Assembly: GCA_009801085.1 (NCBI GenBank)
Contig: VNWV01000044.1
Location: 28,571-92,570 of the forward strand
Origin: Lasiodiplodia sp. COLG20
Taxonomy: Eukaryota > Ascomycota > Dothideomycetes > Botryosphaeriales > Botryosphaeriaceae
Length of the DNA: 64,000 nucleotides
Reading direction: 5' to 3'
The notes below the pieces were generated by a model that did no database searches, was not told the DNA's origin, and saw only the letters and a program-made list of their open reading frames with translations. The stretch's first letter is position 1. Every line of letters begins with the position of its first letter. Of the stretch, positions 1 through 64,000 are shown one piece after another. The translations under genes and the position numbers were made by a program.

Positions 1-3000
1 CACGCTGGGCTCTTTCGGCAATCCGTCGACAAAGAGATTGCCGATAGATGATCGAGCCGGCTTGCTGAGAGCCCACGACTCGCCCCCTGCGAATCCTGCG
101 CACCGGAGTCGGCCCCGCGGCGCCTGTGTTCAGATCCGCGACGGTTGCACGATGCCGTCCTATCATCGCTCGCCCTTGCCACGCGCCTCGGAGTTGCGCG
201 TGTCATGTCCCGCAGCTTGCCGCCGTTGGTCATGACTCTTAATATGGTCCGCCTTACGTATACGAGCCTGCTCCGATGCACTTCGACGTCAGGAGCGACA
301 ATCATTCGCCAATTCGCGAACAAAAGACTGCCGTGTTTCTCCTTTGAGCGAGATCAGATCTCCCAGATCGTCCGTGATCGCAGGCGCCTACTTCTGTCAC
401 TTCAACATCTCTCCGGCGGTCGAAGAGCCTCTTGAAAACCGAGCGCACCACTCGCAAACCAGCCCTGTGTGGCCGGACGTTCATGTTTAGTGCATGATGT
501 TGCGCCCGTTCAGGCTTGGGACGCGGCTCGCCTGACTTTTTTGGCGAGCGCGATAAACACCACGGACACATCGTTGACTCGGACAACGCGCCGCGGCATC
601 GATTTCTAATGCTGACCCAATCTATCGCCAGTGTAGGCGCGACGACGGGACAAACCTTCAAGTGCAGTAGCAAACGGCTTGACTTTGGCCTCTCGGACCC
701 CTCTATGCTTCTTTTGCGGTCTGCGCCGTTCCACGAGCCTCTTCGTACCCTGGCCAACCTTGTTTAGACGCACGTAAACTGTAAAACCGACAAGAACGAT
801 CGACACCATGGTGCCCATCCCTCCGCGAAAGCATGTGTTGGGCTCTTCCCAGTTGCTTCCGCGCATAGCCGCAGGCATCTCACTGATGACTACAGGGACC
901 GGGCCTCAAATGACAGCCCCTTAGCTCGCGGATGCTAACCCCTCTTGTGGGGCACATGATTACGCCAGGGCGACCCTTACTGACGGCATTTGCGGTGCCT
1001 GGGCCACGAGCGCTATTCTTTTTAGAGGCAACGCATCTTGCGCCGTTTTGCCCTACAAGCTATGTTTTGCTATCTGACTTTGGAGCCCGAAAGTGGCCCG
1101 CACCTCCACAGTTAGACAACGGACTCTGAAACCGCGGCAGTTTCTGTCACGAGGCGGCTGACGCGGTACTTGTTCATGATCGGCGCGATGGATTCGACGC
1201 GGACCTAAGCGTGGCCGGTGAACAAAAAGATCTCCTCTGGCCCGGATCGCTGCGCTATGTTCACGATTCCCGAGATCTTCGCTCTCGAGTCCTGCGTTGT
1301 AGGCCCGAATTACTGATGAAAATTCTGTTAGGGAAGGAAGCGCGGCTTTTTTTCACTTATACGGCTAAAGTGATCTTAACAGACCTCATAACAGCCACCT
1401 CCAACATCCGAAAATCGGCTAAAATCTTGTAGTCGCATCCAAGTTTCTCCTCCCAGCAAAGTTACTACACGAACCACCGCCTGGAATGGGCGCAAAGAGG
1501 TTTAATGACGCAGTAGTGCCCGACAATGCGCTGGTGGACGGTGACCGGATGGTTGCAACGATGGTGCGGCAAAAGGGGCAGGTCACACTGGAGGATGAAG
1601 ATGATCAATATTGGAGGATGCTAGTACTTCTTCTTTCCTCTTGGATACTTCCTGGGCGACCGTCGACTCGTCCGTTGCCGTCCTAGCTTCGTCCAACTGC
1701 CGATGCACACACCCCTGAGCCGCGCTACGATCGACTCCTCCAAGATGCCCAACCTTATTGTGCTGGCAGATGCCTCGCTTGCAACGCGTACCGGAGAAAA
1801 TTGCCGTGTTATATCTCCGGGCGAGTCAGAGACTTCTGACGAGAGATACCAGAAACTCTAAAGTGTATAAGCAAAGCCGGTGGGCTTTGCGCCGTCCAAG
1901 CAAGAAATCGTTCTGTGGTCCATTGTCCGCTGTATGAGCTGCTCCGCACCTGCTCTTGATGGTAAGTGTGGTTTTTCACGACTCCAGAAGTTATCATCCA
2001 GCCTGCGATTCCTGGTTTTCGGTTCTAACCGTTTCCAAAGGGCCTACCCACAGTGAAGAGGAGACTGACTCGAAAACAGCGGTCAGAGTTTCTATCGTGT
2101 CATCGCCCCAACTTCTCAAAGCATTCCGGATCGTCCTGCTGAAACAGCGGACATGATCTGGACCACAGAGACTGACGAAGCGCATAAGTCGATCAATAAG
2201 ATACCTGCTAGCCGACGCAAAGAGCATTCGCACTATCGCAGGGCAAACTACGGTAAAAGAAAAAGCAAATGGGAAGAGCGACGAATGAGATGGACCCTAT
2301 TACACCGCCAGAAACACTTTAGGCAATTGGTACAGAACAGGTAAGTCTCGTGCTCGCTTATGGTCGTGCCTTCTGCTAAAGAGGGTTCGTACCGTGCCGC
2401 AGATGATCACTGCCAAACAAGGCAAGACATATCACGACCATCTCTATCGCTTAGAGAAAGACTTGTACGATTTATGTCATAGCATCTAACGGCCTTGACC
2501 GCGCTATGCAGCTACTGTTAGGAGTGGTCCCCTACCCCACCACACCACGCATCAGTGTTGGTCATCTCGAGGGGAAAAGATATACTGGAGTGAACGCATT
2601 AGCGATCATTCATGCGTGGTCAGTCAATAAACCATGTTAGGACGAATGTTCGTGATAGCTACACTGCAGCATAGCAAGTCAGGGCCCAAGGGGAGACTGC
2701 TTGAAGTCATTTGCAGCCCGCTATGAACATGCGTTCCGACATGGTCTATCAACTAACCACGCCTAAATAATCGCTAAGCGCGTTCATTCTGCCTCTTTTG
2801 CCCTTGTGAGGGCCCACACCAAAGTCGTGGTATGGTGGTCGGTGAGTCAATTCCTGACACAGCCCGTACGTTGCTTCTAGATTCCACCCTTGGTTCGACG
2901 CGGAGGCAGGACCGCTCTGCCACTTATACTGACAGAGCAACACTTAGAAACCTCACGATCTTTCCTCTCCCCCTATACGCCACTAGCGTCTTGTCGTCGG

Positions 3001-3870
3001 TCCAGCCATCGGTCCAGCCTCGAGCACCCTCCGTATATCACTCGTCTGTCGCTTAATCCTCCACCGTAAAGCAGTTCGCAGAATGCTAGGAAGCAGAAGT
3101 TTAAAAGAAAAGGTGGTGCCAGAGTGACAAGACACCGAGGGGGGGAAACACAGCCAGCATTTAAACGTCGGCCCTTCTATCCGGAGAGAAACGCCGTCTA
3201 GAACACCAACCGACGAGGCATTCTCCGGCGCGCGCGAAGGCGCATGAAACGCAATTCAGCATCGTATGGTGCTGTACGATGTTGAGGCTGAGGCCCCGTC
3301 GTCTGATTGGTGGAGTCGGCCCAGCCACAGGAGAGGTGACATGAGGAAAGTTCGATTGTTCTTCGAAGCGAAGGCTTCTGCGGCCGCGGTCGGTCGGCAC
3401 GGTCGGGACGCTCTGCCTAAAATATCATTTTCCATCGTGTTACACGGCCCTGCGGTAATTTGCGCCGCCTCGGCGTCACGCTAGCCGGCGCCACAGGAAC
3501 GAAATATTCCGACTTTTCTGGCCGTCGCAGCGGGGTGCGCGGCGGCAGTGGGGGTGCTGGGCGGCGGATGGTACATCGTGACCCCGCATGCTGTGGTCTT
3601 GGGGGCTTAGTGAAGGGAGACTAAGGGCCGACCGAATGAGGAAGCAGAATAAGGTGCACGAATAAAGTTGGATAAACGCCGGGGTTGGCAACCGAACTCG
3701 TAAAGGAGGGCCGGAATCTATACCGGATTAGGCAGGGGGCAGTATGCTTAACGGCCAACTGAAACGGCTTGTCGGGTTGCGGAGAGAAAACGAAGCGAGA
3801 TTTCCACCAAACACTCGACTGCTTTAGCGAAGGGGGACAAGCGGTCTATCCGCTATAGACCGGTTGCCTC
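1..3870. other. Gene-poor stretch with no supportable gene
   Basis: Only short open frames (at most about 150 codons) are found on either strand. None shows a recognisable domain, signal peptide or convincing splice structure. I see no terminal repeats or transposase motifs. There is one tiny direct repeat (ATCGGTCCAGCC-like) near 2998-3020. It may be intergenic sequence or an old decayed element; nothing decides between them. Confidence 0.6.
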
Positions 3871-3880
3871 TGTATAAATA
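3871..3880 (+). promoter_or_regulatory. TATA box of the GH12 gene
   Basis: TGTATAAATA lies about 100 bp upstream of the GH12 start codon. It is followed by a CT/CA-rich leader typical of highly expressed fungal secreted-enzyme genes. Seen directly; promoter role is inferred. Confidence 0.6.
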
Positions 3881-3975
3881 CAGCTTCTACCTGTTACCAA
3901 GGATCAGCACCCTGCCTGCATCCTCCGAACCAGCTCACCACCAATCCACTCGTTCACCAACCAAAAAGAACAACC

Positions 3976-4764
3976 ATGAAGTTCTCCTCGGCTATCGTCT
4001 GGGCCGCCGCCGCGGCCGTTGCTTCCGCCGCCCCGCTCGAGCGCCGCGCCGACTTCTGCGGTGACTGGGACAACGTCAAGAACGGTCCGTACACGACCTA
4101 CAACAACCTGTGGGGAAAGAGCACCTCGGGCGTGTCCGGCTCGCAGTGCACCGGCGTCGACAGCTTCAACAGCAACACCATCTCCTGGCACACGTCGTGG
4201 TCGTGGTCCGGCGTCCAGAACCAGGTCAAGTCCTACGCCAACACCGTCGTCGACATCACCGCCAGGCAGCTCAGCGCCATCAACAGCATCAACTCCATCT
4301 GGCGCTGGAGCTACACCGGCAACAACATCGTTGCCAACGTCGCCTACGATCTCTTCACCTCCTCCACCCCCACCGGCAGCGAGGAATACGTAAGTCCACA
4401 TTTGTCCCATCAAAACACGTGCAACATCTAACCCCGCTTGTAGGAGATCATGATCTGGGTTGGCGCTCTCGGCGGTGCCGGTCCCATCTCTTCCACCGGC
4501 TCCGCCATCGCCACCGTCACCATTGCTGGCTCCTCGTGGAAGCTCTACAAGGGCCCCAACGGCCAGATGACCGTCTTCTCCTTTGTCGCCACCTCCAACG
4601 TCAACAACTTCTCCGGCAACCTCAACGACTTCATCAAGTACCTCACTTCCAGCCAGGGCCTCCCCACCACCCAGTACCTCACTCACATCGGTGCCGGCAC
4701 TGAGCCCTTCACCGGCTCCAACGCCAAGCTGACCACCTCTTCCTACACCGTCAGCTTCAGATAA
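3976..4764 (+). CDS. Secreted GH12 endo-beta-1,4-glucanase (possibly xyloglucan-active)
   Basis: Two exons, 3976-4389 and 4444-4764, give 244 residues; the intron 4390-4443 has GTAAGT...TAG. The N-terminus is a signal peptide (hydrophobic Ala-rich core) followed by an LERR pro-site, probably a Kex2-type cleavage site. The mature protein starts with the FCGDWD...YNNLWG pattern of glycoside hydrolase family 12. The catalytic pair is visible: the nucleophile Glu139 in EIMIW, the first codon of exon 2, and the acid/base Glu225 in GTEPF. GH12 enzymes are single-domain beta-jelly-roll proteins of about 230-250 residues that cut beta-glucan or xyloglucan in plant cell walls, so this one is full length. 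No carbohydrate-binding module is present. Substrate preference (cellulose versus xyloglucan) cannot be told from the sequence. Confidence 0.95.
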
Positions 4765-4935
4765 ATGTCGATACTTAGTTAGACGCATATAGGAGAATGT
4801 GTATACGGCCTCTCCAGCCTCGTACTTTTATAATTTATTGATATCGTATCAGTAAATCAAAAATACATAACCTATTTGAAGACCAATGAGATGTGCCGAT
4901 ATAACGCCTTAGATCCTCCTGCATGCTACTCTACA

Positions 4936-7563
4936 TCAACGCAACTCCACATCGATATCTTGAAGCTCCTGACTATCCCACACCGACTTTTCCACCCGAC
5001 CGACATTCTCTCGGACAACATACGTGCCCTCTCGCCTGATCCACATAACGTTGTAGAACTCGTACTTCTCAGATGCCTTTGGACGACCCTCCAGCTTCCA
5101 CTCCGCAATCCAATTTCCTGCAAATTCATCATCATTCGAAACACTACCATGTGATAGAGCGACGAGCTCGCACTTTGCACCGACTGGTACGTCCTTAACT
5201 TCACCTGTGTTCATATGAAGCATCCCAGCCCATTGCCCGGTGTGAGTTACCAACTCTGTGCTAAAACATCTTCCAAAATCTAACTTCCTCATGACATTGG
5301 AGATTGTCAGGAAGGTGCTCTGAGAGCGCAGGTGAAGTGATGCAGGCCATGTGCGATATTCATCGGTGACTGTCTGAAAACCAAGTGGGACGGGATATCG
5401 AAAACGGGTGTTTGGTATTGAAGCGTGAGTCCATTCATTGCCATTGCTTTCCCTTTTCCAGCCGAGTCTTGCGTGGTCCTTTGGAGATTTTTGTTCCTGA
5501 CTTCTTTTCCAGAGGCGGTAGTCATTTCTGATTCGGCGCTCTTGTCCACAAGGTCCCTTTTGTACCCAGTCCACCTTTGGTACTGTAGAAGTCGTACTGC
5601 AGAGAGGAATGTTGCTAGGAGGCAGGAAGGCGAGCCACTCATACGCGAAAATTGGACCGGTGACGGGTCCCCCTTTCCAGCCTAAGAATGACCATGAAGG
5701 TAGATAAGATGTATCAGACTGAAAGGTTCTTCTCTGTAGCGGATTACCCGGCCGCCACAGCAATGCAATGTCGAAATAGAACTCTGGCATACCATAACAA
5801 AACCCCCCAGGAAAGGTATAGCTCAGGATTTCCTCGATTCCCGCAAATGCCGCTCCCGCGTCGTCCTCGAAGCGGAGTTTTCGGTAGGGATAATGCCAGA
5901 GTAGACTCACCCATTGAGCAAAATCTGGCCACGGCTCAACATCCAGAAGTTTTATCTCGTTTAGTTCCCGGTGTAAAACCTTCGAGTAAACCTTGTCGGG
6001 CCCTACTTCTGTATCTTCTTGCCACTTGGATTGATGACATATCCATTGAACATCGTTGTTGAAGAACAACGCCCTCCTGGAAAGCTTTAATTCCTGGAAC
6101 GTCCAACCACGTTTCATCCAGGTCGAGTGCAAAACGGGGATATGAGGTCTCACTTCAGTCATCTGAAGTGACGGAAACTTTAGTTGTCTCCTCAACAACT
6201 GTCGTGGTCCAGAATACTGATTTAAACCAGAAATTCCGTGATCTGCATCCTCCCCTCCCGAAGCAACGAAAGTACAGTAGGCGTTTGCGTATATTGACCC
6301 CATCCTTTTGATCTGCGAATGCCAGTTGGCCAAGTCATCTTGGATGATGCAAAGACGGTCGATCCACAGAAAGCGCTCTCCAAGAAGTTCTGTTAATTGG
6401 ATCGCATCCTCGACCGTTTTGGGGAGTCTGAATGTTTTACTTCGCACTGTTATGGCGCCTTTCTGCTTCAGTCGTTCGATGTTACTTTTGGTCGCCATAC
6501 CCGAATTTTGTTGAGTGCCCCAGATGTATGACAAGGCAAAGTATCTTTCGTCTCCGTGTGGTTCGATCAAACAGCCCCGTGCCACGTCAATGAGGTACCG
6601 GGGTCGCGTGGAAACAGATTCATGCCTTAAAGGCAGACCGTGGCATGCTTCACCATGATTTTCATCACAGAATGTGAGCCATCTTTGCAATGTTGCAATG
6701 TCAAACCAATTTGGATCCACCACTCTCCCCATAAAACCTTGTTTCAAACCCTGGCCCAGAGGGTTCAGATGAACAAAACAGTTGTTCGACAGTCTGAGCC
6801 GATACGAGGATGAAGCATCTTCCAGTGGCTCATCTCGGTAGAAGAACAACTTCTCGTGGGGATCAAGTGGCCAGCCCCTCGATGGAATACTCAACATGGT
6901 GTCACATGACGGGCATCCTGCTCTTTTTTGTAGATCTTCCCATGTACCAAGGCTGAAGAACCTCTTCCCTTCGCATTGTATCATCCACTTTTCCACGTCC
7001 CGACAGATGGAGCACCACTTGGAGGAGTTGTCAACGTCCGTATTTTCCGCCAGAATCGGATGACCGAAACCGCTATCGTTGACGTTTCCCCGTTCCGTGT
7101 CGTCAAAATCGACAACGCCGGGTTGATCGGCGCTTTCAGATTCATGGTCTTGAGTTTGGTTCATCTCGGGGTCATGCTGAACAGTCTTATCAGGATGAGA
7201 TGCATCACCACCTTCCCAAGGCATTCGGAGGGTGCTGTTGCTGAGCCTCAAAGTAAGGTAAGGAGAGTCGTAACCATCAGATTTGCTAAAGGTTTCTCTG
7301 ATTTTTTGCCGAGAGAACATCTTTCTCAAGCGCCAGAAATGTATGTCGCGACCGTCCGAGCTACAAGGAGTTTGCTTGACCACTTTGGGGGAGAATATCT
7401 TCGTCAAGCGATTGAAAACGTTTGATGGTTTTGGAAGTAGCGGCTCATCGCGCATCAACTGCTTGTGCGTGTTTGGTTTCTGCAAATAGTCTTCATTGGT
7501 CTTTCCAGTCGCCCCATGTTCCTCGTTGTTATTTCTCGGGATATCTGGACCGGATGGTTCCAT
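4936..7563 (-). CDS. HET-domain protein (heterokaryon-incompatibility type), 875 aa
   Basis: Single-exon gene of 875 codons. The HET domain starts near residue 341 and shows the three family blocks: YFALSYIWG, then FLWIDRLCIIQDD, then MGSIYANAYCTFVASGG. HET domains are found in fungal non-self recognition and programmed-cell-death proteins. About 340 residues precede the domain. They are charged and low in recognisable structure, apart from a small Cys cluster (CSIC near 184, then CPSC near 217) often seen ahead of HET domains. The C-terminal half (about 490-875) is the usual divergent HET tail with Trp-rich motifs such as TWMKRGWTFQEL. It lies head-to-tail with the gasdermin-like gene, 1.2 kb upstream. 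The effector partner is unknown. Confidence 0.9.
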   Translation of the reverse strand: MEPSGPDIPRNNNEEHGATGKTNEDYLQKPNTHKQLMRDEPLLPKPSNVFNRLTKIFSPKVVKQTPCSSDGRDIHFWRLRKMFSRQKIRETFSKSDGYDSPYLTLRLSNSTLRMPWEGGDASHPDKTVQHDPEMNQTQDHESESADQPGVVDFDDTERGNVNDSGFGHPILAENTDVDNSSKWCSICRDVEKWMIQCEGKRFFSLGTWEDLQKRAGCPSCDTMLSIPSRGWPLDPHEKLFFYRDEPLEDASSSYRLRLSNNCFVHLNPLGQGLKQGFMGRVVDPNWFDIATLQRWLTFCDENHGEACHGLPLRHESVSTRPRYLIDVARGCLIEPHGDERYFALSYIWGTQQNSGMATKSNIERLKQKGAITVRSKTFRLPKTVEDAIQLTELLGERFLWIDRLCIIQDDLANWHSQIKRMGSIYANAYCTFVASGGEDADHGISGLNQYSGPRQLLRRQLKFPSLQMTEVRPHIPVLHSTWMKRGWTFQELKLSRRALFFNNDVQWICHQSKWQEDTEVGPDKVYSKVLHRELNEIKLLDVEPWPDFAQWVSLLWHYPYRKLRFEDDAGAAFAGIEEILSYTFPGGFCYGMPEFYFDIALLWRPGNPLQRRTFQSDTSYLPSWSFLGWKGGPVTGPIFAYEWLAFLPPSNIPLCSTTSTVPKVDWVQKGPCGQERRIRNDYRLWKRSQEQKSPKDHARLGWKRESNGNEWTHASIPNTRFRYPVPLGFQTVTDEYRTWPASLHLRSQSTFLTISNVMRKLDFGRCFSTELVTHTGQWAGMLHMNTGEVKDVPVGAKCELVALSHGSVSNDDEFAGNWIAEWKLEGRPKASEKYEFYNVMWIRREGTYVVRENVGRVEKSVWDSQELQDIDVELR

Positions 7564-8787
7564 GGTTGGAATGAGTAGTATTTGAGGCAGTATACAGGCG
7601 GAACAAGACGATCAGTGGATTGTGGTGCAATTTCAGTGCCTAGGCTGCAGACGTAGACTGAGGGTGAAAATGCGCAAGGTGTCGTGGCACAGCCTCGTGG
7701 GCTAAGCGTGATTTTAAGACACAGAGAATTCAGCCTTGCCTGATTGTAAGCGCTTCGGAACATGCATCTCGGTATGAGGTTGTCAGCATACGCTCGGATG
7801 CAGGGGCCAATAAGACGTACGCAGCCCCACCCGCAGTTTGCAGTGGCGGCCAATGAGGGCAACACAGATTTCAGCTCAAGATTCACAGGTTGGACAATGA
7901 GTGGAATCGCACTAGCCTTGCTATGGCTTGGATACGAAAGCTGTTCCCTTGGCTAAGCGGTTTTCTTTGGAGGATGAAAACTTCACAAGAGAGGTGAAAG
8001 ATGCAACGGGTCAGTTTTGTCGGCAGGTATTCCTATCGATTCGCGATTGGTGCCCCTATGGCTCTAAAAGACGTAAGGTGAGTTTGATTGGTCTAACAAG
8101 TCTGTCCGAGGGATTGCTGACTGACAAGTCGACGGCCGCGCAGGAATTTCCTTATGCTTACACTGGGCTGCACCCCTCCCAGGTCTCGGCTGCAGGCTGT
8201 GAGCTGTGCGCTGCACCGCCTGCATTCGACCTACCGAATTTACTTAAAGATGGACCATCATGCACTGCACAGCCGTGTTGAAGTACACCCGATGAACTCG
8301 TCTGAGTTTTCTTAACAAACTAGAAATATTATTCTACGAAACTGACTTGTACTACTATCGCTGTTATGGAACGAAGCGAATTTATATTCGACTTGATCTT
8401 ATACAAAAAGAATCTGCTAAGGAGTGAAATGAGAAATATGGAGAAGGGGCAACGAACTTAAATAGAGACTTCAGCAAACCGATATCCCTAGTGATAAGTT
8501 CGTGCGTACGAGACTCCTACCATAATAATCACAATGCTAGTGAGACTACTGCTTGCCAGAAAAGATAAGAATTTGCCACCCATAATCGAGAGAAATTACA
8601 GTATCGATAGATCAAGCTTAGCCATTCTCAATGGGAACCACTTCATACTGAATGCCACTGTGTTCCTTTTTCTTTTCGGAATCTCTATGAGCTTGTCGGT
8701 GGTCCTTTGCACGGCGCCGAAATCTCCCATTACCCCTTCCCACTCCTCCTGCAGATAGCAGCCATGCTATGTATATTTTGTTAAGAG
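7564..8787. other. Intergenic, no clear gene
   Basis: This holds the promoter side of the HET gene and the 3' side of the gasdermin-like gene. The longest plus-strand frame (7928-8281, 117 codons) has no recognisable feature and no splice partner. A block at 8290-8530 is visibly AT-rich. I see nothing else. Confidence 0.5.
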
Positions 8788-9630
8788 TCATCCAGTGTCA
8801 TTTCCCGCTTCTGATACAATGAAAGTATCATCATCTGCATCTACAGCGAAATCCACCAACTCGTCCTCCTCCTTCACATCAATGTCATCCAGCTCTACCT
8901 CCAGCTCCTCTTCGTCTGCCGCGTCCTTTGCTCGCTGGTTCATCATGGGTTTCCAGTGTATAGCCTTATCAAGAAACGCGGTATCAACATTCTTTCTGAA
9001 GGAGCGAAACTTGATCTTCCGGTAGGCAATCGCCCAGATCATCTCACCCGGCGCCTCAAAAGACACGCCTTCTTCAGTGCACCGGCTCTTCTCCACGCCC
9101 ACCCCAGGATCCATGATGCCAAAAATATCGACGCCGCCAGTCAAGGCCGTGCTGACGGGAGCCGTCAAGCCCACCCCAGCGGCAATCCTCCTGGTATGAG
9201 CCTGCGATACTCGCGCGTCAAGGACGGTTGTGACACCGACGACCAAGTAACACTTCTCTCCCGCTTTGACGCTTTCCTCTAGCCACGCTCTGGTATCCTC
9301 GCGGGCGCAAAGCTCGGCGAATGCCTCGCGGTGAGACGTCATCTCGTAGCGCTTGACAGCCTTGCTTACGAGATGCGTTCCGCCAGCAAAGCCAGGCTGC
9401 GTGTGGACGTCGAGTAGCTGTGTGAGTGCGGCATAGAAGCGTGTATCTCGGGATTTCTGTATGAACCCGGAAAGGTCGAGGGCGGTCGTTTGGAAGCCGG
9501 TAGTGGCGTCAAGCTCTTGTGGTCGCTTGAAAATGTCGACATGCGGTTCGAGGAGTGAACACACCAGGCTTCCGACCGGAATGGCATGCACCGGGAGTAG
9601 CGTTGGGAGAACGAGGTAAGGCTCAGTCAT
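8788..9630 (-). CDS. Fungal gasdermin-like pore-forming protein (HET-Q1/RCD-1 type), 280 aa
   Basis: Single exon, 280 residues, close to the size of Podospora HET-Q1 and Neurospora RCD-1. Seen: an N-terminal YLVLPTLLPVHAIPVG stretch; a central WLEESVKAGEKCYLVVG block (116-132); a GEMIWAIAYRKIKFRSF block (195-211), basic and amphipathic; and a C-terminal tail (234-280) with 21 Asp/Glu in 47 residues. From knowledge of the family, fungal gasdermins make plasma-membrane pores after a clan-specific protease removes a short C-terminal inhibitory segment. Many are encoded beside that protease. Here a TPR-CHAT protease is transcribed divergently 280 bp away, which fits. The assignment rests on remembered motif resemblance, length and gene pairing, not on an alignment. 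The acidic tail is the natural candidate for the inhibitory segment. Confidence 0.7.
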   Translation of the reverse strand: MTEPYLVLPTLLPVHAIPVGSLVCSLLEPHVDIFKRPQELDATTGFQTTALDLSGFIQKSRDTRFYAALTQLLDVHTQPGFAGGTHLVSKAVKRYEMTSHREAFAELCAREDTRAWLEESVKAGEKCYLVVGVTTVLDARVSQAHTRRIAAGVGLTAPVSTALTGGVDIFGIMDPGVGVEKSRCTEEGVSFEAPGEMIWAIAYRKIKFRSFRKNVDTAFLDKAIHWKPMMNQRAKDAADEEELEVELDDIDVKEEDELVDFAVDADDDTFIVSEAGNDTG

Positions 9631-9910
9631 GGTATCACTGTCTTCTGGCTTTCTCTGATGGAAGGTTATGGCGGAAATGCCGCTGGTATTATAATCTGCA
9701 CTCTAGGCGACCTGCTTTCAAGCACAGGTTTGGTTGCAGCCGGCTGACGTGGCTGTGCAACCACGGCTGCCTGGCTTTTGGCCCCAGTGGTTGAGCCGCG
9801 CGCCACACCCCCGCCGAGCTGGAGCGGGGTTGCAGAAACATCTTTCAACATTGCTTTGCTCGAGTGAACAGCAAGATATCTATCGGCCTTTCACTACTAC
9901 ACTCACCACT
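9631..9910. promoter_or_regulatory. Bidirectional promoter between gasdermin-like and CHAT genes
   Basis: A 280-bp spacer separates the two divergent start codons (9630 and 9911). It contains a TATTATAAT-like element near 9686-9694. Shared control is inferred from the arrangement only. Confidence 0.5.
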
Positions 9911-12900
9911 ATGGCGGGGTCTCCACATTCGGAAACGCAGCTGGATATCGACCTTTACTACACAAGGGCGCAAGATCTTTTTCGAGCATTTGGGAAGGAC
10001 AAAAGCCAAATTACCTTGAACTCCGCTCTCGAAAATGCTCAAACAGTAGTACATCATGCTCCCAAAGGTTCCGACAAGTACTTGAGAATGACTATGGGGC
10101 TCGCTCTTTACATCGCCGAGCGAGGCAACCTCTGCGATGGTAATCCGGTGGATCTTGAGCGATCAGTGTCTCTATACAACACATGGCTGAAAGAGGCGCC
10201 AGATACTCATTTTGAGAGGCCATTCATCTGCTGTTTGCTGGCCGACGTTCTTCAAAGTCGGTTCGAGTACTCCAGGAACCGGGAAGATCTGGACGATGCC
10301 CTCTCGCTTGCGAACAAAGCCATAGAGCTTTCCGATCTCGACCCGACCTATCACCTTATGTACTTGCGTACTCTCCCGGAGCAGCTGCTCTGTATCCACA
10401 GAAACTTCGAGGCACCCGAATTTCTCGATCAGGAGATACTGGCAAGACGTCACGTTCTGGAAGAGTCTACAAAAAGGGATGATGCAAAGAGATGGCAGGA
10501 TATGGACCGTCTCGAACGAGGGCTTTTCAAGCGCTTTGAGAATACTGGAAATATCGAGGATTTGCAAGAAGCGCTGCCGCTTGCGAAAGCTGTCTGTGAG
10601 TCAATACCAGATGGGTTCCCTCGTCGATGCAACGCGTTTAGTCACTGTAGCAATGTGCTGGCAATGAGCTACGACGCCGGACTGTTACCCTTGTCAGCGT
10701 TTGACGAGTCAATCGAAATGGTGCAGACCGCGCTACGTATGTGTCCGGCTGGAAGTGATGATCGGGTTGGCATACTAGTCAACCTCACGAACAGGAATAG
10801 AGAGGCATATGAGCGGGGGCGAGGGGTTCAATTTTTGCACCTTGCAATTGAGTATGGTAAACAAGTTCTGGCAGAGGCATCGCCAGATCATCCAAAGCGA
10901 CCAATTTACCACCAAGGTCTTGCTGTATGCCTCAAAGTACTCTTCGAATACAGCGGGCAACGGTTCTGTAAGTACTACCTCAGCTACAAGGGACGTGCAA
11001 CTGACATGGAAAAGTGCTTGATGAGGCTATAGAAACCTACCGCACTGCCGTTGCATCGACCCATCTGCCCAATGATGATAAGGCAATGATATCATACAAT
11101 CTAGCCATTGCCTTGAAGGTCCGCTATGAGATATCAGGTGCTGCGGAAGACATAGAGGAAGCTGTTTCCAAAGCTCGAGATAGCGTTTCGTGGACCTCCG
11201 CCAACAACATTCATAGCGCCGACAGATTGAGGCAACTTGGAATATCTCTTTCTAGCTTGTATGAACGATTTAGGCGGCTCGAGGATCTCAACGAAGCCAT
11301 CAATTGCGCTAGAAAGGCGGAACGGCACGCTCTGAGAGGGTCGAGTAGTGGAATGTATCTCAGCAGCCTCAGCAATATGCTTTCCAGCCGATATGAAAGG
11401 ACCTATATCGAAGAAGACCGATCAGAGTCACTGATGCTTGCGAGGAAAGCTGTTGAGGTGACCGACAAGTCGCATTGGTTGAGTTATGCCAAGTACAGCA
11501 ACAACTTGGCGAGTCTGATTTATGGAGAGTATCTGCGCACGGTCGAGTCAGAGCCCAATACTGCAAAATTAGAGGAGGCAATATCTTGGAGTCGCGTCGC
11601 ATTGGACTGCACACCGAAGACGCATACTGATTGGCCGGATTATGCATATTGGCTAGTCTGGAGACGGTTAGACCTCCACACGTATATTACGGATGATGAG
11701 AAGAAAGGGGCTCTGATCGATGACTTGATCGAGACATTGAAGGAAGCTTCCACGACACAAAGCGCTTCTCCGATGCAGAGCTTGAGATCAGCACGGGTCG
11801 GTGCACTTATGCTAATGATGAGAAAGCGGTGGACAGAAGCAAGAGAGTTAAGCACAAAGACAATAACGCTATTGTCTCATGTCAGCCCACGCTCCTTGAT
11901 GCGGGGAGACATGCAATTCAGATTGTCTGGTCTATCAAACCTTTCCTCTTACGCAGCAGTAGCGTCATTAAACTCGGGAAAAGGACCCGAGGAAGCTCTG
12001 ACACTCCTGGAGATGGGGCAGGGGCTGATATCCGGGATCCTTATCGGGAACCGCGCAGACATTTCGGGCCTTAAGTCTACCAACCAAGATGTTTTATCGC
12101 AATATGAAGAGACTAGGGAGCAACTCACACAAATGGCTATCTCGGCGTCGAACAGATGCGACGCCGTTCTCCATCGAGAGGAACTCACGAAGCGTCTGGC
12201 AAGCCTCGAGGACCAAATACGCGAAATGCCCGGTCTATCAGGATTCCAACTGCCAGCTTCCGGAGATGACCTGAAGAAGCTCGCATCAAGGGGGCCGCTT
12301 GTAAGCTTCAACGTCACTAAGGTCAGATCCGATGCATTCATCGTTACCTCGCAAGATATTGTCGTCATTTCTTTACCAGGTCTACGTGAGGGCGACCTAG
12401 AGGAAAATGTGCGGAAGATCATTGGAAGGTCACGACTTACCAAATGCACCTTAGTCGAGAGAAACACGTCGAATAAGAAGCTAGGCAAGATGCTTGTTTG
12501 GCTCTGGGAGGTAGCCGTGAAGCCAGTCATGGACCATCTCGGGCTCACAGGTCTATCTGGCAGTACCAGAGGCTTGCTTCCTAGACTGTGGTGGGTAACC
12601 AGCGGGCTGATGGGGCTGATGCCCCTACATGCCGCCGGCTCAGGATGGGACGAAAGTCTGGAAAACACAGCCAGCCGCTGCGTTTCCTCTTATGTGCACA
12701 CAATGAAAGCGCTCGCATACTCCAGAGACAAGGCGAAACGGCCAAACCGGAGCGTTCCCGACCGGATTTTCGCCGTGCACACCCCTACCACCAAGGAAGA
12801 TGGCTGGGCGGACCTCAACACGGCCTCAGAGATGACCGCTATCACAACCGCCGCACACCACGCCGGTATTCCGTGCACAGTACTCGAATCGCCCACCGTC

Positions 12901-13407
12901 TCCTCGGTCGTCAATGAGATGCGCACCAGCGCTTTCGTCCACTTCGCCTGCCACGGTGACCCGAGTTTTGACGACCCCTTGCAGACATCCCTCGTCCTGC
13001 GCGCGGACTCGGGTACGCCGAACGGCCGCATGACCGTGGACCAACTCTTCGACGAAACGCATCAGTATGCCCGGCTGGCCTACCTATCCGCGTGCTGCAC
13101 CGCACAGCAGTACAAGGAGGGCTTGATTGCTGAGGGTATCCACCTCGGCAACGTGTTCCAGCTGATGGGCTTCCCGGCCGTGGTGGCAACACTGTGGGAG
13201 GCAGATGACGGCGCGGCGATGGAGGTGGCGGGGGCGTTCTATCGGCGGCTGTTGGGGAAGGGGAGGCTGGGGGAGATGGAGGAGGGTCATGTAGCCAGAT
13301 GCTTGCATGATGCGGTGGCAGAGCTGCGGGCGCAGAGGCTTGGGAGGAGGAAGAGGAAGGCTGAGGATATTTTGGCGTGGGCTCCGTTTGTGCATATTGG
13401 GATTTGA
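9911..13407 (+). CDS. TPR-CHAT caspase-like protease, 1149 aa
   Basis: Exons 9911-10967 and 11015-13407; the 47-bp intron has GTAAGT, a CTGAC branch and an AG end. The start at 9911 is preferred over an in-frame upstream start because that extension is low-complexity and would run into the divergent promoter. Residues about 10-850 are tandem tetratricopeptide-like helical repeats (for example the LDDALSLANKAIELSD, LEEAISWSRVALDCTP and GRGVQFLHLAIEYGKQVL segments). The C-terminal 300 residues are a CHAT domain. The catalytic His is in FACHG (His999) and the Cys in LSACCTA (Cys1046), both intact. CHAT is a caspase-fold protease domain. TPR-CHAT proteins act as proteases in death and defence systems, and in fungi CHAT genes are recurrent neighbours of gasdermins. 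The likely substrate is the divergent 280-aa protein. Confidence 0.9.
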
Positions 13408-13774
13408 GAATGCTGTTTGTTAGTTGGGTTTATTGAGGCACATGCAGCAATGACATTTGGAACGTGAATGGATTATCCGAGGCTTGATGTATGTCGCTGG
13501 TTTGAGAGGACAGCCCTAAAGAAGTCAGCAGCTACGCGGAGTTGTTATAATTAGTCTCGACGTTCAAGATGGTGTGGGGCCACTGTAGGTGGGATAAATC
13601 CACACCGCCTACCTAAGAAGTTTAGTCAGTGTTACACAAAAGCTTTTTGTACACGTACCTACCCCTCATCTCTCTTCGTCGTTCCTGGTGTTTTCATCCC
13701 ACCTCAGTCCCTCGTTATCAATAGAGACTCCTTCGTACGAAAAAACTAGTGATCAACGTCCGCCATTCGTCATC
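13408..13774. other. Intergenic, promoter of the second HET gene
   Basis: No gene is seen. The last 130 bp are CT-rich leader sequence before the ATG at 13775. Confidence 0.5.
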
Positions 13775-16143
13775 ATGTCGGGGTGGATTGCATTCGCGAT
13801 CAGCCTCATCTCGTGGCATTTTCTCGATGCACCCCTACAACTCTTTGATGAGATTACATCCAAAATTATCCACATCTCGTGGTATTATCGCGATGCATTT
13901 TTACGTCTCATTGATGAAATTATTGCGGTAACGCTCCAATAAGAAACAAAATCCGTGTTCACTTTCTGAGACTTGCTTGGTAGGATAGGGTCTATCCCCC
14001 ATTCCAGCACGAACGCCTTCGACCGAATGACAAGTCTTTCAGACTTGTGACCATAAAGCCTCCAAGCGACCACGATCATCTAATCCACTGTACAGTGGAA
14101 GAAGTTAGTCTTGACACTCCACCGGTTTACGATGCCTTGTCATACACTTGGTACAAGGACAGAGACTTCGGGAAGCCAGTCCGGGGAAGAATGCGCACGA
14201 TCATCTGCAACCAGAAAGCGCTGAAGGTGCACCAGAATTTGTACAATGGTCTCCTAGAACTACACAGGCTTAATCGAGGACATAGATTCTGGATCGACGC
14301 GATATGCATTGACCAAGGTAAGGGCGTTATGGATGAAAAGAAAAGAAAGGAGATCAAAGACGAAAAGAGTGCCCAGGTCAACATGATGGGAACTATCTAT
14401 GGCTCCGCCAAAACCGTCGTGGTCTGGTTAGGGAGACCATCTCTACTGACCGAGCTCGCTATCAAGTCTATTGAGCCCATGCTTCGGGATGAAGGATTTG
14501 AAGAACTTAAGCGCTTCAATTCCTTGATGCACAATAGGAGTATTTGGGAGGCATTAAGCGTGGCTCTTGTCGTCAAGTTCGTTCCTCCTACTGTTGGTGT
14601 CGCTTGGATTGTTTGTAGAGGATTTTTCGAGCGTGTCTGGACTTTGCAAGAGGTAGTTTTGGCTAAGGAGATTGTTTTCCTGCTTGGAGATCGCGAACTG
14701 CCAATGTTTGACCTCGGGAACTCCTTTATATTTGGATTGAAAGACGGAGGTAAACATACAGATCATCTGACCGATGAAGAAGGGGGCACAATTTTCAAGA
14801 AAATGGGGCGGCTTTCGGCTGGGATCCAATTTGCGTACATGACACGCGAAAACTTTCTTAGCGGAAGAGCATGCCCCTTGCAAGATGCCATCAAAGCGAT
14901 ACGGAACCGGAAAACGACAAAGGCGCACGACAAATTCTTTTCCGTCCTCTCTATTTCATCCGTATCGGGAGACAAGAATATCATACGACACAAGGCAGAT
15001 TACGCAAGGCCGGTAATTGACGTCTACTGCTCGTGCGCTAGACAGCTTTTGGAGGGCTCCACTGGTATGCACGTGTTGTCCCTTGTCGGTCAACTTCGCT
15101 ACGGATGCACGCAAGAGAGCGCGTTCCCAACTTCAGCCTATCATTTTGTCAGGGATGCGGATCTTGTGCCAGGGTTGCCCTCATGGGTGCCGGATCTCAA
15201 TGCTGAAGTCCGACCGAAACCATTTTTCGAATTTCCCACACGCACGCCTTTCACAGCTGCTACTTCAGAAGCTTCCGAGGTCATGTTTAGCCGTGGCGGG
15301 AGATCTTTGAAAACCAAAGCGGCTATTTTGGACTACGTTGAGAACGTGGCCGACGGGATCGGAGATCTCACCAAGCACTGGCCTTGGGTTTTTTTGGACG
15401 TTGCTTGTCGTCTGGGAAAGCAATATCATCCAACCAACGAGTCTACCGTATCCGCATTCCGGAAGACAATGGTCGCTGGCGAAGAAACCGTTGATGACTT
15501 GCGAGGGAGCCGGGTCACAATCAGGGAAGAGGAGTTCGCTGAGTGGTTCGTCATGATGGCCGAAAGAACGCCCCACTACGGGCCAAACGCTGCAGAGCTC
15601 ATACTCGCCGAAGAAGATGTGCAGTTCACAGCGTCGGATCTGGCCACTCCGCTATTCGAGCCTTGTAAAAATCACGGGTACCGCTCTGCTGATATCGAGG
15701 AGGGGAGATTAATGATAAACGCAATGCGCCGTTTCATGGCTACGTTCGACGATGACCAACATCAGTTTCGGGAAAGGATCGAGACAATGTTTCATCAAAA
15801 GAGGCGGGGATGGTTCAACAGATTGAAAGGCCGGGCCTTGACGGATGCTATGATTGCTGATGCATTTTATCCGCATCCTTATCACATGTTGTTCAGGTCG
15901 CGGTACCTTCACCGCCGCCTTTTCCTCACGAGGAAAGATTATATGGGAACTGGACCTTGGACGGTGCACAAGGGTGACGTGGTCATGCTGGTTGCGGGAG
16001 CGTACGTACCTTATATATTCCGCCCGTCCTACAAAGGGCGGAACACCTCGGAGCTGGTTGGCGAAGCCTATTGTCACGGGTTCATGGCGGGCGAGGGGTT
16101 GCAGTTGAAAGACTTGAAGTGGGAATCTATAGAGATTGTATGA
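13775..16143 (+). CDS. HET-domain protein with N-terminal tandem 22-aa repeat, 770 aa
   Basis: Exons 13775-13927 and 13984-16143; the 56-bp intron (GTAACG...TAG) joins frames exactly. Without this first exon the open frame would lack the usual lead-in of the HET domain. With it, the text reads YPPF...FRLVTIKPP...VYDALSYTW, the classic start of a HET domain near residue 70-110. It is followed by FWIDAICIDQGK, MMGTIYGSAKTVVVWLG and FFERVWTLQEVVLA. The first 51 residues are unusual: a Trp/aromatic-rich segment with two copies of a 22-residue motif (ISWHFLDAPLQLFDEI and ISWYYRDAFLRLIDEI). The gene sits downstream of and co-oriented with the TPR-CHAT gene, so it may belong to the same recognition or death locus. 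The C-terminus has the common HET-protein ending with GDVVMLVAGAYVPYI. Function of the repeat is unknown. Confidence 0.88.
13807..13926 (+). repeat. Imperfect tandem repeat, 66-bp unit (22 aa)
   Basis: CATCTCGTGG...CGATGCA recurs at 13807 and 13873, a 66-bp period. It encodes two copies of an amphipathic motif (ISW..xDA.L.L.DEI) at the N-terminus of the HET protein. The copies differ at DNA level yet keep the hydrophobic and Asp-Glu positions, which suggests selection on the peptide. Confidence 0.75.
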
Positions 16144-17338
16144 GCGAAGCCGTCTGTAACGTCAACTTTTTGTCTCGGCGAGAGGCTTCATTGGCATTAG
16201 ACCAGTCTGTTTAAAGGGTGACATGGTCTATGTAGTGAGTTAGAGTACAGTTTCCGTCATGTTCGTAATAAGAGAGAAAATATTACCAAGTGGTTGGTGA
16301 GGGTTTCGATTACGGGATAACGTATGAGGAGGCTTGTGAGAAATTACCACGAGATAGTCGACAGCTGTAACGATTTGCTTTGATCAAATTCCAGGGCATT
16401 TCCGCAATCTTCCAACATAACCTTCATAATTTTAGGAGTTTCAATTTCATTGTCGTGGTCACTTCTCTCCTATCCGGTATCAAATACAATTACTGCGTAC
16501 AGTAGAAATGGGCCAGGATAAGCTATATCTGTGTGAGGCGTTGGTGACAAGATGGATAAAATACATAGGATATCCACATGCACCACAGATACTAGAAAGG
16601 ACGTCGGTAGCAGCTCTAGCACTACTTCACCGGGGCTGCTCGCCCTGGTAACAGATTGTCTGACGGCGTACCGGTGTAGGCTTGGCACGCCGCACATATG
16701 TGACACCGCCCCCACACAAACCACATCAATGAATAGCTTAAGCTGGCCCATCCGATCCAATAAATTCCATTAACAGGGCTCAAAGTACAGATCTATGTTG
16801 TCAGTTGACTTGCGGGGTGGAGGGTTGGCACGTGGTGGTCCCCGCAAACGCTTCTCCGCGGAGATAGTTATAAAAAGAGTCAGTTGAGACGGCTCGCTGG
16901 GCGTTACGCGCGCGGCGCGCCACGGCTGCTCACGCGTCCAACGCACGCGAAGACAAGGTCTGCGATCGACAGCTGGGAGCATGTCCGCAGCGCGATGCGG
17001 CTGATGCGCCATCCCGCGGCGACCCAATCACCGGGAACCGTCGTTTCACTTCCTCACTTTTCCAAGCTGGCTACCGCAGACCGCATGTCCACACTGAATA
17101 TCCACCGCCTCGCTCCTTCACGCCTCTTGCCTCGGCACTCTTAGCACGGCGTGTCATCCTCCGCGCGCCGCCGTCGAAATGGCAGGATTGCGGCCGACGG
17201 ATCGGCTTCCAGCTGATCGGAGGTTATCGTCTGCACCGTGCATGCCGCAGTAGTTTCAACGGCCTTAAAAGCATTACTACTACTACGGATGTCCGCCTGC
17301 TGTTTCAATATCGATCCATTTCGAGACCATCTTCCAAT
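16144..17338. other. Intergenic, no clear gene
   Basis: Short frames only, none recognisable. The part nearest 17338 is GC-rich and would hold the promoter of the interrupted MFS gene. Confidence 0.5.
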
Positions 17339-19760
17339 ATGGTCAGGTGGTTGCCTACACGGCCGGAAGGTCAAGATGCAGCCGACGAAGTTAACGGCGA
17401 CAAGCAAAAGCCGTCAAAATGGAGCATGGGGATCCTTCTCGACAAGGAAACAGATGAAGTTCCAGGTCAGTACAATCCAGCTTCTGTAATTCAACCACTC
17501 TGACCAAGTCGAACAGGCTCCGTTCTGCTCCTCTCCAAGGTCAACCAAAACCAACCGCTTGGTCTCCGGAACGCACCTGCAAGAACGTCTTCCTCTTCGC
17601 TCCCATCTCCATATCCTCGGTCTCTACGCAGCACTTCATCGCGCCGAGAGATCCGCCGGACGCCGGACGGCAAGATCATCCTCGACCCGCAGCCCGACGA
17701 GTCTCACAATGACCCACTCAACTAGACCTCTTCCCGCCGGCTAGCTGCCCTACTATCCGTCGGATTTTTCTGCATGCTTGGTGGTGGCATGGGCCCCATC
17801 CTCGCAGCTGGCTTCAACAACGTCGCCGAGACGTATGACGTGCCGGTCCCAACTGTCGCCCTGACGACCGGCCTTTACATGCTGGGCTTAGGATTAGGCA
17901 GTGTGGTGGCTTCACCAACGGCCATATTGTATGGCAAGAGACCCGTGTACCTTGTTAGTGCCATCACGTTTTGTGCCACCTCGGTTTGGTGCGCCCTCTC
18001 CCCATCCTACACGTCTTTGCTAGTTGCACGGATCATTCAGGGCATGGCGGTTTCCCCTGTGGAATGCTTGCCTTCTGCTACGATTGCCGAAATTTTTTTT
18101 CTGCATGAGCGGGCGTTCCGCTTGGGGATTTATACGCTCCTCCTGCTGGGTGGGAAAAACTTGATCCCTCTCGTCAGTGCTGCCGTGATCGAATCACTTG
18201 GCTGGCGATGGGTATTCTGGTATGTACGTCGTTAAGGCTTTGAAATTCACAATGCTAATTTAAACAGGCTGATCGCTATCGTTGCTGGATTTAGCGGGAT
18301 TCTGCTCTTCTTTCTCGTCCCCGAGACCTTCTGGGAGAGAACACCTCGTCCACGGCGTAAGACGCACAAATCCAGTATCAGAAACCTCAGTGGATTGTTC
18401 CGTGGAAGGCCCGCGACGCCGTCGCGGCTGGACCTGGGAGGAATCAATGAGAAGCTCAGCCTGCCTGAGCCTCCTCCAGCCTTGGTCTCCGAGGCTTCGG
18501 GATCTATTGCGCAGAGGAGGCGGAACCTCAACGCACATGTGGGATTTGCTGTGGAAGATCCTAAAGAAGCAGCTGCGAGAAGGGCGGGGGCTGAGGCAGC
18601 CAGTCCCGAAGGCGAACCCCCCAGAGTACATGTGGTGGAAGCAGCTGAAGTTCCCTCTATTCTAGCTTCACCGGCGAGCCGTACTTCTAGAGCGGACAAC
18701 CAAGGCTAGCGCTCGGACTACTTCGGCCCAAATCCCGCCGATGACGAGATCCGTAATATTAACAAGTTAGCGACTAACCAAGATGCCGCTACGACACTAG
18801 CCATATCGGAGAAACCGTCTCTCGGCCGTCCCGACATCGATCTCGAAGTAGGCTCCGGAGCCTCGACTCCCGCCCCAGCAGCCTATACCGACCGCTACCG
18901 GAAAGCGCCGAAGAAGAGCTACGTCCAAACCTTGGCTCCGTACTCCGGCCGCCTCTCCCGCGACAGCTGGTTCCGTGTGATGTTCCGCCCGTTCATCCTC
19001 TTTGCCTATCCTGCCGTGCTGTGGAGTACTGTCGTCTACTCTCTCTCGGTGGGCTGGCTGATCGTCCTGTCCGAATCCGTGTCGGAGATCTACCGTACTG
19101 AAACGTACAACTTCACCGCTCTGCAGGCAGGCTTGGTCTATATCAGTCCATTCATCGGAGGCGTACTTGGCACTGTTGTTGCCGGTAAGGTCAGTGAGGT
19201 TATCGTTAGGTGGATGGCGAGGCGGAATGACGGCGTTTACGAACCAGAGTTCCGTTTGGTCATGGCTTTCCCTGTGGCTATCAGTACGACTATCGGTTTG
19301 ATGGGCTTTGGCTGGAGTGCTGAGGAGCGCGACGCATGGATCGGTATGTTTAGCAATTCTCCTCAAACACCCTCTTCTCCTCAGATGAGAGCCTATGCTT
19401 ACAGGTCTGGTAGTTCCCACGATCTTTTTCGGTGTCATCAGTTTTGGCTGCTCGCTCGGTAGCACTACCGCCATTACCTTTTGCGTTGACTCGTATCGCC
19501 AATATGCCGGCGAGGCGCTCGTCACGCTCAACTTCGCCAAAAATGTCTTCCACGGCTTTGTCTTCTCCCTCTTCTTCACGCATTGGCTCGAGGGCGATGG
19601 GTCCAAGAAGGTTTTTCTGGCTGTCGGTGGAATGCATCTTGGATGCTTGCTCTTCACAATTCCTATGTATATCTACGGCAAAAGGCTTCGCATGTGGACC
19701 GTTAGAAAGAACATGATTGAGAAGCTTCAGATTTACGTCGTCATATTATTGTACAGATAG
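17339..19760 (+). pseudogene. MFS (DHA1) transporter interrupted by two in-frame TAG codons
   Basis: Exons 17339-17465, 17517-18219, 18268-19343 and 19405-19760 join cleanly, all with GT...AG introns. The product is a 12-helix major facilitator of the DHA1 drug or polyamine exporter kind: DPLN before TM1, MLGGGMGPILAAG, GKRPVYL, ESLGWRWVFW, then VPETFW, a long hydrophilic central loop, and GVYEPEFRL. Two TAG stops lie in frame: 17723-17725, immediately after DPLN where this family has a conserved Trp (DPLNW), and 18707-18709 in the hydrophilic loop. Splicing, reading frame and all other motifs are otherwise intact, with no frameshift. TAG is one transition from TGG at the first site and from CAG at the second. 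It is either a young pseudogene, an assembly error, or a transcript repaired by UAG-to-UGG editing. An 84-bp in-frame intron ending at the second TAG (18626-18709, weak donor GTACAT) is a weaker way to avoid that stop. Confidence 0.8.
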
Positions 19761-20352
19761 AAATTCCATTCAAGCGCGTATTCAACGACTACATTAAGAC
19801 AACAGCTTTCCTCTATATACCTTGTCCACAACATGTCTGTCGCGCTTGTATTTACGGCCGAGCTGCCTAGTTATGCTCTTAATTACTGACCCATTTGGGA
19901 CTAGTTCATACGCCTTGCCTGAGGGTCCTGTTCCTCTTTTACCTGCATACGGCGCAAAAGTTGTTATTGCGTGACATTCTCGTCATCAAAAGCGTCTCAA
20001 TACTCAATAGTCAGTGCAAATATCTAGGCTTGAGCCTATGGAGCAGCGACGGCGGTAACCGCTGTGTTGGACAGTATCGCTGCCAATAGAAACGTCGCAT
20101 GGGCCGCACAGCCTGTTGGATATTCTTGGCATCTGCACGATGCGGCCCCCACGCACACCCACTTCTACGAACCAGCCAATGGAGAAAATAGATCTAAGGC
20201 AATCAAGCAAGGCTGTAACTAGATGCTCGCCTACTAAAAATATGGCTTAAGCGAGAAGGAAGCAGGAGATATTTTATTCTCCATTCTTCCTGCAGATTTC
20301 CCCAACCACTTTCAACCTGGTTCACGCCTACTGAAATTCATCGCGAACCACG
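19761..20352. other. Intergenic, no clear gene
   Basis: No open frame above 70 codons and no RNA gene seen. It contains the promoter for the membrane-protein gene. Confidence 0.5.
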
Positions 20353-22367
20353 ATGAGTCTTTCTCGGGTAAGCACCTTGAAGACTAGCGATATCAGTTAT
20401 CATCCGCTTCCTCATCCGGATGGCTCTTCAAAAGAAGCCATAGGCTTGCAGAACGTTCCCGAACGGCGGAACAAGCGCTCGAGCTGCTGTTCGCTTTCAA
20501 AAACCCATGCAATAATCTATTGCGGATATATATTTGGTGAGTCGATCAACTCCCCCAACAGAGCTTGGATCACTCAGCTGACTCTCGTAAGCCGTACTGC
20601 TCGCCGTGGGGAATTTCATATTCTTCCATCTGTTGGACAATCAGCTGGTTGCGAAATCTATTCCCCAAACATACGTGAGCAATATTGCCAACGCAATCGT
20701 ACGGCTCTTTAGCCTTTCCCTCACACTTGCCTCATCGACAGCCTTTACACAATTACTTTGGAGACAGCTTCGGAAAAAATGCCTCAAGGTTTCTACTATC
20801 GATGGGCTGATGTCTGTCCCAACGGCGGCTGTGCAGCTTTTCTCCTGGGATATGCTGCAAGTCACGACGTTTCTTTGGTTCTTTGGTCTTGTTCTTCAGC
20901 TCATTCCTCTTGCGACCATTTTTCCACCCGGTGCTCTCATTGTTCTTCCTCAATTGGCACCCACAACGGAGAATGTGTCAGTCCCGACATTTGATGTGCG
21001 CTACCGAGGTAATGGATCTTTGAATGCCATGTACAACAATGCGCTGTTCCTCGCGGGAAGCGATGGATGGTACAAGTAAGTAGGGCGCGTACCAGAATAT
21101 TTGTAACCGGCTAATCAAGAGAAGGAATCCCAACGACTTCACGCTCCGGATTGCTAAGAGCGCAATGCTGAACGGAGAATACCTCATATCCAGAAGCCCA
21201 TGTGGACTCAACTGCTCATACGCCATCCAGTTCGACGGTCCAGATTTCAGCTGCGGAGAGGGAAACTGGTCTGGTCTCGAAAACCGTACATTTGAATTTT
21301 ATGGCGATTTCTCATCCTACAGGAACAAACAAGAAGCTCGACCAGAATATTCGCCGCCGGCAAACTTTCTCGGTGCGCCCTCGAGAAGAGGCGATAAATA
21401 CTACTTCGACGTCCAGTACGGCGAAGGTGGAATGGAAAATATGACCTGCACTTACTTTGCCTCGACTTACCACGGCAACGTAACCTTCATAAACGGCACG
21501 CAAACTATCGAAGTAGAATCGGTTCGGAAGTATGCCCTCAACGCTACGGCGCTAAGCTATCCCTATTTGTTCGCGCCATACGAAGTTGTGCCTTCTGCAG
21601 ACAAAGACGACACTGCAGCATTTGAAAAGCCTTTTTCGGATGACACTATCCTGGCTACTCCCGGACGCCCGGACTCTCCAAACATCACAGTCTCAGACGC
21701 TTACCACGATTCAAACATCAGAGCGATCGCCGATGCCGTCGCTTTCACTCTTGGTGGTGCCATTTCAAGAGCAGGTACGGAATCAACTAACGCTGTGAAT
21801 GGGGAATTCGATGCTGATATTATTACAGGAAAGGAGGGAGAATTCGTTGGCAACACATTGGTTGTTCAGACGCCTTGGGTCCCAACCACGAAAGCTTGGC
21901 TCGGCACCACGTATGATTTCACCCAGCTCACCCCCTCACTGTACGAGGAAATGCTGCGCAACGTCACGATATCGATGCTCGCCCGCCCAAACACAAATAC
22001 TACTGCAAGCGTGACCAAGAGCCCTTGGGAGAACGCGTACAAGTTTGCACGTAAAGAGTCTCTTATCTGGGCCTATGGCGTTTCCCTTGTCGTCTCAGCC
22101 GGCTTCATCATATTCGGCATCGTCGCACTCGTCCAGAACGGTGTGCCCGCCGAATCTGGTGGATTCCTGCAAGTGTTGTGCACAACTACTGGGGACAACT
22201 TGGCAATCAACAGAGAGGCAGCCGCATGCTCTATGGGAGGCTCTTCCAATTTCAGTAATGAACTCAAAGAATTGAGGGTACGATATGGCTACATCAAAGC
22301 CACTGAGGGGGATGAAAGCAAACCGAGAGCAGGATTTGGGACGAGAGAGGAGATGGATGCAATTTAG
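20353..22367 (+). CDS. Multi-pass membrane protein with glycosylated ectodomain, function unknown, 636 aa
   Basis: Exons 20353-20536, 20592-21075 and 21125-22367; the 55- and 49-bp introns have CTGAC or CTAAT branch sites. Layout: cytosolic N-terminus, TM1 about 52-75 (IIYCGYIFAVLLAVGNFIFF), two further helices in 100-180 (one containing FLWFFGLVLQLIPLATIF), a large predicted outer domain of about 350 residues with many N-glycosylation sequons (NCS, NGT, NMT, NAT, NVT) and paired Cys, then a last helix about 537-558 and a short cytosolic tail. The RKKCLKVSTIDGL segment after the second helix recalls a fungal membrane-protein family that genome annotations often label formylmethionine-deformylase-like. 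I see no deformylase motif and would not use that function. The role is unknown; surface location is inferred. Confidence 0.8.
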
Positions 22368-22826
22368 GCATGGGTGGGCACACGCATGCTGGTGTATCTT
22401 TTTTCTCGCTGGCTTGACGCTTTATATATGTCGACCCCGAAATTCAGGGTTTACCTGATTCCATCCCAAATACAATTTAGTCTATCGGAAAAGCCGAGGG
22501 CTTACGACGTTTTCCTGCGTTAACCGGAAAATGCGGGGTTAGCTCGCCTGTCGTATTGGATCGGCAAACGACGGGACCATTAGCATTCGGTTCTATTCTA
22601 TTGGTCGGGGAACCATCGGGAACTACTCCTGTTCATGCTCACCACATGCCCCAAATGTTAACTATATATTATTTCGCAAACCTCAAGCATACTACTCATA
22701 CAATCATCATCTCATCCCACCACATTCGCACTTTTGCTAAGCGCACAAGCCACATCCAAGCCACTTCTCAGTCCGAACACCACATTAACAAAGCCTCGCC
22801 ATCTCTACTACACCATCCACTGCACT
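22368..22826. other. Intergenic, promoter of the cleavage oxygenase gene
   Basis: No gene is seen. A TATATATT element lies at 22663-22670, about 160 bp before the next start codon. Confidence 0.5.
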
Positions 22827-24660
22827 ATGGCTGGACATTATCTGCACCAGACGCCCCGCGGCGTGAATGCATTCAACGACAAACCTCAATTCTCAGGCTT
22901 CATGAAGCCGTGCCGTTACGAAGGCGAAGTCCAAAACCTGGAGGTTTTCGGAGAAATACCCAAGGAGGTCGATGGCACCTTCTACCGAGTGATGCCTGAT
23001 CCGCAGTTCGCTCCGTTCATCGAGGATGATCCAGTATGCTACTTACCACTATCCTTACGGTGAACACTTGCTGACATGACCCAGTGGTTCAACGGCGACG
23101 GCAATATCAGCGCCTTCCGGATCCACAATGGCCGTGTGCATTTCAAGCAGCGCTATGTCCGGACCGAGAAGTTTGTGCGTGAGCGCGAGGCCGGCCGCGC
23201 GCTCCTTGGTAAGCAGTACATTCCCGTAGTGCTGTGTCATGTGAGACTAACCAATCGTAGGCAAGTATCGTAACAAGTACACAGACGCGGTGGAATTTTT
23301 GGTCCGCAGCACAGCGAACACCAACATCTTCTACTTCAACGGCAAGCTGCTGGCATGCAAGGAGGATGCTCCACCGTATCTCCTAAACCCTCGTACCTTG
23401 GAAACGATTGGGCTGTACGACTTCGAAGGGCAGCTGCCGAGCATGACGTTCACGGCACATCCGAAAGTCGATCCTGATTCTGGAGAACTGATCGGCATGG
23501 GCTACGAAGCAAAGGGCGATGGAACTCCAGATGTGTGCTACTTTACGGTCTCGCCTGACGGCAAGTTCACTGAGACTGTTTGGCTTGTGGCGCCGGTTTG
23601 CGGCATGATTCACGATTTTGCTGTTACCGAGAATTGGGTGAGCACTTCAGCGATCGTTGCATATTTTTCAGTGCTGATTAGAGCATCAAGGTCCTGTTTC
23701 CTATGATTCCCCAAATCTGCAATCTTGAAAGGATGAAGAAAGGCGGTGAGCACTGGGGATGGCGCTCAGATGTTCCATTCTATCTCGGAGTTCTACCTCG
23801 ACGCGGCGCCAAGGGGTCAGATGTCAAAGTAAGTTTCCAGATCAATTCAGTCCATTCTGGCGGCCCACCCTTGATGCACACTCGACTGCAAATCCAACCC
23901 GAAGGGGTTTAGACCTGTACTCCGCACTCCCAGCCCTCTCCACTTTCACCTAACCTCCTCATGTTACGGCCCATCGCTCACAAAACCCCAGTGGTTCCGC
24001 GCCCCCAACGCCTTCCCCGGCCACACCTCCAACGCCTACGAAGACCCTCGCACCGGCTTCCTCATCTTCGACCTCCCCATCTCCGACAAGAACGGCTTCT
24101 TCTGGTGGCCTGAAGACGACGGGTCGGCGCCGCACCCGTCCGAGATCACCAGTCACATGATGCGCTTCACGCTCGACCCGCGCTCCGACAATCTCGACCT
24201 CGCTTCCCCCACGAAGCTGGCCGCGTTCAACTGCGAGTTTCCCCGGATTGACGACCGGAGGTCCATGAAGGACTACACGCACTGCTTCATGCCCGTACTA
24301 GACGTCTCTCTAGGCACGGATATGCCGGCCATCGCGCCGCTGATGGGCGGCGGGTCGCCATTTTACAACGCGATGGCGCGGCTGAATGTGAAGACGGGGG
24401 CGGCGAGCGTGTATTTTCCCGGGCCGAGGCATGCGGTGCAGGAGCCGGTGTATATTCCGAAGGACGGGGCGGATGTGGAGGAGGGGGATGGGTATGTGTT
24501 GTTTTTGGTGAATAACTATGGGGAGATGAGCAGCGAGCTGCACTTGGTGGACACGGCAGATTTCAGTAAGCCGCAGGCGATTATTAAGTTGCCGTTGAAG
24601 TTGCGGGCGGGGTTGCATGGGAACTGGGTCCCCAAGCAGGAGTTGGATCTTGTGGCCTAG
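22827..24660 (+). CDS. Carotenoid/stilbene cleavage oxygenase (RPE65 family), 504 aa
   Basis: Five exons: 22827-23033, 23085-23208, 23261-23637, 23691-23828 and 23992-24660. The last intron is longer (163 bp). The four iron-ligand histidines of the family are all present in context: His177 (FTAHPK), His228 (MIHDFAVTE), His293 (PGHTSNAYE) and His491 (LHGNWV). The enzyme is a seven-bladed beta-propeller non-heme Fe(II) dioxygenase that splits an alkene bond in carotenoids, apocarotenoids or resveratrol/lignostilbene to give two aldehydes. Length matches the family and no residue is lost. It has no transit or signal peptide, so it is cytosolic. It is convergent with the SDR gene 136 bp downstream, which could act on its aldehyde products; that link is inference. 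Substrate class is not decidable here. Confidence 0.95.
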
Positions 24661-24796
24661 CCGTGCGTCGGTACAACTTCTCGGACAATTGAATGGGTTC
24701 GTGCTGGAGCAGTGTGTATGGCCGTGTTAGAAATAGAGCTGTAGCCGGTACGTAATATCTATATGAGAGACATTACTGAACGAATAATTTACATGA

Positions 24797-25990
24797 TTAT
24801 TTATTCGTAAGCGCTATAATATCACTATCCCCTGCCTGAAGGAGGCGCAAACCCCAAAGCGGCAGGCCGCGTAGTAATGTCACCGGAATGAATCGAGCGG
24901 GTAGAATTAAGCTTCCGCCAACTCCGGAAAGGACCTGGTCGACAACAGCGTCTGCTATTGTGCCTGGTTCCAAGAGGAACTCTGAACATTTGTGGTTCTC
25001 CGTGATGCTCTGAATCATCGGCGTGCGAATCCATGTCGGATGAACGATCCTAGTCACGTTAGTGCTTACACTATAAGTAGACAAGCAGGCAGGATACTCA
25101 CGTTGTTCGAACCCTCGGTGCATTATAACGAGCCCTCAACTCTTGTCCGATCCCTTCATGGAAAGCCATGGCCGCGGCCTTGGAGCACGCGTAGGACACA
25201 TTCTGCGCCTGGGTGTAAAAGCTCGCCATGCTTGCGATGGTAACTAAGTGGCCGTGATCTTTCTCAATCATGGCGGGTAGGAACTCCCGCGCCAGGGTGA
25301 AGTGAGCCAGTACGTTGACGTCGAAGAGACGCCTCCGCTCGGTTTCGTTTTCGTCAAGGATATTCTTCGCGACGCCTATGCCGGCATTGTTAATGAGAAT
25401 GGACGGATGTCCATGCTCCTGCTTTACCTTGGCTGCGGCTGCGGCAATGGCGGATGGTGAGGAGAGATCGACGTTATAGAAGTACACTCCAGCTGTCTCT
25501 GCACACCGAATTAGCTTCTGGGCTAGTGATAGGGTAGGCTATAGCAACGGTTCTCACCTAAGACTGCAGCGCTGGGGGGTACGACGTCGAGAATAATCGT
25601 CTTGATACGCAGCTGCGCGAACCGGTTCACCATCTCCAATCCTATCCCGCTCGATCCCCCCGTCACGATAACAGTCTCCTTTCTCCAATCCCAGGTCTTG
25701 TCCCGGACGAAGTTATTCATGCTCCATCGCGAGAGCCACGAACTGAGCCGGCTCAGGAGGCCGACACCGAACAGAATGCAGAGACCTACCGCGGTGCTCT
25801 TTTTCGAGACAAAACGCTCGTCCCACGGAATTGCCCTCCGGGCGAACTCTGGCCTGGCCAGAAGAAGATACGCCAACGGTCCGGTGAAGAAAGGTTGCAA
25901 GAAGAGCGATTGAACGGGGTAGAACATTGCCTCCAGCGTGAGGCCCTCCCGTGGAAGAGAGGGCTTGGATAAGCGAGGATTCTTGGACAT
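24797..25990 (-). CDS. Membrane-anchored short-chain dehydrogenase/reductase (17beta-HSD11/retinol-dehydrogenase-like), 360 aa
   Basis: Three exons on the minus strand: 25990-25558, 25498-25102 and 25049-24797. Residues 1-85 carry hydrophobic helices (FTGPLAYLLLARP and TAVGLCILFGVGLLSRL), suggesting ER or lipid-droplet membrane anchoring. The catalytic core has the cofactor motif TGGSSGIG (about residue 110-117), INNAGIG, and the active-site SYACSK (Tyr-x-x-x-Lys). The C-terminal PTWIRTPM is the usual PG-like substrate-loop start. Classical SDRs of this type interconvert alcohols and aldehydes/ketones with NAD(P)H. It converges on the cleavage oxygenase and diverges from the hydrolase. A paralogue with the same N-terminal layout and the same phase-1 first intron lies at 39064-40183. 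Confidence 0.92.
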
Positions 25991-26355
25991 GATAGAGAGA
26001 GGGTTGGAGAGGAGTGTGTGCGGAATGTGTAATTAGGTCGACGACGCCGCGGAATATAAAGGTTTCGTGGAGAGAGCCGCGGGAGTGGTTCCGCGACATG
26101 AGTCCCCCCCGCCGTAAGGTGCGGAATACCCTGCAGGTGTCTCTGTGGGGTACTTGTGGAGTACTACTATGGAATGAGGCAATCAAGTTGGGATTTTCGG
26201 GGCAAACACGGGTCGGCTTTGATAATTAATCAACTCGGCTCTTCTACCGACGTGTTGAATTAGTGAACATATTCAGGCGGCGCCTGCCCACTCGTGTGAT
26301 AAGAGGTCTTTGATACCACATTCAAACACCCAGTCTCCATTCACTTGCACACAAC
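25991..26355. promoter_or_regulatory. Bidirectional promoter between SDR and hydrolase genes
   Basis: A 365-bp spacer separates divergent start codons at 25990 and 26356, with an ATATAAA element at 26054-26060. Co-regulation is inferred from the arrangement. Confidence 0.45.
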
Positions 26356-27359
26356 ATGGCACAATCTCGTCTCGATATCGAGTTCCGCACACTCGACGGA
26401 ACCTTGCTCAAAGGATGGTTCTACCCCGCCGCCGGAGTAGCAGAGAACCCAGAGCAAAAGTCCCCCTGCATCATCATGAGCCACGGCGTGAGCCACCACC
26501 ACCACCGCTCTACCCCCCAAAACTCACGGATGACCGCTAACACCACACCTCCCAGCTCTCCGGCCTAAAAGAACAATTCCTCCCCGCCTTCGCCTCCCGC
26601 TTCGCCTCCCACGGCCACGCCGTCCTCATCTACGACAACCGCCACTGGGGCGACAGCGGCGGCCACCCGCGCAACCACGCCGACCCCTGGCAGCAATCAC
26701 ACGACTACTCCGACGCCTTCGACTACGCCGCCACGCAGCTCCCCGGCGTCGACGCGCGCCGCATCGTCTTCTGGGGCTCCAGCCTCTCGGGCGGCACCGC
26801 CATCGTGGCCGCGGCGATGGACAAGCGGATCAAGGCGGTCGTCGTGCAGGTGCCGTTCGTATCCGGCGAGGGCGCGGGCGCGGCGATGGCGCCGCTGCTG
26901 CCGGCGGTGTATGCGGATGGGCAGGCGGTCAAGGAGGGAAGGGCGGGCGCGATGGTGCCTGTGACGGCGGCGTCGCCGGAGGAGGAAAGGCGGGGGGAGT
27001 CGAGAGCGGTTTTGCACGGGCCGGGGGTGGCGGAGTTCTTGCAGAGGATGCGGGATGATGGTGTGGGGTGGGAGACGGAGATGACGGTGCAGAGCGTGCG
27101 GAACTTGTTTATGTTTGAGCCGCTGGCGTTTGTGCATCGCGTGGCGCCGACGCCGCTGCTGATGGTCGTGGCGGATGGCGATACGGTGGTGCCGACGGCG
27201 TTGCAGCTGAAGGCGTATGCGGCTGCGTATGAGCCGAAGACGATTAAGGTGCTCGGCGATTGCACGCATTTTGATCTTTATTACGGGGAGAAGTTTGAGG
27301 AGAATGTTGCGGTGCAGGTTGCTTTCCTTCGGCGCGTGTTTCACGGGGGAGAGTCCTGA
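26356..27359 (+). CDS. Alpha/beta hydrolase, 311 aa
   Basis: Exons 26356-26487 and 26556-27359; the intron has GTGAGC...CAG with a GCTAAC branch. The fold markers are complete: oxyanion region MSHG-LSGLKEQ, YDNRHWGDSGG, nucleophile Ser122 in SSLSGG (the S-x-S-x-G variant common in YcjY-like fungal hydrolases), Asp253 in ADGDTVVP and His282 in CTHFD. These proteins are cytosolic hydrolases or acyltransferases. Some fungal relatives act in polyketide clusters as thioesterase-like transferases. No lid domain or signal peptide is present. It is divergent from the SDR. Substrate unknown. A strong GC bias in the second exon produces long spurious frames on the other strand. Confidence 0.92.
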
Positions 27360-28233
27360 CTTTTGATGTCTTTCTGCTGTATTTCGTTGATGATGGAAAA
27401 CATCTAAGTCTGTTCCGTTAGACAGCCCTGCGTTGCTTTTTGACTTTGTTCATAACAGAATAGTTAAGATTTGAGACTTCGAGCAAGCGCTGTGAAGGGG
27501 TCGTTTTAAAACCCAACTAAGCTGCGTATAGGTCAGACACGTTACAAGGTCAGCACAAGTGAGCACTAAAAGTCAGCATTTCTGCTGGTAAAGATGTTGT
27601 ATAACGACGTTGTCTGGCGCTTTACTATATCTAGCACCCGCTAGTCCCTACCTGACGTACTAAATCTCCGCAAAGCGTTTGACAACTTCTGTAAAGGCCG
27701 GAACAACGTAAAATTAAGGTTACATCTAAGAATTTGCCTCTTAACGGGTACTAGTTAGGCGACGGGATCGTTGAAACCCGGTCCCGAGATGCGCCCCACC
27801 TCCGCTGTAAATTGCGGCTTAGAGATTCAACGTCGACCTTATCATCCATCATAAGAAGCCTACACTGCAGATCGCCAATACCGGTTCAGAGACGTGTTCC
27901 GCCTCCGCCATTCATAATTCCGCATACCCCTCGCTGTTAGAAGCCTGTACCCAGTTTCTAGGCGTGCTCCACCTCGGCTATACACATCAGCCAAGCGATG
28001 GTATGGGGCTCAAACCTTGATCTTGTCACTACCTATACTGTAAAGACGACTACCATGAAGGGAATAATTCCGCTAGACCTTATCTACAGCGGAACGAATC
28101 CAGAGGAGGTTTTATCTCCCTTGAACGTACATGGGGTATAAGTAGCAACGCAGAAATTCCCATATATGTACAGCAACCACCACTCTACCCATCTCTCTTC
28201 ACTCACACATCTGGCCCCGCTGCTTCTACGACG
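27360..28233. other. Intergenic; TATA box of the monooxygenase gene
   Basis: No gene is seen. A GTATAAGTA element at 28137-28145 lies about 90 bp before the start codon at 28234. The sequence between 27450 and 28000 is non-coding on both strands, with no repeat I can define. Confidence 0.55.
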
Positions 28234-30256
28234 ATGACGACCACCACCGCCCCTCCTCTATTCGACCACCGAACCCCCGAATTCCCCACCATTCCAAACG
28301 TCACCCTGCACTCCCCGCAGAACCGCCACATCAAAGTGATCACCGTGGGCGCGGGCGTCGCCGGTATCCTCAACGCCTACAACATCCAAAAAGAATGCAC
28401 CAACGTCTCGCACGTCGTCTACGAGAAGAACGCCGACGTCGGCGGCACGTGGTTCGAGAATCGCTATCCCGGTTGCGCCTGCGACGTCCCGAGCCATGCG
28501 TACTCGTACCACTTCGCTCCCAACGTACGTAGGCAACGCCGAATCTCTGATCCAGCTACTACTGCGACTACGAGTCCGTTTCTCAGCTAACGAGCTCGGT
28601 TTGCTTCTTCCGCCATAATCTAGCCCGACTGGCCGCGCTTCCTGTCCAGGCGCGAAGACATCTGGTCGTACCTCGACCGCGTGTGCCGCGTCTTCGACTT
28701 ACGCAAGTATATGCGCTTCGGGGTTGAAGTCGTCGGCGCGCGCTGGGATGACGACGCGGCGCAGTGGCGAGTCAGGCTTCGTCGTCGGAGTAGTGTTGAC
28801 GGCGGCGGCAGCGTTCAGGAGGAGGAGGAAGAGTTCGAGGATACGTGCGACGTCTTCCTGTATGCCACGGGCATCCTGAACAACTGGACGTGGCCGAAGA
28901 TCGACGGCTTGGAGAGCTTCGAAGGGAGGATGATCCATACGGCGCGCTGGCCGGATGAGTACCACGGTGCAGAGCAGTGGAAGGGGCAGAGGGTCGCCGT
29001 TATCGGGTCTGGGGCGTCCAGTCTGCAGGTCGTGCCGTCGATGCAGCCGCACGTGGCGAAGATGGATATCTTTGTGAGGACCGTAAGTACATGCTGCATA
29101 CTGGAATTGTTGTTCGGTCTAGAAGGTACTGATGGAGTCTGCAGGGCGTGTGGTTTGCGCCGCTGGTAGACGATCTCCCGGAAGAGTATGTGTATTCGAA
29201 GGAAGAGATGGAACTGTTCCGACGCGATCCGGAAAAGCTCGTCGAGCACGTCAAGCAATTCGACACGCAGCTAAATAGGATGTGGCCGGCCTTCTTCACC
29301 GGCAGCGCGCTCCAACAATCGGTCCGGGAGAAGATAGAAGCGCGAATGGGCCAGCTCATCCGGGATAAACGCTTGCTACAAGGTCAGTCAGTCAGTCGGC
29401 TAGGCATCCACCCACCACCACTAACGACGACGACGACGACCGGTTCGTAGGTTTCACCCCGCACTTCGCCGTCGGCTGCAGACGCATCACGCCAGGCGAA
29501 AGCTACCTCCGCGCCATCCAGCAGCCGAACGTCAGCGTGCACTTCACGCCCGTCACCAAAATCGCACCCAACGGCGTCATCGGCGGCGACGGCGTCCTGC
29601 GCGAAGCGGACACGGTCATCTGCGCCACGGGCTTCGACGTGTCCTTCCGGCCACGCTTCCCCATCGTCGGCAAGAACGGCGTCTGCCTCTCCACCCTGTG
29701 GCGCGGCCATGACCAGCCTCCTTGCGCGTACTTCGGCCTCACCGTGCCCGACATGCCCAACTTCATGATGCAAGGCGGTCCGCCGTCGCCGGTGCAGAAC
29801 GGCACGCCGTTCGGCGGCTTCCACGCCTCCGCGGGGTACGCGCTGCATATCATCCGCAAGCTGCAGCAAGAGAATGTAAGGGCGGTGCAGCCGAAGAGGG
29901 AGGTTGTACTCGCGTTTGCTAGGCATGTGGATGAGTACTTCGCTGGTACGGTTTTTGCGGATGCATGTCGGAGTTGGTACAAGGATCACGAGACGGGGCG
30001 CGTCAATGCCGTTTGGCCCGGCAGTGCGCTACATTACAGGAAGGTGCTCGAGAATCCGCGGTGGGAAGACTACGAGATTGAATATAGGGATGAGGGGAAT
30101 ATGTTCTCGTGGATGGGGCTTGGGTTTGTGCAGGAGCAGGTCACGCCGGGGGCGGATTTGGCTTTCTATCTTAGCGTGGACAACATCGATCCTCTGTGGA
30201 TGATAGAGATCCAAGGAAAGGGGGAGACGGGGAACGCGGGAGGAAGGATTAAATAA
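28234..30256 (+). CDS. Baeyer-Villiger-type flavin monooxygenase, 597 aa
   Basis: Four exons: 28234-28524, 28624-29082, 29145-29382 and 29451-30256. The FAD-binding Rossmann motif GAGVAG is at 39-44, followed by the type-I BVMO signature [15 protein letters not shown]. The fingerprint FxGxxxHTxxWP is present as [12 protein letters not shown] (196-207), then the NADPH-binding GSGASS. The C-terminal [10 protein letters not shown] and [17 protein letters not shown] blocks are typical. The enzyme is full length. Type-I BVMOs insert oxygen next to a ketone to give an ester or lactone using FAD, NADPH and O2. They are frequent tailoring or degradation enzymes in fungal clusters. Intron 3 contains short GTCA and ACG microsatellite runs. 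Substrate unknown. Confidence 0.93.
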
Positions 30257-31281
30257 AGGTGTTATAGAGATCTAGTACATACCGGTCTTGCATGGGTACT
30301 GTTGCAGCGGTGCGGGCCGTGCCGCTTTCCGCCGCGGGCCCAGTCCAGGATATGCCATGATGACACCCCAAAGTTCTCACGATCGGAATCGCAGGGTAAG
30401 CCATGCCAGCGAGCCCTGACCGCGAAGATGAGCGTGTGCCGTGCCTCAGGCAAGAAATTCTGGTATTGTGGTGCCATCTCGCACGTCATCCCTGAGTACC
30501 ATGCCGTCATAGATAGTCAAAGTCGTGCTGCACGAGAACGGGGGCAGCTGGAGACCAGAGAGCATGTAGGTGCTGGCACACATGGACTCGTTTCTCCGCA
30601 GGACGATCCCTTGGCGCAAGTTCCTGGCGTGGCAGGTGTACCAGTGCACTGGGACGACAACGTGTCGGTGGAAGCGCGCGTGTTCAAGGCTCGGCGCCCC
30701 TGATCCCACGACTCGGTTCTGAGTAATTCTAGAAATTAAAGTTACACGTGATTTTCCAATATTTAATGATCTTCGTTGATTCTGACTTGCACCGCGGATG
30801 TAGCCGCCGGATCTAGCCGCATATAGGAAATACTCTCGCCGCTTTGGTGCAAATTCGCCGCAAGAGACCCTACATAAATTTTATAGATCACCATTCCCCC
30901 ACTTTTAAGGTTACACGAATCGGCCCTGAGTAAAACACGAATGTCCGATTTCAGTCTTTGGTATTTAGCCATTATTGCGATATGCAGCCGGTGGATCCAG
31001 CCGAACGGTTTTTCGTCGAAATGTTGCTGTGTATGGAAACGTATCCTTGTAAAAACCTTGCAAACGGTGGTATCCACTGCAAACCGTTGTTGATAGAGCT
31101 TATTGTAGGGCTAGCAACCTCTGTCAGCTGATATGTTAAGACAAAAAAAATACCTTTATCATCGCTTCTCAATAATATAAAGGTGGGTGGTTTGCCGCAC
31201 CTTTTTCTACAGGCTCATACCCCTACGCCACACAATCTGAGTCCACTGATATCATTTCCTCTCTGTCACAGACTTCTCAGT
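30257..31281. other. Intergenic; TATA box of the secreted-protein gene
   Basis: Several 80-130 codon frames occur on both strands at 30260-30710, none recognisable. They may be a decayed minus-strand gene but I cannot support it. An AATATAAAGG element at 31174-31183 lies about 100 bp before the next ATG. Confidence 0.5.
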
Positions 31282-32182
31282 ATGGTGTGGAACTACATTC
31301 GGTCGTTCGCACTGGTTGCGACCTCTGCACTCATGATGCAAGCTAGCGCTGTCGACGTGCAGACTGGCGAGCAACCCCGTAAGTCTTAAAACAATCAATG
31401 TCCAATTTTCTCTCAAGTGCTGAAAAGATTAAACCAGAGTTCTCCCTGAGCTACCTCAACGCTCACGCCAGCCCACCTAACGACCCCCGCTTCCGCCTGC
31501 CCCCCTCCTTCTCCGATCCGCCGTTCTCACCCGACAGCTGGGATAAAGTCCCCGACTACTGGAACTACGGCGTCTGGTACTTTGTTGCAACTTCGAGCGC
31601 GATCCTATCCGACTGGACCAACATCCAATGGGAGATGACTCCGCTCAGCCTGGACAACCAATCCGCCCCCTCGGTGGAAGGACAGGAGTTCTTCTACTTC
31701 GAGCTGCTCGGCGTCCCCGTCAAGCTCTACGGTACCACGTGGCCGGTGGCCCCCGACTCGTACCACTCCACGCTACCCGGCGCGGGCGCTGTGATCAACA
31801 ACGTCTGGGAGTTCATCGCTTGGGGCTACGACAGCAAAGGCGTGCCGTACGCGCTGCTCTACGAGACTCAAGCCGGACCGCTCCCGCCGAGCATCAGTCT
31901 TCTTTCTCGTTCCAACAGCGGTGTTGCGGATGACACGTATGAGCTGCTCCGTGACGGCCTCCGCAATCTGGGTAACGCGGACCTGGCCCAGCTTGCGGAC
32001 GACCTGTACAACCTCCCGCATAACCACAACAATGATGGAGAGCCCTACCCGACGTGTGGATCTACATGCAAGCTGAATTGTGAGTGAATATAATCTTGCG
32101 TCCGGAAAAGATGAATTATTACTAACATCATATAGTGCTTGTTGATCTCCCTGTCAATCTTTCTTCTCTGGGCCTGAATTGA
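31282..32182 (+). CDS. Secreted protein, possible lipocalin-like barrel, 261 aa
   Basis: Three exons: 31282-31378, 31438-32079 and 32136-32182 (the last intron has a perfect ACTAAC branch). An N-terminal signal peptide is seen (FALVATSALMMQASAVD). The mature part has DYWNYGVWYFVATSSAI...WTNIQWEM, then alternating hydrophobic strands with many Trp/Tyr, and a C-terminal CGSTC pair. A G-x-W motif followed by repeated strands suggests a lipocalin or calycin barrel binding a small hydrophobic ligand. That is a guess from pattern, not a recognised family hit. If the last intron is retained the protein simply ends a few residues after LN. Function unknown. Confidence 0.72.
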
Positions 32183-32966
32183 TAGATAGAGATCCAATGA
32201 AAAGGTGTGATAACAGTCGATAGTGGTATTTCTGGAAAGGGTTTATGAAATAGTTTCTAGTAGCATAGCAGCTGAAAGGGTGCGAAAATTAATCATAATA
32301 TTACTCGCGATATATAATAGTGGACCTTTCTTGTATGTAGCGACGAGTCTCGTAACCTAAGCTTCTAGTTTGCTTAGCAGGCTGAAAAGCCATCGGAATC
32401 CCCTTGAATACAGCAGTAATGTCTCGATTGCTACTTTGAGTTGACTGCGGTGGACAAGATCTAAAACGTGTGGCTATATACAGCAGGAAAACTACACCGA
32501 TCAGGACCACGACTAAATTCCGGATCAACGGCATTGCCATTGATCTAGGTAGGTCACATATGACGTGGGCGCTAAGCGCTTGTTTCTCGGATCCTCTTTG
32601 TCACAATAAGCGTGCGACATTCCGCTTCCACTCGTTCCGGCTGTGCCTTGTACCCATCTTCCTTTTTCCTCTGTTTGTATAAGTGGTGTTTTTGTCATAC
32701 AATGATCGTCATGCTTACGGTCTGGTTCTGTGGGCGCCCCGCACATTCGTCCGAGTTCGTCCGTGGAGCTCCCCGCAATTAGAACCAGGCCAATCGGATA
32801 TTAAAGCCACGACTTCCATGCGCTTACCTACCCTTCGCATCTCGGGATGCAGCTAAGGCCGAGCAGCACGCCTTATTGACGAATATTGTACAAAGGAGTG
32901 GAATACAAGAACGGGTACTCCCCTACCGATTTGCAACCATCCAGCATTCGCATCATCTCTCTCATC
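32183..32966. other. Intergenic, no clear gene
   Basis: Only short frames. The sequence before 32967 is leader-like. I see no RNA gene. Confidence 0.5.
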
Positions 32967-34139
32967 ATGGCTCCCATACGTGTTGCCCTTGTAGGACTTT
33001 CTGCCAAGTCGTTGAGCAAATGGGGCGCGAGTGTCCATCTTCCATACTTTCTCAGCGCCAACGGCAAGAAAAACTACCAAATCGTCGCACTCCTCAACAC
33101 CTCGGTAGCAGCCGCCACAGCGGCACGAGAACACTTTGGTCTTCCGCAAGACATCAAACCATACGGCGACCCACAGGCCCTGGCCTCGGACCCTGACGTC
33201 GACCTCGTGGTCTGCTCGACCTTCGTCGGCCACCACTTCGACACCATCGCGCCAAGCCTTCAAGCAGGCAAGCGCGTGTTCATCGAATGGCCTCTCGTCA
33301 CGAACGTCAGCGAAGCCACGAAGCTGCAGAGCCTGGCTCCATCGCCGGATGTCTGGGAGCGCAGCATCATCGGGCTGCAAGGCCGCGCATCTGCTCCGGT
33401 CGAGAAGCTGAAGGCGCTCCTGGAGCAGGGCAGCATTGGCAAGGTGCTCAGCAGCCGCGTCGAGGCTAGTGCGGATTTGCTGTCTGTCTCGGCTGGCACG
33501 ATCCCTGAGCCGGCGGCGTTCTTTGTCGACAAATCCAAGGGCGCTAACGGTGTCACTATCGGGTACGGCCACTTCATCGACACCGTGCATGCCGTGCTGG
33601 GCGAGTGGGAGAGTTCTCAGGCCCGCACGCAGATTCAGCGGCCGGAGATCAAGCTGCTCGGTGCCGACCCTCCAAAAGGTGTGACGTCCGACGTCCCGGA
33701 TCTTGTTGCGGTGCACGGAACGGTTACGGGGAAAGAGTATGTTGCTGAGGGCGCGAGTGTAGTCGTGAGCTGGCAGAGCGGCAAGCAGTTTAAAGGAACT
33801 CCAGCACTGGTCTGGACGATCAACGGGGAGAAGGGAGCAATTCAGCTCGTCAGTCAGGCCAGCCCCTTCCTCGGAGCGCATGCGTATAGCGGGCCTGTCA
33901 CGATTCAGATTCACCATCTGGCTACTGATGAGGCTGAGGATGTGACCTGGGAGTGGGAGGATTGGCAGTCTGATCTATCTGAGACCGGAAGAAGCACAGC
34001 TACCCTGTATGATAGGTATGCCGCCTGGGTTCAGCAAGGAGAAAAGGAGATCTCAAAGGGTAAGGAATGGCCGAATCTGGGTGATGCACTACTTAGGATG
34101 AGGGAGATAGAGGAGCTTTTATCTGTTTCTAGCCGCTAA
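32967..34139 (+). CDS. Gfo/Idh/MocA-fold (Gal80-like) protein, 390 aa
   Basis: Single exon. The start at 32967 (ATCATGGC context) is preferred over an in-frame start 81 bp upstream, because the dinucleotide-binding fold begins right after it (IRVALVGLSAKS). Then come VVCSTFVGHHFDTIAPSLQAG and, in place of the usual catalytic EKP, the sequence EWP (Trp108). The C-terminal half has VTIGYGHFIDTVHAVLG. Gfo/Idh/MocA enzymes use the EKP lysine for NAD(P)-linked sugar oxidation. Gal80-type regulators share the fold without catalysis. The missing Lys suggests a regulatory or altered role rather than a standard dehydrogenase. Neighbours give no firm hint on the ligand. Confidence 0.88.
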   Translation: MAPIRVALVGLSAKSLSKWGASVHLPYFLSANGKKNYQIVALLNTSVAAATAAREHFGLPQDIKPYGDPQALASDPDVDLVVCSTFVGHHFDTIAPSLQAGKRVFIEWPLVTNVSEATKLQSLAPSPDVWERSIIGLQGRASAPVEKLKALLEQGSIGKVLSSRVEASADLLSVSAGTIPEPAAFFVDKSKGANGVTIGYGHFIDTVHAVLGEWESSQARTQIQRPEIKLLGADPPKGVTSDVPDLVAVHGTVTGKEYVAEGASVVVSWQSGKQFKGTPALVWTINGEKGAIQLVSQASPFLGAHAYSGPVTIQIHHLATDEAEDVTWEWEDWQSDLSETGRSTATLYDRYAAWVQQGEKEISKGKEWPNLGDALLRMREIEELLSVSSR

Positions 34140-34753
34140 GACAAAAGATAGATTAAGATTGTAACTGAGAACTAAATTGTAAGGTCGAGCAGATTTCACA
34201 TAGCTTCCTCGGCCCACGTCCGTGCATATAGAGGAAACCACCCGGTGCTCTGCCGCCCCAAACTCTCCAGCATGTACTTTTCCGGACCGGCTGAGCGCAG
34301 CGATATCGACCAGTTCATTGAGATTGAGGCTCACGCTGCCGTGTCTCGGCCAATTCAAAGCCGTGGGAGCTTAGCACGTGACAGTGTCGGCTTACGTTGA
34401 AGGCACCGGCTAATGAAAGACAAGGAGTCAATGTCTGATAACGTAGTGATGATCGCTAACGAGGGTCTGAGGCGCAGATAAGCCAGCTCGGATACTTAAA
34501 TTTCGGGCCGACACGTATCCTTGCTGATGGTTACACGAAGCGGGGTTCACGTCAGTCTCACCTCTTAAGTCGGCAAGCACCGCTTGCACTCTGACCGCGT
34601 CCAAACTCTTGACTTCCACGCCCCCATTGCACCTCTTCGCGTATATATCTCGCTTTACGGCCCGTTTAATCTACTGCAAGCAAGATTGTATGAGAGACGC
34701 CTCCAAGGACGAGAACTTCGACACCATCAGGAACCCCGCTCCGGACTTACATC
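34140..34753. other. Intergenic, promoter of the third HET gene
   Basis: No gene is seen. An ATG at 34690 is out of frame with the HET gene and opens a short frame that ends by 34839; it could act as an upstream ORF. Confidence 0.45.
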
Positions 34754-37015
34754 ATGGAGGCCGATGGAACAGGCTCCGCAGGGACTTCTCGAAGCTCAAG
34801 CCTTTTACGTATTGGCTCAGATGCGAAGTCTTCGTGTGAACTCACAGGTCCCTTCCCCGACGGACTTTGCAACCGCTGCCAAGATCTGAAGATTCATGAC
34901 CGTGACGTCGGCGAAAGAAGATGGAGCGAATCCTTCACTGTATCTTACTCACTGGAGGATATTTTGCCAGACCTTCCAGTTCTGTCACAATCCGCACTAC
35001 GCGGGTGCAAGTTCTGTGAACTGCTGAAGTCAACCATCTTTGAGCTTGTATCCGATAACCAACGACATCAGTGGCTTAGTAGCGCAGCCTTATCCACACG
35101 CAGTCCGACCTATACGGTGTTGCACGACGCCGGCCTTTCCTATCTCGAAGTACCAGTGAAATTTGAGAGATTATCCGATGTGGTGGAAGAGACCGAATTG
35201 GTGGATGAGTCTGAATTGGGGAAAATAGTCGAATATAACATTCATTTCGAAGTCGAATCTATAGAAGGTAAGCCTTTTTTTTTTTTTTTAAGAACGGCCA
35301 GTATGTTACTAGTACTAAAAATGGTTTAAGTAGGCGATAGCAGAAGCTGGCTGAACATTACGAGAAGGCCTTTAGAGCGTCACCCGCTATCCGAGAAAAA
35401 TATGGCCAAATTCAAGTCCTGGCTACACCAATGTCATAATGAACATGAACATTGCCAGCTTGACAAAATTACGAAGAAGCTTCCGACACGACTCTTGGCT
35501 GTGGGTGGAGAACCGCTCAACGAATCACCTCGAATCATTATCTGTTCAGAACATCTCACGCTGACAGATTGCGAGGAAACACCGTATATAGCTCTCAGTC
35601 ACTGTTGGGGAAAAGGGATAACGCCGATGAAAACAGAACGCCGTTCACTTTCCGACCGAATGGCAGGTATCCCGCTGGATACTATGCCCCGGACATACCA
35701 TGACGCAGTACTTCTAACCAGGTCTTTGGGAATCTCGTATCTTTGGATCGACTCGCTGTGTATCTTGCAAGACGACAAAGACGACTGGAAGAGAGAATCA
35801 TCATCTATGGCTGAAGTGTACCAGAACGCATATTTGACCGTTTGCGCCTTGGTGACATCTTGCAATGATGGCCTCTTTCGAGGAAGTAGAGAACGGGGAG
35901 TTAGGATACCGTTCGACTCGCAGATCACAGAAGAACGTGGCGACTATTTCCTTCGTCATGCCGCGACCGTCTCTCGTTATGAAAGTATGACATCCCCGGG
36001 ATGCTACGAAACTATCAGAATTCAGGACAGTAGACGAGGAAGCACATGGCTCTCTCGTGGGTGGACTTTCCAAGAAGAGCTATTCTCCACCCGGAGACTG
36101 CTTTGCAGCGAGAGAATGATCTACCTTGATTGCAATATGGCATCATGCTCGGAGAATAGTAGTATACTTTCCAAACCTTTCTCCGAAAGCCTTCCATCAC
36201 GTTTGAGGAACAGCCCTCGCGCCCTCTTGTTCTCCGACTGGTACGGATTCATCTCATACTACTCTGAGAGGTCCCTAACATACGAACAAGATCGGCTCCC
36301 TGCTATCTCATCGTTGGCAGCTTCATTCGCGGAACAAACTGAGGACAAGTACATTGCGGGACTCTGGAAAAATGATCTACGCCGCGGACTTTTCTGGTAC
36401 AGAGCCGATGGTCAAGAGAACCGGCCCAACCTCTCTGACCTGATCAAGAGACTCACGTGTAGATCACAGTTCATTGCACCGTCCTGGAGCTGGGCGTGTG
36501 AGAGCCGCTTTACTAAATGGGTCCGAGGAAATGAGCTTGACTCTGTTCAATACAAGGTGTTGAAGGCGTGGTCAGATACTGACGATATAAACTCTTTCGG
36601 TAGTATTACTAGCGCTCACCTTGTCATGGAAGGTAAACTTCTTGTACTTTCTCACATTTTGTTACGGGCCAGTTTTCGGGGAGATTCCTTTGACGCTAAA
36701 TCACCAGGTTCCTCCTTTGGAGACTGGTATCTGGATTTCGATCCAGAAAAGGACGATGTTGTAGACTGGATGGAACAATCGGAAACCAACCGCGCGATCA
36801 TGTTCATCTTGACAAAGGGAGTTGGTTCGGACCCAATTGGATCCTTCGAATCACTTTCGGGTTTGTTGTTACATCCAACGACGTGCCCAAATGAATACCT
36901 ACGCATTGGGATCTTCCGCGCAGTACGCAGGGCTGATAAAACCGGTCACTTTTTGCCCAGTCTACTCCACGATTTCCTCGAGGACGCGCCTTGTCGTAAG
37001 ATTCGACTTATTTAG
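34754..37015 (+). CDS. HET-domain protein, 731 aa
   Basis: Exons 34754-35267 and 35334-37015; the intron (GTAAGC...TAG) contains a run of 15-16 T. The N-terminal 170 residues have a CNRCQDLKIHD motif and CKFCELLKSTI, the Cys-pair lead-in common to this HET subclass (C-x2-C...C-x2-C). The HET domain begins about residue 256 with YIALSHCWG, then YLWIDSLCILQDDKDDW and MAEVYQNAYLTVCAL, then RGWTFQEE. This layout is the very common fungal HET expansion family rather than the classical het-c/het-e partners. It is 18 kb from the death island, so a direct functional tie is not implied. Confidence 0.9.
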
Positions 37016-37613
37016 CTGTGTCTCTTATTATTTTCGTCTTCCATTTTAGATATTTAAAATGATAGTCTTCCCAAACTATTTCGCCTTCTTCCTAGATGCG
37101 GTTTTATGATCTAAGCGTGATGTCGCTCCAAATTACCCACGTAGTTAATTATAAGGGGTAATTACCACTTATAAATTTTGCCGCTACAGTGACTATAAAG
37201 ATACCAGCTATAGCTTTCAGCCTGGGCGATGTGATCAAGATTCCGGTGTTGGCCGATGCGCTATGCATCTAACCCTTGTAGCTGTGCAGTGTTCCACCAG
37301 CATGACACCGGTGCAGGCGAGAAAACCACGTGATCGATCCGAGACTGCGGCGCAACACCATCCGTATAGCCGCTGTGCCAAGGCAAGGCCCCACAATCCA
37401 AGCATCACTCATTGGAGGAGCCCAAATTCAATATTGCGTCGTACGACAACAGCATATATCTGCCGCTCCTTCGCAAGGCGTGGCTCCTGAAGGAATCAGG
37501 TCTGTAATAGCCAGTGCATGAATAAAGAGGTGTGAGTCCGCCCTGAGCCCGCCGCAATCCTTCCCCAGCGCAATCTGCCCATCCACTTCCTTTTCAATAC
37601 CACCAATCTATCA
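37016..37613. other. Intergenic with one hairpin-forming palindrome
   Basis: No gene is seen. A 26-bp near-perfect palindrome is listed separately. Confidence 0.5.
37149..37174. repeat. Near-perfect 26-bp AT-rich palindrome
   Basis: TTATAAG-G-GGTAATTACC-A-CTTATAA reads the same on both strands except for one mismatched pair. It could be a hairpin, a dimeric regulator site or a trace of a small element. Only the sequence symmetry is observed. Confidence 0.6.
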
Positions 37614-38231
37614 ATGTCTTCAGCCGTAACAACTACCTGGGAGGCGTCCCATACATCAATGCCTACTGCAGCAGGGACGTGCTGCGCTGCTCCAGACGGA
37701 TGGCAAGTCTGCAACCGCGCCTACTGCAGCGACCTCTTTTCAGCATCAATCTCGAGCCAGTACCTCCCCTATGAGGAATGGTACGCCACCAACACGCAAG
37801 CTGTCGAAACATCCCTACCAACGCCATTCACGACGGTCCAGGGTCTACCCGTGGCGACTCAGAGCTTTAACAGCTGCATAACGCCATCCAATGGTACGCC
37901 GAGATGTTGGGATCAGGATTTGCCGGAATTCTTGGTGGAGGACAGGACATTGGCTCCTGGTGAGGAAGCCGTGGTTGGCAGCGTAACTTTGTCGGCGGGG
38001 TCAGGCTACTTGCTTGTGGCATCTGAAACGCTGGGAGGGGCTGGGGCAGTATCGACGAAGACAGAGGCGCAGACTGGATTATCGTCGACGACTGGCGCGG
38101 CGGCCACAGGTACTGACGCTCAGACAACGGTGGTGAGTGATGATAGCGAGGAGAATGGAGCTCAGGGGATGAAGATGATGATGGTTTCGGTGGTTGTGGG
38201 CGCAGCACTTGTATTTCTTGCTTTTCTCTGA
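37614..38231 (+). CDS. Small Cys-containing protein with C-terminal hydrophobic anchor, 205 aa
   Basis: Single-exon frame starting in a good leader context after a CT-rich stretch. The N-terminal half has several Cys (CC, C, C, then C...C). A Ser/Thr/Ala-rich middle (about 145-180) looks mucin-like. The last 21 residues (MKMMMVSVVVGAALVFLAFL) are hydrophobic, as in a GPI signal or tail anchor. No N-terminal signal peptide is visible, which is odd for a GPI protein; an upstream exon may be missing, or the protein may be tail-anchored. No family recognised. Confidence 0.55.
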   Translation: MSSAVTTTWEASHTSMPTAAGTCCAAPDGWQVCNRAYCSDLFSASISSQYLPYEEWYATNTQAVETSLPTPFTTVQGLPVATQSFNSCITPSNGTPRCWDQDLPEFLVEDRTLAPGEEAVVGSVTLSAGSGYLLVASETLGGAGAVSTKTEAQTGLSSTTGAAATGTDAQTTVVSDDSEENGAQGMKMMMVSVVVGAALVFLAFL

Positions 38232-39063
38232 GTCAACACGTTGGGAAGCCGTCCGAGGGACAAAATGTTGAGTTCCCACGAAACGCATCTGCTGAGGCTG
38301 GATAACTGGAATTGAAAAATGTAATAGTCGCATAATACCTAGAATACGTGAAATTAGATAGTTCATTAATAAGACGAGGATGAGGCGGGGTATAGATACC
38401 ATACTCGATGAAGAGGGCCTGGTTAGTTTGCCCGCTTCTTCATGGCCCTCGTGGCTACACCAAACTTTGCAGGGGTGGATCTAAGTGCTCCACTGGCTCT
38501 CATTGCTCTTATCTGTCGTAGCTGTGCCATAGATGCTTTGTATATATAGCTAGCAATCGAGCATATATTTCGCTTCGTTCTATTAGAGACATGGGGCCTC
38601 TTATGTAACCCAGATTTCAGTGCGGTGTTGTTTTTACTTCTGGGTTTAAGTAGTTTCCGATGGAACTGTTATATATTTGCACATTTAGCCTGAACGTCCG
38701 CATAAGACTCAGTTTAAGAGCCATCCGTTCTTTTCAGCGCGTGCAATTGGTTGCATGGTTTATTACAAATCACGCATGTCAGTCCGATGGGATTAAATGC
38801 ACAGACAGTGGGGTCTCCACGTTTTGCGCCATTTGAAACGACGCGACCGCAGCAGAGAGGCAGAGCAGAAGAGCAGTCGCCAAGAGTTTCGGCTCGGATG
38901 CTGGAGTCATCCGATCGGCCGGCCTCGCAAGGTTTGCCAAAAAGGTTTCCAGATCTTCTTGCATTAATGGAGTGCCTCATGCCACCCTTTTATAGGGATA
39001 AACTCGCCAACTAACACGACACCTCAGTTCTGGATAGTCTTCAGAGCAGCGTTGACCGCCGAG
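38232..39063. other. Intergenic; TATA box of the second SDR gene
   Basis: No gene I can support. An 88-codon minus-strand frame at 38714-38980 has a CVICNKPC motif but overlaps the SDR promoter and lacks homology I recognise. A TTTATAGG element at 38989-38996 lies about 70 bp before the SDR start. Confidence 0.5.
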
Positions 39064-40183
39064 ATGCCGCGCATCTCTATCACGAGCCCGTATTTCACCG
39101 GGCCGCTGCTCTGGGTCTTGTGCGGAGCGCCAAGCTCGATTCAGTTACCGGTATTTCGTCTTCTAGGTCGTCTCGGGCCCTTTGTCTTTGCCCCTCGCGC
39201 CGTTTTTGCTGTAAAGCTTCTTTTCGGAATTGGGATCCTCCGCAAGGTGAACGACTGGCTCAACAGAGTGGCTACCAATGGATGGCGTGTTAGAGACGAC
39301 AAGGCTCGCTGGGACTGGTCCAAGGAGATTGCAGTGGTGACGGGTGGATGCAGCGGTATTGGTGAGGTTGTCGTGAAGGGTTTGGTGGCTCGAGGGGTGC
39401 GCGTCGTTATTCTTGACGTCCAGCCACTGCCAGAAAGATTGGAGAACAGTGAGGCTTCAGACGAACGGGATGAAAGTATACAATGTGCTGACCAGTGGAG
39501 CAGACAATATCTTCTATTTCCATTGCGATATTTCCAATTCTGAAGCTGTCTTAAAGATAGCAGAGGAGGTCAAGAGCTTGGTGGGGAATCCATCTATTCT
39601 TGTCAACAACGCTGGTATTGGATCCGGGTCAACTATTCTTGAAACGACACCAGAGCATCTCCACAAGATATTCGGCGTCAATCTTCTTTCCTTTTGGTTC
39701 ACATGCGCTGCTTTCCTTCCGCACATGGTGCAGGAGAACAAAGGTCACATCGTAACGGTTGCCAGCTTGGCCAGTTTCGTCGCCGCTCCCAATCGTGTAG
39801 ACTACACCTCCACCAAAGCCGGTGCATTGGCATTCCACGAAGGTAACTACCGCTACTTCCTAGCTGAGAATCATGGCTCACTTTGTTTTGAAGGCCTCAC
39901 CCTGGAACTTCTCCACAACTACAACGCACCAAACGTCCATACGACCATCTGCCATCCGAGCTTAACGACAACGCCGCTTCTGTCTGAATTCACAGGAGAC
40001 ATTGAGAAAATGAAACCAATACTTCTATCCGCTGAGTCGGTGGGTGATGAGATATTAAACGGTATCTTCTCCTGCCGCGGTGGCCAGATCATTCTGCCTC
40101 GGAGCTTTTCTGCTCTTAGTGGATTGCGTGGCTGGCCGCATTGGATCCAGCAATGGGTGAGAGATCAAGGTGCTGAGAAATGA
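39064..40183 (+). CDS. Short-chain dehydrogenase/reductase, paralogue of the 25-kb SDR, 337 aa
   Basis: Exons 39064-39448, 39504-39842 and 39894-40183. The second intron is 51 bp, divisible by three and free of stops, so unspliced reading would add 17 residues. Splicing gives AFHEG-LTLELLHNYNAP, which matches AFHEG-IGQELRARYNAP of the other SDR, so it is taken as real. The core shows TGGCSGIG, VNNAGIG and YTSTK (Tyr-x-x-x-Lys). The hydrophobic N-terminus (ITSPYFTGPLLWVL) parallels the SDR at 24797-25990, with the first intron at the equivalent place. NAD(P)-dependent alcohol/ketone oxidoreductase of membrane-associated type; substrate unknown. It is convergent with the P450 gene. Confidence 0.92.
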
Positions 40184-40646
40184 GTCGAACTGTGTATACT
40201 TAGCGTTATCATTTAGATGGCGAAAATGGTTTATACTATCCCCCTTGGCGATTTCATCACTGCTCGACAGGAACCGATTCAGTTTCCTATAAATTGCAGA
40301 GTAACTCCAACATCAAATTATTGCGTTCATTCTGCCGCGCGAACCATCAAATGTCATGGGTACCTAATAGAGAAAACAGCTCACACGCTCTCACTAGCTT
40401 TTCCCCTCGGATCAATCTCCTGATACTTCGCAGCCTCACCAATGTCGACTCCAAAGATCCTGCTGTCTCCCTCTCCCCACCACCTCAAGCTGAATGTAAC
40501 CCTTCCAGGCTTGAAGCTGTCCGCTCCTCCATCCTTCGTAGCGATTCACTATTTGTTACATCAGCACTGCTTGATTGCACTACTTCATCTCGTAACCGTT
40601 GCATAAGGCTACTCCCCGCCAGCACGCTCATCTTCTCTACCAAACA
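40184..40646. other. Convergent 3' region between SDR and P450
   Basis: No gene is seen. A plus-strand frame through 40294-41226 is a shadow of the P450 coding strand. Confidence 0.6.
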
Positions 40647-42434
40647 CTACCCCCTTCCCATAAGCGCAGCAATCTCCGGCTCCAGCTCCCTCGCCCTGCA
40701 CGCAACGACAGCCTTCGGGTCCGGCAAGAAGCGTGATTCCAACAAGCTTTTCGGCGGCGACCCAGAAACCTCCCAATCGTACTTCATCAACAGGTGCGCA
40801 AGAGCAATCTTGATCTCGTTGCTCGCGAAGAACCTCCCAGGGCACGCGTGCCTGCCGTGTCCGAAGCTGAGGTATTCGGGAGTAGTAGTGACGAATTGCC
40901 AGCGGTTCGCCTGTCCGGGTTGTGCACGCAACTCAAGAAAGCGGCGGCCGTTGAACTCGTGCGGGTTCTTGAAGACGTCGCCGTCGCGCATGTCGTATGT
41001 CGAGAAACCAATAAAGACGCCCTTGGGCAGGTGCGTGCCGTCGGAGAGGGTCATCGGGGCTTCGACGCGCCTGTTCATGCTCGCTGTTGCCGTGTCAGCT
41101 CTGGAACAAAGCCCCGAGGCATCGATCGGTTTGCTATTTGGATGGGAGAGAGGCTACTTACTTGGGCCGAGGACGTTCAGGCGCTGGCTCTCCTTCATGC
41201 AGCTGTCCATGAGCATCATCTTGTAGAGGCTCGTCTTCTTCCATCCTCCGTCTTCCTTCAACACCCGTGTGATCTCCTCTCTCAGGTCGTCAATGTACTC
41301 TGGATGGTTGATAAGATCATACATGATACTAGTGAGCACGGTGGATGTCGTGTGAATGGCAGCCAAAGACAGGAAAAGCTGGCCTCGAGCCACATCGAAC
41401 TCGCGGTCTCTTCTGGTATCGTCCAGCCAAGAGAGGGAGTCTTGAGGTTTGACGACATCTTTACGGGCCTTCCTGCGCGCTTCTAGTTCGGGCTCGAGGA
41501 TGACGCGAGCGTGTTTGATGAGAGATCGCTGGTAGCGTAGAAGGGGCAGGAAGCGGTGAACGAACGGGCGCAGGAAGGCAGGCCAGATACGAAGAGATTG
41601 CTGCGCCTTGAAGGTGACGGCGGTGAATTTAGTCGATATGTCGATCCAATCCTCGTCGCGGCAGAGACGCTCTCCAAGAAAGACTCGGGCAGACAGGCGG
41701 GCAGCTATTTGGACGGCTACTGAGGAGATGGGCACGCCCTTCCAGTCTGCTTGTTCATGAGCATGGCTACAAGACACCTTGAAGTATGAGTCAAGTTTCT
41801 GCTCACCTCGCCCCACTGGAAGATGGGTATCCAAGATTTCAGTTGTGTGGTTCGATAGAACTTCAGTCAGGCTACCCAGGGACTGGGTTAGGTTTTTGCG
41901 AATTGTCTCCTGGATGATGTCGCCCTGGGTTCCAGCGTGCAAAACATCGAGACCTGGGAAATTGGTAAGACCTTGCTGAAATCAAGTTGTGGTGTTAGCT
42001 AATAATCCCAACGCAGGAATGAAGCTCAACATACACGCTCGAGAAAGCCGGAAAACGATAGTCGAGGGTCGTTACGAATTTCGTCGCACAAAGACAGAGG
42101 AAGGATTACAACTGGGCCGTGTTTGGTTATCACCTGAAAAGCGTGTCCATTGGTCTGTGAAAATTAGCATCTGGAGCGAATGTTGAAATGCTTGAAGACC
42201 ACAGTGTTGTTGGGGATATACTTTGTTAAACCCTTCCTTCATAATTGCAGGGGCATTGTAGTCCCATTGCTCTTTCGCTTTGCGAAGGAATAAGTCGCTC
42301 CCACGCTTGCCGGCAAGATAAAAGGATTTGAAAGGACGATCCTCGCGAGTCAACCAGTACACGAAACAGAACGCCAACGTAGTAAAGAAAAAGAATAGAG
42401 GCGCAGGCCTCTGGTAGTGCTCCATGGATTCCAT
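40647..42434 (-). CDS. Cytochrome P450 (ent-kaurene-oxidase-like type), 508 aa
   Basis: Five exons on the minus strand: 42434-42222, 42154-42035, 41975-41807, 41749-41162 and 41083-40647. The 57-bp third intron (41750-41806) keeps the frame if retained; removing it gives the expected LPVGR-ADWKGVPISS. An N-terminal membrane anchor is seen (PLFFFFTTLAFCFVYWL). The I-helix has AAIHTTS, with His in place of the usual acidic residue, as in many fungal gibberellin-type P450s. The K-helix has ESQR (E-x-x-R). The heme loop is FGHGRHACPGRFF with ligand Cys444. It is an ER monooxygenase that needs a P450 reductase. With the neighbouring SDR and MFS genes it looks like a terpenoid or other secondary-metabolite tailoring enzyme; that is inference. 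Confidence 0.93.
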
Positions 42435-43144
42435 TGCGGAAAAAATAGTAGTCCTTAGAGCTGTCTCGCTTTAGTCGTGAGGTTTTTCGATCTAAAGTCG
42501 ACGGCACTGCAGTTCATATATAATTATACTATCAGTTCGGAAGTACATCATCGCGCCCTTCCCAGCATTCAAAGTTCGAAACCCAAGACTGCGCCTCATA
42601 GTCCCGTAGGATCTTGGCGCTAAGGAAAAGTTACGAGCAAATAATACGAATGCGAATCCGAAACGGCGGGTCGACTGTGTTTTTATTGGATGATGTTTAA
42701 ATACGCGCAACAGTCTTGGCTCGATAACAAGGAGACTTATTATAAGACTCGAAAGCGAAGTAACGCAGCCCTACAGCCGGTGAAACGTATCAATGAATCA
42801 GTGGTTAATTACTAACCAGCACAGCCTCGTTGGTCGTGGCCATTGACTGCTCCCATGGCTGTACAACATCTTCAACTCAGGCCCACTAATGGCCAACCCG
42901 TTCCATCCTTGCCCAGCGATAAGCTTCATTCCGTAAGCAACGACGCTCTATTACCTAAGAAGCCTGCTCAGATGCATTGGCTTTTGTCCTTTTCTCCTTT
43001 TCCTTGCTTGGCGTGCAGAAGGAGAGTCTCAGCCAGCGGAAGTTAATGCGCGGGTATTCGTAGTAATTCAGATGATTGTAAGGCTCATGTCACACGTTCT
43101 TATTCTCAAACAGAGGTGCAGTAATTAATATATACATGTGTTCT
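42435..43144. other. Intergenic, promoter of the P450
   Basis: No gene is seen. The TATA element of the P450 is listed separately. Confidence 0.5.
42515..42526 (-). promoter_or_regulatory. TATA box of the P450 gene
   Basis: On the minus strand TAATTATATATG lies about 80 bp upstream of the P450 start codon. Position and sequence fit a TATA box. Confidence 0.5.
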
Positions 43145-44748
43145 TTATAGATTCTTAAGTTCATATCTTCTTCGAATATACGCGCCATACTTTACAATGA
43201 AAAAAGGGACAGGAATAAGCGCGCAGGAAATAAACCCAAGCAAGCTATTCCCCCATCCCAACCCGAGCTTGTCATACATCTTGGAAGCGCCAAGTGGAAG
43301 TAATGCACCAGCGATAGATCTTGGTGTCGAGAGAGCAGCGAGAGCGGATGCGGAGTACAGATTGAAAGTGTCGACCAGATATACACTTATTGTGATGGTG
43401 CTAAGGACATTTCCTAGAGCATACATTAGCTAAGCGGCTCGACTTGTGTTTGATAGAAATCGTTATACTAACCGAGGCCGAAGAAATATAAGCCGATGAG
43501 CGGAGCAATCCAGTGTACGCGGTATTGAGCAGTCCAGCCGTAAATGAAGAGGCCTATAGGTATGCTGAATGAGGCATAGGGAAGCAGCTTTAGCCGAAAC
43601 TCTGGCTCGAACTCATCCTTTTTCAACTGCTCTGCAGCATCGCCATCGCTCGTCCAACTGTGCCAGATCAGGCTTGTGATAGACCCTAGTCCGACGCTGA
43701 TGAAAACCAACCCAGAAGAACTGGTTGAAAAGCCGTAGGTTTCCTGGAAGACGACGCTTACAGAAGCGAAGAGCAGATAGAGATAGCCGTAGATGACGAG
43801 CATGTATGTAGCGAATATGAGGACCAAAGGCGAGCAGAAAAGGATGTAGTACGGTCTCAGGATCGACCGTTTAAAGAGGTCGGCGCTCGTTAGGCCCTTG
43901 TCGAGTTTTGAGCGGAGTAGTGTATTTCCAGTCTCTCGGCGCAGCATCTTGGTCTTCCGCTCGAGTAGAACGGGTGCGTACGACTCGCTCATGAAAAGGG
44001 CCATGCAGACGGTCAAAGCCCCGGCGATCATAACCAGAACCCAGAAAACCCACCGCCAACCCTTCGATGTGACGAGAAAGCCTCCCATAATGGGCCCGAC
44101 AATTGGCCCCAGCATCGGCACGACGCTGAAGGCAGCCATGACGCGAGCCCTGCTTTCCAGCCTGACGATGTCGGCTATGGTGCCGCCGCCGTTCGAGAGG
44201 ACACAGGAGCCCAGGGCGCCGGAGAAGAAGCGGAAGGCGACGAAGGAGCCGATAGACGGGGCGAGAGCACAGCCGACTAGGAAGGCGACGAACCCGATGT
44301 TCGTAACCAGATAGACGACAAAGCGTCCGTACATTTCAGACATGGGGGCCGCAATCATCGGACCGACAGCGTAGCCCAGAACGTAGACCGACAAGACAAA
44401 GCTGCTGAGCTCGCCGCTGGTGCTGTTGAAGTCGTGCAGGAGCTGCGGCGTTCCGGGAGCGAATGCGGATGATGCGAGAGGGGCCAGGAGGGTCAAGAAG
44501 CTGACAAGAGCGCAGTTGACGAACTTCTTGCGCGTGGGCCAGTTCTGTGGGTTCATCGGGTCATCGTCGCTTTCCCATCCCACAATGTTCGCGTCATCTG
44601 CGTGGCTCGGTGTTTGAACACTGCCTTGCTCGAGATCTCGTGTTATGCTGCTTGCGGGATTGTCGCACGGAGTTGAAGCTTGTGCCTCATGTATTTTCTC
44701 GTCGTCGTAGCCTGGAAGGTCATCCGTTGTGTGTTGCTGATCGGCCAT
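43145..44748 (-). CDS. MFS transporter, DHA1 drug:H+ antiporter type, 514 aa
   Basis: Exons 44748-43473 and 43413-43145; the intron (GTTAGT...TAG) has a GCTAAT branch. A cytosolic N-terminus of about 70 residues ends in DDDPMNPQNWP, the standard lead to TM1. Family motifs are seen: PMSEMYGR, the LGPIVGPIMGGFL antiporter motif C, GWRWVFW and FEPEFRL. Twelve helices are complete, with YSASALAALSTPRSIAGALLPL near the end. Such transporters export azoles, toxins or the product of a nearby pathway using the proton gradient. It is head-to-tail with the P450, 710 bp apart. Confidence 0.93.
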
Positions 44749-44924
44749 TAGGAAACAGGGTTTGTAGTGTGCAGAGGGTAGGATTGAATCAAGCTCAGTC
44801 CAAGTTTAGCAACATAGGATGAAACCAGGTACGGAGAGTTAAAACTAAGAGGCTGAAGTGTAGCAGGGCGCAGCTGTTTTATTTGCATTTCCGGCAGTGG
44901 ACGGCTTTCATTATTTTCCGTATA

Positions 44925-45120
44925 CCGTAGCAGACCCATTGATGCAACAGACCCATTAGTGCAACGGACCAATCGTATTGTCCGGACAAGTCAAGAATGC
45001 ACAGGCCAGATTTTTTCTAATAAGAACATAAAGCTGTGGGGCAAATGAGAGAATCCGGATACAGCTGACAAAGGTGTAATTTGCATTAATGGGTCTGTTG
45101 CACTAATGGGGCTGCTACGG
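44925..45120. mobile_element. MITE-like element, 196 bp, about 40-bp terminal inverted repeats, TA flanks
   Basis: The left end CCGTAGCAGACCCATTGATG is mirrored at the right end (CCGTAGCAGCCCCATTAGTG on the other strand). The match runs on for about 40 bp per side with only a few mismatches. Each arm is itself two copies of a CAG-ACCCATTRRTGCAA unit of 17 bp. TA dinucleotides flank both ends (44923-44924, 45121-45122), as after Tc1/mariner-type insertion. It has no coding capacity, so it is non-autonomous. It lies in the divergent promoter region of the MFS and flippase genes. Confidence 0.85.
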
Positions 45121-45200
45121 TACAGATATTCCCAAGACTCTATGTGTTCATCTGATAGGGAGTGGTGTTCGGGGCCACTTCGGTGTGAAATTGATGGGCA

Positions 45201-45234
45201 GCAGGGTATCTCGGATAGCAGGGTATCTCGGACT
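45201..45234. repeat. Tandem duplication of 17 bp
   Basis: GCAGGGTATCTCGGATA is followed directly by a second copy, GCAGGGTATCTCGGACT (last two bases differ). It lies in the 5' region of the flippase gene. Confidence 0.8.
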
Positions 45235-45749
45235 CTTATTCTCTTTGGCGAGTAAGGTTAATAGCCAGGGCCGTGCACTAAGCCTATTCGCAGGGACTCC
45301 GCCACCGTTGCGGTACGTGTTTTGTGGCAGGCAGACCCAGAAACAAAAGAGCGGAGAGACCAAGCCCCCGTATTAAGCTTACAAGTGCTTGGCGCAGTAA
45401 CACGGTTGTCACAGCCCAGGAGAATCCGTCCAATGGTGCACGCAATGTTGTAGCACTTCTCATTTGCAGGGGCATCCTGTAGTAGAGCACGAGTAGGTGC
45501 TCCTGGAATAGACGTAGCAACGATACACGATCGGCGCGTGGCTTGTGTCTTGACTTTCTCCAGTGCGCCTTAGACCACACTCATTTATATGCTGGCCCGG
45601 TGTCTGCAGCTTGAGACCGTCAGACAACCTTGATACCCTTTTCTGAACATTTGTTGTTATCCCTGAAGCAAACAGCGGTTCCGACCTGTTCGACATCATT
45701 CCTTGACGAGTTGGCTGCAGTACAGTAACAGCTTTCACCAGCGGGTAGC

Positions 45750-48700
45750 ATGTTCCAAAGACTGCGCGACTCGCTTTTCCCGGGCCGGCAGGCGGTGCCG
45801 ATATCGAGCGATGGGCGCGAGATCCCGCTGCGGGTGAGCCACGGCCCGCATCTACTCGACCCGCGATCGGGCCGGCCGTACATATCCAACGGCATCCGGA
45901 CCACACGCTACACGCTTTGGGACTTCCTCCCGAAGCAGATCCTCTACCAATTCTCCCGCCTCGCAAACTTCTACTTTCTGTGCATGGCCATCCTCCAGCT
46001 TATACCCGGCCTGAGTACCACGGGAAACTTCACCGTCCTGATTCCCCTTCTGATTTTCGTGTCGCTCACAATTGCCAAAGAGGGCTACGACGACTTCAAG
46101 CGGCATCGTCTCGACCAGGTTGAGAACCGCCGAAACGTAAGCGTTCTAAGGCCTGCGGCGTCGCCGCCGAGCGATGCGCACAGCTTGAGTGGCACCCCCA
46201 TGGAGCTTCTGAACAGGCCGTCCGACGAAGACTTTGAGTGGACTTCGACGCAGTGGCAGCATCTCCAGGTCGGCGATGTGATCAAGCTGTCGAGGGACGA
46301 CGACATTCCAGCAGACATCATCCTCCTCCACGCCGACCAGAACGCGGCATACATCGAGACAATGGCGCTGGACGGCGAAACCAACCTAAAGAGGAAACAG
46401 GCACCGAGCGCTCTGGAGAACTGCGACACGCCCAGGAGAATAGCCTGCAGCAACACCACCTTCACCGTCGAGGATCCCAACCAGAACCTGTACCGTTTCG
46501 ACGGCCAGATAACTGTAGACGGCAAGGTAGCGCCGCTGTCGGACCTCTCGGTGATCTACCGCGGCAGCACCCTCCGCAACACCAGCTGCGCCATCGGCCT
46601 GGTCATCAACACGGGCGAGGAGACCAAGATCCGCATCAACGCCAACCGACACCCACAAGCCAAGCGGCCGCTCCTCGAGTCGTTCATCAACAAAGTCGTC
46701 ATCTTCATGGCCCTTCTCGTCCTCTCCATCGCCGGCCTCGGCTTCCTCGGCTACACTTTATGGCAGCGCAGCCGCGGCGGCCAACCTTGGTACCTGCACG
46801 CCACAACCGTGCCCTTCCAGGAAATCTTCTTCGGCTTCATCATCATGTTCAACAGCGCCGTCCCCATGTCGCTCATCATGGGCCTGGAAGTCATCAAGAT
46901 CAACCAGATGAACTCGATCAACCGCGATTTGGAGCTGTACCACGCCGCCTCGGACACGCCTGTCCGCTGCAACACCGACACCATCATCGACGACCTGGGG
47001 CAGATCGGCTACGTCTTCTCCGACAAGACGGGCACACTCACCGAGAACGACATGCGCCTCCGCAAACTCAACGTCGCCGGCACGAGCTGGGCGCACCAAA
47101 CGCCTGCTGTGGGTGACGACGAGCTGACGACAGACGAACTCGTCGAGTTCATGCGGCTGCGCCCCTCCTCGCCCTTCGCGTTCGCGGCGCGCCAGTTCCT
47201 GCTCTGCCTCGCCATCTGCCACACTGCGCAGCCCGAAGCTCGCGACGACGGAGAGTTGGCGTTCCAGGCATCGTCTCCGGACGAGCTGGCGCTTGTCAAG
47301 GCAGCGCAGGAGCTCGGTTTCTTGGCCATCGAGCGGTCTGCCCAGGCTATTACGATCGAAACGCCAGAAGGGCAGCGCCAGACGTATGAGATTCTCCACG
47401 TGCTGGAGTTCAACAGCGACCGGAAGCGCATGTCCGTCATCGTGCGATGCCCGGACGGGAGGATATGGCTGATCTGCAAGGGTGCTGACACGGTGCTCGC
47501 GCCGCGTATACGGGCGGCGGCGTCGACGGGCAGCTTCGAAAGGGCGGGGTTGGAGCAGTTTGGCGAGACGGCGACGTCAGGCGCTGATCAGCTCCCGTCA
47601 AAGTTCGAAGGACTCGAAAGCGAGGCGATTTCCGACGAGGCAGAAGTCCGCAGGCGGTGCTTCATGGCGCTGGATGACTACGCGCGGCAGGGCCTGCGCA
47701 CGCTGCTCTTCTGCCAGCGGTTCTTGTCCGAATCCGAGTACCAGGAGTGGCAGATGCGTTACCACGACGCGCAGATCAGCCTGGTGGATCGGCAGCAACG
47801 TGTCGACGCAGTCGGTGACGAGATTGAACAGTCGCTCGAACTCGCCGGCGCCTCAGCAATCGAGGACAGACTGCAGGACGGCGTGCCCGAGACGATCGAG
47901 CAGCTGCGCAAGGCCGGCATCAAGGTCTGGATGCTTACAGGAGACAAACGCGAGACGGCCATCAACATCGCACACTCGGCTCGAATCTGCAACGCCTCTT
48001 CGACCATCTACGAGCTCGACGTCGACGACGGGAGGGACCTCGAGACGCAGTGTCTGGACCTCCAAGCAGCGCTGCAGCAATATTCGAAAACCAGCGCGCA
48101 CACGGCTCTCATCGTCGACGGCAACACGCTGCACGCCATCCAAGACGACACCAGCGGCGGCCGCGTCCAGCAGCTCTTCAACGCCATCATCCCCGTCGTC
48201 GACTCCGTCGTCTGCTGCCGGGCGTCGCCCTCGCAGAAGGCCCTCCTCGTCGCCGCCATCAAAGACCACAACCCCCGCCGGGGCCACAGCCTCCTCCCCC
48301 ACTGGCTCACCCCCCACCCCCGCCAACCCCTCACCCTCGCCATCGGCGACGGCGCCAACGACCTCTCGATGATCACGACCGCGCACATCGGCATCGGCAT
48401 CTCCGGCAAGGAAGGCCAGCAAGCCTCCCGCATCGCCGACTTCAGCATCGCGCAGTTCCGCTTCCTGGCGCGCCTCCTCCTCGTGCACGGGCGCTGGAAC
48501 TACCACCGCACGACGCGCTTTATCGTCGCGTCGTTCTGGAAAGAGCTGTTCCACGCCGTGCCGCAGGGGCTGTACCAGTGCTTCGTCGGCTTTTCCGGAA
48601 CAAGCATCTTCGACTCGACGGCGCTCATGCTGTACGGCTCGCTGTTCACGACGTGCGCCATCATCGCGCTCGGGTCGTGGGACAGGGATTTGCGGGCTGA

Positions 48701-50764
48701 TACGCTGATGGCCGTGCCGCAGCTGTACGAGTATGGGAGGGCGGGAAGGGGGCTGGGGTGGGCGACCTTCGTCGGGTGGGTGGTCAACGCGTTTGGGGCT
48801 GGGTTGCTGGTTATCTTTGTGAGTTGGGCCGGGTACGGGTCGTCCGAGGCGGTGGAAGATAACGGGCTGTACGCGTTCGGCGCGCTGGTGTATGCGATGG
48901 GAATCGTCTGGGCTAACGTCAAGCTGATGATGGTGGAGATGCATAGCAAGACGGCTGTCGTGCTGGGCATGTTTGCGGGGACGGTGGCGGCCTTGTTTGC
49001 TTTCCTCGGCATCTGGTCGGTCAGCGGCCCGTACGTGTTGACGCCGTTTGCTGTGCGGCACGGGTTCGGGAAGACGTTTGGACCGGATGGGAGTTGGTGG
49101 CTGACGCTGGTCGTTGGGCTGATGCTGTTGTGTGCGGTGGAGCTGGTGCTGAAGGCGCTGCAGCGGCACCGCCTGGCCCGCGTCATCTGGACGAGGGTGC
49201 TGCCGGGGAAGGATAGGGCTGAGCTCGAGGGCGGGGGCGTCTGGGGGGGTTTTGAGGCGTGGCACCCTTTCCTTTGGCAGGAGATCGAGCAGGATCCGAA
49301 CGCGAGTGCCCAACTCCGTCGACTCAGGCCGGCGTCTGAAGTGCACCACGCTGAGTCTCCCATCGTTGACGGCGGGAAGAAGAGCAAGAGGCCGAAAGGT
49401 AAGCCGTGTTGCCCCGTTTGTGTGATATCGCTAACCTTGCTGTGCGAACGTAGACACTGCGTGGCACCAGCAGCGCCTTTGGTCCTGGAAGTGAGTGCCA
49501 TTGATTTCAACCATGGCGGTCCCCTCCTCGTTACTAACCGCTCCTCCAGACCAATTCTCACCACCAAAAGAGCCATCATGTATTTCTTCACCATATCCAT
49601 CGTCGCCTTTGCCATTGGAGTGGCATTGACGGTGAAAGGCCGCGAAGTACGTCATTGCCGAAGCGCCCTTCTGAGAGTCTCGTTGCTGACAGTCCGCAGA
49701 CCGAAGAGATCTCCATCGACTATACAGACTGCTGGAAACACTCGCCCGTCGGATCAAACAGCACCTTCCCCCCCAACACGACCACATTCACCCCGATCCC
49801 CGGCGCGCGCGTCTCCAAGAACTTCAAGCGAACCAACCCAGACGCCACGCCGGCAGCCTGGGCCCACAGCTTCAAGCAGACTGGCCGGAACACCACCACG
49901 GCCATCTGCTCCATCCGCTTCGACATCGAAAGCAGAATCCCTCCACCCGTCTTCATGTACTACCGCCTCTCCGACTTCTACCAGAGCCACCGCGACTACA
50001 TCAAATCCGTCGACAGTGACCAGCTGGCCGGCGCAGCCCGCAGCGCCTCTTCCATCAGGGGCAGCGACTGCGAATCCCTCGACATCGACCCAGAGACGAA
50101 AAAGGCGTACTATCCCTGCGGCCTCGTCGCCAACTCCATGTTCAACGACACTTTCTCCCAGCCGCGCCGCATCGATGATGCGAACACGACGTATTATTAC
50201 AACATGACGACCACGGGCATCGCCTTCGCCACCGACAGGGGTCTCGTCAAGCAGACGCGCTACACGTTAGACGAGGTCGTCCCGCCGCCCGCCTGGCGCG
50301 CCAGGTATCCGAACGGCTACGCCGACGGCGTCCCCGATCTGTCCGCGGACGAGGCCTTCGTCGTGTGGATGCGTACCGCGGCGCTGCCGAACTTCAGGAA
50401 GATGGCCATGCGGAACGATGAGGATGCGATGCCGGCTGCGCGCTACCAGGTCGATATTGAGGACAGTAAGTGTTTTGCTGCCAAGGTTGCAGGGCGTTTC
50501 GCTGACTGAGGTAGATTACGACGTTTCCTCGTTCGGGGGTACCAAGTCTATCGTCGTCACCACGCGCGGGAATGTGGGGTCGAAGAGCCATAACCTCGAA
50601 GGCTTTTGCATGCTGGTTGGATGCGTTACGTTCCTTCTCGGTGTGGCTTTCGCGGTCACTGGCCGGATGAAGTCGAGGTGAGTTCTCTGTGTTTACGAGG
50701 TGATTATCGTCTAATATTCTGGTGTAGGAGGCTTAGTGATCATATACTATTACCGGTGATGTAA
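45750..50764 (+). CDS. P4-ATPase phospholipid flippase fused to its CDC50/LEM3 beta subunit, 1582 aa
   Basis: Six exons: 45750-49398, 49454-49490, 49550-49646, 49700-50465, 50515-50677 and 50728-50764, with GT...AG introns of 49-59 bp and CTAAC or CTGAC branches. Residues 1-1137 are a complete P4-ATPase: ILYQFSRLANFYFL (TM1), DGETN (Asp208), TM4 with PMSLIM, phosphorylation site DKTGTLTEN (Asp425), MLTGDKRETAINIAHS, GDGANDLSMI (near 867), and ten helices ending about 1137. After a cytosolic stretch of about 100 residues the same frame continues as a full CDC50: KKSKRPKDTAWHQQRLWSWK (1210-1229), TM1 about 1238-1258, an outer domain with Cys and N-glycosylation sites, and TM2 1544-1566. No stop and no usable ATG lies between the halves. 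P4-ATPases move phospholipids to the cytosolic leaflet and normally need a separately encoded CDC50 chaperone. Both joined ends are cytosolic, so the fusion is topologically sound. The ATPase half reads closest to Dnf-type enzymes. Confidence 0.92.
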
Positions 50765-51978
50765 TACTTGACCGTGGCTCCGCCGGCTGGTAAACCTACC
50801 AGACGACTCACCAAGAAACGAGTTCTATGTCAGGCCTGGAACGGCTTCCCCAGCAAGCCACCATCTATAGTCGAGGACGGCTACCCGACGCTCTGCTTCT
50901 CCTTTGGCAACGACCCAAACGCTCTAGCCACATCACCCAACACCATTAAATCGCGAGTGACATGGTGGACCATTACTCGCAACAGTCAAGGTGATAGGAA
51001 AGGCGTCCATGAGCCGAAGTCAAAGGGTCTGGAAGGAAAGTGCCTCTTCGACCTGGCTTATTATGCCAGTCACGGTGTTGTTTAAGGCCATTAAAGCCTC
51101 GAGATCCTTGGCCGAAAGGTGCGCGAAGCTGATCGGGAAAAGATCACAAGAGATCGTGTTTCATAATTTCCCCTTTCTCAAGCCATGGTGGAATTATTCC
51201 GCCATCCTTCGTTACGTAGGCTTTGTAGGAATTCGTCATGGCAACTCGAACTTGTTTCCGCTTTCATTTGGCGACGTAAAAGCATGATATTGGGAGGGGA
51301 CCACAGTGCCGCTAAACTGAGTTAGGCAGCCAAGACGCAAGCTCTCACCACATGGACACTCTCCACGCGAGTTAAAGTGGGTGGGGCAGCCACTTGGGGT
51401 CCACAGCTGGGAGAAATGCGGAGAAGGCGATCGGAACGGGTTTAGCGGTGCGTAAGATGATTGGGAAAGGGATGCAGCGCGGGATGTATGAACAGCGCTG
51501 ACTGGTGGTCGTGAGCCGCCGCATCACGACGGGAACGGGGCCGGTGTGGGGCTCCAATGACACATGCACGCAGAAGCTTCTGAGACGTGGGGTTGTTGGA
51601 AGAGCTCTGCAGCCGCGGCTATAAGATGATGCACGATCAATATTGGATCACGCAATGCATCTACAAGGAAATAACTATATATACGGTTACGCATCCCCTC
51701 TACAACCTCTATCTCACGATCTAACTTCGACATCAATGGCAATCATCACAGCACTTCGACTGGGGTCACGACCGCAAGCATGGGCGGGCTTCTCCTGCTG
51801 TCACCTTCCTTGTGCCCCGCCACCGGGGACTAGAATATTAGCGCATTTTTGAGATCCACACTTCGCATGTTTCCTCTTCCCGATGCCTTTCTTTTTCTCG
51901 GGAGCCGTCCCGGTCGGCGGCTATAAATATGGACTCCGGTTGCAAAGTTCTTACTGGCAACCAGACAGCCGGGACACC
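50765..51978. other. Intergenic, no clear gene
   Basis: Plus-strand frames of 98-105 codons at 50768-51287 have no recognisable content and no codon pattern like the neighbours. I see no RNA gene. Confidence 0.5.
51922..51930 (+). promoter_or_regulatory. TATA box of the sulfotransferase-like gene
   Basis: TATAAATAT lies about 50 bp upstream of the ATG at 51979, a typical fungal core-promoter spacing. Confidence 0.55.
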
Positions 51979-53367
51979 ATGTCAAAGAAGCCAATTTTCG
52001 CAGCAACTCATCCTCGAGCATGCTCGACAGCGTTTGAGCGCGTAGGTTCCACCAATTGAGGGCAATTGCCAAGTTACAAGTCCTTGTACTAACACCGCAC
52101 ACTGCACAGGTCTTCATGACGTGCCAGGATACGCTCCAATGCCTTCACGAGCCTTTTGGCGATGCTTTCTATTATGGCCCTGAAAGACTAGGCGAAAGAT
52201 ATGAAAATGATCCAGAAGGGCGCAAAGAGAGTGGATTTGAAGAAAGTACCTTCAAATCTATTTTTGAGAGCATTGATCGTGAAAGTGCAAAGGTTCGACA
52301 GCCTCCCCAGTTTCCCCAGAATTTGCGTCCCATGCTACCATCTGGAATCATTGTCGTTCCGTCTGCTTGGTTGATCGCTCTCCCATCCATTCCTAAGGAT
52401 ATGGAACACCACCCCTGCTGAATCTTTGGATTCGACAATCCTCAACGAACTGCGACCATGAAACAAAAAACCCCCCATTACATTGGATGCACATTGTTCT
52501 GTACAAGCACTTACCGAACCACCAACAGGGCAAGCGAGTCTTCATCAAAGACATGGCGTACTACCTGATGCCTCCGGACCAAAAGCCCGCATCCATCGCA
52601 CCATCTCTATTGGAATACACGAACAGCATCAACGGCTCCTCCGCCAACGGCTCCTCCGCCAACGGCACCACCACCAACGGCACCGCGCCCCCGCACGCCG
52701 AGCCCGCCAACCCGACCGTCGTGCCGTCCGCGCTACTCTCCTGCTTCCACTGGACCTTCCTGATCCGGCATCCGCGCAACAGCATCCCGTCCTACTACCG
52801 CTGCACGGTCCCGCCGCTCGCCGCCGTCACCGGCTGGACGTCCTACCTGCCGTCCGAGGTCGGCTACGGCGAGTTGCGGCGGCTATTCGACTACCTGCGG
52901 CGCGACGGGCAGATTGGTGGCCAAGATGGGGTTGATATCTGTGTCGTTGACGCGGACGACTTGCTGGATGATCCGGCTGGTGTGATTGCGCGGTACTGCG
53001 AGAGCGTTGGGATGGAGTTCAGCCCGGAGATGCTGAGTTGGGATGTGGAGGAGAGCCATTGCCTGGCGAAGGAGAAGTTTAGGAAGTGGGAGGGGTGGCA
53101 TGAGGATGCGATTCATTCGACGGATCTGAAGCCCAGGGCGCATGTAAGTTGGTTGGGCTTTGACGGCCGGCTTTGTGGAGAGTTTTTGGGTGCTCGAGTG
53201 CTGACTTTGTTTCCTGCGAAAAGAAAAAGGCCCCCAAGTCGGATGATGAGCTGTATGCGGAATGGGTTGGCAAGTTTGGAGAGGATGGGGCAAACGTTAT
53301 TAGAGAGACGGTGGAGAAAAATGTTGCGGACTACGAGTACCTCAAGCAATTTGCTATGAAGGTGTAG
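51979..53367 (+). CDS. Sulfotransferase-family (P-loop) protein, 334 aa
   Basis: Exons 51979-52041, 52110-52292, 52529-53143 and 53224-53367. Intron 2 is long (236 bp) with a weak donor GTTCGA; its ends are chosen because they restore AK-GKRVFIKDMA without loss. The N-terminal ATHPRACSTAFERVF fits the 5'-phosphosulfate loop of sulfotransferases, and FLIRHPRNSIPSYYR fits the 3'-phosphate motif. KPRAH and the end DYEYLKQF are usual in a fungal family of this fold. The likely cofactor is PAPS or a related nucleotide; the acceptor is unknown. An Asn-Gly-Ser/Thr low-complexity insert near residue 117-134, made by a 15-bp tandem repeat, is peculiar to this copy. Confidence is lower for the intron 2 borders than for the gene. 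Confidence 0.82.
52631..52684 (+). repeat. In-frame 15-bp tandem repeat, 3.6 copies
   Basis: AACGGCTCCTCCGCC occurs twice exactly, then in a variant and a partial copy. It encodes NGSSA-NGSSA-NGTTT-NGT in the sulfotransferase-like protein. It is probably a slippage-made surface loop that could vary in length between strains. Confidence 0.85.
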
Positions 53368-53796
53368 CTGCATCCTTTGGCTGACTGACTTGCGCCAATC
53401 GGTGTTGCTGTTTACTGGGCTCCAAACCGTTTCAACACACCAGGAACGGGAGTGGGAAATACGTAGGAAGTTGCGGAAAAAAGGCAATAGAGAAGGGCTG
53501 AAGCCACTGCGTCTGTCCAGGGATCTACGACAACTGTACACCACTTTTCTTAACGGAATGTGTACATATAAATGCTCAGCTCCAGCCGTACCCGATCTCT
53601 GAGAAGAAAAGTAAGTCGATACTGTGACATCTTAGATACTTCTTCAGCAGATTCTGAACGCACAGCCCAGTACTGCCTATCAAACAGCTTGAACCTTTTC
53701 CATTCCGCTAGCTGACATCTCAGACTAAACATTCCGCTGTCTCCATAGCTGGAAATAGATTCAAACTTGATCCTCGTATGGTATTTATTCGACGTC
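53368..53796. other. Convergent 3' intergenic region
   Basis: Lies between the sulfotransferase-like gene (+) and the bZIP gene (-). No gene or terminator-like element is recognised. Confidence 0.55.
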
Positions 53797-55459
53797 TTAT
53801 GTACAAATAACATCTAGTGCCCAGTCCGCAAAATGTCGATAAATCCTCAAAGTAGCTCTATCCAGTTTCACCGGAGGCGGTATCCGCGGGAGTAACTGCG
53901 GAGAATAGTATTCCAGCCGCGTCCCCGTAGCCACAAGATCAGCAACATCCGGCGAGTAAAGCTCCGGATGCCTCTCAAAAACGACAGGGTCCAGTTTATA
54001 CACGGAAGCACCATCGTCCATGCGCAACATCTGGAACGTCTGGCGCATATACGAAGCCGACTGGAAAAGCGAGATGGTGTCTGGAGCCGGAAGCCTTTTC
54101 TCGTCCCGGTGCAAAGCGTCCGGACGAGACTTTTTGTTGCTGATCTCATCACCCATGACTTGCGTGATCTCCCAGACGTGCACGTAGCCGTGGGTAGGCT
54201 GCTTGTATGTGCGGACCAGTTTGGACAGGTCGACTTCGACGCAGTACATGCTGGCAATGTCGAGGATGATTTCGTCCAGACGCGGGTTGGCGGCGTGCAT
54301 GATGATCAGTTTGTCGCGCAGAGCCTGGAAGGGGCACCAGTCGATGAAGGTGGGGTACGATTCGGTGATCTGCAGGGCTGATGGTCGATACTTGGGATGC
54401 AAGCGAGCATACATCTCGCGAGTAGGATTCAGCTGCCACGTGACGAGCTCCGAGAGGTGTTTATACCATCTCGTCGGTGTGTACCACGGCATGGCATCGG
54501 GGCGAGTGAGGCCGTTCCACATTGAGAACATGATGGAGGTGAATTGATCGAGTTTGTGCCTGGTTTATGTTAACTGTAGTTTTCCATGACCGGTATCCAA
54601 TCACATACAGGTGCTTATCGAGCTGTAGCGGAGGGTCGGTGTCTTTCCATTTGTTCCAGATGCATGCCCGTATAGCGGTGATGTGGTCAGAACACATCGA
54701 GTTGGAGGCTTTCATGCTCGTTTCTACCAAGGGACTGCAGGCCATGGCGTGAGAATAGGCCGGTGGACCCATCTGGTAGTTGTAAGACCAGATACCAGGC
54801 ATTTGATTGGGCAAGCTGAGAGATGTGTGTTCGTGCATGGCTACATGCTCCGTACTAGTTTCAGGCCCGCCTTCACTGTCACCTGCAAGATTTAGCATAT
54901 TCATCCATTCAGGTTGATCCTCGGTTGAGCTAGACGGCGCAGGAACTAGTGCGGTGTCGATCTCCTGCCAGAGGTCTTGAGGCTGTTCGCCAGTCTCCAT
55001 ACTGAGAGCATTCGTTGCACTGGGTTGGGGCTCTCCGCATTCTGGAGACAGGGAATCTTGGCCGGTGGCATCGCTTGGTTGAGCTTCGTTGGTCAAGTTA
55101 CCCGATTCGTCAAGCGTGCTCTGCATCAAGCGGGAAAGGTGCTGCAGAGAAGCCTGTGCGCTGGCGAGTTTGTTGATAAAGGACGTAAGCTGCTTCCGGA
55201 GGCGTTGGTTCTCCGCCTCCAACTTCGCAATCTGCTCATTCTCGGATTGGCCAGCTCTTTCCAAACGTCGCTCGAGGTCTTTGATGTAAGCAGTTTGGCG
55301 TTGGCGGAACGCCTGCTGTGACATGCGGTTCCGAAGTTTCCTGAGCGGGGACGATCAGCACCAGTTCGGACGGTAAGGCGCTTTACCGAGGCTGTACTTT
55401 CTCTCTGCTGCAGTAGCATCGGGCTCTGCGTCGGCACTTCCCATTTTCCGACGAGCCAT
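53797..55459 (-). CDS. bZIP transcription factor with C-terminal DUF3425-like domain, 518 aa
   Basis: Exons 55459-55398, 55340-54609 and 54559-53797. The first splice uses donor GTACAG, because only that choice joins MARRK...AERK in frame to KLRNRMSQQAFRQRQ. The basic region (about 20-36: N-x2-S-x2-A-F-R-x-R) and a following leucine zipper (LERRLERA...IAKLEAENQRLRKQL) are clear. The middle is Ser/Pro/Gln-rich. The C-terminal 240 residues (WYKHLSELVTWQLNPT...YPTFIDWCPFQALRDKLI) match the domain found after many fungal bZIPs, often called DUF3425. Nuclear DNA-binding regulator, likely a dimer. It may control the adjacent RidA/oxidase/aminotransferase group or the sulfotransferase-like gene; that is inference from position. 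Confidence 0.92.
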
Positions 55460-55795
55460 GATGAGATTTGGTGAGTACTGATAGGTAGACACGGCGGACG
55501 CAGGTGGGGAAAGAGAGAAAGAAGGAAGGAGGTGGCGCCCTGTGACAACCGAAAGCGAACGGGCCTGCTGACAAATTAATCAAAATTAGGTTTGGATTTA
55601 CTTGGCAGTGCCGGACAATCAACAACGCTTCATATATCAATCACTGGGCTCATACATGAGATGACATCCGGAATCGATTGCCAAATTGCAGGGAATGAAT
55701 TTTAGCTATGCAGATTTCATACTTCCTCCCAGTCTCCTTCCATAGGATGCTTCGAGATGCACGCATCTCTCTATCTACTAACTGGGCAATATCAT
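55460..55795. other. Intergenic, promoter of the bZIP gene
   Basis: No gene is seen. Confidence 0.55.
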
Positions 55796-56300
55796 TTAGA
55801 GCTTGGGAGAGTCGGTGCTTGCAATGCACTCAATCTCGACATCTGTTCCCAAAGGCAGTGACTTGACTGCAACGCAGGTACGAGCCTGGAAGATACGTCA
55901 ATACCCATTGATTAACTCCGAAGGTGATTGTTCTTACAGGCTTTGGGTCGGTGAAAAATGTGTCGTAAACTTCGTTCATGGCCCCGAAATCGCCCATGTC
56001 GGTGAGGAAGATGTTGACCTTGATCACCCTTGACATATCTGAGCCTCCAGCTTCCAGAACACTAGCGAGGTTCTGCAGGATTTGTTTCTGATACGAAGCC
56101 GTTAGCATGATTGACATACGACTGAAAACTTTACTCACGGTCCTGTCTTGAACAGTGCCTTCAATCATCTTCCCTGTCTGAGGATCCATTCCGACCTGAC
56201 CGGAACAGTACACCCGGCCTCCATCCTTCACCGCCTGGGAGAGAAATAACGGGGGCTTCGGCGCTTTCGTAGAGTAGACTGCATCTCTCGAAGAGGCCAT
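55796..56300 (-). CDS. RidA (YjgF/YER057c/UK114) enamine/imine deaminase, 133 aa
   Basis: Exons 56300-56139, 56087-55938 and 55885-55796; introns are 51 and 52 bp with good branch sites. The full RidA pattern is visible: YCSGQVGMDPQTGKM, LQNLASVLEAGGSDMSRVIKVNIFLTDM, and the C-terminal ARTCVAVKSLPLGTDVEIEC with the active-site Arg106. Length equals the family standard of about 130 residues, forming a trimer. RidA hydrolyses reactive enamines/imines, such as 2-aminoacrylate, made by PLP enzymes or amino-acid oxidases. It is transcribed divergently from the FMN oxidase 320 bp away. Confidence 0.95.
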
Positions 56301-56620
56301 GATGACTGAAAAATGAGGGAGAGTAAAAAGCCAAGATCGGATTTTGCAGGAGTACTTGGTCTCACTCGTGTATCCACCAATGCAGTCAGTGGTGGCGGGA
56401 CTAAATAGTTGGTGGCTGTTTACTAATTGTTTGGTTAGTCAGTCAGACTTGCCCCGCACTGATCACGCCCTGCAGATGACATCGGCCCCGATAAGACATA
56501 CCTATCGCCGTACGGCCAAGAATCCGCTGGGTAATGTAACGAGGCGAGGGTAGGGATGTTCAACTATAAATGTTGAATAGGCCTAAGGCACTCGAGACAA
56601 CATCGCATCCGCAGTCAATC
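56301..56620. promoter_or_regulatory. Bidirectional promoter between RidA and FMN-oxidase genes
   Basis: A 320-bp spacer separates divergent starts at 56300 and 56621. A CTATAAATG element at 56564-56572 faces the oxidase gene. Shared regulation is inferred. Confidence 0.5.
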
Positions 56621-57893
56621 ATGGCGGGCGGAACGCTTCCTTCGCCAGTCGCTCCAGCTGACGTCGTCCTCAGCATCAATGACCTCCAGGAAATAGCATC
56701 CAAGAGGCTCTCTCCATCCGCAAGAGGTACATGGAATAACGTTTTCTGCCGTATTGAACAAAAAAAAAAAAAAGCTTTTCCCTCAACACTAACATCCCTG
56801 CTCATCAGACTTCTTCAACTCCGGCTCCACCGACCAAATCACCGTCCACGAAAACACCACCGCCTACGCCAAATACCGGCTCCGCCCACGCGTCCTCCGC
56901 GACGTCTCCGGCGCCTCCACCAGCACCGTCGTCTTCGGCGAAAACATCTCCTTCCCCCTCTGCGTCTCGCCCGCCGGCCTGCAAGCGCTGGCGCACGCGG
57001 ACGGCGAGCTGGCCACCGCGCGCGCCTGCGCCTCGCGCCGCGTCCACATGGGCATCTCGTCGTACGCGAACCACACCATCGCCGAGATCCGCGACGCCGG
57101 CACGGCGGTGTGGCCCGGCATCGCGCACGGCATCCAGCTGTACACGCTCAAGGACCGTGCGAAGCAGGAGCGCATTATCCGCCGCGCGGAGGAGGCCGGG
57201 TGCAAGGCGGTGCTGCTGACGGCGGATAGCCCCGTGCTGGGCGTGCGGTATAATGAGCATCGGAATGATTTCCGCACGCCTGAGGGATTGCATTTCCCGA
57301 TTGTGGAGCTGTCGAATGAGATGATCCGCGCGACGACGCATGATGCGGGGTTCAAGCAGACGGCTTCGGACGCGCATACGTGGGGGGAGGTGGCGTGGTT
57401 GCGGAGCAAGACGAAGATGGAGATTTGGATCAAGGGCGTGTTGGCGGCGGAGGATGTGAGGCTGGCGAGGGAGTATGGGTGTGATGGCGTTATTATCAGT
57501 AATCATGGCGGCAGGCAGTTGGATGGGACGCCGGCGACGATTGATGTTCTGCCCGAGTGCGTCAAGGCTGGGGATGGGAAGATTCGGATTCATATCGATG
57601 GCGGGATTCGCAGCGGTTCGGATATTTTCAAAGCTCTGGCTTTGGGAGCGGACTGCTGCTGGGTTGGAAGGCCGATGCTTTGGGGGTTGGCGGTATGTTT
57701 GTCCTCTCAATTGTCCCTGCACAAAGCTGACATGCCATAGTACGACGGAGAGGCTGGTGTGGCGAAGATGTTGGACATCCTCTACGAAGACTTCAAGAGG
57801 TGCATGCAGTTAACGGGTTGCTCCAAGCTGGAGGACATCACTGCAGATTGCCTCGGGATTGTCAAATCAGATGGGCCGTTGGCACGGTTATGA
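56621..57893 (+). CDS. FMN-dependent alpha-hydroxyacid oxidase/dehydrogenase, 380 aa
   Basis: Exons 56621-56726, 56809-57692 and 57741-57893; intron 1 contains a poly-A run and a CACTAAC branch. It has the (beta/alpha)8 core of the glycolate oxidase/lactate dehydrogenase family: DFFNSGSTDQ, RPRVLRDVS, the S-Y-A-N region, WIKG with Lys244, SNHGGRQLDG with catalytic His268, and DGGIRSGSDIFKALALGA for FMN phosphate. There is no cytochrome b5 domain and no mitochondrial presequence, so it is a glycolate-oxidase-type enzyme. It lacks an obvious C-terminal PTS1 (it ends ARL, a weak variant). It would oxidise a 2-hydroxyacid to a 2-oxoacid; substrate unknown. Pairing with RidA hints at amino- or hydroxy-acid catabolism. 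Confidence 0.94.
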
Positions 57894-57987
57894 GGATTTT
57901 CGGCCGACTTGATTTTCTACTATCTCTTTCCCTACCAGACATCTAGATCTGCTTCCAACCCCATTCAAATTTTCGGCTTGTCACTAC

Positions 57988-59511
57988 CTACGCACTGATA
58001 TCTACATTTGCCTTGTTGATCTCCTGGCAGATGCGGCTCCTTCCGCGAATCTGCGGTCCGTATCTGATGAAAACGAAAGGGATCGGGATCATGACCAAGC
58101 TCGCGAATGCCGGAATGCTCGTAGCCCAAGCCGGCCCCAGATGCTCGTACATGCTATCGGCAGCAAGGACCAGCAAGGCGCTGGCCAAGCTACGTCCGCA
58201 GCTAGCAGCAGCCATGGCGCTTGCAGAGTAAATCTTGTAGGCGTCCGTCAGGTAGTTGAAAAAGACGATGAAAATAAGCATGTACGCCACTCCAAAAGGC
58301 AGGCCGGCCAGTATGGGGACGATCCAGTGGACTTCAGGTCGGCTCGTCCACGCGAGCCAGAACATGGATGCAGTGAGCACCGGGCCTGCCCCGCACGCGA
58401 GTGGCAGTCTCTGGTATTCCTCTTTGAAAGACCAGGATTCGCCTCGGCCTTTTGCGTTGTGAAGCTTGCGGTCCCACCAGAAGAATATTGCCAGTGCGAC
58501 AGCAGAGCTGACGGCGATGGGGAGCAAGGCGAGGCCGGCCGTTTGAGGAGCCATGTTGTAGACTCCGCGAAAGATGAAGGGATAGGCCTGGAAGAATAGG
58601 AAGAGCACGGAGAAGATAAGAGAGACATACATCGTTGTGAAGATGACAATGGGCTCGGTGAAGAGCATTTTCACCGGACGAGCCAGAGAGACGATGAGCA
58701 TTTGCAGGAGGCCCGTTTCATCGCCGGGCTCTTGGTTTTGGGGACGCTCATGCTTGCTTCTCAGGACGGGCTCGTACGTTTCGGGAGTAGTGACGAGCAG
58801 CAAGAAAGTGCATCCGGCGATTATGGTAGTCAGGTAGTATGACCATCTCCAGCTGATCAGGCTCACGTAGCCGAACACGACGGGCCCCGTTGTAATTGGA
58901 ACAACCGAGAGCTACAAGGCGTCAGATATTATTTGTAGAGGGCCCTGGTATGCATACCGCAGTGTATATGGCGGTTGCGCGTCCGCGGGTGCGCTGGTCG
59001 ACGTAGAGATCTGCATAGACGCCGCCAATGACTGAGATGGGGGTTGCCCCGCCGACACCGGCTATGACTCGGAATGCAACGAGGGCTTTGAATGACGGGG
59101 ACAGGCCGCAAGCTAGAGAGGCACAAGTGTAGATGGCGAAGCTCAGAAGACTGATGGGCTTGCGGCCGTACTTCTCACTCAAGGGAGCAAAGAGGAGAGG
59201 ACCGATGACGTATCCAAGAAGAAATACGCTTGTTGGTAGGGCTGCCTGTACAGGGCTGGACACGGAAAATTGTTTCCGGATGTACAGCGAGGTGCCCCCA
59301 GGTAAACTGGAGGAAATGGTGCTGTTGCACATGGCAAGACAGTAGACCGAGGCCACGAAAAGCTTCTTTTTCTGTCCAAGAGGTTCAGTACAGTTGGGGC
59401 TAACCATGATAAACTTTAGCTTACTCGAGTCCATTGGTTTGGAGGCTGATGTTCCAGCTCTGGGGCTGCATCGACAGCATCAGCTGCCACATTTTCTTGG
59501 GATTTCTCCAT
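57988..59511 (-). CDS. MFS transporter, DHA1-type, 474 aa
   Basis: Exons 59511-59425, 59371-58958 and 58911-57988; introns are 53 and 46 bp. A short N-terminus (PPNQWTR-KKKLFV) leads into TM1. Motifs seen: PLSEKYGRKP (motif A), VDQRTRGRATAIYTA, ISWRWSYYLT, TPETYEPVL, and YSASAMAAASCGRSLASA near the end. It is complete. It is convergent with the FMN oxidase gene, with their stop codons 95 bp apart. It may import or export the substrate of the oxidase/aminotransferase group, but direction and cargo cannot be read from sequence. Confidence 0.92.
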
Positions 59512-60248
59512 GCTTTCGAAATGCAGACAAGCCGTAAATGCTGAGTATTTAGTATCAAGAGCATCCTCGGCCATGTCGTTGGAAGGGCGGGGTGCGAGTC
59601 ATCGGCTATACGCAATTACTAACGTTTCACTGACTAACATGGATGCAACTGGCAACACCTGCACGCTCAGGCCACCTTCGTGACTAATATTAAGACCATT
59701 CGATGCGCTTGCCGCCCCGTGCAGTGCCAAGTAGCTTTCACAGCACAGAAAATGTTACTACTCCAAGGTCAGTGACGACATCTTCCGTCACTTCCGTACG
59801 ATGGGTTCACTATGAGTTCAAAAATGTAGTCGTTGCTTCCGTCGCTTATTTCAATGCACGATGTTGCAGGTACGGATGATTGATACATATCAATGAAATT
59901 TGCTGGACGAAGAACAAGATTGGGGTCTTGTTAGTAGCTGTCGCAGTACTTTGTCGTCAACGACGGTAAGCGAAAACTAGCTACACTTGAATCCAACGGC
60001 ATACTCACCAAAAGGGAAAAGCGCCACTTAGGCGAAAAGTCAAAAACACCGACGACTTGTATACTGTTGCTGATGTCAGAGCGCCGAACAGTCATATCGA
60101 ATTCGGCCAAACCTCATCCCGCCGACGCCCTTCTAATGACCACTACTATGACTCACGTCCTCCCTCCCATCGTCCAGCATAAAACACACACCCCTCCACG
60201 CCAAGTAGTCCCCAATTCACAACCTCAGACCTCGTCAATCCATCCACC
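59512..60248. other. Divergent intergenic region, no clear gene
   Basis: Separates the MFS (-) and aminotransferase (+) genes. A 136-codon frame at 60067-60477 overlaps the aminotransferase start in another frame and is a shadow. Confidence 0.55.
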
Positions 60249-61661
60249 ATGGACCCCCAACCCAACCCCACATTCTGGTCGACGCGGCCCGACCCCGCGC
60301 TTATGCACGCCCACCTCCTTACGCGCCCGCCCCTCGTCTCCTCCGCCTCCGGCCTCGTCCTCCACCTCCCCGACCGCGGCCCCATCATCGACGCGACGGG
60401 CGGCGCGACAGCCGCCATCATCGGCCACGGCAACGCCGAAGTCGCCGCCGCCGTCGCGGCGCAGATGGTGCAGCTGAGCTACTGCCACACGCTAGCCTAC
60501 ACCAACACGCCAGCCGAAGATCTTGCCAACCACCTCATCTCCGCCGCGAACGCCGGAATCGACCGCGACGACGGGAGCAACCGTTTCGCCCGAACGTACC
60601 TAGTCGGGTCGGGCAGCGAGGCCGTCGAATCCGCGATGAAGCTAGCGCGGCAGTACTTCTGGGAGCGCGGCGACGGCGACGAGGACAGGGTGCACTACAT
60701 CGCGCGGAAACAGTCGTACCACGGCAACACGCTCGGCGCGATGAGCCTGACGCACGCGCCGGGCCGGACGGCGCCGTACGCCGGCATCGCGCTGGGGAAT
60801 GTGAGTCACGTCAGTCCGTGCTATGCGTATCAGTACCGGCGGCCGGGCGAGACGGACGAGGCGTACGTCGCAAGGTTGGCGGGGGAGTTGGATGAGGAAT
60901 TCCGCCGCGTGGGTGGGGAGAGGGTCGTGGCGTTTGTGGGGGAGACGGTGGCGGGGTCGGTGGCGGGGTGTGTGCCGCCGGTGAGGGGGTATTGGAGGGC
61001 GGTTAAGGAGGTGTGTGAGAGGCATGGGGCGTTGTTGATTTTGGATGAGGTGATGTGTGGGATGGGGAGGACGGGGGCGGCGTTCGCGTGGCAGGAGGAG
61101 GGGGTTGTGCCGGATATTGTGGCCGTGGGGAAGGGGTTGGGGGGTGGGTATATCCCCATCGCGGCGGTGCTGGCGCAGAGGAGGATTATGGAGGCGTTGG
61201 AGGGAGGGTCGGGGAGTGTGGTGCAGTCGTACACGTTTCAGGCTCATGCCGTGGCGAGTGCGGCGGCGCTGGCGGTGCAGCGGATTGTGAAGAGGGAGGG
61301 GTTGGTGGAGAATTCGAGGCGGATGGGAGAGGTCCTAGAGAAGCTGTTAGTAGAGAGGTTGGGGGAGAAGAGATTTGTGGGAAATGTGAGGGGAAGGGGA
61401 TGCTTCTACGCTGTCGAGTTTGTGAAGGACAAGCAGACCAAAGAGAGCCTCGACCCGGAACTCAAGTTTGCTTTCAAGATTCAGGCGAAGGCGCTTGACA
61501 TGGGTGTGCATCTCTATCCCATGTCAGGTACTGTGGATGGGAAGCGCGGAGATCACATTTTGCTGGCCCCAGCTATCACCGTCGACGAGGAAATGTTGAC
61601 GAAAATCGTTGGTGTCTTCGAGGCTGCCTATAATGCTGCAGAAAGGGAGGTGACTATCTAG
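60249..61661 (+). CDS. Class III (omega) PLP aminotransferase, 470 aa
   Basis: Single exon. Family blocks are seen: GGATAAIIGHGNAEV, YLVGSGSEAVESAMKLARQY, SYHGNTLGAMS, LILDEVMCGMGRTG and the PLP-lysine context AVGKGLGGGYIP with Lys295. These enzymes move amino groups from omega-amino acids, diamines or beta-alanine-like donors to 2-oxoacids, or act on aminomutase-type substrates. The RGRGCFYAVEFV block is near the C-terminal domain. No targeting signal. With MFS, FMN oxidase and RidA genes nearby it suggests an amine or amino-acid catabolic group. The GC-rich 5' half produces long false frames on the other strand. Confidence 0.95.
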   Translation: MDPQPNPTFWSTRPDPALMHAHLLTRPPLVSSASGLVLHLPDRGPIIDATGGATAAIIGHGNAEVAAAVAAQMVQLSYCHTLAYTNTPAEDLANHLISAANAGIDRDDGSNRFARTYLVGSGSEAVESAMKLARQYFWERGDGDEDRVHYIARKQSYHGNTLGAMSLTHAPGRTAPYAGIALGNVSHVSPCYAYQYRRPGETDEAYVARLAGELDEEFRRVGGERVVAFVGETVAGSVAGCVPPVRGYWRAVKEVCERHGALLILDEVMCGMGRTGAAFAWQEEGVVPDIVAVGKGLGGGYIPIAAVLAQRRIMEALEGGSGSVVQSYTFQAHAVASAAALAVQRIVKREGLVENSRRMGEVLEKLLVERLGEKRFVGNVRGRGCFYAVEFVKDKQTKESLDPELKFAFKIQAKALDMGVHLYPMSGTVDGKRGDHILLAPAITVDEEMLTKIVGVFEAAYNAAEREVTI

Positions 61662-62749
61662 CATGCTATCCAGGCGATATATTTGTCATCCAAAATCTCA
61701 TCTCATCCCAATATTGTTTCTCATTTAGGCAGAAGCATGAACAATCGCTAAGCAGAAGCATGCCAATCTTGCCTCTTTCGATCTTATTATAGTGGTCACT
61801 TCTAAGCTTTTAGGGACGAAAACACTCCAGCGAATGTTCAGTTAGACTATATCAGCGTGACTCGTTCGAGATCCCATTTTACTCCCGGGGTTCAAAACGC
61901 ACATCAATAATCTAGAATCTAGCTATCCTAGTCCGTTCGGAGACCTTCTTTCCAGAAGTGTCTATGACTGGCTGTAAGGTTAATGCATACGTTGCCCAAG
62001 CACCGCACTCCGCGCTACTAGAGTACCACGTTTCAATTTGGAGCGTGCCCTATTCACCTCATAGACCAGCCTTGGTATTTCCGGCACTAATATCAAAGAA
62101 GGGATGCGCATCGAGAACGATGTTACCTTCGGACAGTTTAACGAGATCCCAATCTGTGGTGGACCGGCTGTACTGACGCACCGACCACAGTAATATTAAC
62201 TACCCCTTCAATCTCTGCTCTCTACCAAGACGAAGAACTTCACGTCTTTGTGTCCTGGGGCCAGCTTTATAGTGGTGTTCGTATTGGCTGGTGCGCTCGG
62301 GTTGTCCAACAAAACCCCGAACTCGGCCGAGAACTCCAGACATTGAGATTCCTTGATGATATACACCCAAGCTTTCGTATGTTCAACCGCGTAAAAGCTT
62401 CTTCCTAACGGGGCAATTTTGCTCCGCCTTAGAAATCCCATCGGCGGATAGTCTGCCCGTTTGCTTACATACTGACTTGATGCCAGCTGCAATGCTGCGC
62501 AATGGCCTGTTAACACCCGAACATCACAGCCCCGACGCAATCGCGTATGGACCAGCACTAAGCTAAATGCTCGTACGACTTGGAAGATCAGGAAAGATAT
62601 TGGTAATCAGCAAGATAGATGAGCAGGAAAAGGGCGGAAGCTTTGGGGATATATAAAATGGTCATCTCTGTCCTGAATGTATGCCACAGACAGCAAGCTT
62701 CCTTAACTCGAAAGTCCATTGTATTGATATCACCAAACATTATTTCACC
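61662..62749. other. Intergenic, promoter of the SnoaL-like gene
   Basis: No gene is seen. The TATA box is listed separately. Confidence 0.5.
62649..62658 (+). promoter_or_regulatory. TATA box of the SnoaL-like gene
   Basis: ATATATAAAA lies about 95 bp upstream of the ATG at 62750. Confidence 0.5.
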
Positions 62750-63888
62750 ATGTATCCTCATAAGCTCCTTCAGCTACTCTCCCTCTGCGGCGGTGCAGCC
62801 TCCTGTGGAGTTGGTCTCCCTCATTCCCTGCCTCTACCCAGTATTCAACCCCTCACAAGGCGCCGTAAGCATTCACCATCAATCCTTTCTCAAATCCAAG
62901 TCACTAAAGCCTACCAGAGACGGCACTCTCGACTCCCCCCTCCAACGACACCGTCCACTGGACCGTCGCTCAGAACACGCACCAGATGCAAATCTCAGAC
63001 GACGCCTTCATCGCCCGCGACCTCGCGCACTTCAACCACCACCCCAACTGCACGATCCACTACCCCCTCGGCGTGACCATGGACCTCACCCAGCACCTCA
63101 CCGACATGCGCCTCACCTTCGCCACCTACTCGGACGCCGCGCCGCACAACCACAACTACAAAGTCCTCTTCGGCGAAGGCGACTGGACGATTGCGCTCGC
63201 CCGAGCGAGCGGCACGAACGACGGCCCGCTGATCGGCCCCAAGGGGGAGCTGCTCCCGCCGACCATGCGCACCGTCACGTACGACCTGATGACCATCGCG
63301 CGCTGGAGCGGCGGGCTGATGATGGAGGAGTTCCTCTGGACCGACAACCCCAGCGTCTACCGCCAGCTGGGCTTCCTGCCCACGAAGCCAGCCAAGGATC
63401 TTCCCGACCTGGAAATGGATGACTACACCGCGCCGCTATCGACGCAGCCGGGCGTGGACAGCGCGGCGTCGAACAAGGCGCTGGCGAAAGCGGCCGAGGG
63501 CGCACTCAACGCGGGCCGGCTGGACGCGGACGGCTTGCGCGTGTCGCCCAACGTTACCGTGTATGGGCTGAACGATGAGGGGCTCGGCTTGCAGGGCTAC
63601 CTCGACGCGGTCGGGTCGCTCAGGTCGGCGTTTCCGGACTTGGCGCTGGCGAACCAGCAGGTGATTGCGCAGGGGGATTGGACGGCGACGATTGGGCGGT
63701 TGAGTGGGACGCATAAGGGGACTTTGCAGCTGCCGCCGTATCTGGCCCAGGAGCCGGTTGCGGCGACTGGGAAGAGGTTTGACTTGCTGCATTACAACAT
63801 TGCGCGCTGGCAGGACGGGAAGATCGTAGAGATGAGGGTTAACGTTGATACCTTTGGCATTCTCGGTGCTTTGGGCATAGACATTTAA
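62750..63888 (+). CDS. Secreted protein with two SnoaL/NTF2-like domains, 361 aa
   Basis: Exons 62750-62864 and 62918-63888; the intron (GTAAGC...CAG) has a CACTAAAG branch and joins the signal-peptide exon in frame. The N-terminus KLLQLLSLCGGAASCGV is a signal peptide. Two similar halves follow, one about residues 65-190 and one about 205-360. Each has the polyketide-cyclase-like (SnoaL) pattern of a short helix pair and a curved sheet: DWTIALARASGTNDG...YDLMTIARWSGGLMMEEF and DWTATIGRLSGTHKG...FDLLHYNIARWQDGKIVEM. The internal duplication is visible by eye. SnoaL folds bind hydrophobic ligands and may isomerise or hydrolyse them. A secreted tandem form is less usual. Ligand unknown. Confidence 0.85.
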
Positions 63889-64000
63889 GATTTCGGATAG
63901 CTATCATGGTGGTACGCTCAGGCGAGCACATCTGCATCAGAGCTTGCTGGAGCACGTTGATCCGGCGCGGATTCATTTAGGGAAGAAGATCGTTTCCGTT

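Follow-up and report, generated by a model that had tools for sequence, protein, structure and literature searches.

A predicted natural fusion of a P4-ATPase with a CDC50 beta subunit in one gene of Lasiodiplodia

The literature presents P4A flippases as heterodimers that depend on their beta subunit for stability, trafficking and substrate binding. In the parts of the reports available for yeast, the partners in Drs2-Cdc50, Dnf1/Dnf2-Lem3 and Dnf3-Crf1 are separate genes and separate chains (PMC6944739, PMC8514546). The Lasiodiplodia gene described here has two halves that are both recognisable members of these families with the expected motifs, but it encodes one chain instead of two. Among alveolates, Toxoplasma and Plasmodium have a P4-ATPase naturally fused to a further domain; the source gives a guanylate cyclase as the fused partner and CDC50 as a separate interacting protein (PMC6592433), whereas in Lasiodiplodia the fused partner is CDC50 itself. 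The P4B flippase Neo1 is likewise one polypeptide, but it is described as having no beta subunit and shorter loops (PMC8514546), while the Lasiodiplodia protein retains a whole CDC50. Another fungal P4-ATPase with a special role is BbCrpa from Beauveria, which acts in detoxification by vesicle transport and is functional with a C-terminal eGFP; the accessible portion of that report mentions no fusion to CDC50 (PMC10322151). An earlier description of a P4-ATPase/CDC50 fusion was not found in the literature searched.

The window analysed is a stretch of 64,000 nucleotides from contig VNWV01000044.1 of Lasiodiplodia sp. COLG20, for which it had been predicted that the frame of a P4-ATPase runs without a stop codon into a CDC50/LEM3 protein. 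This was borne out, with 1,582 codons open after splicing and a TAA stop at 50762–50764 (Table 1). The two introns named in the original prediction both exist and precede the first CDC50 helix, but the total is five, all of the GT-AG type and 49–59 nt long, and the calculated mass of the product is 176 kDa rather than the 170–175 kDa first estimated. The 26 codons open before the first donor site are not significant alone (chance ~0.44 at the local base composition); what chiefly speaks for a fusion is that the CDC50 N-tail is in the correct frame, that the CDC50 half has introns in common with the separate CDC50 and that the layout recurs in other species. On this sequence evidence the interpretation of the gene as a natural alpha–beta fusion is supported.

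Table 1. Features of the fused gene (positions in the window).
Feature	Position	Strand	Basis
Complete fused gene with start and stop codons; 1,582 aa in six exons	45750..50764	+	Spliced open frame; P0001 and P0002 alike in layout
Exon 1	45750..49398	+	Splicing at GT-AG sites
P4-ATPase half, residues 1 to ~1196, single exon; DGETN 208, PMSL 372, DKTGTLT 425, GDGAND 866	45750..49337	+	Pfam, motifs, alignment with unfused ATPases
Linker, not clearly homologous to either parent, ~residues 1197–1209, inside exon 1	49338..49376	+	Alignments of both parents; in frame in relatives too
CDC50 homology first recognisable here, in KKSKRPK of the cytosolic N-tail (residues 1210–1216), end of exon 1; K1213 aligned to Lem3 Arg-51	49377..49398	+	Alignment
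Intron 1, phase 1; position and phase of intron 1 of separate CDC50	49399..49453	+	Splicing, alignment
Exon 2, CDC50 N-tail	49454..49490	+	Splicing
Intron 2, phase 2; counterpart in separate CDC50	49491..49549	+	Splicing, alignment
Exon 3, first CDC50 helix (residues 1237–1255)	49550..49646	+	Splicing, hydropathy
Intron 3, phase 0; counterpart in separate CDC50	49647..49699	+	Splicing, alignment
Exon 4; carries the lumenal domain of CDC50, including Cys 1272, 1331, 1385, 1401 and FNDTF glycosylation site	49700..50465	+	Splicing, Pfam, alignment
Intron 4, phase 1; counterpart in separate CDC50	50466..50514	+	Splicing, alignment
Exon 5; the lumenal domain ends here, followed by the second CDC50 helix (residues 1546–1564)	50515..50677	+	Splicing, hydropathy
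Intron 5, phase 2; counterpart in separate CDC50	50678..50727	+	Splicing, alignment
Exon 6, short C-tail and stop; L. theobromae model stops short of it	50728..50764	+	Splicing

A search for the same arrangement elsewhere gave two named proteins (P0001 and P0002) with the same domain order, the annotated proteins of L. hormozganensis and L. theobromae (1,580 and 1,588 aa; 89% and 87% identical), and the open reading frame of P0005 continues beyond the ATPase into CDC50 as far as its first helix. P0007 (66%, 1,098 aa) stops ahead of the linker and hence says nothing about a fusion in its lineage. The fusion is shared within Lasiodiplodia, and public databases already list it under ordinary P4-ATPase names. 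Chimeras made by merging neighbouring genes in an assembly or annotation do exist, as two Aspergillus models (P0003 and P0004) joining CDC50 to SWIRM and PF05572 look like merged neighbours. Such an artefact is nevertheless extremely improbable here, because the junction recurs in independent records, and it lies within one exon and is made without a splice.

The same junction bears on the possibility that one locus yields two chains, through alternative transcripts or proteolysis of the linker, which then form an ordinary heterodimer. The linker is a plausible loop and is less conserved (83–85%) than the ATPase part (89–90%); in P0006, moreover, the frame closes within intron 1, so that retention of this intron would give the ATPase alone. 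In COLG20, by contrast, the frame stays open even if introns 1 and 2 (114 nt together) are both retained, and the end of the ATPase, the linker and the CDC50 N-tail share a single exon. Between relatives, moreover, the linker differs in length by whole residues, in keeping with one continuous frame. The CDC50 part is continuous with the ATPase in the spliced frame, where no start codon of its own was found. The original prediction was right that no internal ATG precedes the first CDC50 helix, because the last in-frame methionine, M1125, sits in helix 10 and the next one, M1239, already lies within the first CDC50 helix. We consider two separate chains unlikely.

The ATPase half scores above the curated Pfam cut-offs for PhoLip_ATPase_N (PF16209, 80.9 bits) and PhoLip_ATPase_C (PF16212, 231.2 bits) and contains other P-type ATPase domains too. 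The catalytic motifs DGET (208), DKTGT (425) and GDGxND (866) are intact in all five sequences compared. A PISL-type motif in helix 4 is a feature of P4-ATPases; the substrate motif at 372 reads PMSL instead of PISL, and PLSL in the unfused relatives. Hydropathy gave nine peaks above threshold before the linker, against the ten helices expected of a P4-ATPase. In the phylogenetic tree the alpha half falls into one clade (support 100) with short DNF3-like accessory P4-ATPases of ~1,240–1,290 aa from Colletotrichum, Diaporthe and other Sordariomycetes, the class to which the named members of the accessory clade belong, and this clade is sister to, and apart from, the long proteins named DNF3, a label that rests on the source names in a tree built without yeast Dnf3. 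Long branches in the initial ATPase tree led to a second version leaving out three paralogues of the same genome; both were built by a fast method, with SH-aLRT as the sole measure of support. The short relatives carry no CDC50 and stop where the linker of the fusion starts, the C-terminal ends of all seven compared aligning with residues ~1194–1199. Judged from its sequence, the alpha half may be an old paralogue or a transferred gene.

The CDC50 half reaches 233.7 bits for CDC50 (PF03381) from its main exon alone, which is above the curated cut-off, and 282.6 bits in the spliced P0001. Hydropathy places two membrane helices on either side of the lumenal domain. For comparison we used the two disulfides, the Asn-240 glycan and the Arg-51 lipid contact of Lem3 as described in the literature (PMC7773333): Cys 1272, 1331, 1385 and 1401 align with Lem3 Cys 110, 159, 216 and 231, which form these disulfides, and N1410 and K1213 align with Asn-240 and Arg-51, respectively. 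Recognisable homology begins ~24 residues past the usual CDC50 start. All five introns agree in position and phase with those of the separate CDC50, and a retroposed origin was rejected because they are retained. The beta half is a duplicate nested within the CDC50 of Botryosphaeriaceae, which leaves the idea that the complete fusion was acquired from Sordariomycetes without support.

The count of separate CDC50 genes proposed in the original prediction gave one intact gene (C45) and one degenerate fragment (C9) beside the fusion, and the genome encodes at least four other P4-ATPases. Could the fused CDC50 then be vestigial, the ATPase relying on the separate CDC50 in trans, which is the presumed arrangement in its relatives? 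Besides the presence of this separate copy, the faster evolution of the fused one speaks for it: the fused CDC50 is just 52% identical to the separate CDC50 of the same genome and has a long stem in the tree (1.26 changes per site), and constraint on it appears weaker, since identity between species is 84–86% as compared to 98.4% for the separate CDC50. The cysteines, a glycosylation site and the N-tail are, however, retained in three of three spliced sequences, and the C9 fragment, which contains stops, shows what becomes of a freed copy, so that we give a vestigial CDC50 little probability. C9 is the sole other CDC50 of the fused type in the genome (49% to the fused CDC50 versus 39% to the separate CDC50 of L. 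theobromae); as a candidate second fused copy it was rejected, with no convincing ATPase match within the 9.5 kb searched.

The fused gene is located on a contig of 92.6 kb that carries several HET-domain genes. A backbone synthase domain, as in a biosynthetic cluster, was found neither in the 28 ORFs scanned among the 51 long ones outside the fusion nor in the 8 scanned of 12 ORFs in the contig's initial 29 kb. An extra, fast-evolving gene in such surroundings might be a non-expressed or decaying accessory gene whose fusion has no function, but all six exons are open, the catalytic motifs are intact as described above and the proteins of two other Lasiodiplodia species align with it over their full length, all indels being in frame. 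We regard decay as very unlikely.

Instead, the continuous frame, the completeness of both domain sets, the loss of the ATPase stop and of the CDC50 start with ~24 residues, the retained CDC50 introns and the layout found also in other Lasiodiplodia make it probable that the gene encodes a single-chain flippase, in which the C-tail of an accessory DNF3-like P4-ATPase leads into the N-tail of a duplicated CDC50. The chain would insert as 10 plus 2 helices, both CDC50 helices would pack against its own helix 10 and the lumenal domain would cap the ATPase loops, with K1213 placed where Lem3 Arg-51 contacts the lipid. The argument that the joined ends are both cytosolic fits, with CDC50 homology picking up again in the cytosol beyond helix 10. 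In solved complexes the beta helices pack against helix 10, the last of the ATPase helices, and this contact geometry would gain evolutionary support from a fusion whose joined ends face the same side of the membrane. The enzyme might exit the ER independently of the shared CDC50, and a fixed 1:1 stoichiometry and the loss of partner choice would follow; a separate CDC50 could still bind the fusion in trans, or the chain could be cleaved. Its likely job would be that of a specialised flippase alongside the housekeeping set, and a substrate of the PC/PE type is a guess by analogy to Dnf3.

In summary, our reading is that the gene encodes an accessory flippase in a single chain and is evolving more rapidly than its housekeeping paralogue, and these plant-associated fungi appear to encode pump and helper as one continuous protein. 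Tentatively, it may be the first natural single-chain alpha–beta flippase, bringing its own beta subunit and not needing the shared CDC50, and the tie between the ATPase C-tail and the beta N-tail just before the lipid-exit residue might rewire tail-based control, giving a pump that is always assembled and differently regulated. With parts that can separate, it is hard to test whether the beta subunit serves mainly for ER exit or takes part in each transport cycle. The retention of the beta subunit in a natural single chain points to tolerance of permanent attachment, and such a chain would offer an enzyme of fixed 1:1 composition for structural and transport work.

The spliced frame of the fused gene is free of stops and encodes 1,582 residues, and the gene boundaries of the original prediction proved correct. 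The two introns described there do precede the first CDC50 helix, but three more follow downstream, giving five in total, and the exons after exon 1 code for the remainder of a whole CDC50/LEM3 protein. As had been claimed, no internal ATG precedes this helix, the in-frame ATGs around the junction being M1125 in helix 10, the last ATPase membrane helix, and M1239 in the first CDC50 helix. Introns 1 and 2 together measure 114 nt, a multiple of three without an in-frame stop, so that even without splicing the frame stays open and reaches into the CDC50 part as far as its first helix; the fusion-type ORF P0006 has a stop within intron 1, unlike the window. GC content is 61–63% across the fused gene (window 46001-50000) and 47–59% in the window's remaining 2-kb bins.

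Features of the fused gene, its surroundings and related genes in the genome
Feature	Location	Strand	Remark
Fusion gene	45750-50764	+	6 exons, 5 GT-AG introns of 49-59 nt
Exon 1	45750-49398	+	whole P4-ATPase, linker and first 7 residues of recognisable CDC50 homology
Introns 1 and 2	49399-49453, 49491-49549	+
HET, NACHT-like/ankyrin and CHAT genes (jointly)	window 4939-7611, 13984-16140, 35330-37012, 11005-13404; L020:7460-8080, L020:2334-5129; L021:6770-9109
Degenerate CDC50 fragment	L018:4347-4867; G000:C9 about 109346-109866	-
Drs2-like ATPase	C34
Dnf1/2-like ATPase	C10
Neo1-like ATPase	C1:3833k
DNF3-like ATPase	C1:2404k		label from 46% identity to a DNF3-named protein; no DNF3 chain among its structure matches

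The 26 codons upstream of the first donor had a chance of about 44% of being open, and thus the openness of the junction says little by itself. The last residues of exon 1, KKSKRPK, belong to the CDC50 N-tail and share the reading frame of the ATPase; splicing joins them to the conserved segment that follows in this tail. A protein search in which only the CDC50 part was scored (proteins of about 870–2,770 residues, 5,898 candidates) gave five proteins at E <= 0.001; it relies on shared five-residue words, and fusions of distant eukaryotes would escape it. P4-ATPases with a C-terminal CDC50 domain, for which a search had been proposed, were found in L. hormozganensis (P0001, 1,580 aa) and L. 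theobromae (P0002, 1,588 aa), with identical domain order and 89% and 87% identity to the window protein. In the ORF P0005 the frame continues from the ATPase across introns 1 and 2, left unspliced, and enters the first CDC50 helix before it is lost. The remaining two of the five matches are Aspergillus models in which CDC50 is joined to unrelated domains and the ATPase is absent. In these (P0003, A. turcosus; P0004, A. thermomutatus) CDC50 lies between SWIRM and PF05572 and the usual N-tail is missing; they are probably merged neighbouring genes. From LWQEIEQDPNAS to KRPK we counted 38 residues in the window, 39 in P0001, 38 in P0002, 38 in P0005 and 43 in P0006, with frame-keeping whole-residue indels in sequences other than P0005, which equals the window sequence there and contributes nothing further. 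P0006 (85%) comprises the ATPase, the linker and KKTKRPK before its frame is lost at the intron 1 position; the fused-type CDC50 ORF P0123 reports a contig of equal length, which hints, without proving it, that the two lie together. The in-frame N-tail, the recurrence in relatives and the frame-keeping indels say more than mere openness.

The fusion proteins are deposited publicly under ordinary P4-ATPase names. Among the full-text matches listed from open-licence PMC papers (the first 20 where there were 50, 21 and 282), titles and abstract starts indicated no natural P4-ATPase/CDC50 fusion, and term searches of the flippase reviews PMC12424579 and PMC4937031 and the oomycete domain-fusion paper PMC2705460 returned none. 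The fusion is public in databases yet, as far as could be seen, unremarked.

To place the alpha half we reconstructed a quick tree of 34 ATPases (SH-aLRT support only, yeast Dnf3 not included), in which it forms one clade (100) with four fusion-type relatives, P0007 (a 66% relative of 1,098 aa ending before the linker) and 11 short Sordariomycetes proteins that are DNF3-like by their source names. Longer DNF3-like proteins fall outside. Within the clade, the closest to the fusion group are two proteins of Diaporthe, a placement that is less well supported (88). In the alpha search (8,000 candidates scored, 4,022 passing, best 120 considered) the matches listed beyond the fusion-type sequences and P0007 reach 39–55% over the best local stretch. 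Their named genera we take to be Sordariomycetes, and no further named Botryosphaeriaceae protein is among the matches listed (best 120 of 4,022).

All seven short unfused ATPases that were aligned (three from Colletotrichum, two from Diaporthe, one each from Camillea and Fusarium floridanum) stop at positions equivalent to about 1194–1199 of the fusion. Homology to CDC50 becomes recognisable at 1210–1211, a point that in the separate CDC50 (contig C45, stretch L001) comes after about 24 residues. Thus the join cost the ATPase its stop and CDC50 its start and first residues, and little else. The separate CDC50 has five introns of phases 1, 2, 0, 1 and 2, and the fusion shares all five phases and places, with an offset of 1,185 residues in introns 1 to 3 and of 1,176 in introns 4 and 5. 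Hence the beta half arose by copying of a CDC50 gene at the DNA level, and a retrocopy origin is ruled out.

In a tree of 35 CDC50 sequences six fused-type ones form one clade (100/100), namely the window, P0001, P0002 and three ORFs that may or may not be fused themselves. The stem of this clade measures 1.26 changes per site. Together with the CDC50s of Lasiodiplodia, Diplodia and Neofusicoccum the clade makes up a group of 11 rows (100/98), whose branching order the tree does not resolve. A third, degenerate CDC50 on contig C9 is closer to the fused (49%) than to the separate CDC50 (39%). No convincing ATPase match was found in 9.5 kb around it. Possibly the fragment is what is left of an earlier copy of the fused gene or of the fusion's unfused ancestor.

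The ATPase motifs DGETN, DKTGTLT and GDGAND are intact in all five sequences and the CDC50 motifs in all three spliced ones, P0005 and P0006 being outside the latter count with their CDC50 part out of frame in the ORFs. Nine hydropathy peaks lie upstream of the linker and two downstream. The helix 4 motif is PMSL. As to substrates, PMC6944739 lists PC and PE for yeast Dnf3-Crf1. Lem3 Cys 110, 159, 216 and 231 each have an aligned cysteine in the fusion, and Asn-240 and Arg-51 of Lem3 align with N1410 and K1213; according to PMC7773333, these Lem3 cysteines form two disulfides, Asn-240 bears a glycan and Arg-51 contacts lipid at the exit site. The same paper has the beta helices packed against helix 10, the A domain bound by the Lem3 N-tail helix, and lipid uptake reduced when residues 2–49 are absent. 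Since the junction lies immediately upstream of K1213, the beta N-tail retains its exit-site portion, with the ATPase C-tail in place of what preceded it; tail control may thus be changed. The tie from ATPase to beta helix spans about 100 residues (1134 to 1237). A P4-ATPase can bear a C-terminal addition, as the fungal BbCrpa is still functional with eGFP there, according to PMC10322151. From its anatomy, the fusion would assemble by itself into a flippase.

Identities to P0001 and P0002, counted over aligned columns, are 89–90% for the ATPase part, 83–85% for tail and linker and 84–86% for the CDC50 part (BLASTP of residues 1205–1582: 83% and 81%), and the separate CDC50 is 98.4% identical (418/425) to that of L. 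theobromae, which suggests Lasiodiplodia as the genus of the window. Together with the long stem, the lower identity shows weaker constraint on the fused beta half, which counts against reading the protein as a single-chain flippase.

The same contig carries several genes with HET domains, one gene of NACHT-like/ankyrin type and one with a CHAT domain, which suggests an accessory region. ORFs around the fusion (window 39377-44805, 52397-63885) carry SDR, P450, MFS (two), sulfotransferase-like, aminotransferase III and SnoaL-like domains, with no backbone synthase among those scanned. A P4-ATPase family search of the genome gave at least eight matches at no fewer than five places, and the count of separate CDC50 genes called for by the original prediction yielded one intact gene (C45) plus the C9 fragment with stops. 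With other ATPases and a separate CDC50 present, the fusion is thus an additional gene, being neither the sole flippase nor the sole beta subunit of this fungus.
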